From positions 1-42,670 of the forward strand of contig WFOA01000148.1 in NCBI GenBank assembly GCA_015488325.1: a DNA stretch of 42,670 nucleotides, written 5' to 3'. The translations under genes were made by a program, and so were the position numbers. Below, in pieces: positions 1-42,670 of this stretch. Numbering within the stretch: position 1 is the first letter of the stretch; each line of letters begins with the position of its first letter. The notes below the pieces were generated by a model. The model ran no database searches, was not told where the DNA came from, and worked only from the letters and a program-made list of their open reading frames with translations. This stretch comes from Acidimicrobiia bacterium (GTDB taxonomy: Bacteria; Actinomycetota; Acidimicrobiia; Spongiisociales; ZC4RG35).

Positions 1-1332
1 GTCCCCCGCCCGGACCGCTGCCCGTTCCGACGCCCCGACCCGGCTCTGGTCGCCCGCTCCGATCCCCACCGTCTGCCGGCCTCGGGCGAGGACGATGGCG
101 TTCGACTTGGTGTGGGCCACCACCTTCCAGGCGAACCGAAGGTCGACGAGCTCGTCCGGGGTCGGTTCCCGGGCACTCACCACCTTCCAGCCGCCGTCGC
201 CTTCCACCCGGTCCCAGGTCTGGGCGACGAAGCCGCCGTCCACCCGCCGCCAATCGAGCCCCTCCCCGGCCGGGGCCGGGGCGGTGAGCACCCGCAGGTT
301 CGTTTTGGCGGCGAGGATCTCGGCGGCTTCGGGCGTGACGCCGGGAGCGACGACGACCTCGACGAACCCGGTCATCGCCCGAGCGGTGTCTTCGTCGAGT
401 TCACGGTTGACGGCGACCACCGACCCGAACGCGGAGAGGGGATCACCCTCCCAGGCTCGCCGGAAGGCGACGGCGAGGTCGTCGGCTTCGGCCACACCAC
501 AGGGGTTCGTGTGTTTCACCACGACGCAGGCAGGCTCGGAGAAACAGTGGACGAGGCGCCAGGCGGATTCCGCATCGAGGTAGTTGTTGAAGGACATCTC
601 CTTGCCCTGATGCTGGGTGGCCTCCCGCCACCATGCCCGCGTTCCGTCCTCCCGGTAGATGGCTGCCTGCTGGTGGGGGTTCTCCCCGTACCGGAGGGGC
701 GTCACCCGCTCCAGCGCGAGGACCGTCCGCTCGGGGAGGGTCCTTTCACGTCCCATCCAGCGGACGATGGCGGCGTCGTAGCGGGCGGTGCGGTAGAAGG
801 CGACCTCGGCGAGCCGTCGGCGGAGCTCGGCGTCGAGCCCGCCGGCCTCCACCGCCGTCGCCACCTCGTCGTACTGTTCCGGTCCGGTGACGACCCCGAC
901 CCAGGCATGGTTCTTGGCGGCGGCTCGCACCATGGCGGGGCCGCCGATGTCGATCTGGTCCACCGCGGCGGCCTCGGTGACGTCCGGGTCGGCGACGGTC
1001 GCCTCGAAGGGGTAGAGGTTCGACACGACGAGCTGGATCGGTTCGATGCCCAGCCGCTCGAGGTCGGCCCGGTGGGCCGGGTCCGACAGGTCGGCCAGGA
1101 TCCCGGCGTGGATGGCCGGATGCAGGGTCTTGACGCGGCCTCCCAGGATCTCGGAGGCCCCGGTGACGTCACTCACCCTGGTTACGGGGATGCCTGCCTC
1201 GGCGAGGGTGACGGCGGTGCCCCCCGACGAGATGATCTCCACCCCGGCGGCGACCAGGCGTCGCGCCAGCTCCACCACTCCGGTCTTGTCCCACACCGAC
1301 ACGAGTGCCCGGCGTGTCGGCACCCGACTCAT
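1..1332 (-). CDS. purH: Bifunctional AICAR formyltransferase / IMP cyclohydrolase PurH (3' end outside window)
   Basis: PurH catalyses the last two steps of IMP synthesis: formyl transfer from 10-formyl-THF to AICAR, then ring closure to IMP, in the cytosol. Read from the ATG at 1332, the protein begins MSRVPTRRALVSVWDKTGVV, the usual N-terminal cyclohydrolase (MGS-like) fold, with SSGGTA and GGRVKTLHPAIHAGIL following. The formyltransferase part carries VVVKHTNPCG near residue 271, which holds the catalytic Lys-His pair. The frame is open for 444 codons to base 1; the family is about 520 residues, so roughly 80 C-terminal residues are missing. The ATG overlaps the purN stop as ATGA (1329-1332), so translation is probably coupled within a purN-purH operon. 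Confidence 0.97.
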   Translation of the reverse strand, partial: MSRVPTRRALVSVWDKTGVVELARRLVAAGVEIISSGGTAVTLAEAGIPVTRVSDVTGASEILGGRVKTLHPAIHAGILADLSDPAHRADLERLGIEPIQLVVSNLYPFEATVADPDVTEAAAVDQIDIGGPAMVRAAAKNHAWVGVVTGPEQYDEVATAVEAGGLDAELRRRLAEVAFYRTARYDAAIVRWMGRERTLPERTVLALERVTPLRYGENPHQQAAIYREDGTRAWWREATQHQGKEMSFNNYLDAESAWRLVHCFSEPACVVVKHTNPCGVAEADDLAVAFRRAWEGDPLSAFGSVVAVNRELDEDTARAMTGFVEVVVAPGVTPEAAEILAAKTNLRVLTAPAPAGEGLDWRRVDGGFVAQTWDRVEGDGGWKVVSAREPTPDELVDLRFAWKVVAHTKSNAIVLARGRQTVGIGAGDQSRVGASERAAVRAGD

Positions 1333-1937
1333 CGCGGTCCCTCCCAGTAGACGATCCTCCCCGCCACCCGCAACCGTCCCTGGGCGAACGCCGACACCAC
1401 CTTCGGGTAGAGGTCGTGTTCGACCTGTTGGATCCGGGCGTGCAAGCTGGCTTCGTCGTCGTCGGGGAACACCCGCACCGGCTCCTGGGCGATGATCGGA
1501 CCGTGGTCGACCTGCTCGTCGACGAAGTGGACGGTGACGCCGGTGAGCTTGACACCGTGGGCGAGGGCTTGGCGCACGGCGTGGGCCCCGGGGAAGGCGG
1601 GGAGCAGGGCCGGGTGGATGTTGATGATCCGTTCGGGGAAGCGCTCGATCGCCACCGGCGCCAGGATACGCATGAACCCGGCGAGCACCATGGCCTCGGC
1701 GCCGGCGTCGGCGACGGCGTCGCAGACCGCCCTGGTGAACGAGTCCCGGTCGGCGAACGCCGACCACTCCACCACTCGGGTGGGGATGCCGGCCGCCTCG
1801 GCCCGGTCCAACGCCCGCACCGAGGCACGGTCGGAGACGACGACGACGATGCGTCCACCGAACCCGGGATCCTCGGCGGCGTCGATCAACGCCTGCAGGT
1901 TGGAGCCCGATCCAGAGACCAGCACGGCGATGTCGAT
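1329..1937 (-). CDS. purN: Phosphoribosylglycinamide formyltransferase PurN, probable ATC start
   Basis: PurN transfers a formyl group from 10-formyl-THF to GAR in purine synthesis. The sequence shows VLVSGSGSNLQAL at the N-terminus, GFMRIL, the catalytic NIHPALLPAFPG stretch (Asn-His) and VHFVDEQVDHGPII (Asp), at a typical length of about 200 aa. No ATG, GTG or TTG lies where the family begins. The GTG at 1925 would remove most of the first beta strand, and the next ATG upstream lies inside the divergent gene at 2095. ATC at 1937 aligns with residue 1 of E. coli PurN and sits 5 nt after GGAGG (1947-1943), so I chose it; GTG at 1925 is the conservative alternative. Function is secure, the start is not. 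The gene overlaps purH by 4 nt. Confidence 0.9.
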   Translation of the reverse strand: MDIAVLVSGSGSNLQALIDAAEDPGFGGRIVVVVSDRASVRALDRAEAAGIPTRVVEWSAFADRDSFTRAVCDAVADAGAEAMVLAGFMRILAPVAIERFPERIINIHPALLPAFPGAHAVRQALAHGVKLTGVTVHFVDEQVDHGPIIAQEPVRVFPDDDEASLHARIQQVEHDLYPKVVSAFAQGRLRVAGRIVYWEGPR

Positions 1938-1964
1938 GATGCCCTCCCGGCGACGGCGCGAGGG

Positions 1965-1970
1965 ATCGTA
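1965..1970 (-). promoter_or_regulatory. Candidate -10 box of purN-purH
   Basis: TACGAT on the minus strand. It would give a leader of about 20 nt containing the GGGAGGG ribosome site directly ahead of the proposed purN start. No good -35 box is visible. Confidence 0.45.
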
Positions 1971-2094
1971 CCCGCCGGCCCGTCGGTGCGGTCCGTCCCC
2001 GACAGACAGGGGGAGAGGACGAACCCCGACGGAATCCCGGCATCGGTCGGTCCGATCGATTAGCTTGCACGGTGCGCGCTGTGAGGAGACGAGA

Positions 2095-2877
2095 GTGAAC
2101 GAGAGTTCTGGATCGGGTCGGCTCGTCGTCGTCACGATCCTGGCGGTAGTCGCCGGCGTGGCTCTGGCGATCGTCATCCAACAGGCCGGCGTCTGGCCCC
2201 TCGACCGCCTCATGCTGTTCGGCCTCCCCGGGTTGATGGCCCTCATCGGGTTGGGCCTCGTCAAGGCCGGGGGTTTCCGACCCCGCAAGGTCGTCACGGT
2301 GATCGTCCTCGTCATCGTGATCGCTCTGCTCGCCTTCGCCGGGACCGGCCTGGCAGCCGCCGGCCAGCAGGGTCAGCTCAACGGCGGATGCACCGTGACC
2401 GCCGACTCGGGGATCGACTCGACGAGCGTCACCGACACGAGCCGCTCGAACCCCTTCGACGTGGATCCGGACGGCGGCATCACCTGGCAGGCGAGCTCAC
2501 CGGCGCCGATCAAGAACCACATGTGGGAGATCTGGGTGGACGTCGGCGGGTTCCAGGTGGTCGTCGCCAACGGCGGCGACCCGAACGAAGGGGAGTCCAC
2601 GTCGAACGCCGGAAGCGAAGACGTGGGAACCTACAAAGAGTTCCTGGAGGAGCGGACCGGAGTCGAGATCGTCGGGATCTATCAGGTGGGCGGCTTCATC
2701 CGCGGCGACGGCGGAGCCTGCGACGGCTTCGGCTTCGTCCGGGTGCAGGGAGGGTTCCTCCAAGGCCCGATCGCCCTCGCCGCGGCGATCATCTTCGTCG
2801 TCCTCGTCGTGATCATCATCGTCATCACGATGAAGGGGCGCCGGGAACGGACCGAGGTTCGACGGATCGAAGTCTGA
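2095..2877 (+). CDS. Four-helix membrane protein with large extracytoplasmic loop, function unknown
   Basis: Not recognised as a known family. The 260-aa product begins at GTG 2095, 6 nt after GAGGAG (2083-2088). It has three N-terminal hydrophobic segments (about residues 10-32, 38-58 and 66-90), a hydrophilic region of about 140 residues, and a fourth very hydrophobic helix (about 223-245, rich in Ile and Val) followed by a basic tail. The loop is acidic, contains aromatic patches (HMWEIWVDVGGFQVVV) and has just two cysteines (GGCTV and GGACDGF) that could form a disulfide if the loop faces outside. It stands alone, divergent from purN and convergent with the DUF1876 gene. Location at the membrane is well supported; its role is not. 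Confidence 0.8.
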   Translation: MNESSGSGRLVVVTILAVVAGVALAIVIQQAGVWPLDRLMLFGLPGLMALIGLGLVKAGGFRPRKVVTVIVLVIVIALLAFAGTGLAAAGQQGQLNGGCTVTADSGIDSTSVTDTSRSNPFDVDPDGGITWQASSPAPIKNHMWEIWVDVGGFQVVVANGGDPNEGESTSNAGSEDVGTYKEFLEERTGVEIVGIYQVGGFIRGDGGACDGFGFVRVQGGFLQGPIALAAAIIFVVLVVIIIVITMKGRRERTEVRRIEV

Positions 2878-3060
2878 CGGCGATCCGACGGGGACTCCCA
2901 CCCCAGGGTCCGTGGCGGGACAGGATGAACCCGCCAACCATTGCGTTGCGGGCCGCGACCCGGCCCCGGGCCGTTCTCCCCGCCCGGACACACCCGTGGG
3001 GCGCCCCGGCCAATACCGGTCCCCGGGGCGCAGCACCGACTGCGACCGCACCGACAGGGC

Positions 3061-3086
3061 CCGGACCCGAGCCGGCTCGGGTCCGG
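3061..3086. terminator. Perfect 26-bp palindrome between convergent genes, probable bidirectional terminator
   Basis: A perfect GC-rich palindrome (11-bp outer arms around a CCGG centre, beginning CCGGACCCGAG) lies in the 259-bp gap between the convergent genes ending at 2877 and 3137. There is no T-tract, which is common for actinobacterial terminators. The rest of this gap shows no gene. Confidence 0.55.
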
Positions 3087-3136
3087 ACGGGCCGCCTCAC
3101 CGGGCGGGCGAGGTGACCTCCGCCTCTCCGGTTCGG

Positions 3137-3382
3137 TCAGTGGACCAGATGCTTGTCGATCTTGTCCTGCGCCGCCTCCATGAGCCTGTTGTGGAGCTCC
3201 GAGAGCGCCCGGGCGATGGCGAGCTCTTCTCCGATCACCGGGTACGGCGGGTCGATCGGGTTCCGACGCGCCCGACCTTCGCCTTCGAAGTGCTCGCCCT
3301 GCAGGTCGAGGCGGGTGACGGCCACCGTCTCGGTGTCGTCTTCGGTCAGGTGGATCGACAGGGTCACGTCCTTTTCCACCAT
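3137..3382 (-). CDS. DUF1876 (Rv2632c-like) small protein
   Basis: An 81-aa protein starting at ATG 3382, preceded by GAGGAGG. It matches the actinobacterial DUF1876 pattern: an N-terminal strand-forming half (VEKDVTLSIHLTEDDTETVAV), then GRARRNPIDPPYPVIGEELA and an alpha-helical end with ALSELHNRLMEAAQDKI. The M. tuberculosis relative Rv2632c has a dsRBD-like fold, but the biochemical role of the family is unknown. A candidate -10 (TAGGTT, plus-strand 3416-3421) gives a leader of about 27 nt. The gene is monocistronic and convergent with the membrane protein upstream. Confidence 0.9.
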   Translation of the reverse strand: MVEKDVTLSIHLTEDDTETVAVTRLDLQGEHFEGEGRARRNPIDPPYPVIGEELAIARALSELHNRLMEAAQDKIDKHLVH

Positions 3383-3511
3383 CAGGGGGCCTCCTCAGGC
3401 CTCGTGTCATCTCCCAACCTACGCGTCTGGATGGCGAAGGACAGGGGCTTGTGGCCATGATGGTCGGTGACGCCCCGACGTCGGGGCTCCGCGACCGAAC
3501 CGGAGTGGACG

Positions 3512-3907
3512 ATGACCCACCAACTGATCAACCCCGACGGCCTGATCCCACCTGTCGGCTTCTCCCACGTCGTCGTGGCGGAAGGCGGAAAGACGGTCTG
3601 GCTGGGAGGCCAGACCGGCCATCGGGCCGACGAGTCGATCGACGCCGACCTGGTCGCCCAGTTCGCCCAGGCCTGCCGCAACGTGGCGGTGGCGCTGAAG
3701 GCGGCCGACGCCGAACCAGAACATCTCGTCTCGATGGTGATCTACACCACCGACCCGGCGGCGTACCGGGCCAACCTGAAGGCCCTCGGCGAGGAGTACC
3801 GGCGGGTCTTCGGACGGCACTTCCCGGCGATGGCCCTGTTCGGTGTCACCGAGCTGTTCGACCCGAGGTCCCTGGTCGAGCTGGTCTGCGTGGCCGTGGT
3901 CCCCTAG
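3512..3907 (+). CDS. RidA/YjgF-like family protein lacking the usual catalytic arginine
   Basis: A 131-aa member of the YjgF/YER057c/UK114 fold, recognised from the N-terminal NPDGL.PPVGFSHVVVAEGGKTVWLGGQTG pattern, the central QFAQACRNVAVALKAADAEPEHLV stretch and the C-terminal LVELVCVAVVP strand. Canonical RidA hydrolyses reactive enamines and imines using an Arg in a PARS-like motif; here that place reads HFPAMALFGV, so the Arg is absent. It therefore probably belongs to a non-deaminase Rid subgroup, role unknown. ATG 3512 is preceded by GGAG with 6-nt spacing. An in-frame ATG 45 nt upstream is less likely because it lacks a ribosome site. Confidence 0.88.
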   Translation: MTHQLINPDGLIPPVGFSHVVVAEGGKTVWLGGQTGHRADESIDADLVAQFAQACRNVAVALKAADAEPEHLVSMVIYTTDPAAYRANLKALGEEYRRVFGRHFPAMALFGVTELFDPRSLVELVCVAVVP

Positions 3908-3911
3908 AGGC

Positions 3912-3933
3912 GACGGCGGCGTCGCCCGCCGTC
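3912..3933. terminator. Hairpin between convergent RidA-like and serine kinase genes
   Basis: GACGGCGG (3912-3919) and CCGCCGTC (3926-3933) form a perfect 8-bp stem with a 6-nt loop, exactly between the two converging stop codons. Probably a bidirectional terminator; there is no T-tract. Confidence 0.5.
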
Positions 3934-4715
3934 TACTCGTCGAGGACGAACACCGGTTCCGTGTAGTGGCGGATACGCCCGTTCCGGGCCCGGTCTTCGA
4001 CGAGACGGTCGAGTTCGGCCTGTTTCTCGTCGAGGGGGATGTCGTCGGCGAGGAGCCGAAGCGGCACCCCGAGTCGGAGGACCCGCCCGGGGATGACGAA
4101 CCGGGTGATCCCCGCGGGCAGGCGGTCTCCGCCTTCGGCGGCTGCGGTGACCTCGTCGAGGCTCAGATGGCTGAACGACACCAGCGCCGCCATGTCGGGG
4201 TAGATGGCGGCGGAGGCGGCAGGGTCGGGCCTCGTCGACCGTGACACCCGTCCCACCCGCAGGTAGCAGGCGACGAAGGCGGAGAGGGCGGCGTGGGGAG
4301 ACACCCCGGGGGCGGGATGCACCGATGCGGGCTCGCCGGTCACGAAGTAGACCCGAGCGACCCCCCGTTCCACGAGGGGGCGCAGCTCCACCCCATCGAC
4401 GGCCTTCAGCTCGCGCCGCAGATCGTCGACGTCGACCCCCCGGATCACGTGCCGCCAGGTGCGGAGCTCGAGGTCGCCGGACGCCACCACCTGGACCACC
4501 GTGTCACGAAAGCCTCTCCGCCGAAGGGCTTCGGTCCGGGTGGCGCCGTCCAACAGCACGTAGTGGTCCGAAGCCGGGGTCACCACCGGCGGATTGAGCA
4601 GCACCCCCGCCTCGTCGAGCCGGGAGACGAGCCGGTCCACCCGGGCCGGGTCCACCTCTTCGTGGGGTGTGACTCGGTCGAGGGGTACGACCTTCAACGT
4701 GAATCCGTTCTTCAT
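3933..4715 (-). CDS. SbnI/SerK-like free L-serine kinase with ParB/Srx fold
   Basis: The 260-aa product resembles S. aureus SbnI over its full length (254 aa). Shared features are LKVVPLDRVTPHEEVDP at the N-terminus, VLLDGATRTEALRRRGF (the DGxxR motif of the ParB/Srx fold), ELRTWRHVI, and the C-terminal LPAGITRFVIPGR and RHYTEPVFVLDE. Glu19 aligns with the SbnI glutamate (Glu20) needed for serine kinase activity. SbnI and archaeal SerK phosphorylate free L-serine to O-phospho-L-serine; SbnI also regulates siderophore genes in response to heme. No siderophore gene lies here, so a metabolic role feeding an O-phosphoserine-using CysM (37273-38133) is the more likely one. The ATG at 4715 was chosen because a -10 box lies 8 nt before it; longer in-frame starts lose family similarity. 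Confidence 0.85.
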   Translation of the reverse strand: MKNGFTLKVVPLDRVTPHEEVDPARVDRLVSRLDEAGVLLNPPVVTPASDHYVLLDGATRTEALRRRGFRDTVVQVVASGDLELRTWRHVIRGVDVDDLRRELKAVDGVELRPLVERGVARVYFVTGEPASVHPAPGVSPHAALSAFVACYLRVGRVSRSTRPDPAASAAIYPDMAALVSFSHLSLDEVTAAAEGGDRLPAGITRFVIPGRVLRLGVPLRLLADDIPLDEKQAELDRLVEDRARNGRIRHYTEPVFVLDE

Positions 4716-4723
4716 CGGCGCAG

Positions 4724-4729
4724 AGGGTA
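4724..4729 (-). promoter_or_regulatory. -10 box of the serine kinase gene, leaderless
   Basis: TACCCT on the minus strand, 8 nt before ATG 4715, with no Shine-Dalgarno sequence. Transcription would begin at or next to the start codon. Confidence 0.5.
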
Positions 4730-4890
4730 GGGGACCGCAGCGACACGCCGTCGCCGAGTTCCCGGCCTCGACCCCGATCCCGGCGGCATCGCCGTGTCTC
4801 GGCGTGTAGGTTCGGTGCCGACGGGACCGCCGCTCGACCCGGTGCCTCCCCGACTTCGGGATGGCGCCGAAGCTGTGGGGGGAGCCCGAT

Positions 4891-4929
4891 CCGACCCCCC
4901 GGGCACACAACCCCCACCCGGGGGGTCGG
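4891..4929. other. Strong 13-bp stem-loop in a divergent intergenic region
   Basis: CCGACCCCCCGGG (4891-4903) and its exact reverse complement (4917-4929) flank a 13-nt loop. It lies between two divergent promoters (-10 boxes at 4724-4729 and 4975-4980), so it ends neither neighbouring gene. The rest of the 273-bp gap shows no convincing ORF. It could terminate an unseen transcript or be a protein-binding or cruciform site. Confidence 0.5.
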
Positions 4930-4974
4930 GTCAACTTGTCCCGGCGTAGCGGCGGTCACCTCCGCCGCAACGGG

Positions 4975-4980
4975 TAGGGT
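4975..4980 (+). promoter_or_regulatory. -10 box of the deazaflavin oxidoreductase gene, leaderless
   Basis: TAGGGT, 8 nt before ATG 4989, with no Shine-Dalgarno sequence. It mirrors the arrangement of the divergent neighbour. Confidence 0.5.
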
Positions 4981-4988
4981 CGGACGCC

Positions 4989-5450
4989 ATGCGTGACCGG
5001 ACCGCCCGCCGCCTCTCCGCCCTCCACCGGGTCGTCTACCGGGCCACCGGCGGCGTGATCGGACGGCGTCTGGTGAACAACGACATGCTGCTCCTCACCA
5101 CCCGGGGGCGCCGCACCGGACGGCCCCACACCGTCCCCCTCCTCTACCTCCTCGACGGCCCGCACCCGGTCGTCGTCGCCTCCTGGGGCGGCCGGCCCCA
5201 CCATCCCGAATGGTATGAGAACCTGCTCCGCCACCCGACCGTCGAAGTGCAGCTCCGCCGGCGCCGGTTCACCGCCGAAGCCGAGCCCCTCACCGAACCC
5301 GAACGGAGCGTCTGGTTCCACCGTGCCGTCGCCGCCTACCCCGGCTACGCCGAGTACCAGGCCCGTACGGATCGGGTGATCCCGGTGGTGCGTCTCGTCC
5401 GCTCCGACCGGCCGCCCTCCCCTCCTGTATCGACCCGGGACTCCGCGTAG
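4989..5450 (+). CDS. Deazaflavin (F420)-dependent nitroreductase-family protein
   Basis: A 153-aa single-domain protein of the DUF385/FDOR-A family, which includes M. tuberculosis Ddn. It shows the family pattern DMLLLTTRGRRTGRPHTVPLLYL, then VVVASWGGRPHHPEWYENLLRHPTVEVQL and YPGYAEYQARTDRVIPVVRL. Members bind F420 and reduce quinones, nitroaromatics or other electrophiles; the substrate cannot be told from sequence. The basic N-terminal helix (RRLSALHRVVYRATGG) is typical and may touch the membrane. The start is set by the -10 box 8 nt upstream. The last 15 residues are poorly conserved. A hydrolase gene follows after 31 nt with its own ribosome site and a possible own -10. Confidence 0.92.
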   Translation: MRDRTARRLSALHRVVYRATGGVIGRRLVNNDMLLLTTRGRRTGRPHTVPLLYLLDGPHPVVVASWGGRPHHPEWYENLLRHPTVEVQLRRRRFTAEAEPLTEPERSVWFHRAVAAYPGYAEYQARTDRVIPVVRLVRSDRPPSPPVSTRDSA

Positions 5451-5481
5451 GGTGGGCCTCCACGGGAACGAGGAGGCAGAG

Positions 5482-6543
5482 ATGGGCGAGGTCGGATCCG
5501 GGCAGGTCACCACGGAGCGCCTCGACACCTTCTACCTCGAGGCCGGTCCGGCCGACGGCGTCCCGGTGCTGATGATCCACGGCAACCTCGCCACCTGCCG
5601 TTTCTTCGACCACGTCCTCGCGGGCGCCCCCGACCGCTACCGGGTGATCGCACCCGACATGCGGGGGTTCGGACGGTCCGCCAAAGTGGGGATCGACGCC
5701 ACCCGCGGCCTGCGGGACTGGGCAGACGACGCCCGTGCCCTCGTCGCCGCCCTCGGGATCGAACGTCCCGTCCATCTGGCGGGCTGGTCGACGGGGGGTG
5801 GGGCGATCGGGACCTGGGCGATGGAACATCCCGAAGAGGTGGCGTCTTTGACGTTGATCGACCCGGTCTCCCCCTACGGGTTCGGTGGGACCCGCGACGC
5901 CGACGGCACCCCCACCACCGACGACTACGCCGGTTCGGGAGGTGGCATCGCCGCACCCGAGTTCGTCGAGCGCCTGCGCACGGGCGACCGTTCAGCCGAC
6001 AGCGACTTCTCCCCCATCAACCTGATGCGTGCCTTCTACTGGTCGCCGAGCCACCGTGAGCCCGACGAACGCGAGGCGATGCTGGTCGACGAGATCCTCA
6101 TGAGCCTCGTCGGAGACGACGGCTACCCCGGCGACTCGACACCGTCGGAGCACTGGCCGGGCGTCGCCCCCGGGACCCGGGGGATCCTCAACGCCCTCAG
6201 CGGGAAGTACTGCAACTGGTCGGCCATCGTCGATGCCGAGCCGAAACCTCCGATCCTCTGGACCCACGGAACCGAAGACCTGGTCGTGTCGGACACATCG
6301 ATGTTCGAGATGGGGAACCTCGGCCAGATGGGGGCGGTGCCGGGCTGGCCCGGTCCCGACGCCTACCCGCCGCAGCCGATGGTCACCCAGATCCGGACGG
6401 TGCTCGGACGCTACGCCGACGCCGGCGGCAGGGTGGAGACGGTGATGTTCGAAGGCTCCGGTCACGGCCCCCACGTCGACGCCGCCGACCGCTGGCAGCA
6501 CACCTTCTGGCAGTTCCTCGACTCGGTCGAACCGCTCGTCTGA
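5482..6543 (+). CDS. Alpha/beta hydrolase
   Basis: A 353-aa alpha/beta-hydrolase fold enzyme of unknown substrate. Visible elements are the oxyanion-hole HGN turn (MIHGNLATCRFFD), PDMRGFGRS, the nucleophile elbow GWSTGG (Ser103), the acid region HGTEDLVVSD and the catalytic His in EGSGHGPHVD. A lid insertion spans roughly residues 130-240. ATG 5482 follows AGGAGG (5471-5476) with 5-nt spacing. A TAGGGT hexamer (5448-5453) overlaps the stop of the previous gene and could be its own -10. Its position just before the NRPS operon invites a link to that pathway, but a separate NRPS promoter lies between them, so this is unproven. Confidence 0.9.
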   Translation: MGEVGSGQVTTERLDTFYLEAGPADGVPVLMIHGNLATCRFFDHVLAGAPDRYRVIAPDMRGFGRSAKVGIDATRGLRDWADDARALVAALGIERPVHLAGWSTGGGAIGTWAMEHPEEVASLTLIDPVSPYGFGGTRDADGTPTTDDYAGSGGGIAAPEFVERLRTGDRSADSDFSPINLMRAFYWSPSHREPDEREAMLVDEILMSLVGDDGYPGDSTPSEHWPGVAPGTRGILNALSGKYCNWSAIVDAEPKPPILWTHGTEDLVVSDTSMFEMGNLGQMGAVPGWPGPDAYPPQPMVTQIRTVLGRYADAGGRVETVMFEGSGHGPHVDAADRWQHTFWQFLDSVEPLV

Positions 6544-6614
6544 CTCGTCGCCGGCCCCCGGAACGTCCCCCGAAGCGGCCGTCGCCCCGTCGAAGAATGA
6601 GCCGGAAGTCCCGA

Positions 6615-6642
6615 TTGAAGGCTGCCCTATCCGCCGTATAGT
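6615..6642 (+). promoter_or_regulatory. Promoter of the NRPS operon
   Basis: TTGAAG (6615-6620), a 16-nt spacer and TATAGT (6637-6642) form a good housekeeping-sigma promoter. The leader carries GGAGGGAG (6651-6658), 11 nt before ATG 6670. No regulator gene lies nearby. Confidence 0.6.
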
Positions 6643-6669
6643 GCTCACAGGGAGGGAGTAGGGCAGCGT

Positions 6670-8463
6670 ATGGGAGGCACGCTTTTCGATCTGGTGGCGA
6701 ACGCTTCGTCGCGCCACCCGGACCGACCGTTGCTCCTCGCCCCGGACCGAATCCCCCTCACCGGCGGAGCCTTGGAGACCGCCGTGGCGGACCTCGCCGG
6801 TGACCTGCGACGCCTCGGCGTCCGGGCCGGCGACGTCGTCGCCTCGGTCCTCCCCAACGGGCCCGAAGCCGTCACCATCTTCCTCGCCTCGGCGATCGCC
6901 GGGACCGCCGCCCCCCTCAACCCCGGCTACCGCACGGCGGAGATCGACTTCTACCTGGCCGACCTGACGCCTCGGCTCGTCGTCCTGCCGCCCGCCGGGG
7001 CGTCCGAAGCCGAGGAGGCGTGCCGACGTCGGGGCGTGCCCGTCGCCCGGCTGCGCCTTCACCCGGAGGCAGGCAGGGCGACGCTGACCGGGCACGAGGA
7101 CCCGGTCGACCATCCCCTCGACCCCGACCCCGAGGATGTCGCCCTCATCCTCCACACCTCCGGCACCACCTCCCGCCCGAAGATGGTGCCGCTCCGCCAC
7201 CGGAACCTGGCGGCGTCCGCCGCCCACGTCGCCGGCACGCTCCGCCTCACCGCCGACGACCGCTGCCTCAACGTCATGCCCCTCTTTCACATCCACGGAC
7301 TCGTCGCTGCGGTCCTCGCCAGCCTCTGCGCCGGCGGCTCGGTGGTGGCCACCCCCGGCTTCGTCGGGACCGAGTTCTTCGGGTGGTTCGAACAGTTCCA
7401 CCCCACCTGGTACACCGCCGTTCCCACGATCCACCAAGGGATCCTCGACCGCAGCGAATCCGCGCACCGGGTCATCGCCGCCAACCCGCTGCGGTTCATC
7501 AGGTCCTCGTCGGCGTCCCTCGCCCCACGGGTCATGTCCCGGCTGGAGGAGGTGTTCCGAGCTCCCGTCGTCGAAGCCTACGGGATGACCGAAGCCGCCC
7601 ACCAGATCGCCTGCAACCCGCTTCCGCCGGGGATCCGGAAGCCAGGCACCGTCGGTCCGCCGGCGGGTCCCGAAGTGGCGATCCTCACCACGGACGGGAT
7701 CGACACCCGACCGGGTGTCGAAGGGGAAGTGGTGATCCGAGGCGTCAACGTCACCTCCGGGTACCTGGCCGCCCCAGACGTGAACGCCGACGCCTTTGTG
7801 GACGGATGGTTCCGGACGGGCGACCTCGGGTCCTTCGACACCGACGGCTACCTGAAGCTCTTGGGTCGTTCGAAGGAGATGATCAACCGGGGCGGCGAGA
7901 CGATCGCCCCCCGGGAGATCGACGACGTCCTGCTGGAACATCCCGGGGTTCGTCAGGCGCTCGCCTTCGGCGTCCCCGACCGCCGCCTGGGTGAGCAGGT
8001 GGCCGCCGTCGTCGTCCCCGAACCCGACGCCGAGCTGGACGAGATGGAGCTGCGGCGCTGGACCGAGGCGAGGCTGTCGGCGGCGAAGGTACCCCGACGA
8101 ATCCTGTTCATGGATTCCATCCCCCGCGGTCCGACCGGGAAACTGCAACGAATCGGCCTGGCGGAGAGGCTCGGTCTCGCCGACCTCGACGGGACCGAAG
8201 CCAGACACGACCCGCCCACGCCTCCCCGAACCGCGCTCGAGCGCCTCCTCGCCGACCTGTGGGCCGAGGTGCTCCACGTCGAGGAGGTCGACGTCGAAGC
8301 CCCCTTCCTCGAGCTGGGAGGCGACTCCATGCTGGCCACCAGACTCCTCGCCCGAGTGCAGGAGACCCTCGACCTGGAGTTGTCGATGGTCGGGTTCTTC
8401 GACCGTCCCACCGTGGCGGCCCAAGCCACCTTCATCGAGGAGATGCTCGTCGACGATGGATGA
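6670..8463 (+). CDS. NRPS starter: acyl-adenylation domain fused to a carrier domain (A-T)
   Basis: A 597-aa adenylating enzyme with one C-terminal carrier domain. The A domain has HTSGTTSRPKMVPL (about 161-174), the AYGMTEAAHQ signature, GYL...FRTGDLG and the A10 motif GPTGKLQ. The carrier domain has LGGDSML with phosphopantetheine Ser553. The binding pocket resembles oxalyl-CoA synthetase/Pcs60-type ligases: MPLFHIHGL replaces the FD.S pattern, so the Asp that holds an alpha-amino group is His, and the starter is probably a carboxylic acid rather than an amino acid. It is the first gene of the operon and overlaps the next by 8 nt. It presumably loads the acyl group and hands it to the condensation domain of the next protein. 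Confidence 0.9.
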   Translation: MGGTLFDLVANASSRHPDRPLLLAPDRIPLTGGALETAVADLAGDLRRLGVRAGDVVASVLPNGPEAVTIFLASAIAGTAAPLNPGYRTAEIDFYLADLTPRLVVLPPAGASEAEEACRRRGVPVARLRLHPEAGRATLTGHEDPVDHPLDPDPEDVALILHTSGTTSRPKMVPLRHRNLAASAAHVAGTLRLTADDRCLNVMPLFHIHGLVAAVLASLCAGGSVVATPGFVGTEFFGWFEQFHPTWYTAVPTIHQGILDRSESAHRVIAANPLRFIRSSSASLAPRVMSRLEEVFRAPVVEAYGMTEAAHQIACNPLPPGIRKPGTVGPPAGPEVAILTTDGIDTRPGVEGEVVIRGVNVTSGYLAAPDVNADAFVDGWFRTGDLGSFDTDGYLKLLGRSKEMINRGGETIAPREIDDVLLEHPGVRQALAFGVPDRRLGEQVAAVVVPEPDAELDEMELRRWTEARLSAAKVPRRILFMDSIPRGPTGKLQRIGLAERLGLADLDGTEARHDPPTPPRTALERLLADLWAEVLHVEEVDVEAPFLELGGDSMLATRLLARVQETLDLELSMVGFFDRPTVAAQATFIEEMLVDDG

Positions 8464-11400
8464 CCGCAGCCACCGGATCGAACGGATCCTCGCCGAGCGC
8501 CTTCGCCGGGCCCGGTCGGGCATCGTCCACGTCGACGAGCCGACCGCTCCCCTCTCCCACGTGCAGCAGAGCCTGTGGATCCTGTCCCAGCTCGCCGGGA
8601 ACCGGCCGACCGCCCACCGTCCCCTCTCCCTGTCGGTCGGCGGTGAGCTCGACGTCGACGCCCTCGCAGCGGCCCTCGGCGCCGTCGTGCGACGCCATGC
8701 GGTGCTGCGGACCACCTTCCCCACCGACGGACCGGAACCGATCCAACGGGTGGAGGCGCCGGGTCCGGTGGACCTGCCGGTGGTCGACGTGTCCGGCGAT
8801 CCCGACCCAGCTACGGCGGCCCGCCGCGAAGCCGAACGTCACTTCCGTCGACCCTTCGACCTCACCCGGGAGGTGCCGTTCCGGCCGCTGCTGATCCGTC
8901 GGGGACCCTCCGACCATCTCCTGGCAGTGTCCCTCCACCACATCGTCTTCGACGGGTGGTCGGAGCGGATCTTCGTGAACGAACTCGTCGCCCACTACGA
9001 CGCCGCCGTCGAAGGCCGGACATCCGCCGACCTCCCGACCCCGACGATCGGCTTCGCCGATTTCGCTCGGTGGGAACGGAGCCAGATCGACGAGGAACGG
9101 ATCGCCGCCGACCTCGCATACTGGCGCAGACGTCTGGCCGACCTCCCCCCCGACCTGGACCTGCCGCCGGATCGGAGGCCTGCGGGCGACGTCGAACCGG
9201 TCTCGGCGAGGGTCCCGGTCGAACTGACCCGCCGGTTGGAGGCGTTGGCGACCTCGAACCGGGCGACGTTGTTCATGACGCTGCTCGCCGCCCTCCAGGT
9301 GCTCGTCGCCCGCCACAGCGGACAAGACGACGTCCTGGTCGGCGTCCCGACCGCCGGGAGGCCGCTGCCCGAAACCGAGCCGCTCATCGGGTGTTTCATC
9401 AACACCGTCGTCATCCGCGCCGACCTGGCGGGGAACCCTCCGTTCACCGCGGTGCTCGACCAGGCCCGGACCGCCACCCTCGAGGCCCTGGACCACGCCC
9501 GAGCGCCCTTCGGCCGGGTGTTCGGGGAGATCCGTCCTTGGACACCGGATCGGGTACCGCTGTACCGGGTGAGTTTCCAGCTTCGGAACTTCCCCGAACC
9601 GTTCCGACGGTCCGTCCATCTCGACGTGACGGTCACCGACGAGGCGCCTTCACCCGGTGACCACCTCACGCTCAGGGCCGCGCGAAACGACGACGGCGTC
9701 GCACTGACCTTCGGCTACGACCCGACCCGCTTCCGACGGGACACGATCGAACGCTGGGCGGGCCACTACCTGACCCTGCTCGAAGCCGTGGCGGAGGATC
9801 CCACCTCCGGGATCCGTGACCACGTCCTCCTCACCGCCACCGAGCGTCGCCGGGTGGTGGTGGACTTCAACGACGGTGCCACCCGTCCCGAGGGTCCCCG
9901 GACCCTCGTCGCCGATCGGGTCCGGCAGGTCGCCGCCCGCCTCCCCGACGCGACCGCCGTCGAAGACGGGGAGGAGCGGGTGAGTTTCAGAGACCTCGAC
10001 CTGATGGTCGATCGGGTGGCAGCCGCCCTCGTCGAACGGAACCTCGACGGCGAAGACCGGGTCGTGGTGTACGCCGACCGCAGCATCCCCACGATCGCCG
10101 GGATCCTCGGGGCGTTGCGGGCCGGCGTGGCCTACATCCCCGTGGACGCCGACCTCGCCACCGCCTGGTTGGGTACCGTCGTCGCCCAGGCTCGCCCGAG
10201 CCTGATCCTCACCCGCCCCTGGCTGGTCCCTGCGACAGCGTCCCTGGGGGTCGAGGTGGCCGTGCTCGACGACCTCGTCGACGGCCCCGCCTGCGCCCCC
10301 GTCGAAGGACGGGCCCGACCCGAGGACGTGGCGTACATCCTCTACACGTCGGGGTCGACCGGCCCACCCAAGGGGGTCCTCGTCGAGCAGCGAAACCTCG
10401 CCTCGTTCCTCGATTCGATGGCCGCGGTCCGGCCCCTCGGACCCGACGACCGGGTGATGCTGTTCCATTCGATCTCCTTCGACGCCGTCGCCAGCAACCT
10501 CCACGCCCCACTCGCCTTCGGCGCCTGCGTCGTCGTTCGGGACGAGGACGCGGTGGCGTCGATCCCCCGGCTGCTCCGGTGGTTGGACCGTCGGCGGATC
10601 ACCGTCATGAGTCTGCCCACCGGGATGTTCCACGCCCTGGCCGAGGAGATGGTGAAGACCGACACCGAGTTTCCGCCCCGCCTCCGTCTCATCTTCTTCG
10701 GCGGCGAGCAGGCGCGAGCCGACGTCGTCGGACGGTGGCTCCGGCGTTTCGGAGACCGGGTGGTGCTCCACAACTCGTACGGCCCGACGGAGACCACCGT
10801 CTTCGTGGCCTGGCACGAGTTCGGCGCCGACGATCTGGCCCTCGACTGGGTACCGATCGGCCGCCCTGTGCCGGGCACCGCCATCTACGTCCTCGACGAC
10901 CGGGGACGTCCAACGCCGATCGGTGTACGCGGCGAGATCTACGTCTCGGGGCCGTTGGTGGCCCGCGGGTACCTGGAGGCGCCGGAGCTGACCAATGCCC
11001 GGTTCCTGGCCGACCCCTTCCGGCCGGGGGAGCGGATGTATCGGACGGGCGACATCGGACGCTGGCTCCCGGACGGCACCCTGGAGACGCTGGGCAGGGT
11101 GGACCGCCAAGTGAAGGTCCGGGGCTTTCGGGTGGAACCGGGGGAGATCGAGGCCACCCTCCGCAGTTTCGACGACGTCGAAGACGCAGCCGTCGTACCC
11201 GCCGAGACGGCCGACGGGACCCGGGCGCTGCATGCGTACATCGTGGGCACCGCCGACCCCCTGGAGGTCCACGCCCGTCTCCGCACACGGCTTCCCTCGT
11301 TCCTGGTTCCCGCCACCGTCACCCCGGTCGAGACGCTTCCCGTCAACGTGGCGGGGAAACTCGACGTCCACAGTCTCCCCGATCCTCTCCGCCCGGAGCC

Positions 11401-11821
11401 GGTGAGCCGTCGCCGGTCCGGTCTCGGGCCGGCCGAGGAGGTGGCGGCGACGTGGCGGGAGGTGCTCGGCCTCGACGCCGTCGATCCCGACTCCTCCTTC
11501 TTCTCCCTCGGGGGGCATTCGCTGTTGGCACTCCGTCTGCTGTCACGCCTCCGGAACCGACTCGGATGCGAGGTGCCCCTCACGGTCCTCTTCGAACATC
11601 CGACCCTCCGCCTGTTCACCGCCGCGGTGGAGGCCCTCGTCACCGGGCAAGGATCCGACGGTTCCGTCGGAGCGGCCGAGCCCGCCCCGTCGACGAACCC
11701 TCCGCCCGTGTCCTCCGGCCTGGCGGCGGCGGACGTGGCGACGCTCCTCAAGGAGATCGAACAGCTCACCGACGAGGAGGCGGAAGCCCTCCTCGCCCGC
11801 CTCGACGAGGAGCCGACATGA
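8456..11821 (+). CDS. NRPS module C-A-T
   Basis: An 1121-aa elongation module. The condensation domain (about 30-430) has HHIVFDG at 161-167. The adenylation domain (about 480-960) has LYTSGSTGPPKGV near 629-641, YGPTETT, YRTGD and VAGKLD. Reading the ten specificity positions by alignment to GrsA gives D-A-S-S-I-F-S-V-F-K, which I cannot match to a known residue; Asp at the first place indicates an alpha-amino acid. The carrier domain has LGGHSLL with Ser1022. The C-terminal tail ends in a helical acidic segment (LLKEIEQLTDEEAEALLARL) typical of NRPS linker or docking helices. The ATG at 8456 overlaps the previous gene by 8 nt, and the stop overlaps the next gene as ATGA. Confidence 0.93.
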   Translation: MDDRSHRIERILAERLRRARSGIVHVDEPTAPLSHVQQSLWILSQLAGNRPTAHRPLSLSVGGELDVDALAAALGAVVRRHAVLRTTFPTDGPEPIQRVEAPGPVDLPVVDVSGDPDPATAARREAERHFRRPFDLTREVPFRPLLIRRGPSDHLLAVSLHHIVFDGWSERIFVNELVAHYDAAVEGRTSADLPTPTIGFADFARWERSQIDEERIAADLAYWRRRLADLPPDLDLPPDRRPAGDVEPVSARVPVELTRRLEALATSNRATLFMTLLAALQVLVARHSGQDDVLVGVPTAGRPLPETEPLIGCFINTVVIRADLAGNPPFTAVLDQARTATLEALDHARAPFGRVFGEIRPWTPDRVPLYRVSFQLRNFPEPFRRSVHLDVTVTDEAPSPGDHLTLRAARNDDGVALTFGYDPTRFRRDTIERWAGHYLTLLEAVAEDPTSGIRDHVLLTATERRRVVVDFNDGATRPEGPRTLVADRVRQVAARLPDATAVEDGEERVSFRDLDLMVDRVAAALVERNLDGEDRVVVYADRSIPTIAGILGALRAGVAYIPVDADLATAWLGTVVAQARPSLILTRPWLVPATASLGVEVAVLDDLVDGPACAPVEGRARPEDVAYILYTSGSTGPPKGVLVEQRNLASFLDSMAAVRPLGPDDRVMLFHSISFDAVASNLHAPLAFGACVVVRDEDAVASIPRLLRWLDRRRITVMSLPTGMFHALAEEMVKTDTEFPPRLRLIFFGGEQARADVVGRWLRRFGDRVVLHNSYGPTETTVFVAWHEFGADDLALDWVPIGRPVPGTAIYVLDDRGRPTPIGVRGEIYVSGPLVARGYLEAPELTNARFLADPFRPGERMYRTGDIGRWLPDGTLETLGRVDRQVKVRGFRVEPGEIEATLRSFDDVEDAAVVPAETADGTRALHAYIVGTADPLEVHARLRTRLPSFLVPATVTPVETLPVNVAGKLDVHSLPDPLRPEPVSRRRSGLGPAEEVAATWREVLGLDAVDPDSSFFSLGGHSLLALRLLSRLRNRLGCEVPLTVLFEHPTLRLFTAAVEALVTGQGSDGSVGAAEPAPSTNPPPVSSGLAAADVATLLKEIEQLTDEEAEALLARLDEEPT

Positions 11822-14800
11822 CCGCCACCCCGCTCCCGGATCCCACCGCACCCCTGGTCGCCGCCGGGTTCGCCCCGGTCGTCGACACTTTCCGCCGGTG
11901 GGTCGAGACCGCTCCCGACGCCGTCGCCGTCGAAGCCGAAGGGATGTCCCTCACCTATGGCCAGCTCGGCGAATGGGCGGACGCCATCGCCGCCGACCTC
12001 GTCTCCCACGGCGTCGAACGAGGACACCGGGTGGCGATCATCACCCGCCGAAACCCGGGGGCGATCGCGACGATGATCGCGACGCTGCAGGTGGGTGCGG
12101 TGATGGTGCCGGTCGACGCCTCCCTGCCTCCCCTTCGGGTCGAGACCCTCCTCGCCGCATCGGATCCCCGGATGTGCGCCGTCGTCGGCTCGGCCCTGGC
12201 CGATACGGCGGGCCGCCCGACCGTCGCCGTGCCCGAATGGCCACCGGCCCACCTCGACAGCTGCGGCGGAACGCACCGTGACGTGGGTCCCACCGATCCC
12301 GCCTACGTCTTCTTCACCTCCGGCACCACCGGCACCCCCAAGGGAGTCCTCGGCGCCCACGGCCCCCTCGCCCAGTTCATGGACTGGATGGCGTCCGAGT
12401 TCGGGATCGGTCGGGACGACCGGGTCGCCCTGACCCGGAGTCTCGGCTTCGACGCCGCACTCCGTGAGGTCTTCGTCCCCCTCACGGTCGGCGCCCGCAT
12501 CGTCGTCGCTCCCGACCCCTGGGATCCGGACCGGATCCTCGACTGGGTGGCCCGACGCCGGATCACCGTCCTCAACGCCACCCCGTCCCACGCCGACCTG
12601 TGGCTCGACGTGCCGACCGACCTGCCCACCGCTCTGCGCTGGGTGTTCTTCTCCGGTGAACGTCTCGACCGGCCCCTCGTCGAACGGTGGCGTAAGCTCG
12701 TCGCTCCCCCCGGATCCCTCGTCAACCTGTACGGACCCACCGAGACCACCTTCATCCGGAGTTTCCACCGGGTCGAGGACCACCCCGACGACGGGCCCAT
12801 CCCGGTGGGACGTCCCCTTCCGGCATCCCAGCTCCTCGTGGTCGACGCGACCGGACGGCTCTGCGGACCCGACGAACCAGGTGAGGTGCTGATCAGGACG
12901 GCCTACGGAACCCTCGGCTACCTCGACGGTGACAGCGGCGGACGTTTCGTCCCCAACCCCTTCACCGGCGACGCCGACGACGTCGTCTACCGGACCGGTG
13001 ACGTCGGCTGGTATCGACCGGACGGGACGGTGGTCGTCTCGGGTCGGGTCGACGACCAAGTGAAGATCCTCGGTCTCCGGGTCGAACCTGCGGAGGTCGC
13101 AGCCGTCCTCGAGTCGCATCCCGGCGTCCGTCGGGCGGTGGTGGTGGGGGTCGGGGAGAGTCCGGTCCGTCTCGTCGGCTTCGTCGTCCCCGAAGGGTCC
13201 ACACCCGACCCCGGCGACCTCCGGCGCCACGCCCAGGAGCGGCTTCCCAGCCCTGCCGTCCCCGCCAAGATCCTGGTCACCGACCGGATCCCGGTCACCT
13301 CCAACGGCAAGACGGACCGGGAGGCGTTGCGGGCCCGAGCCGAAGCCGAGATCCTGAACCGTCACCCCGACCCGACGCAGACGGTCCGCCGCGACGACCT
13401 CGAAGACCGTCTCGCTCGGCTCTCCCCGGCGAAACGGGCCCTGTTGGAGGCCCGCCTGCGGCAGCGTTCCGCCCCACCGGTCCGGGAAGCTCCGTTGTCG
13501 CCGGCCCAGGAGAGGCTCTGGTTCCTCGACCGGCTCTACCCGGGACGGGCCTTCTACAACATCCCCCGGGTCCACCGGCTGCACGGACGGCTCGACGTCG
13601 AAGCGCTCCAGCGAGCATGCGACCTCGTGGCCGCTCGCCACGAGATCCTGCGGACCCGGTATGTGGACCGCGACGGTGAGCCGGTCCAGGTGGTCGACCC
13701 GCCCGGTCCGGCACCGTTCTCGTTCATCGACCTGTCGGGCCGGGCCGACGCCGAAGCCGAACTGAAGACGATCGACGAAGCCGAGGCCGACCGGGGCTTC
13801 GACCTCGCCGCCGGGCCGATCTGGCGTGTCACCCTGATCCGGCTCGGACCGACCGAACATCTGCTGCGGGTCGTGATCCATCACATCGCCGCCGACGGCT
13901 GGTCGCTCCCCATTCTGTACCGGGAGATGTCGGAGGCCTACCGGGCCTTCGTGCACGGCGACGCACCTCGCCTCGACCCCCTACCGATCCAATACGCCGA
14001 CTACGCCGAACGTCAGCGGCGCCGGATCGCCGAAGGTGCCTACGCCGATGCTCTGCGCTTCTGGGCCGATCACCTCCGCGACGCCCCCGAACTGTTGTCC
14101 CTTCCTACCGACCGGCCCCGGCCACCGGTGACGTCGTCTCGGGGACGCAGACTCCAGTTCCGTTGCCCGTCGGCCCGGACCGACGCCTTCACCAGGATCG
14201 TCCGTGACGAGGCGGCCACCCCGTTCATGGTCGGTCTGGCACTCTACGTGGCGTTGCTGCACCGCCTCGCCCGAACCGACGACCTGGTGGTGGGCGTACC
14301 CAGCGCCGACCGGTCCGACACCGACACCCATTCGCTGATCGGGTTCCTGGTCAACACCCTGGCTCTGCGCTCGACGATCACCCCCGAGATGACGTTCCGG
14401 GACCTGGTCCGGGAGACGCGCCGCCGGGTGATCGAAGCGTTCGACCACCGGGAAGTGCCCTTCGAGCATGTGGTCCGGGAGTTGTCTCCACCACGTCACG
14501 CCGACCGAACCCCCCTCTTCCAGGTGTTCTTCCAGTTCGGGGTCGATGCGTTCCGCGCCCGGCCGGAGTTCCCCGGCGTCGACGCCGAGCCTGTCGGGCA
14601 GGAGACGACGACCTCCAAGTTCGACCTCACCATGTACCTGTCGGCGCACCAGGAGTGCCTCGGAGGCACCGTCGTCTTCGCCACCGACCTGTTCGACGAA
14701 CCGACGATCGACGGTTTCATGCGGGAGTTCGACCTTCTCGCCGGAAGGCTCCTCGACAGCCCCGACAGCCCCATCGGAACGGGCGAACCGTCCCTACCGT

Positions 14801-17800
14801 CGGCCGCTGCGGCGTCCCCGGCGCCGAAGGTCACCCAGACGCACCCGGGCCGGTCGAAACCCGACCCGCAGACCGTCGAGACCATGTGCCGCATCTGGGC
14901 GGACCTCCTCGGCGTGGACGTCGGTCCCGACGACGACTTCTTCGTCCTGGGAGGACATTCCCTCCTCGCCATCAGGGTCTTCTCCCAGATCGAGACGGAA
15001 TGGGGAGTTCAGCTCCCGATCAGCGCGATCTTCGAGGCGACCACCCCCCGCACCTTGGCCGCCCGCCTCACCGACGACCATCTGCCCGAAGTGGCAGAGC
15101 CCGAGGCTCCGTCCGTGCAACGGTATCCTCTCTCGTTCTCACAACGACGACTCTGGTTCCTCGATCGTCTTGACCCGGGCGCGGGCAACTACCACACCCC
15201 GTGGCAGGTGAGGCTCCGGGGACGGCTCGACCTGAAGGCCCTGCAGGCAGCCGTCACCGACCTCGTCGAACGCCATGCCGTGTTCCGCACCCGGATCGTC
15301 ACCGAACGGGGCGAGCCGATGGGCGAAGTCGATCCCCCCGGACCGGTCGAAGTGACGGTGGTCGACGTCGCCGAAGAAGACCTCTCCGACGTGCTCTCCG
15401 AGGAAGCTCGGCGACCCTTCGACCTCGGCGCCGACTGGACCCTCCGCGCGACGGTCTTCCGGTTGGGTCCCGACGACCAGGTCCTCTCCTTCGTCGCCCA
15501 CCACATCGCCACCGACGCCGACTCGATGACGATCTTCCAGCGAGAGCTCGCCGAGCTCTATACAGCCCACCTGGAGGGACGGCCGCCCCGTCTCGAGCCG
15601 CTCCCGACGAGCTACGCCGAGTTCGCCCGCGCCCAGATCGAACGGTTCTCGTCCCGGGGGGAGCCCCATCTCCGCTGGTGGCTCGACACCCTCGCCGGGG
15701 ATCTGCCGATCCTGGACCTGCCCACCGACAAGGCCAGGCCCCTCACCGCCGCCCGGGAGGGTGACACCGCCTACACGAGGCTCGGATCCGACGTCGTCGA
15801 CGCGCTCCTCGGGTTGGCCGGGGAGGTGCGGGCCACCCCCTTCATGGTCACCCTCGCCGCCTTCGCCACCCTCCTCGCCCGCTACACCCGCCAGGACGAG
15901 GTCGTCATCGGCATCCCCGCGACGGAGCGGTCCTCCCTCGAGACGGAGGGCCTCATCGGCTTCTTCGTCAACTCTCTGCCGATCCGCCTGACCGTCGACC
16001 CGAACGACCGTTTCCGGGACCTGGTGAGCCGGGTGAGACAGGCCGTCCTCGACGCCCTGGACCACCGTGACGTCCCCTTCGAGGCGATCGTCGAGCATCT
16101 CGACCCGCCCCGCGACCCGTCCCGCACCCCCATCTTCCAGACGATGTTCGACATGGGCCATCCCTCTCCCGAAGCGTTCAGCCTCCCCGGCCTGGAACGG
16201 ATCCCCCTCGGTGTCCGCCGCCGGCGACGACCCGCCAAGTTCGACCTCCGGGCCCACGCCTCCTTCGGTGATGGACGGTTCGTCACGTTCTTCGAGTACC
16301 GAACCGACCTGTTCGAACCGGGCACCATCGAGGACATGGCGGAGCAGTTCGGACGACTCCTCACCTCCGCCGTCACCTCCCCCGACACCGAGATCGGCGA
16401 CCTGGCCATGGCCGCACCCACCGACCGGTCTCACCTCCCGGCGGTACAGGCGCCGACGGGTACCGTCCACGAGGCGTTCGAACGGATCGTCCGGGAACGT
16501 CCCGGCTCCGTCGCCGTGACCCACGGCGAGGTGGACGTCACCTTCGCCGAGCTGGACCGGGCCGCCGACGAGCTCGCCGCCGCCCTGGCCGATGCCGGGG
16601 TGAGACCGGGAGACACCGTCGGAGTCCGGATGCCACGTTCGGTCGGCATCGTGGCGACCCTGCTCGCGATCCTCCGCCGGGGGGCGGTCTACGTACCCCT
16701 CGACGAGTCGTACCCGCCGGAACGGATCAGAACCATCATCGAAGACGCGAAGCTGGCGGCGATCGTCGAGCCCGGACCGAAGGTCGAACGGTTGGACCGT
16801 CCCGCCGAACCACGCCTGGACGCGACGCAGCTCCCCGCCTACGTCATGTACACGTCGGGGTCCACCGGCCGCCCGAAGGGGGTGGTGGTGCCCCACCGGG
16901 CGATCCTGCGCCTGGTGACGGACCCCGACTATGTGGATCTCGGTCCCGACCGGGTCGTCGCCTTCGCCTCGAACACCGGGTTCGACGCCGCCACCTTCGA
17001 GATCTGGGGGAGTCTCCTCAACGGTGGGCGTCTGGTGGTCCTCGACCGCGACGTCGTCCTCTCCCCCGACGCCCTCGCCGGCGCACTGCGACGGTTCGGT
17101 GTGACGACCATGTTCGTCACCACCGCCCTGTTCAACACCGTGGTCGCCCGCCGTGGGGACGCCTTCGCCTCCCTCGACACGCTGCTGTTCGGCGGCGAGG
17201 CGGTGGACACCGAAGCCGTGAGGCGCTGTCTCCGTTCCGGTCCGCCCCGCCGCCTCGTCCATGTGTACGGGCCCACCGAGACGACCACCTTCGCGACGTG
17301 GCATCTCGTCGACGCCCTCGCCGACGACGCCCGCACGGTACCGATCGGACGTCCGATCACCGCCACCACGGTCCGTGTCGTCGACGCCTCCGGCCGGGAC
17401 CTCCCCCGGGGAGTGCCCGGGGAGTTGGTGATCGGCGGCCCCGGGGTCGCCCTGGGATACCTTGGCGACCCCGAGCTCACCGAGCGACGGTTCCGGCCGT
17501 CCCCGAACGGTCCCGAATACTGGACCGGCGACCTGGTGCGGAGACGTCACGACGGCGACATCGAGTTCCTGGGGAGGTTGGACCGGCAGGTGAAACTGCG
17601 GGGATTCCGGGTGGAACCCGGCGAAATCGAGACGCACCTCACCTCCCATCCCCGGATCGACGCCGCCGTGGTGGTTCCCCGGCCAGGCCCCTCCGGGATG
17701 CAACTGGTCGCCTACGTGGTGGGCGACGTCACCCCCGGCGAAGCCACCGACCACCTGCGGGGACGGATACCGTCGTTCATGGTGCCGGCGGCGGTCGTGC

Positions 17801-18951
17801 CGATACCGGAGCTGCCCCTCACCCCGAACGGGAAGATCGACCTGTCCGCCCTTCCCGAACCGACCCGGGCTCCGAGCCCCTACGTGGCGCCGTCCGGCGA
17901 AGCGGAGGAACGAATGGCTCGACTCTGGGAGCAGATCCTCGAGGTGGAACGGGTCGGCGCCACCGACGACTTCTTCGCCCTGGGAGGCCATTCCCTGCTG
18001 GCGATCAAGCTGTTCGCCGCCATCGCCGACGAGTTCGGGGTGTCCGCTCCGCTCTCCATCCTCTTCGAGGCACCCACCGTCGAGGCCCTCACCGCCCGGA
18101 TCGTCGCCGCCGCCGGCACCGACGAGGCACCGTCTCCCCCGCCGGTGGTCACCATCCGTCCCGGCGGCGACCGGCCACCGCTGTTCTGTTTCCCCCCGGC
18201 CGGAGGCAACGTCATGGTGTACGAGCCGATGGCCCGGGCCTTCGACGGTGAACGGCCGATCCTCGGAATCCAGGCTCCGGGAGCGGACGGCACCGTCGAG
18301 CCGCTCCGCACCATCGACGCCTTGGCCCGCTACTGCGAGGAGGTGATCCTCGCCGTCGAGCCGGAGGGCCCCTACCTGTTCGCCGGGTACTCGTTCGGTG
18401 GGATGATCGCCTACGAGACCGCCCGGCGGATGAGAGCCGCCCAACGCGATGTCGCCCTCGTCGTCCTCATCGACACCCGGACCATTCCCCCTCTCGATCT
18501 CGGCTCCGAGATCCGCCGGGACCTGGACCTCGTCCGCCGGCACGGCCGACAGGGGGTGAAGGCCGTGGGACGCCGGTTCCTGGCCCGCCTCCGCCGTGTG
18601 GCCGGCCGGGTCCGCCACGAACCCAAGGTCCTCTGGTATCGGATCACCGGCCGACCCCTCTCCCCCCTCCTCGCCGGGCGACGCCTCACCGCCGCCAGCA
18701 TCGAAGCCGCCAGTGGCTACCAGCCGCCCCCCTACGACGGTCGGGTCCTGTATCTGGTCGCCGGGGGTCTGCCGGCCCGGTGGCGGCGACGGGCCATCGA
18801 ACCGTGGCGTCGGGCGACGACCGGACCCTTCGACGTCGCCGAAGTGCCCGGGACCCACAAGGGGTCCCGCTCGGTCATGGATGAACCCAACGCCCGGCTC
18901 CTGGCCGAGCGGATCCGCCAGGAACTCGCCCGAGAGGAGACGTCACCATGA
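11818..18951 (+). CDS. Terminal NRPS, domain order A-C-T-C-A-T-TE
   Basis: A 2377-aa synthetase. Order seen: A (TSGTTGTPKGV about 167-177, YGPTETT about 304, SNGKTD about 493); no carrier motif follows, only a linker DLEDRLARLSPAKRALLEARL (about 527-547) of the kind that usually begins a protein; C with HHIAADG (688-694); T with Ser1048; C with HHIATDA (1228-1234, the usual Gly is Ala); A (TSGSTGRPKGV near 1679, FDAATFEIW near 1722); T with Ser2059; thioesterase with GYSFGG (Ser2192) and a GTHKG His. The last A domain reads D-A-F-F-L-G-V-T-F-K, close to codes for branched aliphatic residues. The first A domain reads D-A-R-N-V-F-L-F-I-K, not recognised. No epimerase or methyltransferase domain is seen. 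Confidence 0.93.
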   Translation: MTATPLPDPTAPLVAAGFAPVVDTFRRWVETAPDAVAVEAEGMSLTYGQLGEWADAIAADLVSHGVERGHRVAIITRRNPGAIATMIATLQVGAVMVPVDASLPPLRVETLLAASDPRMCAVVGSALADTAGRPTVAVPEWPPAHLDSCGGTHRDVGPTDPAYVFFTSGTTGTPKGVLGAHGPLAQFMDWMASEFGIGRDDRVALTRSLGFDAALREVFVPLTVGARIVVAPDPWDPDRILDWVARRRITVLNATPSHADLWLDVPTDLPTALRWVFFSGERLDRPLVERWRKLVAPPGSLVNLYGPTETTFIRSFHRVEDHPDDGPIPVGRPLPASQLLVVDATGRLCGPDEPGEVLIRTAYGTLGYLDGDSGGRFVPNPFTGDADDVVYRTGDVGWYRPDGTVVVSGRVDDQVKILGLRVEPAEVAAVLESHPGVRRAVVVGVGESPVRLVGFVVPEGSTPDPGDLRRHAQERLPSPAVPAKILVTDRIPVTSNGKTDREALRARAEAEILNRHPDPTQTVRRDDLEDRLARLSPAKRALLEARLRQRSAPPVREAPLSPAQERLWFLDRLYPGRAFYNIPRVHRLHGRLDVEALQRACDLVAARHEILRTRYVDRDGEPVQVVDPPGPAPFSFIDLSGRADAEAELKTIDEAEADRGFDLAAGPIWRVTLIRLGPTEHLLRVVIHHIAADGWSLPILYREMSEAYRAFVHGDAPRLDPLPIQYADYAERQRRRIAEGAYADALRFWADHLRDAPELLSLPTDRPRPPVTSSRGRRLQFRCPSARTDAFTRIVRDEAATPFMVGLALYVALLHRLARTDDLVVGVPSADRSDTDTHSLIGFLVNTLALRSTITPEMTFRDLVRETRRRVIEAFDHREVPFEHVVRELSPPRHADRTPLFQVFFQFGVDAFRARPEFPGVDAEPVGQETTTSKFDLTMYLSAHQECLGGTVVFATDLFDEPTIDGFMREFDLLAGRLLDSPDSPIGTGEPSLPSAAAASPAPKVTQTHPGRSKPDPQTVETMCRIWADLLGVDVGPDDDFFVLGGHSLLAIRVFSQIETEWGVQLPISAIFEATTPRTLAARLTDDHLPEVAEPEAPSVQRYPLSFSQRRLWFLDRLDPGAGNYHTPWQVRLRGRLDLKALQAAVTDLVERHAVFRTRIVTERGEPMGEVDPPGPVEVTVVDVAEEDLSDVLSEEARRPFDLGADWTLRATVFRLGPDDQVLSFVAHHIATDADSMTIFQRELAELYTAHLEGRPPRLEPLPTSYAEFARAQIERFSSRGEPHLRWWLDTLAGDLPILDLPTDKARPLTAAREGDTAYTRLGSDVVDALLGLAGEVRATPFMVTLAAFATLLARYTRQDEVVIGIPATERSSLETEGLIGFFVNSLPIRLTVDPNDRFRDLVSRVRQAVLDALDHRDVPFEAIVEHLDPPRDPSRTPIFQTMFDMGHPSPEAFSLPGLERIPLGVRRRRRPAKFDLRAHASFGDGRFVTFFEYRTDLFEPGTIEDMAEQFGRLLTSAVTSPDTEIGDLAMAAPTDRSHLPAVQAPTGTVHEAFERIVRERPGSVAVTHGEVDVTFAELDRAADELAAALADAGVRPGDTVGVRMPRSVGIVATLLAILRRGAVYVPLDESYPPERIRTIIEDAKLAAIVEPGPKVERLDRPAEPRLDATQLPAYVMYTSGSTGRPKGVVVPHRAILRLVTDPDYVDLGPDRVVAFASNTGFDAATFEIWGSLLNGGRLVVLDRDVVLSPDALAGALRRFGVTTMFVTTALFNTVVARRGDAFASLDTLLFGGEAVDTEAVRRCLRSGPPRRLVHVYGPTETTTFATWHLVDALADDARTVPIGRPITATTVRVVDASGRDLPRGVPGELVIGGPGVALGYLGDPELTERRFRPSPNGPEYWTGDLVRRRHDGDIEFLGRLDRQVKLRGFRVEPGEIETHLTSHPRIDAAVVVPRPGPSGMQLVAYVVGDVTPGEATDHLRGRIPSFMVPAAVVPIPELPLTPNGKIDLSALPEPTRAPSPYVAPSGEAEERMARLWEQILEVERVGATDDFFALGGHSLLAIKLFAAIADEFGVSAPLSILFEAPTVEALTARIVAAAGTDEAPSPPPVVTIRPGGDRPPLFCFPPAGGNVMVYEPMARAFDGERPILGIQAPGADGTVEPLRTIDALARYCEEVILAVEPEGPYLFAGYSFGGMIAYETARRMRAAQRDVALVVLIDTRTIPPLDLGSEIRRDLDLVRRHGRQGVKAVGRRFLARLRRVAGRVRHEPKVLWYRITGRPLSPLLAGRRLTAASIEAASGYQPPPYDGRVLYLVAGGLPARWRRRAIEPWRRATTGPFDVAEVPGTHKGSRSVMDEPNARLLAERIRQELAREETSP

Positions 18952-19577
18952 CCGCCACCGCCGTCCAGGTCACCGTGGACCTGTGGTTCGGTGAGCCTCG
19001 CCCGGGACCGATCGAGCTGCTGTCCGCCGACGAACGCCTCCGGGCCGACCGTTTCGTGTCCGACGTCGCCCGTGCCGAGTTCGTGGCGACCCGCACCTGG
19101 CTGCGGTCCATCCTCGCCGGATACGTGGGGGTGCCTGCGGCGTCGCTGCGGTTCCGGCTCGGACGGTGGGGAAAGCCCAGCCTGGTCGGATACGACCTGG
19201 AGTTCTCGGTGAGCCACGCCCGAGGCCCGGTGCTGGTGGCAGTGTGCGCCGGCCATCCGGTGGGCGTGGACCTCGAGACCCTGCGGCCGGGAGTGTGGGA
19301 TCCCGCCGCCGCCTCCCTCGTGCTGACACCGCAGGAGATGAAGACCGTCCGATGCGCCACCGACCCCGACGCCGCCTTCCTCGGCCTGTGGACCCGGAAG
19401 GAGGCGTATTCGAAGGTCTTCGGTCGGGGCCTCACCGACCGACTGGCCTCCGTCGATCTGCGTGCCGACCCCACCCTGGTGGACGGCATCGAGGTACGGT
19501 CCCTCGACTTGGGCCCGAACTTCGTCGCCTCCCTCGCCTGCCCCCAGGGGGCGGTGGGCACGTGGAGGACCCGATGA
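18948..19577 (+). CDS. Sfp-type 4'-phosphopantetheinyl transferase
   Basis: A 209-aa enzyme that transfers phosphopantetheine from CoA to the serine of carrier domains, turning apo-NRPS into its active form. Seen: RTWLRSILAGYVGV, GKPSL, the FSVSHARG strand, PVGVDLE (metal-binding Asp and Glu) and LWTRKEAYSKVFGRGL (the W..KEA..K signature). The length fits the Sfp/Gsp subgroup used in secondary metabolism. The ATG overlaps the terminal NRPS stop as ATGA, and the stop overlaps the transporter start the same way, so it is translated with the synthetases it probably serves: Ser553, Ser1022, Ser1048 and Ser2059 of the three proteins. Confidence 0.95.
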   Translation: MTATAVQVTVDLWFGEPRPGPIELLSADERLRADRFVSDVARAEFVATRTWLRSILAGYVGVPAASLRFRLGRWGKPSLVGYDLEFSVSHARGPVLVAVCAGHPVGVDLETLRPGVWDPAAASLVLTPQEMKTVRCATDPDAAFLGLWTRKEAYSKVFGRGLTDRLASVDLRADPTLVDGIEVRSLDLGPNFVASLACPQGAVGTWRTR

Positions 19578-21229
19578 CCCGCCGGGCCATCCGCCGCTAC
19601 GCCCGGTACTACCGCTCGTCCCGAAACAGGCTCGCCCTCGGACTGTTCCTGTCCCTCCTCCAGGCCCTGGCACTGGTCCCGGTGCCGATCCTGGTCCGGG
19701 TCGCGATCGACGAGGCCATCCCCTCCAAGGACGTCGGCCGGCTGGTGGGCCTCGGGTTCGTCATCCTCGCCTTGGCGACCGCAGGGGCGGCCATCTCCCT
19801 GGCGGCCGGGTACATGACCGCCACCGCCGTACGTGCGGCCGTCCGCCGCCTCCGCGCCGACGCGGTGACCAAGCTGTTCGCGGTGAGCCGCCGTTTCATC
19901 ACGGCGGCGGAGCCGTCGGTGCTCCACGACCAGATCGTCCAGGAGACGGCACGGGTGAGCGCGGGAACGTCGGCGGTGCTGGGGAACTTCCTCCCGGGCG
20001 TGGTGCTGGTCGCCGGGATCGGTGCCGTCCTGGTCGCCATGAACCCGACGCTCGCCCTGGTCACGTTGGCGTTCGGCCCGCTCATCTTCTTCGCCGGACG
20101 CCTCCTCGGGCGGGAGGTGCAGGCCCGGGTGGAACGTCAACATCACGCATTCGAACGTTTCAGCCGGGAAGTCCTGCGGGTGTTGCGGACGATGGACCTG
20201 ATCCGCACCCACGGCGCCGAAGACCTCGAGATGCGCCGCATCGACCGCACCGCCGGCGACCTGGAGTCGGCCGGGGTGTCACGCACCCTGTGGAGCAACG
20301 CCTACTCGGTGACCCAGTCGACCCTGCTCGCCCTCGCCGGAGCCGGGGTCCTCATCATCGGCGGTGTCTTCGTCGTCCGCGGCCAGATGAGTCTCGGCGA
20401 TCTGATCTCGTTCTACGCCGGGTTCGCTCTCCTCCGCGGGCCCCTCGCCGGCATCGCCATCCGAGTCCCGGCGGTGATCGAAGGCGTCACGTCGCTCCGC
20501 CACCTCATGGAGCTCCTCGACGAACCAGACATTCGCCCCTATCGGGGACGACGGCGGGTGACGGCCACCGGGTGGCTCAAACTCGTCGACGTCACCTTCG
20601 CCTACGACACCGAGCCGGTCCTCCACGACGTGTCCCTGGAGCTGGAACGGGGCAAGGTGACGGCGGTGGCCGGACCCAACGGTTCGGGAAAATCGACGAT
20701 CGTCAACCTCATCCTCGGGTTTTACCGTCCCCAGCGGGGTGAGTTGTTCGCCGACGGACACCCCTATCCGGAGGTGGACCTGATCGAGCTGCGGCGGCAG
20801 ATGGGAGTGGTGCCCCAGCAGACGATCATCCTCAACGCCTCGATCCTCGACAACATCACCTACGGGCGGCCCGACGTCGACGAGGCGGCCGTCCGGACCG
20901 CCCTCGAAGTGGCCGAAGCCGACTTCGTCGAACGCCTCCCCGACGGCCTCCACACCCTGGTCGGCGAAGAGGGCGTCTTCCTTTCAGGTGGGCAGCGCCA
21001 GCGTCTCGCCATCGCCCGCGCCGTCCTCCACCGACCTGCCCTGTTGATCCTCGACGAACCCACCAACCACCTGGACCGGGCCTCGATGGAGTCGGTGATG
21101 CGGAACATCGCCGCTCTGCGTCCCCGCCCGGCGGTGCTGCTGATCAGCCACCGGACGGAGGTGCTGGACACCGTCGACGAGCTGGTCGAGCTGAAGGAGG
21201 GTCGGGTCATCTCGGTGAACCCCAGCTGA
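19574..21229 (+). CDS. ABC exporter, fused membrane and ATPase domains
   Basis: A 551-aa half-transporter of the B family. The N-terminal membrane domain (about 1-310) has around six helices. The ATPase domain has Walker A GPNGSGKST (367-375), a Q-loop region (GVVPQQT), signature LSGGQRQRLAIARA, Walker B LLILDEPTNHLD and a switch His in LLISHRTEV. One such subunit would form a homodimer. As the last gene of the NRPS operon (ATGA overlap with the PPTase gene, GGAGG upstream) it most likely exports the peptide product and may give self-resistance. The substrate is inferred from context only. Confidence 0.93.
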   Translation: MTRRAIRRYARYYRSSRNRLALGLFLSLLQALALVPVPILVRVAIDEAIPSKDVGRLVGLGFVILALATAGAAISLAAGYMTATAVRAAVRRLRADAVTKLFAVSRRFITAAEPSVLHDQIVQETARVSAGTSAVLGNFLPGVVLVAGIGAVLVAMNPTLALVTLAFGPLIFFAGRLLGREVQARVERQHHAFERFSREVLRVLRTMDLIRTHGAEDLEMRRIDRTAGDLESAGVSRTLWSNAYSVTQSTLLALAGAGVLIIGGVFVVRGQMSLGDLISFYAGFALLRGPLAGIAIRVPAVIEGVTSLRHLMELLDEPDIRPYRGRRRVTATGWLKLVDVTFAYDTEPVLHDVSLELERGKVTAVAGPNGSGKSTIVNLILGFYRPQRGELFADGHPYPEVDLIELRRQMGVVPQQTIILNASILDNITYGRPDVDEAAVRTALEVAEADFVERLPDGLHTLVGEEGVFLSGGQRQRLAIARAVLHRPALLILDEPTNHLDRASMESVMRNIAALRPRPAVLLISHRTEVLDTVDELVELKEGRVISVNPS

Positions 21230-21235
21230 CCCGGT

Positions 21236-21261
21236 CGGCCGTCCGCTGCCGCCGACGGCCG
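21236..21261. terminator. Hairpin between the NRPS operon and infA
   Basis: CGGCCGTC (21236-21243) and GACGGCCG (21254-21261) form a perfect 8-bp stem with a 10-nt loop, in the 45-bp gap between convergent stop codons. Probably a bidirectional terminator. Confidence 0.55.
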
Positions 21262-21274
21262 CGGTCGCCGACGG

Positions 21275-21496
21275 TCAGCGGTAACGCCAGACGATCCGGC
21301 CTTTGGTCGGGTCGTAGGTGGAGACTTCGACTTCGACTTCGTCGCCCGGCAGGATCCGGATCATCCGACCGCGCCGCATCCGACCGGCAGGGCGGGCGGT
21401 GACGACCAGCCCGCCTTCCAGCTCGACCTTGAAGGTGGCGTCCCGAAGGACCTGCACCACCTTGCCCCGCATGCGGACGTACTCATCCTGTTTCAT
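21275..21496 (-). CDS. infA: Translation initiation factor IF-1 (divergent copy)
   Basis: A 73-aa S1/OB-fold protein recognised as IF-1 from GKVVQVLRDATFKVELEGG, then RMIRILPGDEVEVEVSTYDPTKGRIVWRYR. IF-1 blocks the ribosomal A site and helps IF-2 and IF-3 during initiation. The segment usually reading LAHISGKMR is TARPAGRMRRGR here, so it is more basic and unlike the standard actinobacterial protein. It stands alone rather than in the usual adk-map-infA-rpmJ ribosomal cluster, so a second, specialised copy is possible. A -10 (TATCCT, plus-strand 21523-21528) gives a leader of about 20 nt holding the imperfect palindrome ACCTCGG-a-CCGAGGT (21505-21519); no clear Shine-Dalgarno is seen. Confidence 0.9.
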   Translation of the reverse strand: MKQDEYVRMRGKVVQVLRDATFKVELEGGLVVTARPAGRMRRGRMIRILPGDEVEVEVSTYDPTKGRIVWRYR

Positions 21497-21562
21497 GTCG
21501 AGGAACCTCGGACCGAGGTCACAGGATAGAACGCGCGCTCGGGGGCTTCCGACGGACCGACG

Positions 21563-22486
21563 TCAGATGTGGAGGTGGTCGGCGGCCCGCCCGGCAGGGG
21601 GCAGCGGACGGAAGCGGGCAGGGGGAACCGGAGCTCCCACCCGCGTCAACGCCAGCTTCCACGACGGGGAGAACCCCAACGCCCAACGCAGCCCGACGAC
21701 GGCGGCCCGTCCGGCCGGGATCGCCCCTCTGCGACGGCGCACCCCCAGCACCGTCCGGATTCGGTCGGGGACGATCCCGACGGCCGCTTCGAGGAGGATT
21801 CGGTACCCGTGACGTTGCAGACGACCCAACGGCGGGTCGCAGAGAAACCCGACCGCTTCGACCATGCCCGGAGAGGGACCGATGTCGGGATGGTCGGCAA
21901 CCCAGGAGGAGAGGGAGGCGGCGTCCCGTGGCAGAGGGTCGGCGTCGAGCAGGGCGCCGAGGCGTGCCTGCTCGGCGACGAACCGGTCGGCCTGTTCGGC
22001 GGTGAGGGGTTCGGCACCGAACACCTGGTGGGCGGCGAGGAAGGAATCCACCAGCGTGTTGTGCACCCACGCCGCCAAGGCGGGGTCGTCGGCTGCGTAG
22101 GGTCGCCCCCGATGGGACTGCCCCACCACCCGACGGTGGGCCCGTCGGACCGCCGCCAGCGCCTCCTCCACTTCCGGCATCGCCCCATAGGCGGTGGCGG
22201 TCACGTAGGCGGAGGTGCGGGAGAGGCGACCCATGGGGTCGCTCCGGTAGGCGGAATGGTCGGCCACACCGGCGACGACTTCGGGATGGGCGGCCTGGAT
22301 CAGCAGGGCCCGGATCCCCCCGACGAAGGTGGCGACGTCGGCCATCACCTTCCACGTGACCGACCCAGGTCCGAACAGGCCGGGGTCCCCCGAGTACTCC
22401 AGGCTGCGGGCGAGCGGGTAGGGGGCGTGGGTGAAGGGTCCGGTGGCCGAGGCCACCACCCGGCGACGGATCCGCTCCGTGAACAT
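21563..22486 (-). CDS. DUF2236 / MpaB-like oxygenase family protein
   Basis: A 307-aa member of the DUF2236 family, related to latex-clearing protein and the MpaB oxygenase. Diagnostic stretches are GPGSVTWKVMADVATFVGGIRALLIQAAHPEVVAGVADHSAYRSDPMGRLSRTSAYV near the N-terminus, then WVHNTLVDSFLAAHQVFG and a C-terminal PAGRAAVVGLRWALGFSP region. Some relatives bind heme b; conserved His residues are present but the function here is unknown. The ATG at 22486 was chosen because similarity begins there. The start is 63 bp from that of the divergent primase gene, so the two probably share a control region. Confidence 0.88.
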   Translation of the reverse strand: MFTERIRRRVVASATGPFTHAPYPLARSLEYSGDPGLFGPGSVTWKVMADVATFVGGIRALLIQAAHPEVVAGVADHSAYRSDPMGRLSRTSAYVTATAYGAMPEVEEALAAVRRAHRRVVGQSHRGRPYAADDPALAAWVHNTLVDSFLAAHQVFGAEPLTAEQADRFVAEQARLGALLDADPLPRDAASLSSWVADHPDIGPSPGMVEAVGFLCDPPLGRLQRHGYRILLEAAVGIVPDRIRTVLGVRRRRGAIPAGRAAVVGLRWALGFSPSWKLALTRVGAPVPPARFRPLPPAGRAADHLHI

Positions 22487-22535
22487 GGTCCAAGTCTCCC
22501 ACCCTCCGACCGCAAGCCGTAGATCGGCGGGGGAG

Positions 22536-22541
22536 ATACGG
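22536..22541 (+). promoter_or_regulatory. -10 box of the primase-HIRAN gene, leaderless
   Basis: TACGGT, 8 nt before GTG 22550. The upstream GTG at 22541 overlaps the hexamer itself, so it is a poorer start. Confidence 0.5.
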
Positions 22542-22549
22542 TGCGGGGT

Positions 22550-23767
22550 GTGATCCGTCCCGACCCCGACAGCCTCGCCCCCGCCGCGGCCGCCCTCGCC
22601 TACGCCGCGTCGGGATGGTCGGTGGTACCCGTCCACGTCGCCCACGAGGGACGGTGCAGCTGCGGGCGGGCCGACTGCAACGCTCCGGGGAAGCATCCCC
22701 GTCTCCGCTGGGAGGAGGCGCAGCACCATCCGGCCGACCCCACGCAGGTGGCCCGGTGGTGGCGGCGATGGCCGGACGCCAACGTGGGGGTGGTCACCGG
22801 TCGGGTGTCGGCGCTGGCGGTGATCGACGTCGACCCCCGCCACGGCGGCGACGCCGCCTTCGAGGACCTCCAGGCCGGCTGGGGAGGCCCGGTGGAGACC
22901 GTGACGTCGGCGACGGGAGGGGGTGGCCGACACCTCTGGTTCCGGACGTCGGACCCGCCGGCGTCGACGGTCCTCGCCGAAGGAGTCGAGATGAAGGCCG
23001 AAGGAGGGATGGTCGTCGCGCCTCCGAGCCTCCACCTGTCGGGCCACCGCTACCGATGGGAGCCGGGACGTTCTCCGTCTGTCCGTCCGCCTGCCCCCCT
23101 GCCGGGCTGGCTGCGGGCCATCGCCGGGGATGGGTTCCGGCCCGGGCGACGACCGAAGGATGCGCCGGTCCGCACCCGAGCGGAACAGGAGGCGTTCGTC
23201 GCCGCGTGGCGCCGGGCCGGAGTCGAGCTCCACCCCGGCGACAACTACTACCTCTGCCCCTTCCACGACGACCACCACCCGTCCCTCCACGTCGACGCCG
23301 AAGGGTGCCGGTGGTACTGCTTCGCCTGTCGCGACGGCGGCGGGATCGGGCGGCTGCGGGAGAAGCTGGGCGAGGCCCGTCCGGTTCGGCTGCGGCGTCG
23401 CATCCGGGGGTTCGCCGGACCGCGCCGTCCCGTGACGCTTCCCGGGGACCGGCCCGTCTCCGTGGTCGGTGAATCGGCGCATCAGGACGAGCTGTTGGAG
23501 CTCACGGGCGGCCGACGTTCCTACGCCGGCGTGGAGATGGAGGCGGTCGCCGAGCTGGTCCCCACCGACGACGGAACCATCGAGGTGCGGATCGGGGGGC
23601 GGACCGTCGGCGTCCTCGCCCGGGACGACGCGGCGACGCTCCGGCCGCTGGTGGAGGAGGCGATCGACAGCCTCGGTGCCGCGACCTGTCGGGCCGAGAT
23701 CCGCGGCGGCTGGGACCGAGGTGGCGGGGACGTCGGACTGTTCGGGGTCGAGCTGTTCTGCCCCTGA
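22550..23767 (+). CDS. Primase-polymerase with CHC2-type zinc finger and C-terminal HIRAN-like domain
   Basis: A 405-aa protein with three parts. (1) Residues 12-190: bifunctional primase/polymerase (PrimPol) fold. It has ALAYAASGWSVVPV, the small Cys motif CSCGRADCNAPGKHPR, WW.RWPDANVGVVTG, catalytic VIDVDP (Asp93, Asp95), GGGRHLWF (His128) and VVAPPSLHLSGHRYRW. (2) Residues 232-270: zinc-finger motif like that of DnaG, LCPFH...WYCFAC (Cys236, His239, Cys257, Cys260). (3) Residues 303-405: VVGESAHQDELLELTGG, AELVPTDDGTIEVRIGGRTV and GGWDRGGGD, resembling the actinobacterial HIRAN-like domain. PrimPol enzymes make primers or re-prime stalled forks; HIRAN domains bind 3' ends of single-stranded DNA. 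No helicase, integrase or phage gene is adjacent, so a chromosomal repair role is my inference. Confidence 0.85.
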   Translation: MIRPDPDSLAPAAAALAYAASGWSVVPVHVAHEGRCSCGRADCNAPGKHPRLRWEEAQHHPADPTQVARWWRRWPDANVGVVTGRVSALAVIDVDPRHGGDAAFEDLQAGWGGPVETVTSATGGGGRHLWFRTSDPPASTVLAEGVEMKAEGGMVVAPPSLHLSGHRYRWEPGRSPSVRPPAPLPGWLRAIAGDGFRPGRRPKDAPVRTRAEQEAFVAAWRRAGVELHPGDNYYLCPFHDDHHPSLHVDAEGCRWYCFACRDGGGIGRLREKLGEARPVRLRRRIRGFAGPRRPVTLPGDRPVSVVGESAHQDELLELTGGRRSYAGVEMEAVAELVPTDDGTIEVRIGGRTVGVLARDDAATLRPLVEEAIDSLGAATCRAEIRGGWDRGGGDVGLFGVELFCP

Positions 23768-23799
23768 GCGTCTCGGTCGCCATCGACGGGCCCGGCCCG

Positions 23800-23805
23800 T
23801 ATGCT
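23800..23805 (+). promoter_or_regulatory. -10 box of the cation-chloride cotransporter gene
   Basis: TATGCT, 11 nt before ATG 23817, with no Shine-Dalgarno sequence. The mRNA would be leaderless or have a leader of a few bases. Confidence 0.5.
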
Positions 23806-23816
23806 GCCGCCGACCG

Positions 23817-26075
23817 ATGAGCCGCTCCCCCTCCCCCTCGCCCCGGCGGCCAGTACCTCGGCCCGAGAAGCTCGGGACCTTCCTCGGTGTGTTCACCCCG
23901 TCGATCCTCACCATCCTCGGCGTCATCCTGTATCTGCGGACCGGCTGGGTGGTCGGCAACCTGGGTCTGGGCGGGGCGATCCTGGTGGTGGTGATCGCCA
24001 ACGCGGTGACGTTGGCCACCGCGCTGTCGGTGGCGGCGGTGGCGACCAACATGCGGGTCGGTGCCGGAGGCGCCTACTACATCATCTCGCGCAGTCTCGG
24101 GGTGGAGGTGGGGGCCGCCATCGGCATCCCCCTGTTCCTGGCGCAGGCGTTCAGCGTCACCCTCTACGCCTTCGGTCTGGCCGAGAGCCTCCGCCTCATC
24201 TGGCCGGAGGTACCGCTCCGTCCGGTGGCGGCGGCCACCGTGTTGGCGGTGGCGCTGCTCGCCGCCCGCGGCGCCGACGTCGCGCTCCGGCTGCAGCTCC
24301 CCATCATGGCCGGTATCGCCGTGTCGCTGGTCGTCCTCGTCGTCGGGGTCCTCGAGACGAATCCCACGACGGTCCGGGCCGCGGTCGGCGTCGCCGACTC
24401 TCCCGGCTTCTGGCCGGTGTTCGCGGTGTTCTTCCCGGCGGTGACCGGCATCATGGCGGGCGTGTCGCTCTCGGGGGACCTGCGACGCCCCGAACGGGCG
24501 ATCCCGTGGGGAACGATCGGTGCGGTGCTGGTCGGGTTCGTGATCTACCTGGGGGCCGTCGTCGCCCTGGGATGGGCGGTGGATCCCACCACCCTGGTCG
24601 CAGACCACCTGATCTGGTTCACGCTGGCGGGAGGGCTGTCGTTCTTGATCTTCCCGGGTCTGTGGGGGGCGATCTTCTCGTCGGCGGTCGGCAGTGTGCT
24701 CGGCGCGCCCCGCACCTTGGAGGCGATGGTGGACGACCGGGTGCTTCCCCGTTTCCTCGGCCGACGGATCGGCGGGATCCGCGGGCCGGGGATCCCCCTC
24801 GTCGTCTCCCTGGCGGTCGCCCTCGGGGCGGTGGCCCTCGGCGACCTGAACGCCGTCGCCCCTGCGCTCACCATGTTCTTCCTGACCACCTACGGCATGG
24901 TGAACCTGGTGGCCGGGGTGGAGCGGCTCACCGGCGACCCGTCGTTCCGGCCGACCCTGCGGGTCCCCTGGTGGGTCTCTCTGGCGGGCGCCTTCGCATG
25001 TTTCTGGGTGATGTTCCTCATCAGCCCCGTCGCCCTGTTCGTCGCCGTCGTGGTCGAAGTGGGTGTCTACCTGGTGATGCGCCGGCGGGCATTGGCCGCC
25101 CCCTGGGGCGACCTCCGTCGGGGGGCCCTCATGGCGCTGGTCCGCTCCACCGTCCTCCAGCTCCGCCGTCTCCCCCACGACCCGCGCAACTGGCGACCCA
25201 ACATCCTGCTGTTCGCCGGGGACGTCCGCCGCCGGGCGCCGCTGGTGCGCCTCGCCTCCTGGCTGGTCCACGACCGGGGGATCCTCACCGTCGTCGACCT
25301 CCGGGTCGGCGACCTGCAGACTCTGGCACCGAAGGTCCACGCCATCGAACGGGAGCTCGACCGGACGTTGGAGGAGATGGGGGTCGTCGCCTTCGGGGAG
25401 GTCGACGTCGTGGAGGATTTCGTCCGTGGCGCGGTCGCCGTCGCCCAGGCCAACGGCATCGCGGGGATCGAGTCGAACACCGTCATGTTCGGATGGAGCG
25501 ACAAGGAGGAGCGACGGGCGAACGTCCTCCGGGTCATCGAGCAGCTCGCCGCGTTGGGGATCTCATCGGTGATCTGTCATCCCCAGCCCCTGGAGGTGGC
25601 CCGTCGCCGACGCCTCCGGATCGACGTCTGGTGGGGCGGGCTTCAGAACAACGGGGACATGCTGGTCCTGTTCGCCCACCTGATCTCCCTGAACCCCGAG
25701 TGGCGGGACGCCCGCATCGACATCAAGAGCGTCGCGACGTCCCCGATGATGCTGGAACGCAACCGGCTCCTCCTCGACCGGCTCATCCGGTCGGCCCGCA
25801 TCCGCGCCGAGACCGACGTCATGGCCCGTCCCGACGACGTGCCGATCGCTTCGCTGATCTGCTCCGAGTCGGCAGACGCCGATATCGTGCTCATGGGGCT
25901 GCGGGCCGTCGCCCCCGGCGAGGAGGCGGCGTACGCCCGCCGTCTCGCCGAGTTCGTCGAGGACCTCCCCACGGTGCTGTTCGTCCGGTCGGCCGGCGAG
26001 TTTCGCGGCCGGCTCCTCGGGAACGGAGCGGACGACACGGACGGGGTCGCCCGGATCGGCGAACAGGCCGGATGA
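23817..26075 (+). CDS. Bacterial cation-chloride cotransporter (SLC12-like)
   Basis: A 752-aa membrane transporter of the APC superfamily. The N-terminal two thirds (about 20-430) hold around 12 helices, with GTFLGVFTPSILTILGVILYLRTGWVVG, GGAYYIISRSLG and the hallmark VTGIMAGVSLSGDLRRPERAIPWGT, which matches the cotransporter signature of eukaryotic NKCC/KCC proteins. The C-terminal cytosolic third begins WRPNILLFAGD and contains WWGGLQNNGDMLVLFAHL and IASLICSESADADIVLMGLR, as in SLC12 C-terminal domains. It probably moves chloride together with Na+ or K+, or amino acids; the ions cannot be read from sequence. The ATG at 23817 follows the -10 box. Its stop is 3 nt from that of the converging YbaN gene. 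Confidence 0.88.
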   Translation: MSRSPSPSPRRPVPRPEKLGTFLGVFTPSILTILGVILYLRTGWVVGNLGLGGAILVVVIANAVTLATALSVAAVATNMRVGAGGAYYIISRSLGVEVGAAIGIPLFLAQAFSVTLYAFGLAESLRLIWPEVPLRPVAAATVLAVALLAARGADVALRLQLPIMAGIAVSLVVLVVGVLETNPTTVRAAVGVADSPGFWPVFAVFFPAVTGIMAGVSLSGDLRRPERAIPWGTIGAVLVGFVIYLGAVVALGWAVDPTTLVADHLIWFTLAGGLSFLIFPGLWGAIFSSAVGSVLGAPRTLEAMVDDRVLPRFLGRRIGGIRGPGIPLVVSLAVALGAVALGDLNAVAPALTMFFLTTYGMVNLVAGVERLTGDPSFRPTLRVPWWVSLAGAFACFWVMFLISPVALFVAVVVEVGVYLVMRRRALAAPWGDLRRGALMALVRSTVLQLRRLPHDPRNWRPNILLFAGDVRRRAPLVRLASWLVHDRGILTVVDLRVGDLQTLAPKVHAIERELDRTLEEMGVVAFGEVDVVEDFVRGAVAVAQANGIAGIESNTVMFGWSDKEERRANVLRVIEQLAALGISSVICHPQPLEVARRRRLRIDVWWGGLQNNGDMLVLFAHLISLNPEWRDARIDIKSVATSPMMLERNRLLLDRLIRSARIRAETDVMARPDDVPIASLICSESADADIVLMGLRAVAPGEEAAYARRLAEFVEDLPTVLFVRSAGEFRGRLLGNGADDTDGVARIGEQAG

Positions 26076-26078
26076 GGG

Positions 26079-26486
26079 TCAGCCGACCTCGATCGGCTGG
26101 CGGTCTTTCGTCGGGAGACGAAGGAGGAAGGTGGAGACCGACACGGCGATCATCACCAGCAGCAGCCGGAGCCACAGGCCATCGACGGCGAAGACGATCG
26201 TGATCGTGAAGGTGATGGCGATGGCGATGAGGGAGACGGTCTTCGCCCGCCGCGACAAGCCCCGGCCTGCCCGCCAGTCCCGCACCAGGCTGCCGAACCA
26301 GCGGTGGTCGACGAGCCAGGCGTCGAACCTGGGGGACGAGCGGGCGAAGAAGAAGGCGGCGAGGAGAACGAACGGCGTGGTGGGCAGCACCGGCAGGACC
26401 ACCCCGGCGGTGCCCAATCCGACGCTGATGAACCCGAGGGCGATGAAGACCCCACGGACAACGCGGCTCCGATGTGGCTGAGCCAT
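26079..26486 (-). CDS. YbaN/DUF454 family inner-membrane protein
   Basis: A 135-aa small membrane protein with about four hydrophobic helices: VFIALGFISVGLGTAGVVLPVLPTTPFVLLAAFFFARSSPRF (the family signature with PVLPTTPF), then DAWLVDHRWFGSLVRDWRAGRGLSRRAK and two helices near the C-terminus. YbaN is a conserved but functionally uncharacterised family. An ATG at 26498 lies in frame but inside the -10 hexamer TATGCT, so ATG 26486 is the likely start. The gene converges on the cotransporter with only 3 nt between stop codons. Confidence 0.9.
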   Translation of the reverse strand: MAQPHRSRVVRGVFIALGFISVGLGTAGVVLPVLPTTPFVLLAAFFFARSSPRFDAWLVDHRWFGSLVRDWRAGRGLSRRAKTVSLIAIAITFTITIVFAVDGLWLRLLLVMIAVSVSTFLLRLPTKDRQPIEVG

Positions 26487-26493
26487 GGCGGCG

Positions 26494-26499
26494 AGCATA
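26494..26499 (-). promoter_or_regulatory. -10 box of the YbaN gene, leaderless
   Basis: TATGCT on the minus strand, 7 nt before ATG 26486. It excludes the upstream ATG at 26498 as the start. Confidence 0.5.
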
Positions 26500-26624
26500 T
26501 CCGCTAGGAGTCTTGACGTGATGTCGAGTCTCCGGCACCGACGACCGATCGCCTCAATGATCTCCCGTGGACGCAGCCGACACCCTGATACTGCCGTCGT
26601 CGCCCCCTCACCCTGGTCGAGGCG

Positions 26625-26747
26625 GTGGCTTCGGCACTCGGCGACGGCGGTCGTCAGGTCGTCATCCCCGGTCTCGCCACCGGACTGGGTGTCGTGTTCC
26701 TCGCAGCCCGACGCCTCCCCGACGACGAGTCGGACGGCACCGACTGA
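26625..26747 (+). CDS. Possible 40-aa small protein
   Basis: A short reading frame from GTG 26625 gives VASALGDGGRQVVIPGLATG and a soluble acidic tail ending ESDGTD. The middle (VVIPGLATGLGVVFLAARR) has protein-like hydrophobic character. Its TGA directly abuts the thioesterase stop on the other strand, as in other tight convergent pairs here. There is no good Shine-Dalgarno; a weak -10 (GATACT, 26587-26592) lies upstream. I recognise no family, and it may be chance or a gene remnant. Confidence 0.22.
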   Translation: MASALGDGGRQVVIPGLATGLGVVFLAARRLPDDESDGTD

Positions 26748-27551
26748 TCAGCTTCGGACGTCGAGGAGCTGGGCCTGGTTGATGCGTCCGAGCGGGCCCG
26801 TCTCGTCGAACACCCGAGTGTCGGCGAGCCCGATCCCCGACCGGTGTTGATGGGCCGCCGAACGCATCCCCACCCATTCGCCCACCGGAAGACGATGGGC
26901 GTAGAGGGTGATGTCGGGGTTGACGTACAGGTAGCGTCGGGGGTGAAGCGCCTGGCTGTTGCCGTTGGACATGTCGGCCAACGTCGCCAACCGCAGGAAC
27001 GGAGTCGTCTCCTCACCCTCCACCACCGGGTAACGGAGACGGAACCACGACAACCCCGGACCCAACCGGAGGAAGCTCCCTCCGATGGTCCGAATCTCCA
27101 CCGCATGGGAGTGGAACCGGACCGTCTCCGGATCCTCGACGAAGAAGGTCCCCCAGTCCACCGGTTCGCCGGCCTCGGGACCCGGCGGCTGTTCCCACGG
27201 TTCGGTCTCCCCGGGAGGCAGCTCCAAGTCGTCGAGGACCCTGATCTTGAGGGCCGACGCCCGGCCCACCTCCACGTCGCCGGCGCAGAGGTAGGCGTCG
27301 ACCACCTGGATGCGTCGACCGTCCCGGCGCACCGTCGTCGAGACCCGCAGCGGGGTGAGGGGGACCGGGCGGAACAGGTCGATCGTGTAGCGGACCACCT
27401 GCATCGGCGCGGCGGTCGACACCCGTTCCACCGCCCGGGCCAGAAGACCGGCAGGCGGGGCGCCATGCTGGGCGTCGTCCGACCATCCGCCACGGCACAG
27501 CTCGGTCGGAACGAAATGGTCACCGTCGACGAGGAAGAGGGCTTCGGCCAT
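26748..27551 (-). CDS. Acyl-CoA thioesterase family protein (double hot-dog type)
   Basis: A 267-aa protein of the TesB-like/4HBT_3 thioesterase family. The N-terminal hot-dog half has GGWSDDAQHGAPPAGLLARAVER, QVVRYTIDLFRPVPLTPLRVSTTVRRDGRRIQVVDAYL and GDVEVGRASALKIR. The C-terminal half has YVNPDITLYAHRLPVGEWVGMRS and GIGLADTRVFDETGPLGRINQAQLLD, the usual ending where a drug or DNA-like tail strand contains the active-site Asp or Thr-Gln. Such proteins hydrolyse acyl-CoA thioesters; the chain type is unknown. A -10 box lies 8 nt before ATG 27551. It is divergent from the DEAD-box helicase. Confidence 0.87.
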   Translation of the reverse strand: MAEALFLVDGDHFVPTELCRGGWSDDAQHGAPPAGLLARAVERVSTAAPMQVVRYTIDLFRPVPLTPLRVSTTVRRDGRRIQVVDAYLCAGDVEVGRASALKIRVLDDLELPPGETEPWEQPPGPEAGEPVDWGTFFVEDPETVRFHSHAVEIRTIGGSFLRLGPGLSWFRLRYPVVEGEETTPFLRLATLADMSNGNSQALHPRRYLYVNPDITLYAHRLPVGEWVGMRSAAHQHRSGIGLADTRVFDETGPLGRINQAQLLDVRS

Positions 27552-27559
27552 GGCAGGCG

Positions 27560-27565
27560 ATCCTA
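27560..27565 (-). promoter_or_regulatory. -10 box of the thioesterase gene, leaderless
   Basis: TAGGAT on the minus strand, 8 nt before ATG 27551; no Shine-Dalgarno sequence is present. Confidence 0.5.
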
Positions 27566-27602
27566 GAGAGCTGCGATCCCTGGCCTAGCACGCCGCCGCG
27601 GC

Positions 27603-27608
27603 TAGGCT
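27603..27608 (+). promoter_or_regulatory. Possible -10 box of the DEAD-box helicase gene, long leader
   Basis: TAGGCT would give a 5' UTR of about 200 nt before ATG 27813. The leader contains two copies of CGGCGGAGGTCCGT (27664-27677 and 27689-27702), 25 nt apart. No ORF in it is convincing. Confidence 0.3.
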
Positions 27609-27812
27609 GAGGCCACCGCCCCAACCTCTTCGGGGAGGCGAACGCGTGACAGCGCCCCCGAACCGGCGGAGGTCCGTTCCCGAGGAGTCGGCGGAGGTCC
27701 GTCCCCACGCATCCCACCCCGATGCCGCTGCGGACCGGCCCCACACCGCCGGGAGGGCCGCACCGTCGCCGGCCCGGTGACGGACGCCGACACAGGAGAG
27801 ACAGCAGACCAG

Positions 27813-29036
27813 ATGACATCCACGACCACCACCACCTTCGCCGACCTCGGCGCCCCGCCCGAGATCGTCGAAGCCCTCGCCGCCCGTGGCATCCACCATC
27901 CGTTCCCGATCCAGACCGCCACCATCCCCGACGGCCTCGCCGGACGTGACGTCTGCGGGAAGGCCCCCACCGGCTCCGGCAAGACCCTCGCCTTCGGGAT
28001 CCCGATGCTGGCGCGAATCCACCGGGCGGAGCCCCACCATCCCCGCGCCCTGGTCCTGGCCCCCACCCGTGAGCTGGCCGAACAGATCTACAACGAGCTC
28101 ACCCCCCTGGCATCGGCCGTCGACGTCCGCATCGCACCGATCTACGGCGGCGTCTCCTACCAGCCCCAGAAGAAGGCTCTGCGGCGGGGAGTCGAAGTGC
28201 TGGTGGCCACACCGGGACGTCTCGCCGACCTGATGGAGCAGGGCGAAGCCAAACTGAACCGGGTGGAGATGGTGGTCGTCGACGAAGCCGACCGCATGGC
28301 CGACATGGGTTTCCTGCCGGAAGTGAAGTGGATCCTGAACCGCACCGCCCCGGGCCGCCAGACCCTCCTCTTCTCCGCCACCCTCGACGGCGACGTCGCC
28401 GCCCTCACCTACTACTACCAGAACGACCCCGTCCGCCACGAGGTCGGCGAGACCGACCCCGAAGGGTCCGACGCCCGCCATTTCTTCTGGCGGGTCGGTC
28501 ACACCGACCGACTGACATTGACGGCCGAGGTGATCCGACGGGCCCATCCCACGATCGTCTTCTGCGACACCAGAGCCGGGGTCGACCGGGTCGCCACCCA
28601 GCTCAGGCGACTCGGGATCGAAGCCGCCGCCATCCACGGCGGACGGGCCCAAGAACATCGCAACCGGGCTCTGGAACGATTCGTCGGCGGCAAGGTGGAC
28701 GCCCTTGTCGCCACCGACGTCGCCGCCCGCGGCATCCACGTCGACGGTGTCGCCGCCGTCGTCCACTTCGACCCCCCGAAGGACACCAAGGCCTATCTCC
28801 ACCGTTCGGGACGCACCGCCCGGGCGGGCGCCAGCGGTGTCGTCGTCAGCCTGGTCCGGGACGACCAGAGCCTCCCCATCCACGCCCTGCAACGTCAGAT
28901 CGGCCTCCCCGTCACCCTCGACGAGCCCGACGTCGCCGACCTCGAACATGGGGGGTACCGAATCCCGGCCGAACGCCCCACCCAGGTACGGTCCGGTTCA
29001 CGGGCACGGTCCCGGCGGCGACGGCGCCTCCTCTGA
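27813..29036 (+). CDS. DEAD-box ATP-dependent RNA helicase
   Basis: A 407-aa RNA helicase with all core motifs: Q motif (FADLG...GIHHPFPIQTATIP), Walker A APTGSGKT (about 51-58), PTRELAEQ, TPGR, VVDEADRMADMGF (Asp157-Asp160), LFSATL, and in the second RecA domain TDVAARGIHV and HRSGRTARAG. A short basic tail (RSGSRARSRRRRRLL) probably binds RNA. Such enzymes remodel RNA during ribosome assembly, decay or cold shock. ATG 27813 lies 12 nt after AGGAGAG; a GTG at 27777 is an in-frame alternative. The long leader with a repeated element suggests post-transcriptional control. The hrpB gene follows after 10 nt. Confidence 0.95.
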   Translation: MTSTTTTTFADLGAPPEIVEALAARGIHHPFPIQTATIPDGLAGRDVCGKAPTGSGKTLAFGIPMLARIHRAEPHHPRALVLAPTRELAEQIYNELTPLASAVDVRIAPIYGGVSYQPQKKALRRGVEVLVATPGRLADLMEQGEAKLNRVEMVVVDEADRMADMGFLPEVKWILNRTAPGRQTLLFSATLDGDVAALTYYYQNDPVRHEVGETDPEGSDARHFFWRVGHTDRLTLTAEVIRRAHPTIVFCDTRAGVDRVATQLRRLGIEAAAIHGGRAQEHRNRALERFVGGKVDALVATDVAARGIHVDGVAAVVHFDPPKDTKAYLHRSGRTARAGASGVVVSLVRDDQSLPIHALQRQIGLPVTLDEPDVADLEHGGYRIPAERPTQVRSGSRARSRRRRRLL

Positions 29037-29046
29037 CGCCGAGGCG

Positions 29047-31500
29047 ATGACACCGCCCACCGTCGGACTCCCCGTCGAGGCGGTCATCGGGGACCTCCGC
29101 GGTGCCCTCTCCGATGTCGGTACGGCGGTGTTGGTGGCCCCGCCCGGATCCGGCAAGACCACGGTCGTCCCCCTCCACCTCGCCTCCGAGCCGTGGACAG
29201 ACGGCCGCAAGGTCGTGGTCCTCGAACCTCGCCGTCTCGCCACCCGGGCCGCGGCCCGGCGGATGGCCCAGCTCACCGGAACCGACGTCGGCGATACCGT
29301 CGGGTACGTCACCCGAGACGACCGACGAACCGGCCCCGACGTGACGGTCGAAGTCGTCACCGAAGGGGTCCTCACCCGACGCCTCCAACGGGACCCGGAG
29401 CTGGCCGACACCGCCTGTGTCGTCTTCGACGAGCTCCACGAACGCAACCTCCAGACCGACCTCGGGTTGGCGTTTACGCTCGACGTCCGCCGATCCATCC
29501 GACCGGACCTGCGGGTTCTCGTGATGTCCGCCACCCTCGACGCCGAACGGGTGGCCCGGCTCCTCGGACCCGACACCCCCGTCATCGTCGCCGAAGCGCC
29601 GACCTATCCGGTGGACCTCCGCTGGACTCCCCCTCCCCCACGGGCACGCCTCGAAGACCACGTCGCCGTGATCGTCCACCGTGCCGTCGACACCGAACCG
29701 GGGGACGTCCTCGTGTTCCTCCCGGGGATGGCGGAGATCAGGCGAGTCGCCGACCGCCTCGCCGAGACCGGTCTCCCCGCCGAGGTGCGGATGCTCCACG
29801 GCAGCCTCCCCCCGGAGGAACAGGACGCCGCCGTCACGCCCGGGCCGCTGCGCCGGGTGGTGCTCTCCACCGACATCGCCGAGTCGTCGCTCACGGTGGA
29901 AGGTGTCGGGATCGTCGTCGACTCCGGGCTGGCCCGGGCGCCCCGGTTCGACCCCCGCACGGGGATGACCCGTCTCCGAACGGTGCCGATCTCGAAGGCG
30001 TCCGCCGACCAGCGGGCCGGTCGGGCCGGGCGGACCGGGCCGGGGGTCGCCTACCGCCTCTGGTCGAAGGCCGAACATGCGGCCCGACGTCCCCACATCG
30101 ACCCGGAGATCACCCAGGTGGACCTGACCGACCTCGCGTTGGAGCTGGCCGGATGGGGAACCACCGACCCGGCGGACCTTCCGTTCCTCGACCCTCCGCC
30201 TCCCCGCGGTCTCGCCGAGGCCCGCCGACTGTTGGAGACCCTCGGCGCCCTCGACTCCGACGGACGCCTCACCGAACACGGCCGTGTCATCCTGGCCCTG
30301 CCCCTCCACCCCCGACTCGCCCACATGGTCGCCGCCGCCGACGGCGACCGCTACCTCGCCTGCCTGCTGGCCGCCCTCGTCGACGAACGCGACGTCCTCC
30401 GGGGTGGTGAGGTCCCCGTCGACGTGGCCGTTCGCCTCGACCTCGTCCTCGACCCGGGCCGACGCCATCCGATGGCGGCGACCGGTACGGTGCGGCGGGT
30501 CCGCCGGGTCGCCGAAGACCTGGCCCGCCGGGCGAAGGTCGAGAGCCGGGCAGCAGACCCGGATCGAGCCGGACCGGTCCTCGCCTTGGCCTTCCCCGAC
30601 CGCCTGGCGATCCGTCGAGGCGGGCCGGGACGTTTCCAGCTCCGCACCGGTACGACGGCGTGGATCCCCGAATCCGACCCGCTCGCCACCGAACGCTTCG
30701 TGGTGGCGGTCGACCTGGACGGGCGGCGCCGAGACGCCCGGATCCGTCTCGCCGCCGCCATCGACCCCGACGACGTCGCCGAACGCTACGCCCACGAGGT
30801 GACCACCCACACCGAACTCGTCTGGGAAGGTGACCGTCTCCTCGAACGGACCCACCGACGTCTCGGTGGTCTCACCCTCGACCGCCGGGACCGCCGGCCC
30901 GAACCGGGGCCGGCCACCATCGCCGCCTTGGTGGACCGGCTCCGGCGGGGCGACCTGTCGGAGCTCCCCTGGAACGACACCGCCCGCTCGCTGGTCGACC
31001 GGGTGCGGTTCCTGCACGCCCGGCTCGGCGACCCCTGGCCCGACTGGTCGACGCAAGCCCTCGTCCGGGACCTGGACCGGTGGCTCGGCCCGTCCCTCAC
31101 CGGTGCCCGCGGCCTCGACGACGTCCGCCGGGTCGACCTCGTCTCCGTCCTCCGGCGGTTCCTCGGACATCCCCTCGTCGTCGAGCTCGACCGGGTCGCT
31201 CCTCGGCGCCTCACCGTCCCCAGCGGCCGTCGGGTCCCGGTGGACTATTCGACGACGCCGCCTCGTATCGCCGTGAAGGTGCAGGAGATGTTCGGCACCG
31301 CCGCCACGCCGGAGATCGCCGGAGAGCCCGTGGTGCTCGAGCTGCTGTCGCCTGCCGGCCGCCCGCTGCAGATCACCTCCGACCTCGGCGGGTTCTGGGC
31401 CGGATCCTGGCAGGAGGTGCGCCGAGAGATGGCAGGCCGCTACCCGAAGCACCGCTGGCCGAAGGACCCGGCGGCGGCCACCCCGGGCGGTGGCCGATGA
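29047..31500 (+). CDS. hrpB: ATP-dependent helicase HrpB
   Basis: An 817-aa DEAH/RHA-type helicase with the HrpB arrangement: Walker A APPGSGKTT (31-39), EPRRLATRAAARRMA, a DEAH-type box FDELHER near residue 127, MSATLD, then STDIAESSLTVEGV and DQRAGRAGRTGPGVAYRLW, an HA2/winged-helix region, and the characteristic HrpB C-terminal domain ending in PPRIAVKVQEMFGTAATP and SPAGRPLQITSDLGGFW. Length is typical. Its bacterial role is poorly known. The start lies 10 nt after the DEAD-box gene, and its stop overlaps the next small gene as ATGA, so three RNA- or nucleic-acid-linked genes are probably cotranscribed. Confidence 0.96.
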   Translation: MTPPTVGLPVEAVIGDLRGALSDVGTAVLVAPPGSGKTTVVPLHLASEPWTDGRKVVVLEPRRLATRAAARRMAQLTGTDVGDTVGYVTRDDRRTGPDVTVEVVTEGVLTRRLQRDPELADTACVVFDELHERNLQTDLGLAFTLDVRRSIRPDLRVLVMSATLDAERVARLLGPDTPVIVAEAPTYPVDLRWTPPPPRARLEDHVAVIVHRAVDTEPGDVLVFLPGMAEIRRVADRLAETGLPAEVRMLHGSLPPEEQDAAVTPGPLRRVVLSTDIAESSLTVEGVGIVVDSGLARAPRFDPRTGMTRLRTVPISKASADQRAGRAGRTGPGVAYRLWSKAEHAARRPHIDPEITQVDLTDLALELAGWGTTDPADLPFLDPPPPRGLAEARRLLETLGALDSDGRLTEHGRVILALPLHPRLAHMVAAADGDRYLACLLAALVDERDVLRGGEVPVDVAVRLDLVLDPGRRHPMAATGTVRRVRRVAEDLARRAKVESRAADPDRAGPVLALAFPDRLAIRRGGPGRFQLRTGTTAWIPESDPLATERFVVAVDLDGRRRDARIRLAAAIDPDDVAERYAHEVTTHTELVWEGDRLLERTHRRLGGLTLDRRDRRPEPGPATIAALVDRLRRGDLSELPWNDTARSLVDRVRFLHARLGDPWPDWSTQALVRDLDRWLGPSLTGARGLDDVRRVDLVSVLRRFLGHPLVVELDRVAPRRLTVPSGRRVPVDYSTTPPRIAVKVQEMFGTAATPEIAGEPVVLELLSPAGRPLQITSDLGGFWAGSWQEVRREMAGRYPKHRWPKDPAAATPGGGR

Positions 31501-31688
31501 CCGAACGTCTCCGGGTGCGGTGCCGGACCTGCCGGGAGGTGTTCGACGCCGGCCTCCAAGTGGACCGCGCCACCTTCGCCGCCCTGATGGTGCACGAGCG
31601 GTACCGGTGTCCCCGTTGCGGCACCTGGGCCTGGTACGAGGCGGCCGACCACCGGTTCAAGCTGCACGCCGACGACCCGTCGGCCTGA
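31497..31688 (+). CDS. Small zinc-ribbon protein
   Basis: A 63-aa protein with two Cys pairs, VRCRTC (Cys9, Cys12) and YRCPRCGTW (about Cys38, Cys41), forming a likely zinc ribbon, plus a short C-terminal part (WYEAADHRFKLHADD). No specific family recognised. The ATG overlaps the hrpB stop (ATGA at 31497-31500), which supports translation and a functional link to the helicase, perhaps as a nucleic-acid- or protein-binding partner; that link is inference. Confidence 0.75.
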   Translation: MTERLRVRCRTCREVFDAGLQVDRATFAALMVHERYRCPRCGTWAWYEAADHRFKLHADDPSA

Positions 31689-31742
31689 ACCCGGCGGCAA
31701 CCTCCTCAACCGGCGATCCGACGGGCCGACGGGACAGAGGCC

Positions 31743-32888
31743 ATGAACGTACTCTTCGTCGACGACCGCCCCGACCGGCTCGCCGCCACCCGCAACTTCG
31801 TCCAAGACCGCGCCATCCCCATCGCCGCCGCCTTCGCCCTCCCCGAAGACGTCGACGCCCAGCTCCGGCGGGTCTCCTTCGACCTGGTGGTGGCGGCGGT
31901 GGACGCACCGGACACCGACACCGCCGAAGCGGTCCGGTCCTTGGCCCGGGACCACCCCGAACTCGGAAGGCTCGTCCTGTCGAAATACCCCGACATCGCC
32001 GGACACGTGCCCTCCCACCTCGTCGTCCCCCACCAGTTCGACGTCGACCTGCTGCGGCGCAGCATGTGGGCGACGCTCCGCTGGCGTGACCGCCTCGGCA
32101 CCGCCCGGCTCGCCGAGATCGTCACCGCCGCCGACAACCTGCCCAGCCTCCCCGAGGTGTACCTCCGCATCCAGGAGGAGCTGGCCGGGGAGGATCCGAC
32201 ACCGGCCCGGATCGGCGCGATCGTGGAGGAAGATCCCGGCGTCGCCGTGCGGATCCTCAAAGTCGTGAACTCGACCCTGTTCGGCCTCCGAACCGAGGTC
32301 GGTGACGTGACCCAGGCCGTCGCCCTGCTGGGCATCAACACCGTCGCCCGCCTCGTCCTCGCCGCCGGGATGTTCCAGGCGAGAACCAACCTCGAACGCT
32401 GGTTCCTCGAACAACTCTGGGTCGAGTCCCTGGAAGTCGCCACCCTCGCCCGCCGGATCGCCCTCTACGAAGACGTCGGCGGCTCCGAACTGGAGGAGAC
32501 GCAGGTGGCGGGACTGTTGCACGACATCGGGAAGATCGTCTTCTTCCGCAACTGGCCCGACGATTTCCGGTCGATCGACCCCGACGACCCCGACACCTCC
32601 GAAGTGGAGATCTTCGGCGCCACCCACGCCGACATCGGCGCCTACCTGGCATCCCTGTGGGCCCTGCCCACCGGGGTCGTGCAGGCGGTCGGGTACCACC
32701 ACACACCGTCGGCGGGCCGCTACGGGGAGGTGGTGTCGCCGACGAGCATGATCCATGTCGCCCGTGCCTTCGTCGACGCCCGCTACGACGACGGTCAGGT
32801 GGCGCTCGACGAGCTGCACGTCCAAGCGATCGGGGCCCGCCGGGTCGAAGCCTGGCTGGAGACGATCGCCGACCCGGCCGCCGCCTGA
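31743..32888 (+). CDS. HDOD domain protein with degenerate receiver-like N-terminus
   Basis: A 381-aa signalling protein. Residues 1-115 look like a response-regulator receiver: MNVLFVDDRPDRL keeps the acidic pair, but the phosphoacceptor position in FDLVVAAVDAP appears to be Ala rather than Asp, so phosphorylation is unlikely. Residues 125-340 form an HDOD domain: LPSLPEVYLRIQEEL, DPGVAVRILKVVNSTLFGL, VTQAVALLGINTVARLVLA, and LLHDIGKIVFF, which retains the HD pair. HDOD proteins act in signalling and cell-cycle or motility control, usually without known enzyme activity. The gene follows the zinc-ribbon gene by 54 nt. Confidence 0.88.
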   Translation: MNVLFVDDRPDRLAATRNFVQDRAIPIAAAFALPEDVDAQLRRVSFDLVVAAVDAPDTDTAEAVRSLARDHPELGRLVLSKYPDIAGHVPSHLVVPHQFDVDLLRRSMWATLRWRDRLGTARLAEIVTAADNLPSLPEVYLRIQEELAGEDPTPARIGAIVEEDPGVAVRILKVVNSTLFGLRTEVGDVTQAVALLGINTVARLVLAAGMFQARTNLERWFLEQLWVESLEVATLARRIALYEDVGGSELEETQVAGLLHDIGKIVFFRNWPDDFRSIDPDDPDTSEVEIFGATHADIGAYLASLWALPTGVVQAVGYHHTPSAGRYGEVVSPTSMIHVARAFVDARYDDGQVALDELHVQAIGARRVEAWLETIADPAAA

Positions 32889-32933
32889 CCGACCCGGCGG
32901 TACCCTCGGTGTGCACGACGTGGGAGGTTCGGC

Positions 32934-33323
32934 ATGGCAGTGCGTTTCCTGAGCGACGAATACATGGCGCAGGCGACGAAGGTCATGAACGACGACGAAG
33001 CGTTCCGCTCGGCCGCCGGCGGGCTGGACATGACGATGCAGTTCACCGTCACCGACGTACCCGACGAAGGCGAATTCCAGTATTTCATCCGGATCGCCGA
33101 CGGACGGGGAGAGATGGCCCGGGGCACCGTCGACCAGCCCGACGCCCGGATCCGCAACAGCTACGACACCGCCGCCGGGATCTCCCGGGGCGAACTCAAC
33201 TCGGCCACCGCCTTCATGACGGGGAAGTTGAAGGTGTCGGGCAACGTCGCCAAGCTCATGACCGCCCAGAACGCCCTGTCCCGGCTCCAGGATGCGATGG
33301 CGGCACTGGAGGTCGAATACTGA
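32934..33323 (+). CDS. SCP2 sterol-carrier-like domain protein
   Basis: A 129-aa single-domain protein resembling SCP2 lipid carriers: MAVRFLSDEYMAQATKVMNDDEAFRSAA, a beta-sheet stretch with FQYFIRIADGRGEMARG, the YDTAAGISRGELNSATAFMTGKLKVSGNVAKLM segment typical of the family, and a C-terminal helix. Such proteins bind hydrophobic ligands such as acyl chains; the ligand is unknown. GGGAGG lies shortly before ATG 32934. The stop is 3 nt from that of the converging MFS gene, with no hairpin between. Confidence 0.88.
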   Translation: MAVRFLSDEYMAQATKVMNDDEAFRSAAGGLDMTMQFTVTDVPDEGEFQYFIRIADGRGEMARGTVDQPDARIRNSYDTAAGISRGELNSATAFMTGKLKVSGNVAKLMTAQNALSRLQDAMAALEVEY

Positions 33324-33326
33324 CGT

Positions 33327-34496
33327 TCACGCCGGCGTTCGGGTCTCGGGGAGGGTGACGGCGATCGTGACCGCCGCCAACGTGTAGCTGACACCCACGG
33401 CGGCGAGGGCCACCCCCAACCCGCCCCAGGCACCGGCAGCGACCCCGACCAGCGCCGGAGCGGCGGCTCCGCCGCCGATCTCGAACGTCCGGGCGACGGC
33501 ACCGATCCGGCCACGCAGGTAGCCGGGGAACGGCTCGGTCGTGAACGCCGAGACGACCGGCGCGCTCCCGGTGAGGAAGAAGATGACGGCGCCGAGGCCG
33601 AAGGCCCGGACGACGTCGGTCTCGGCCGTGAAGGCGACGAACCCCGCCACGGTCGCCCCGGTCAGAAACACGAAGGCGGTCGGACGACGACCCCTGCCGT
33701 CCATGAGACGTCCCGCCGCGAAGAACCCCGACAGCCCCGCCGCCCACACCGCGAAGAAGAGGGGAGGGATCTCCGTGAGGGTCCATCGCCACTCCTCCAG
33801 CACCAGCGTCGAAGCGAACAGGGTGAGGGCGCTCGGGTACATGGCCAGCAGGAAGACGAGCAGCGACGCCCCCGCCACCGGCCGTAACCCGCCGCCCCGC
33901 AGCCACCCGGAGCGGGACGTTCGACGCCAGCCCGACGTCTCGGGGAGGTGGCGGCGGGCAGCCGCCACGAACAGGAGGGGCAGGACACCGAAGGCGTAGA
34001 GGAGCCGCCACGACGCTCCCGTGGCGACGACCAGGAGGAACCCCAACCCGGCTGCCGCCTGGCCGAAGGCGACCATCGACGAGAGCACCCCGAGGCTCCG
34101 TCCTCTCCGGTCCTCGTCGACGGCTTCGACGACCATGATCGAAGCCAACGGTTTCTCCGCCCCGAGAAACGCCCGGGCCACGACCTGGTAGGCGACGAAA
34201 TCGGCCACGCCCACCGAGAGGGCGGTGAGGGCGGTGGCGACCGTGTAGCCGACGATGGTGATCCCGAGCAGCCGGCGGCGGCCGTACCGGTCGGCGAGGG
34301 CCACCAGCACCAGCGACCCGAACGATCCGGCGAGGACGGCCGAACCCACCACACCGGCTTCGACGAGCCCGAGGCCGAACTCGGCCCGGATGAGGGGGAG
34401 CGCCAAACCGAGCAGCAGCGTGTCGTAGCCTTCGAAGAAGGTGGCAGGGGCGAGAAGGGACAGCAGCCTCCGCTCGACCCGACCCGCCATCGTCAC
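33327..34496 (-). CDS. MFS transporter (sugar/aromatic-acid porter-like)
   Basis: A 389-aa, 12-helix major facilitator. Seen: FFEGYDTLLLGLALPLI in helix 1, the inter-helix motif LADRYGRRRLL after helix 2, MVVEAVDEDRRGRSLG, and the second-half motif GRLMDGRGRRPTAF. These features suit the metabolite:H+ or sugar-porter branches; the substrate is unknown. The GTG at 34496 overlaps the stop of the upstream dehydrogenase as GTGA, indicating an operon; ATG 34490 is a near alternative. A role in importing the dehydrogenase substrate is plausible but inferred. Confidence 0.88.
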   Translation of the reverse strand: MTMAGRVERRLLSLLAPATFFEGYDTLLLGLALPLIRAEFGLGLVEAGVVGSAVLAGSFGSLVLVALADRYGRRRLLGITIVGYTVATALTALSVGVADFVAYQVVARAFLGAEKPLASIMVVEAVDEDRRGRSLGVLSSMVAFGQAAAGLGFLLVVATGASWRLLYAFGVLPLLFVAAARRHLPETSGWRRTSRSGWLRGGGLRPVAGASLLVFLLAMYPSALTLFASTLVLEEWRWTLTEIPPLFFAVWAAGLSGFFAAGRLMDGRGRRPTAFVFLTGATVAGFVAFTAETDVVRAFGLGAVIFFLTGSAPVVSAFTTEPFPGYLRGRIGAVARTFEIGGGAAAPALVGVAAGAWGGLGVALAAVGVSYTLAAVTIAVTLPETRTPA

Positions 34497-35506
34497 CGGG
34501 CCGGGTCGACGAGGACTTTGACGCCTCCTTCACCCGCCACCAGCCCCGTCATGGCCGCTTCGACGTCGGCCAGCCCGACCCGACCGGTGACGATCTCCAC
34601 CAGCTCGGGTCTCTCCCCGACATGTCGGAGGGCGGCCCGCATCGAGTCGACGGTCGGCCCGGCGACAGAGAACGCCCGCTGCTCCCGGACGGTCATCCGC
34701 AGCAACAGGACCGGGGTCGACGGGATCCCCAAGATCCCGATCACCGCGCCCGGCCCTGCGTCGTCGAAGATGTCCTGGAGGCCTTCGGCCGTGCCGGAAC
34801 ATTCGAAGGCGATCCGGGGTCCGGCCGGGTGGCGGGTACGGGCCACCTCGTAGACGTCCTCCCGGGTCGGGTCGAGGGTGAGGGACGCTCCCAGGCGGAC
34901 GGCGTGTCGACGTCGCTCCTCGATCAGGTCGCCGGCCAGGACCACACAGCCGGCCGTCACCAGCGCCGACACCGAGCACAGGCCGATCGGGCCGAGACCG
35001 TTCACGTAGGCGAGCGCCCCCGGTTCGGGATCGGCGATCGACACCGCCCTGAGCGCCACCCCGAGGGGATCCGCCAGGGCCGCCGCTTCGTCGGAGACAG
35101 AATCCGCCACCTCGATCAGATGCGCGGCCGGGAACACCGCGTACTCGGCGAACCCGCCCCAGCGACGCCGGTCGTCGGGGCGTTCACAGTGGCGTGGCTC
35201 CCCCCGGCGGCACCAGTAGCACTCGCCGCAACCTCGAGGCGGATAGACGACCACCCGGGTGCCCGGCTGCCACGTCCCGGTCGGGTCGTCGACCACGTCG
35301 GCGACGACTTCGTGACCGAGGACGGTGCCGGGTCCGGCGAGTGCCCCCGTCTTGAAGACGGTCAGGTCGGAGCCGCAGATACCGCACACACGGACCCGGA
35401 CGAGCGCCTCACCCTTCCGGGGCTGCGGAATCGGGACCTCCCGCAGCTCCAGCCGACGCGCCTCCGCCAAGAAGAGGGCCCGCATCGTGGCGCCCACGTC
35501 TGACAT
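34493..35506 (-). CDS. Zinc-dependent alcohol/polyol dehydrogenase (MDR family)
   Basis: A 337-aa medium-chain dehydrogenase. It has the catalytic zinc ligands CGICGSD (Cys44) and GHE (His65, Glu66), a structural-zinc lobe CGECYWCRRGEPRHC, and a Rossmann NAD(P) motif NGLGPIGL. Similarity is to threonine, sorbitol and related dehydrogenases; substrate unknown. The ATG at 35506 sits right next to GAGGAG; GTG 35497, with 9-nt spacing, is a possible real start. A -10 (TATATT, plus-strand 35546-35551) overlaps the -10 of the divergent ThDP gene. It is first in an operon with the MFS gene (GTGA overlap). Confidence 0.9.
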   Translation of the reverse strand: MSDVGATMRALFLAEARRLELREVPIPQPRKGEALVRVRVCGICGSDLTVFKTGALAGPGTVLGHEVVADVVDDPTGTWQPGTRVVVYPPRGCGECYWCRRGEPRHCERPDDRRRWGGFAEYAVFPAAHLIEVADSVSDEAAALADPLGVALRAVSIADPEPGALAYVNGLGPIGLCSVSALVTAGCVVLAGDLIEERRRHAVRLGASLTLDPTREDVYEVARTRHPAGPRIAFECSGTAEGLQDIFDDAGPGAVIGILGIPSTPVLLLRMTVREQRAFSVAGPTVDSMRAALRHVGERPELVEIVTGRVGLADVEAAMTGLVAGEGGVKVLVDPAR

Positions 35507-35545
35507 CTCCTCGATCTCGCGGCCCGGTCCGGGACCGACCGGCCG

Positions 35546-35553
35546 AATATACT
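35546..35553. promoter_or_regulatory. Overlapping divergent -10 boxes
   Basis: TATACT (35548-35553, plus) lies 9 nt before ATG 35563. TATATT (35551-35546, minus) serves the dehydrogenase. The two boxes share four base pairs, so polymerase should be able to occupy only one promoter at a time. Confidence 0.5.
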
Positions 35554-35562
35554 GCGCAGGCG

Positions 35563-37221
35563 ATGAGCTCTCCCGAGCCCGGCGGTGTCCTCGCCGCTCG
35601 TGCCCTCGGCGACGTGGGGGTCGACGTCGTCTACGCGCTCCCTGGAGGACACATCGATCCGCTGCTCGCCGCCCTCGACGCCCGGGGGACGGAACTGGTG
35701 GTCACCCGCCACGAAGAGAACGCCGTCCTCATGGCGGGCGGACACGCCCTCGCCACCGGCGAACCCGGCGTCGCCTGCGTCACCGCCGGCCCGGGACTCG
35801 CCAACGCCGTCGGCGGGATCGCCGAAGTGAACGCGTCCGGGCTCCCGGTCGTCGTCGTCGCCGGACGCACCGCGGTCACCCAACGGGGAAGAGGCGCAGT
35901 CCAAGATCTCGATCAGACGGCTCTGGTCGCTCCGATCAGCAAGTGGCGGGACGTCTGCTGGGAGACGGAACGGATCCCCGAATACATCGAGGCGGCGATC
36001 CACCACGCCCGGACCGGAAGCCCGGGGGTGGCCTACCTGGAGGTACCCGCCGACGTGCTGAAGGGGGTGGCGACGCCGCCGGTCTCCCCCGTCGGTCCCG
36101 GGCATGCCAAACCCACCCGCCCGGTCCCCGACCCGGCCACCGTGACCCGGATCGTCGGGCTCCTCGACCGGGCCGAACGGCCGGTGATCCTCGCCGGGTC
36201 GGGGGCGTTCTTCTCCGGTGCCGGGCCGTCCCTGACCCGGTTCGCCGAACGGTCCGGTATCCCCGTGGTCACCACCGCGGCGGCCCGGGGTCTGATCCCC
36301 GACGACCATCCATGCTGTGTGGGCGGCCTCGTCCACGGCGGCGCCGCCACCCTGTCGGCCGACGTGGTGCTGGCGGCAGGTTCCCGGTTCAATGCCAACC
36401 TCCTGTATGGACGTCCTCCCCTGTTCGCCCCCGACGCCCAGGTGATCCAGCTCGACGTCCGCCCCGAACACCTCGGCGGCCAGCGGGTTCCCACCTTGGC
36501 CGTGGTCGGCGACGTGGCCGCCACCTTCGAGACCCTCACCGAGGTGTGGCCGTCCCCCGCCGACCGGTTCGACGGCTGGCGGGCCGACGCCCTCGGGGCG
36601 GCGGCGGCCAGCCGCGACCAGTGGGCCCGGGAGGCGTCGCGACCCACCGAACGCATCCATCCGGGCCTCCTCGCCCGGGAGACCGCCCGGTTCGCCGCCT
36701 CCCGGCGGGTCCCGTTCGTCGTCGACGGCGGCGACAGCGTGATCTGGGGGCTCGCCTTCGCCTCGGCGTGGGCGCCGGGCAGCCACCTGTCGATCGGTTC
36801 GGCGATGGGCACCCTCGGGGTCGGGTTGCCCTTCGCCATCGCCGCCGCTGGAGCGTGGGAACGGCCGGCGGTCCTGTTCACAGGTGACGGCGCCTTCGGG
36901 CTGTCGGCCATGGAAGTGGACACGGCGGCACGGTGGCGGCGGGGAGTCGTCGCCGTCGTCGTCGACAACGGCGGCTGGAGCGACGAAGCCGACGCCCTCG
37001 GGGATGCCACCGTGGCCCCGTCGACGATGCGGTACGACCTCCTGGCGACGGCGGTGGGCGGCCACGGTGAACGGATCGAGACGCTGGAGGAGATCGAGGG
37101 CGCGTTGGAGCGGTCCTGGGAGGCCGCCGCCGAAGGCCGGGTCGCCGTGGTCGACGCCGTCTGCGACCCGGAGGTCGTGAGCGACCTCATGGCGGGGATC
37201 GGCGGCCTCGGCGTGATGTGA
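35563..37221 (+). CDS. ThDP-dependent enzyme, acetolactate synthase / 2-hydroxyacyl-CoA lyase-like
   Basis: A 552-aa thiamine-diphosphate enzyme with the three-domain plan: Pyr domain with ALPGGHIDPLLAAL and RHEENAVLMAGGHA (the cofactor-activating Glu), a central domain, and PP domain with IGSAMGTLGVGLPFAIAAA and the cofactor motif GDGAFGLSAMEV...VVVDNGGW. The NNGG-like end resembles oxalyl-CoA decarboxylase and 2-hydroxyacyl-CoA lyase more than biosynthetic IlvB, and no small IlvH subunit lies nearby; the reaction remains open. The start is leaderless. The cysM gene follows 51 nt downstream with its own -10 box. Confidence 0.88.
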   Translation: MSSPEPGGVLAARALGDVGVDVVYALPGGHIDPLLAALDARGTELVVTRHEENAVLMAGGHALATGEPGVACVTAGPGLANAVGGIAEVNASGLPVVVVAGRTAVTQRGRGAVQDLDQTALVAPISKWRDVCWETERIPEYIEAAIHHARTGSPGVAYLEVPADVLKGVATPPVSPVGPGHAKPTRPVPDPATVTRIVGLLDRAERPVILAGSGAFFSGAGPSLTRFAERSGIPVVTTAAARGLIPDDHPCCVGGLVHGGAATLSADVVLAAGSRFNANLLYGRPPLFAPDAQVIQLDVRPEHLGGQRVPTLAVVGDVAATFETLTEVWPSPADRFDGWRADALGAAAASRDQWAREASRPTERIHPGLLARETARFAASRRVPFVVDGGDSVIWGLAFASAWAPGSHLSIGSAMGTLGVGLPFAIAAAGAWERPAVLFTGDGAFGLSAMEVDTAARWRRGVVAVVVDNGGWSDEADALGDATVAPSTMRYDLLATAVGGHGERIETLEEIEGALERSWEAAAEGRVAVVDAVCDPEVVSDLMAGIGGLGVM

Positions 37222-37259
37222 CCGTCGCCCTCCGGCTCGTGGCGGCGGCTCCCCTCGGC

Positions 37260-37265
37260 TACCTT
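37260..37265 (+). promoter_or_regulatory. -10 box of cysM, leaderless
   Basis: TACCTT, 7 nt before GTG 37273. A TTG at 37264 overlaps this hexamer and is therefore a weaker start. Confidence 0.4.
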
Positions 37266-37272
37266 GCCGCCG

Positions 37273-38133
37273 GTGAAACCCGGCAACACCCCCCTCGAAG
37301 AGCTGCGACGTCTCGCCCCGCCCGGGACCCGCCTCTTCGCCAAGTTGGAATGGTTCAACCCGACCGGTTCGATCAAAGACCGGCCAGCCTGGTACATGTT
37401 CCGCAACGCCGTCGAAGACGGCAAGCTCCGGCCCGGTCAGCCCATCATCGAAGCGACGTCGGGCAACACCGGGATCGGCCTGGCCCGGCTGGCGATCATC
37501 CACGGCCACCCGATGGTGATCTGCCTTCCCCGGTCGGCGACGGAGGAACGCAAACAGCTCCTGCGGGCCTACGGCGCCGAGCTGATCGAAGTCGAAGGCG
37601 GACCCAACGACGCCATCGCCCATGCCCGGGAGCTGGTCGACGCCGGCGAAGGCCACATGCTCTACCAGTACGGCAACCGGTGGAACGTCTACGCCCATTT
37701 CTTCGGGACCTCCCAGGAGATCCTGACCGGGTGGCCGCTGACGGAGCCACCCACCCACCTGTTCGCCGCCTACGGGACCGGCGGCACCCTCACCGGCAAC
37801 AGCAGGGCCCTGGTCCGGGTATGGCCGCATCTCCGGATCCATTCGGTGGAGCCCTACGTCGACGACCCGATCGGAGGGATGCGGTCCCAGGACGATCCCT
37901 TCCAGCCGCCCGTCGCCGATCTGTCCCTGGTGACCGACCGCCACGAGGTGGGGGTGGCAACGGCGACGGCGATGGTGGCGGAGACGATGAAGACCGAAGG
38001 CCTGTTCGTGGGGACCTCGTCGGGGGCGATCCTCCACGCGGCCGTCGACACCCTCAGTCGGGAAGGAGGCACCGCCGTCGCCCTCCTCCCCGACGCCGGC
38101 TGGAAGTACCTCTCCGGTCCGCCCTGGAGCTGA
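37273..38133 (+). CDS. cysM: PLP-dependent cysteine synthase, O-phosphoserine (CysM) type
   Basis: A 286-aa fold-type II PLP enzyme close to M. tuberculosis CysM. Matching stretches are GNTPL, NPTGSIKDRPA (PLP Lys35), EATSGNTGI, ERKQLLRAYGAELI, MLYQYGNRWN..AHFFGTSQEI, GTGGTL, TEGLFVGTSSGAILHAA and DAGWKYLS. M. tuberculosis CysM uses O-phospho-L-serine, recognised by Arg220; an Arg is kept in the equivalent loop (DDPIGGMRSQDDPF). Activity is therefore probably O-phosphoserine plus a sulfide donor giving cysteine. No cysO/mec sulfur-carrier genes are in the window. The SbnI-like serine kinase at 3933-4715 could supply the substrate. A diaminopropionate-type (SbnA-like) role is an alternative. 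Confidence 0.88.
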   Translation: MKPGNTPLEELRRLAPPGTRLFAKLEWFNPTGSIKDRPAWYMFRNAVEDGKLRPGQPIIEATSGNTGIGLARLAIIHGHPMVICLPRSATEERKQLLRAYGAELIEVEGGPNDAIAHARELVDAGEGHMLYQYGNRWNVYAHFFGTSQEILTGWPLTEPPTHLFAAYGTGGTLTGNSRALVRVWPHLRIHSVEPYVDDPIGGMRSQDDPFQPPVADLSLVTDRHEVGVATATAMVAETMKTEGLFVGTSSGAILHAAVDTLSREGGTAVALLPDAGWKYLSGPPWS

Positions 38134-38187
38134 CACGACCCCGACGAACCGCCACGTCCGCCGCCGGCATCCGGGACGGTGGACGCA

Positions 38188-38193
38188 TAGAGT
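38188..38193 (+). promoter_or_regulatory. -10 box of the truncated adenylate cyclase gene
   Basis: TAGAGT, 6 nt before ATG 38200. The promoter of the broken gene appears intact. Confidence 0.4.
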
Positions 38194-38199
38194 CGGGCG

Positions 38200-38328
38200 A
38201 TGAGTCCACCGTCAGAGGTCTCCGCCGCGCTCCCCGCCCATCTGGCCCGACGGGTCCTCCACGGCCGGGCGACCCTCGAAGGGGAACGGAAGCGGGTGAC
38301 GGTGCTGTTCGCCGACCTCGTCGGGTCA
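38200..38328 (+). pseudogene. 5' remnant of a class III adenylate/guanylate cyclase
   Basis: The first 43 codons read MSPPSEVSAALPAHLARRVL and then EGERKRVTVLFADLVGS. This is the start of the actinobacterial cyclase family in which GERKxVTVLFADLVGST leads into the cyclase catalytic domain, often followed by an ATPase and TPR repeats (about 1000 aa in all). Right after VGS the similarity stops: the frame continues to 38736 but is only the antisense of the MFS gene whose stop codon lies at 38326-38328. About 95% of the gene is missing. This marks a deletion or insertion breakpoint near 38325-38330, or less likely an assembly join. Confidence 0.75.
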
Positions 38329-39492
38329 GCCGGCCACCGCCGGAGGGGAATGTCGGGTCCGGTCGGCAACGAAGAACACCACCCCGCCGAGTCCGGCGAG
38401 GCCGGCCACGGTCAGGAACGCCGCCGGATATCCCCGGGCTTCGATCAGCAGCCCCAACGTCGGACCACCGACGAGCATGGCCAGGTCGAACACGGCGGTG
38501 AAGATCCCCATCCCGGCTCCCCGGTTCGCCGCCGGCGACCGGTCGACGGTGAGCTTGCCGAGGATCGGGAAGAGAAAGGCGTGTCCGGTCCCGCCGAGGG
38601 TCGCCGCCAACACCAGCATCCCGACACCGTCGGCGAACGCCAGGAGGGAGAAGGAGGCGACGATGAACGCGATCGCGACCGGGATGACCCTGCGGTACCC
38701 GACCCGGTCCGGGAGCCACGACACCGTCAGCCGTAACAGCACCGCCGTCCCCGAATACCCGAACATGAACAGGCCGACGGAGCCGACGCCGACCGCATCC
38801 ACGTAGGTGCGGAGAAACGTGACGACCGTCCCGAACGCCAGGCCGAACACCAGGGTGAGGACCCAGACGGGGCGGAGCGCCGGTTCCCGGATGAACCGGA
38901 GGAACGGGATCCTCCCGGCGAGGGACGGAGCGTCGGGGAGGGGCCGGAGGGTGCGAACCACCACCAGCAGGATCAGGTCGACGACGGCGACGGCGACGAA
39001 GAACGCCCGGTATCCGCCGAAGCCGATCAGGACGTCTCCCAGACCCGGTCCGAACATGCCGGGCAGCATCCCGGACAGCCCGAAGATGGCGATGCCCTGG
39101 GCTCGCCGTCCCGGAGGGATCACATCCCCGGCGTAGGTGAACAGGCCGGTGAAGGTGACGGCGAGGACGACGGCGTAGACGGCTCGGGCGACGAACACCG
39201 CCGGACCGATCCGGTCGATGAACAGGAACGACACGACGGTGACCACCCGCACGGCGGCGGCGGCCGTCACCATCGGGATCCGACCGACCCGGTCGAGGCC
39301 TTCGCCCACGAACGGTCGGGTCAGGAAGGAGGCGAGGACCGCCACCGAGATGACGGTACCGATGAGGGCCTCCCGAGCCCCCAGCTCGGCGAGGAAACCG
39401 GGGAACTGGATGAACATGGTGAAAGCCAGATCGGAGAAGAAGTTGGCGACGAACGCACGCAGGAAAGCCGGGGTGAGGAGTTCCGACCGCAT
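38326..39492 (-). CDS. MFS transporter (drug-efflux-like)
   Basis: A 388-aa major facilitator with about 12 helices: LRAFVANFFSDLAFTMFIQFPGFLAELGA at the start, LTRPFVGEGLDRVGRIPM after helix 2, and FGYSGTAVLLRLTVSWLPDRVGYRR in the second half. It resembles proton-driven exporters (YfcJ/arabinose-efflux-like), with unknown substrate. It lies 46 nt after the TetR gene on the same strand, so it is probably the third gene of the MmpL-TetR block. Its stop codon coincides with the breakpoint in the cyclase remnant on the other strand, so its last residues may have changed at that junction. Confidence 0.88.
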   Translation of the reverse strand: MRSELLTPAFLRAFVANFFSDLAFTMFIQFPGFLAELGAREALIGTVISVAVLASFLTRPFVGEGLDRVGRIPMVTAAAAVRVVTVVSFLFIDRIGPAVFVARAVYAVVLAVTFTGLFTYAGDVIPPGRRAQGIAIFGLSGMLPGMFGPGLGDVLIGFGGYRAFFVAVAVVDLILLVVVRTLRPLPDAPSLAGRIPFLRFIREPALRPVWVLTLVFGLAFGTVVTFLRTYVDAVGVGSVGLFMFGYSGTAVLLRLTVSWLPDRVGYRRVIPVAIAFIVASFSLLAFADGVGMLVLAATLGGTGHAFLFPILGKLTVDRSPAANRGAGMGIFTAVFDLAMLVGGPTLGLLIEARGYPAAFLTVAGLAGLGGVVFFVADRTRHSPPAVAG

Positions 39493-39538
39493 CGGTCGAT
39501 CTTCGCAGACCCGGCGACCCCTCCCGCCGACCGACCGC

Positions 39539-40243
39539 TCACCGGTTCTCGACGACCCCGGAACGGACCAGAGCGAGGACTGCGTCGACGACCATGTCCG
39601 CCGACGGCAGCCGGGGCATGACCGGGGACGAGACCTCCTCCGCCGCCTGTTTGGACAGCAACAGCATCACCGTCCCGTGGACCGTCGCCCACACGGCCAC
39701 CGCCAGGGGGACCGCACCCAGATCGTCACGGAACTCGCCGGCGTCGATCCCCTCCTGGATGGTGTCGACGAGAAGCGCGAACGCCCGCAGCCCGGGGTCG
39801 TCCCGCAACGATTCGGGGGAGACCGACTCGGGCGGGATACTCGTCATCAGGACCTGATATTGGACACCCCGTTCGAGGGCGTAGCCGATGTAGGCACGGC
39901 CCATCCGCTGGAGGCGTTCGAGGGCCGAACCCGCGCCGTCGATCGCCTCCTCCAAGCGACGGGACAGCTCCTCGAATCCGGCCCGGCAGCACTGGTAGAA
40001 GAGTTCGTCCTTGTCGGAGAAATGGAGGTAGATCGCCGGGGGGCTCACACCGACCCGCTCCGCCACGGCACGGATCGACACGGCGTCCTTGTGACCCTTT
40101 TCGGCAAGCAATTCGGCGACCGCGTCGAGGATCTCGGTCCGCAGACGCTCCCCTTCCCCTTTCCGTGCCCGGCGCCGCCGGGACACGCCCGAGCCCGGCC
40201 TGTCCGGCCGGGACTCGGAGCGGTCGTGGGCGGTGGAGGTCAC
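39539..40243 (-). CDS. TetR family transcriptional regulator
   Basis: A 234-aa regulator. A basic N-terminal tail (SGVSRRRRARKGEGERLR) leads to the helix-turn-helix domain ILDAVAELLAEKGHKDAVSIRAVAERVGVSPPAIYLHFSDKDELF, then a ligand-binding domain resembling the WHG/TetR_C_33 group (YQVLMTSIPPE). It starts at GTG 40243, overlapping the MmpL stop as GTGA, so the regulator is made from the same mRNA as the transporter. The palindrome at 42467-42483 is its probable operator, giving feedback repression released by a transported lipid or drug. The regulatory link is inferred from position. Confidence 0.92.
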   Translation of the reverse strand: MTSTAHDRSESRPDRPGSGVSRRRRARKGEGERLRTEILDAVAELLAEKGHKDAVSIRAVAERVGVSPPAIYLHFSDKDELFYQCCRAGFEELSRRLEEAIDGAGSALERLQRMGRAYIGYALERGVQYQVLMTSIPPESVSPESLRDDPGLRAFALLVDTIQEGIDAGEFRDDLGAVPLAVAVWATVHGTVMLLLSKQAAEEVSSPVMPRLPSADMVVDAVLALVRSGVVENR

Positions 40244-42450
40244 GTCTCGGATACCTGGACGTCCAGCTTAGGGGGAGCGCCGGCGAGCTCGACCGACTCG
40301 GCCAGACCGAAACGTTCATGCACCCAGCGGAGCGGGCGCGGCGCCCACCAGTTGGCGTCCCCGGCGAGCCGCATGAAGGCGGGGACGAGGGTGGCGCGGA
40401 CGACGAAGGCGTCGACGAGGACCGCCAACGTCATCCCCACCCCCAGCATCTTGATGAACGACACGCCGGAGGTGGCGAAGGCGATGAACACGACGGCGAT
40501 GAGGACGGCGGCGGCGGTGACGATCCGTCCGGTGCGCTCGAGGCCCACCGCCACCGAGGTGACGGTGTCCGAGCCGCGGTCGTGTTCCTCTTTGATCCTG
40601 GACAGGAGGAACACCTCGTAGTCCATGGAGAGCCCGAAGGCGATGGCGAACATGAGGATGGGGATCGTCAAGTCCAGCGTCCCGGTAGCCGTGAACCCGA
40701 GCACGTCGGCCAGGTTGCCCTGCTGGAAGATCCACACCAGCGCCCCGAAGGTCGCCGACAGCGACAGGATGTTCAGGGCCAGTGCCTTGGCGGGGACGAG
40801 CACCGACCCGAACATGAGGAACAGCACGACGAAGGTGACGACGGCGATCATTCCCAACGCCCACGGCAGCGACCCGAACAGCGACGCCTTCGAATCGACC
40901 AGTTCGGCGGCGACCCCACCGACGAGCACGTCGCCGGGGGCGTCGAGCGCACGGATCCGGTCGACCAGGGCCGACCCTTCGGGGGAGGTGGGCTCGACCG
41001 ATGTGATCACCGACAGGTAGAAGCCGGATTCGGACTGGAACCGGAGCGAGGCCGGCCCCGGAGGCAGCACCTTCGTCCCATCGACGTACGAGCCGGTGGG
41101 CCCGTCCACCCGGGCGACGTCGTCCAACGTGGAGAGCTGCGCCGCATATGTGTCTGCTGCGGAGCCGTCCGCGTCGGGGACCACCACCGTGATCGGCGAC
41201 GCCTCGAACCCGTCGAACTCGGATCTGAGGACGTCCCCGGCGATCCGGGCGTCGCTGCCGGGTGCGAGGACCCGGTCGTCGGAGGTGCCGAGCTGGACCG
41301 ACAGGAAGGGCAGACCCAACACGACGAGCAGGGCCATGGTGGCGGTGGCAACGGGCAGCGGCCTCCGCATGACGGTGGTGGCGATCCGGTGCCACACACC
41401 TGCACCGTCGGTGACGGGCTGTGCCCGGCGGATACGGAACCGGTCGACCCGGCGCCCGAGGAGCGCCAACAGGGCCGGGAGGACCACCACCGCTCCGACG
41501 GCCGCCAACGCGACCACCGCGATGCCGGCGTAGGCGAAGGAACGGAGGAAGGCGAGGGGGAAGACCAGCAGGGCCGCCAGGGACACGGCGACGGTTCCCG
41601 CCGAGTACAGGACGGTACGGCCGGCGGTCTGCACGGTGCGGCGGACGGCGTCGGCGGGTTCCCAGCCTTCGGCGAGTTCCTCCCGGAACCGGGAGACGAC
41701 GAACAGCGAATAGTCGATCGCCAACCCGAGACCGAGGGCGGTCGTGAGGTTGAGGGCGAAGATCGACACTTCGGTGAAGCCGGTGAGGACCTGCAACACG
41801 AAGAAGGTCCCGATGATGGAGAAGACGCCGATCCCGAGGGGGAGCAGGGCCGCCACGACCGACCCGAAGATGACGATCATCAACACCAGGGTGATGGGGA
41901 AGGCGATCGCCTCGGCACGGGTCAGGTCCGATTCGACGGTTTCCTGCACTTCGGCGAAGAGGGGTCCGGACCCTCCGACGAGGACGTCGAGGCCGTCCCG
42001 GGTTCCCCGGTATTCGTCGGCGAGCCGACCTGCCGTCTCGAGCTGTTCCCCTTGGTCGCCTTCGAGGGCGGCGAAGACGAGGGCCCGGGTGCCGTCGAAG
42101 CTGCGGAGGGGAGGCGGCGAACCGAGGGTCCAGTAGGAGCCGACTTCGGCTACGCCGTCTTCGCCGACGAGGTCGGAGACGAGCCCCATGGCGGCGGCGG
42201 CGACGTCCGGGTCGTCCACCGACCGCCCTTCGGCTCCGACGATGAGGACCATCCCCGGCGGCCGCGCTCCGAACTGCTCTTCGAGGAGGTCGGCGGCCCG
42301 CACCGCCTCCGCTTCGGGGTCTTCGAACCCGCCGTTGGAGAGGGACGAGGCGACCCCTCCTCCGATGGTTCCGGCGATGACGATCGCCACCAGGGCGGCG
42401 GCCACCACGAGCCACCGAAACCGAACCAATCCGTCTGCGAGCCGTCGCAT
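40240..42450 (-). CDS. MmpL-family RND transporter
   Basis: A 736-aa transporter with two similar halves, each one helix plus a porter loop plus five helices: N-terminal helix WLVVAAALVAIVIAGTIGGG, then GLGLAIDYSLFVVSRFREEL in the first half and AFGLSMDYEVFLLSRIKEEH in the second. The paired DY motifs in the fourth and tenth helices are the MmpL proton-relay residues. MmpL proteins export lipids, siderophores or drugs. GGAG precedes the ATG at 42450 by 8 nt. Promoter and operator lie just upstream, and tetR follows with a 4-nt overlap. The substrate is unknown; no polyketide or siderophore gene is adjacent. Confidence 0.94.
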   Translation of the reverse strand: MRRLADGLVRFRWLVVAAALVAIVIAGTIGGGVASSLSNGGFEDPEAEAVRAADLLEEQFGARPPGMVLIVGAEGRSVDDPDVAAAAMGLVSDLVGEDGVAEVGSYWTLGSPPPLRSFDGTRALVFAALEGDQGEQLETAGRLADEYRGTRDGLDVLVGGSGPLFAEVQETVESDLTRAEAIAFPITLVLMIVIFGSVVAALLPLGIGVFSIIGTFFVLQVLTGFTEVSIFALNLTTALGLGLAIDYSLFVVSRFREELAEGWEPADAVRRTVQTAGRTVLYSAGTVAVSLAALLVFPLAFLRSFAYAGIAVVALAAVGAVVVLPALLALLGRRVDRFRIRRAQPVTDGAGVWHRIATTVMRRPLPVATATMALLVVLGLPFLSVQLGTSDDRVLAPGSDARIAGDVLRSEFDGFEASPITVVVPDADGSAADTYAAQLSTLDDVARVDGPTGSYVDGTKVLPPGPASLRFQSESGFYLSVITSVEPTSPEGSALVDRIRALDAPGDVLVGGVAAELVDSKASLFGSLPWALGMIAVVTFVVLFLMFGSVLVPAKALALNILSLSATFGALVWIFQQGNLADVLGFTATGTLDLTIPILMFAIAFGLSMDYEVFLLSRIKEEHDRGSDTVTSVAVGLERTGRIVTAAAVLIAVVFIAFATSGVSFIKMLGVGMTLAVLVDAFVVRATLVPAFMRLAGDANWWAPRPLRWVHERFGLAESVELAGAPPKLDVQVSET

Positions 42451-42466
42451 GGAACCCTCTCCTTTG

Positions 42467-42483
42467 AGTGAACGTCGTTAACT
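42467..42483. promoter_or_regulatory. Probable TetR operator of the mmpL-tetR operon
   Basis: AGTGAACGTCGTTAACT is a 17-bp palindrome with 8-bp arms around one central base and a single mismatched pair. It covers the region just downstream of the expected transcription start. A second inverted pair, ATAACT (42492-42497) and AGTTAT (42509-42514), spans the -10 and spacer. Confidence 0.6.
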
Positions 42484-42493
42484 GATCGGAGAT

Positions 42494-42522
42494 AACTTAT
42501 CGGTGTTTAGTTATGTTGTCAA
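42494..42522 (-). promoter_or_regulatory. Promoter of the mmpL-tetR operon
   Basis: On the minus strand TTGACA (42522-42517), a 17-nt spacer and TAAGTT (42499-42494): a near-consensus housekeeping promoter and the only clearly AT-rich stretch in the window. Confidence 0.75.
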
Positions 42523-42538
42523 CCGCTCGCTGCTCCCA

Positions 42539-42576
42539 CGCTCGTTCTCCCCCCGTGGAGCGAAGCGAAACGGGGG
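42539..42576. repeat. Hairpin-forming repeat, copy 1
   Basis: A 38-bp unit with CCCCCGT and ACGGGGG arms and a loop holding GCGAAGCGAA. It is nearly identical to copy 2, with one substitution (gtGGAG versus gtGAAG). Confidence 0.75.
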
Positions 42577-42591
42577 ACTCCCCTACTCCGT

Positions 42592-42607
42592 GCGGCCGAC
42601 AGGCCGC
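42592..42607. repeat. Small hairpin between the two repeat copies
   Basis: GCGGCC-gaca-GGCCGC, a perfect 6-bp stem with a 4-nt loop, lies in the 30-bp spacer between the 38-bp repeats. Confidence 0.5.
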
Positions 42608-42644
42608 GCTCGTTCTCCCCCCGTGAAGCGAAGCGAAACGGGGG
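42607..42644. repeat. Hairpin-forming repeat, copy 2
   Basis: Same orientation as copy 1 and 68 bp further on, differing by one base in 38. The array may continue beyond the window edge; no ORF is visible from 42523 to the end. Confidence 0.75.
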
Positions 42645-42670
42645 GAGGGGACCATCGGGCCCCCAAGGCC

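Follow-up and report, generated by a model that had tools for sequence, protein, structure and literature searches.

An NRPS operon conserved in uncultured Actinomycetota with a predicted oxalate–CoA ligase-type starter domain and a permuted A-C-T module

Introduction

The 42,670 bp contig analysed here (WFOA01000148.1; hereafter the window) is one contig of a 2.9-Mb, 98% complete Acidimicrobiia genome assembly (GCA_015488325.1), and at positions 6670–21229 of its plus strand there are five overlapping genes that appear to hold everything needed to start, extend, release and export a short non-ribosomal peptide. The question that these genes raise is which acid the chain begins with, what is added to it, and whether the operon can do this with its own components. 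The reading that we favour is of a self-sufficient non-ribosomal peptide synthetase (NRPS) assembly line with an oxalate-ligase-type starter, to which we give a probability of roughly 0.6, a figure that does not apply to oxalate itself. The observations concern the order of genes and domains, the motifs, their conservation in related genomes, and the linkage of the cluster to the only Sfp/EntD-type phosphopantetheinyl transferase (PPTase).

Organization of the operon

An earlier note, made from the letters of the window, had described five genes overlapping by 4–8 nt behind one good promoter, in the order A-T, C-A-T, A-C-T-C-A-T-TE, PPTase and ABC exporter. The coordinates give overlaps between consecutive genes of 8, 4, 4 and 4 nt, and the domain order is borne out by Pfam matches (E-values from ~1e-12 for the PPTase to 1e-181) and by the catalytic motifs that were checked, all of which are intact. 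The first gene (6670–8463) encodes a loading didomain, AT (AMP-binding, AMP-binding_C and PP-binding), with an adenylation domain at about 6670–8169 and the carrier T1 at about 8233–8445. The second (8456–11821) encodes a C-A-T module (Condensation, AMP-binding and PP-binding; HHIVFDG and LGGHS intact), with its C domain at 8537–9856, its A domain at about 9923–11368 and its T domain at about 11438–11626. The third is a single open frame of 2377 aa (11818–18951) with two AMP-binding, two Condensation and two PP-binding domains and a Thioesterase. Its N-terminal A domain (11875–13332) has no following carrier of its own and is succeeded by a C domain (13486–14781; HHIAADG intact) and the carrier of what we call the permuted A-C-T module (14863–15072; LGGHS); the last C domain (15118–16431; HHIATDAD), last A domain (16477–17847), last carrier (17911–18102; LGGHS) and a type I thioesterase (18175–18927; GYSFG) complete the protein. 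Both of its C domains were also located by a Condensation-family search. The fourth gene (18948–19577; ACPS) encodes an Sfp-type PPTase and the fifth (19574–21229; ABC_membrane and ABC_tran) an MsbA-like ABC exporter half-transporter with a membrane domain and an ATPase. The serine of LGG[DH]S is present in all four carriers, as are the A10 lysines of the A domains, and the C domains have the motif HHxxxDG in two instances and HHxxxDA in the last, a variant that is identical in every orthologue showing that region.

The promoter-like site, TTGAAG-16-TATAGT on the plus strand at 6615–6642, is the single such site in 16.3 kb, where 0.4 would be expected by chance. Its TTGA and CGTATAGTGC are kept in the second species of the genus (G022), and the remaining intergenic stretch has diverged. 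The upstream neighbour, beyond the promoter, is an alpha/beta hydrolase gene on the same strand, and the downstream neighbours, infA and a gene for an MpaB-type oxygenase, are convergent.

The operon within its genome

The 16S gene of the assembly matches two Actinomycetota probe sites, with 0 and 1 mismatch, which places the organism in that phylum. The genome has only three Condensation-family domains, all of which lie inside the operon and are placed as C domains, so there is neither an epimerase, as had been noted earlier for the operon, nor a second NRPS that could assist. There is also no MbtH gene, which had likewise been reported as missing, either in the source genome or in six relatives. 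Two PPTase-family genes are present, one for a 129-aa, AcpS-sized protein elsewhere and the other in the operon, the latter being the only Sfp-type PPTase of the genome. With the only C domains, the only Sfp-type PPTase and an exporter in a single operon, the description of the operon as self-contained holds. Its description as an orphan also stands within the scope covered: no NCBIfam equivalog reaches its cut-off, no close named relative was found, and there is no precedent in the literature searched.

Conservation in related genomes

Relatives were sought in the family, order, class and phylum, and their contigs were then read. Six further genomes of the order carry the NRPS and exporter genes as well, so that three families are represented in all, and their proteins are 49–77% identical to the window orthologues. 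One of these is G022, where AT is 77% identical and the operon includes the same PPTase gene; its cluster lies on two contigs, with the domain order of the third protein seen in two pieces. The other five carriers are species of two further families of the order. The earlier proposal to look for the same gene order in relatives is answered by three of them (G035, G037 and G044), in which AT, C-A-T, A-C-T-C-A-T-TE and the ABC protein are all complete and in identical order on their contigs; in the other two (G043 and G045) the contig holds AT and then breaks off partway through C-A-T. The permuted A-C-T module is retained wherever the relatives' contigs include that region. Among the 138 genomes of the order, nine have AT-type matches with E < 1e-110, and seven of the nine represent this cluster. 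The exporter is 63–64% identical in the other families and, where visible, always directly follows the third synthetase or the PPTase. No tailoring gene or regulator is shared among the other-family clusters with visible flanks, in keeping with the earlier remark that the operon has none. The cluster is a real conserved system of Actinomycetota.

The PPTase shows an informative departure. In the two other families the in-operon gene is absent and an EntD-type PPTase gene, whose product has almost no sequence in common with the window PPTase, adjoins the exporter on the opposite strand. In G035, G037 and G044, whose contigs reach past the exporter, this is the genome's only non-AcpS member, and thus the cluster adjoins the genome's only Sfp/EntD-type PPTase wherever the contig extends that far; G043 and G045 have further ACPS-family genes of this size on other contigs, with two in G043. 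Two unrelated enzymes in the same place speak for the PPTase being a functional component of the system.

The starter domain

The adenylation domain of AT is, judged by its sequence, a member of the oxalate–CoA ligase subfamily. It is 46% identical over 503 residues to Arabidopsis AAE3, an oxalyl-CoA synthetase, and a PDB sequence search gives AAE3, the grass pea oxalyl-CoA synthetase and yeast Pcs60 as the best matches. An AlphaFold model of AT (mean pLDDT 83.6) likewise returns oxalyl-CoA synthetases first in a fold search, so that the best matches by sequence and by fold are 5ie0/5ie2/5ie3, 6qjz and 8aff; 2,3-dihydroxybenzoate (DHB) and salicylate ligases rank further down the PDB list. At the NRPS specificity positions AT has H G A T R S A H Q, where AAE3 has H G A T R C A H L and Pcs60 has H G G S R C A H Q. 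AT and AAE3 have H, G, A, T, R, A and H in common, and the AT pocket is invariant in seven orthologues. The residues H209, G210, T249, R278 and H311 are conserved in AT and may bind oxalate. The set H209-R278-H311, which is common to AtAAE3, the AT orthologues and the near subfamily, was found in all relatives with more than about 47% identity and was missing from all the more distant acyl-CoA ligases compared. AT also lacks Asp235, which fits a carboxylic-acid starter, as expected, and together with the carrier count this agrees with the predicted product of a starter acid plus three amino acids proposed in the earlier note. The AAE3 identity, the PDB sequence and fold matches and the pocket set make oxalate the leading candidate for the starter acid, at slightly less than an even chance.

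That the same assembly line uses some other starter, such as malonate, glyoxylate, a 2-oxo or 2-hydroxy acid, or an aryl acid, also falls just short of even odds. Three residues lining the pocket of plant AAE3 differ in AT (C to S, A to G and L to Q; C301, A324 and L331 of AtAAE3 in NRPS numbering), and these substitutions, in or next to the pocket, could make it wider. Moreover, free-standing relatives with the same pocket adjoin a ketopantoate-reductase-like gene in several genomes, and since their neighbours are of this kind and not an evident oxalate pathway, ligases for different small acids may belong to the subfamily. Nor do the cluster-bearing genomes show an oxalate economy, because none has an oxalyl-CoA decarboxylase above the curated cut-off. 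A thiamine-diphosphate enzyme in the window (35563–37221) was considered for this role and rejected, as its score is far below the cut-off of that family, and it is nearer to acetolactate-synthase-like and 2-hydroxyacyl-CoA lyase models. What speaks against a different acid is the H-G-A-T-R...H pocket, which matches that of oxalyl-CoA synthetases and does not vary among the seven orthologues; the more distant ligases compared lack H209, R278 and H311 as a set.

Two other roles for AT can be set aside. AT is not a free-standing catabolic oxalyl-CoA maker, being fused to a carrier and in a genome with no oxalyl-CoA decarboxylase above the curated cut-off. A siderophore NRPS capped with an aryl acid (DHB or salicylate) is also rejected, as the starter ligase is not of the EntE/DhbE type and the operon has no supply genes.

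Proposed assembly and amino acid specificities

From these observations we infer the following assembly. AT would activate a small carboxylic acid, with oxalate the likeliest candidate, and load it onto its own carrier, and the C-A-T protein would add a first amino acid that varies between species. The N-terminal A domain of the third protein would load the carrier that lies past the neighbouring C domain, the second residue would be joined to the chain by this C domain, and the final C-A-T would then add a valine/isoleucine-type residue. The thioesterase would free the acyl-tripeptide, by hydrolysis or cyclisation, the ABC protein would export it, and the linked PPTase would activate the four carriers. 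The product would thus, in the best reading, be a starter acid followed by three amino acids, one of them variable and two conserved; the thioesterase would release it and the ABC protein export it.

The specificity codes show which positions are fixed. The A domain of C-A-T has the code DASSFGSVFK (in the window), DGTKSGTVYK or DANRAGSVWK, differing even within the genus. The other two codes are constant apart from the bracketed positions, with DARNFS[LF]F[IV]K in the A-C-T module and DAFF[LM]G[VA]TFK in the last A domain of all orthologues. Since the starter, A-C-T and last pockets are fixed and the middle A domain varies, the clusters of this family probably produce a single scaffold in which one residue varies.

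The A-C-T code of the window, DARNFSLFIK, has Arg239 and Asn278, and in this it resembles codes found in A domains that activate side-chain-linked acidic residues. Such A domains include those for aminoadipate in ACV synthetase and for methylaspartate in microcystin synthetase. The last code of the window, DAFFLGVTFK, agrees at 7 of 10 positions with DAFWIGGTFK, a published code for valine (PMC11355689).

As to function, one suggestion compatible with the best reading is an acid-rich peptide that chelates metals or mimics 2-oxoglutarate, with an N-oxalyl cap and a side-chain-joined acidic residue. The Arg239 and Asn278 resemblance would point this way, and an oxalyl cap would give the product several carboxylates; the two codes for side-chain-linked acidic residues were not found in the literature searched, and the operon contains no metal-uptake gene. 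We regard this function as unlikely.

The permuted A-C-T module

In the third synthetase the A10 lysine and the C domain lie only about 60 residues apart, and this stretch contains no carrier motif. A carrier overlooked between A and C is rejected on the same grounds, as there is no GGxS in this stretch of the window. The linker contains the helix LSPAKRALLEARLR, and helices of this kind occur in front of C domains; in the orthologues the linker is longer, and its consensus has two copies of the helix. With no carrier between A and C, the A domain would have to load the carrier beyond the C domain. The HHIA[AS]DGWS motif of this C domain is intact in all orthologues, and its closest solved relatives are canonical C domains (e.g. 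Txo1/Txo2). A structure prediction of the A-C-T stretch (pLDDT 52 from 5 sequences) carries no weight in the readings. An intact motif and the lack of a cyclisation domain imply that the C domain has to work, and from this anatomy we infer that it is catalytically competent.

VibF of vibriobactin synthesis, a precedent for this order, also has an A and a C domain ahead of one carrier. Its C1 domain is reported to be catalytically inactive and required for dimerisation, with the oxazoline formed by two cyclisation domains (PMC5577590). A similarly structural C domain here, which would leave the peptide one bond shorter or have another C domain act out of order, is quite improbable, given the intact motif in all orthologues and, unlike VibF, no cyclisation domain in the same protein to form the bond.

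A wider family of fused starters

Other families of the class hold more AAE3-like A domains fused to T (in G180, G149, G259, G304 and G171/G159), and their pockets match that of AT in all but one copy. The synthetases are shorter than those of the window or differently ordered. In two instances (G180 and G149) the fused starter is followed by C-A-T-TE and an ABC exporter, in G304 by C-A-A-T-TE and in G259 by C-A-T-C-A-C-A-T; G171 and G159 have a thioesterase in the same chain (A-T-TE alone), and a second copy in G180 is A-T-C. In a tree all fused domains except one of the two G180 copies group together on a moderately supported branch (86/80), and the seven copies of the window-type cluster form one well supported branch (100/99). 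The window operon therefore belongs to a wider NRPS group with an AAE3-type starter. That an NRPS lineage of uncultured actinobacteria starts its peptides with oxalyl, giving N-oxalyl (oxamic-acid-capped) products in several families and with varied layouts, one branch having a working A-C-T module, is a tentative proposal that we hold at somewhat below even odds.

Implications

New beyond the earlier note are the assignment of the starter to the oxalate ligases, the interpretation of the permuted module, the conservation of the cluster, its linkage to the PPTase, and the distinction between conserved and variable positions. If the starter is oxalate, a two-carbon diacid would be added to the known NRPS priming units, and the cluster would point to N-oxalyl peptides, the simplest N-oxalyl member being N-oxalylglycine, a mimic of 2-oxoglutarate. 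The conserved A-C-T module, with its C domain intact, would be an example of an A domain that precedes its C domain in normal elongation, which would be useful to NRPS re-engineering. As the operon is small, has its own PPTase and exporter and shows no visible tailoring, both the starter and the A-C-T points are directly testable.

Comparison with known systems

AT resembles the oxalate–CoA ligase family (plant AAE3, yeast Pcs60 and the grass pea enzyme) in sequence, fold and pocket; those are free enzymes that serve CoA, whereas AT is fused to a carrier as a predicted NRPS loading module, and oxalyl units in NRPSs have no precedent in the literature searched. With NRPSs that use a stand-alone acid ligase of the EntE/DhbE or FAAL type, the system has in common a non-amino-acid starter on an N-terminal carrier; however, AT groups with oxalyl-CoA synthetases and not with EntE/DhbE-type ligases, and the cluster has no gene for aryl-acid or fatty-acid supply. 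VibF has the A-C-T order of the third protein, and differs in combining an inactive C1 with cyclisation domains, where the window protein has an intact C motif, and thus a putatively active domain, in an operon with no cyclisation domain. Overall the system is an NRPS of a type already known, with a possible new priming unit.

Neighbouring genes and the PPTase

The window's NRPS operon is followed by infA (21275–21496), which separates it from a convergent gene on the minus strand for an MpaB/Lcp-type oxygenase (Pfam MPAB_Lcp_cat; 21566–22540). Further along, at 35563–38133, are genes for a thiamine-diphosphate enzyme and then a cysteine-synthase-like PLP enzyme; the former is acetolactate synthase/2-hydroxyacyl-CoA lyase-like, with scores under every cut-off shown. 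At three loci with counterparts of the cluster in other families of the order, an EntD-type PPTase convergent with the exporter (L114, about 1578–2375; L116, 15773–16324; L117, 5682–6395) stands in for the PPTase that the window's genus carries within the operon itself.

AAE3-like domains in other contexts

At four loci (L031, L142, L143 and L144) a free-standing AAE3-like ligase adjoins a ketopantoate reductase-like gene (ApbA/PanE). The hosts are Actinomycetota and one alphaproteobacterium, and the pair may represent an undescribed small-acid pathway. Two further loci (L138, 7088–9685; L139, 6202–8796) each encode a single chain of about 865 aa in which an AAE3-like A domain is joined to a carrier and a thioesterase, with no condensation domain.

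Shorter assembly lines are present in two genomes of the same class, G180 (L133) and G149 (L136), where a two-gene NRPS plus exporter has the order AAE3-like A-T, C-A-T-TE, ABC. The A codes are DAIDIGAVEK and DALDIGAVEK, a pattern search did not find HHxxxDG in either C domain, and the product would be one amino acid bearing the starter acid. In the synthetase of a third genome of the class, G259 (L135, 3–9221), no carrier was detected between one of the A domains and the C domain after it. The codes of its A domains include DVRHFSLMAK and DAWFLGVTFK, which closely resemble DARNFSLFIK and DAFFLGVTFK, the pair of codes in the window's operon that are conserved.
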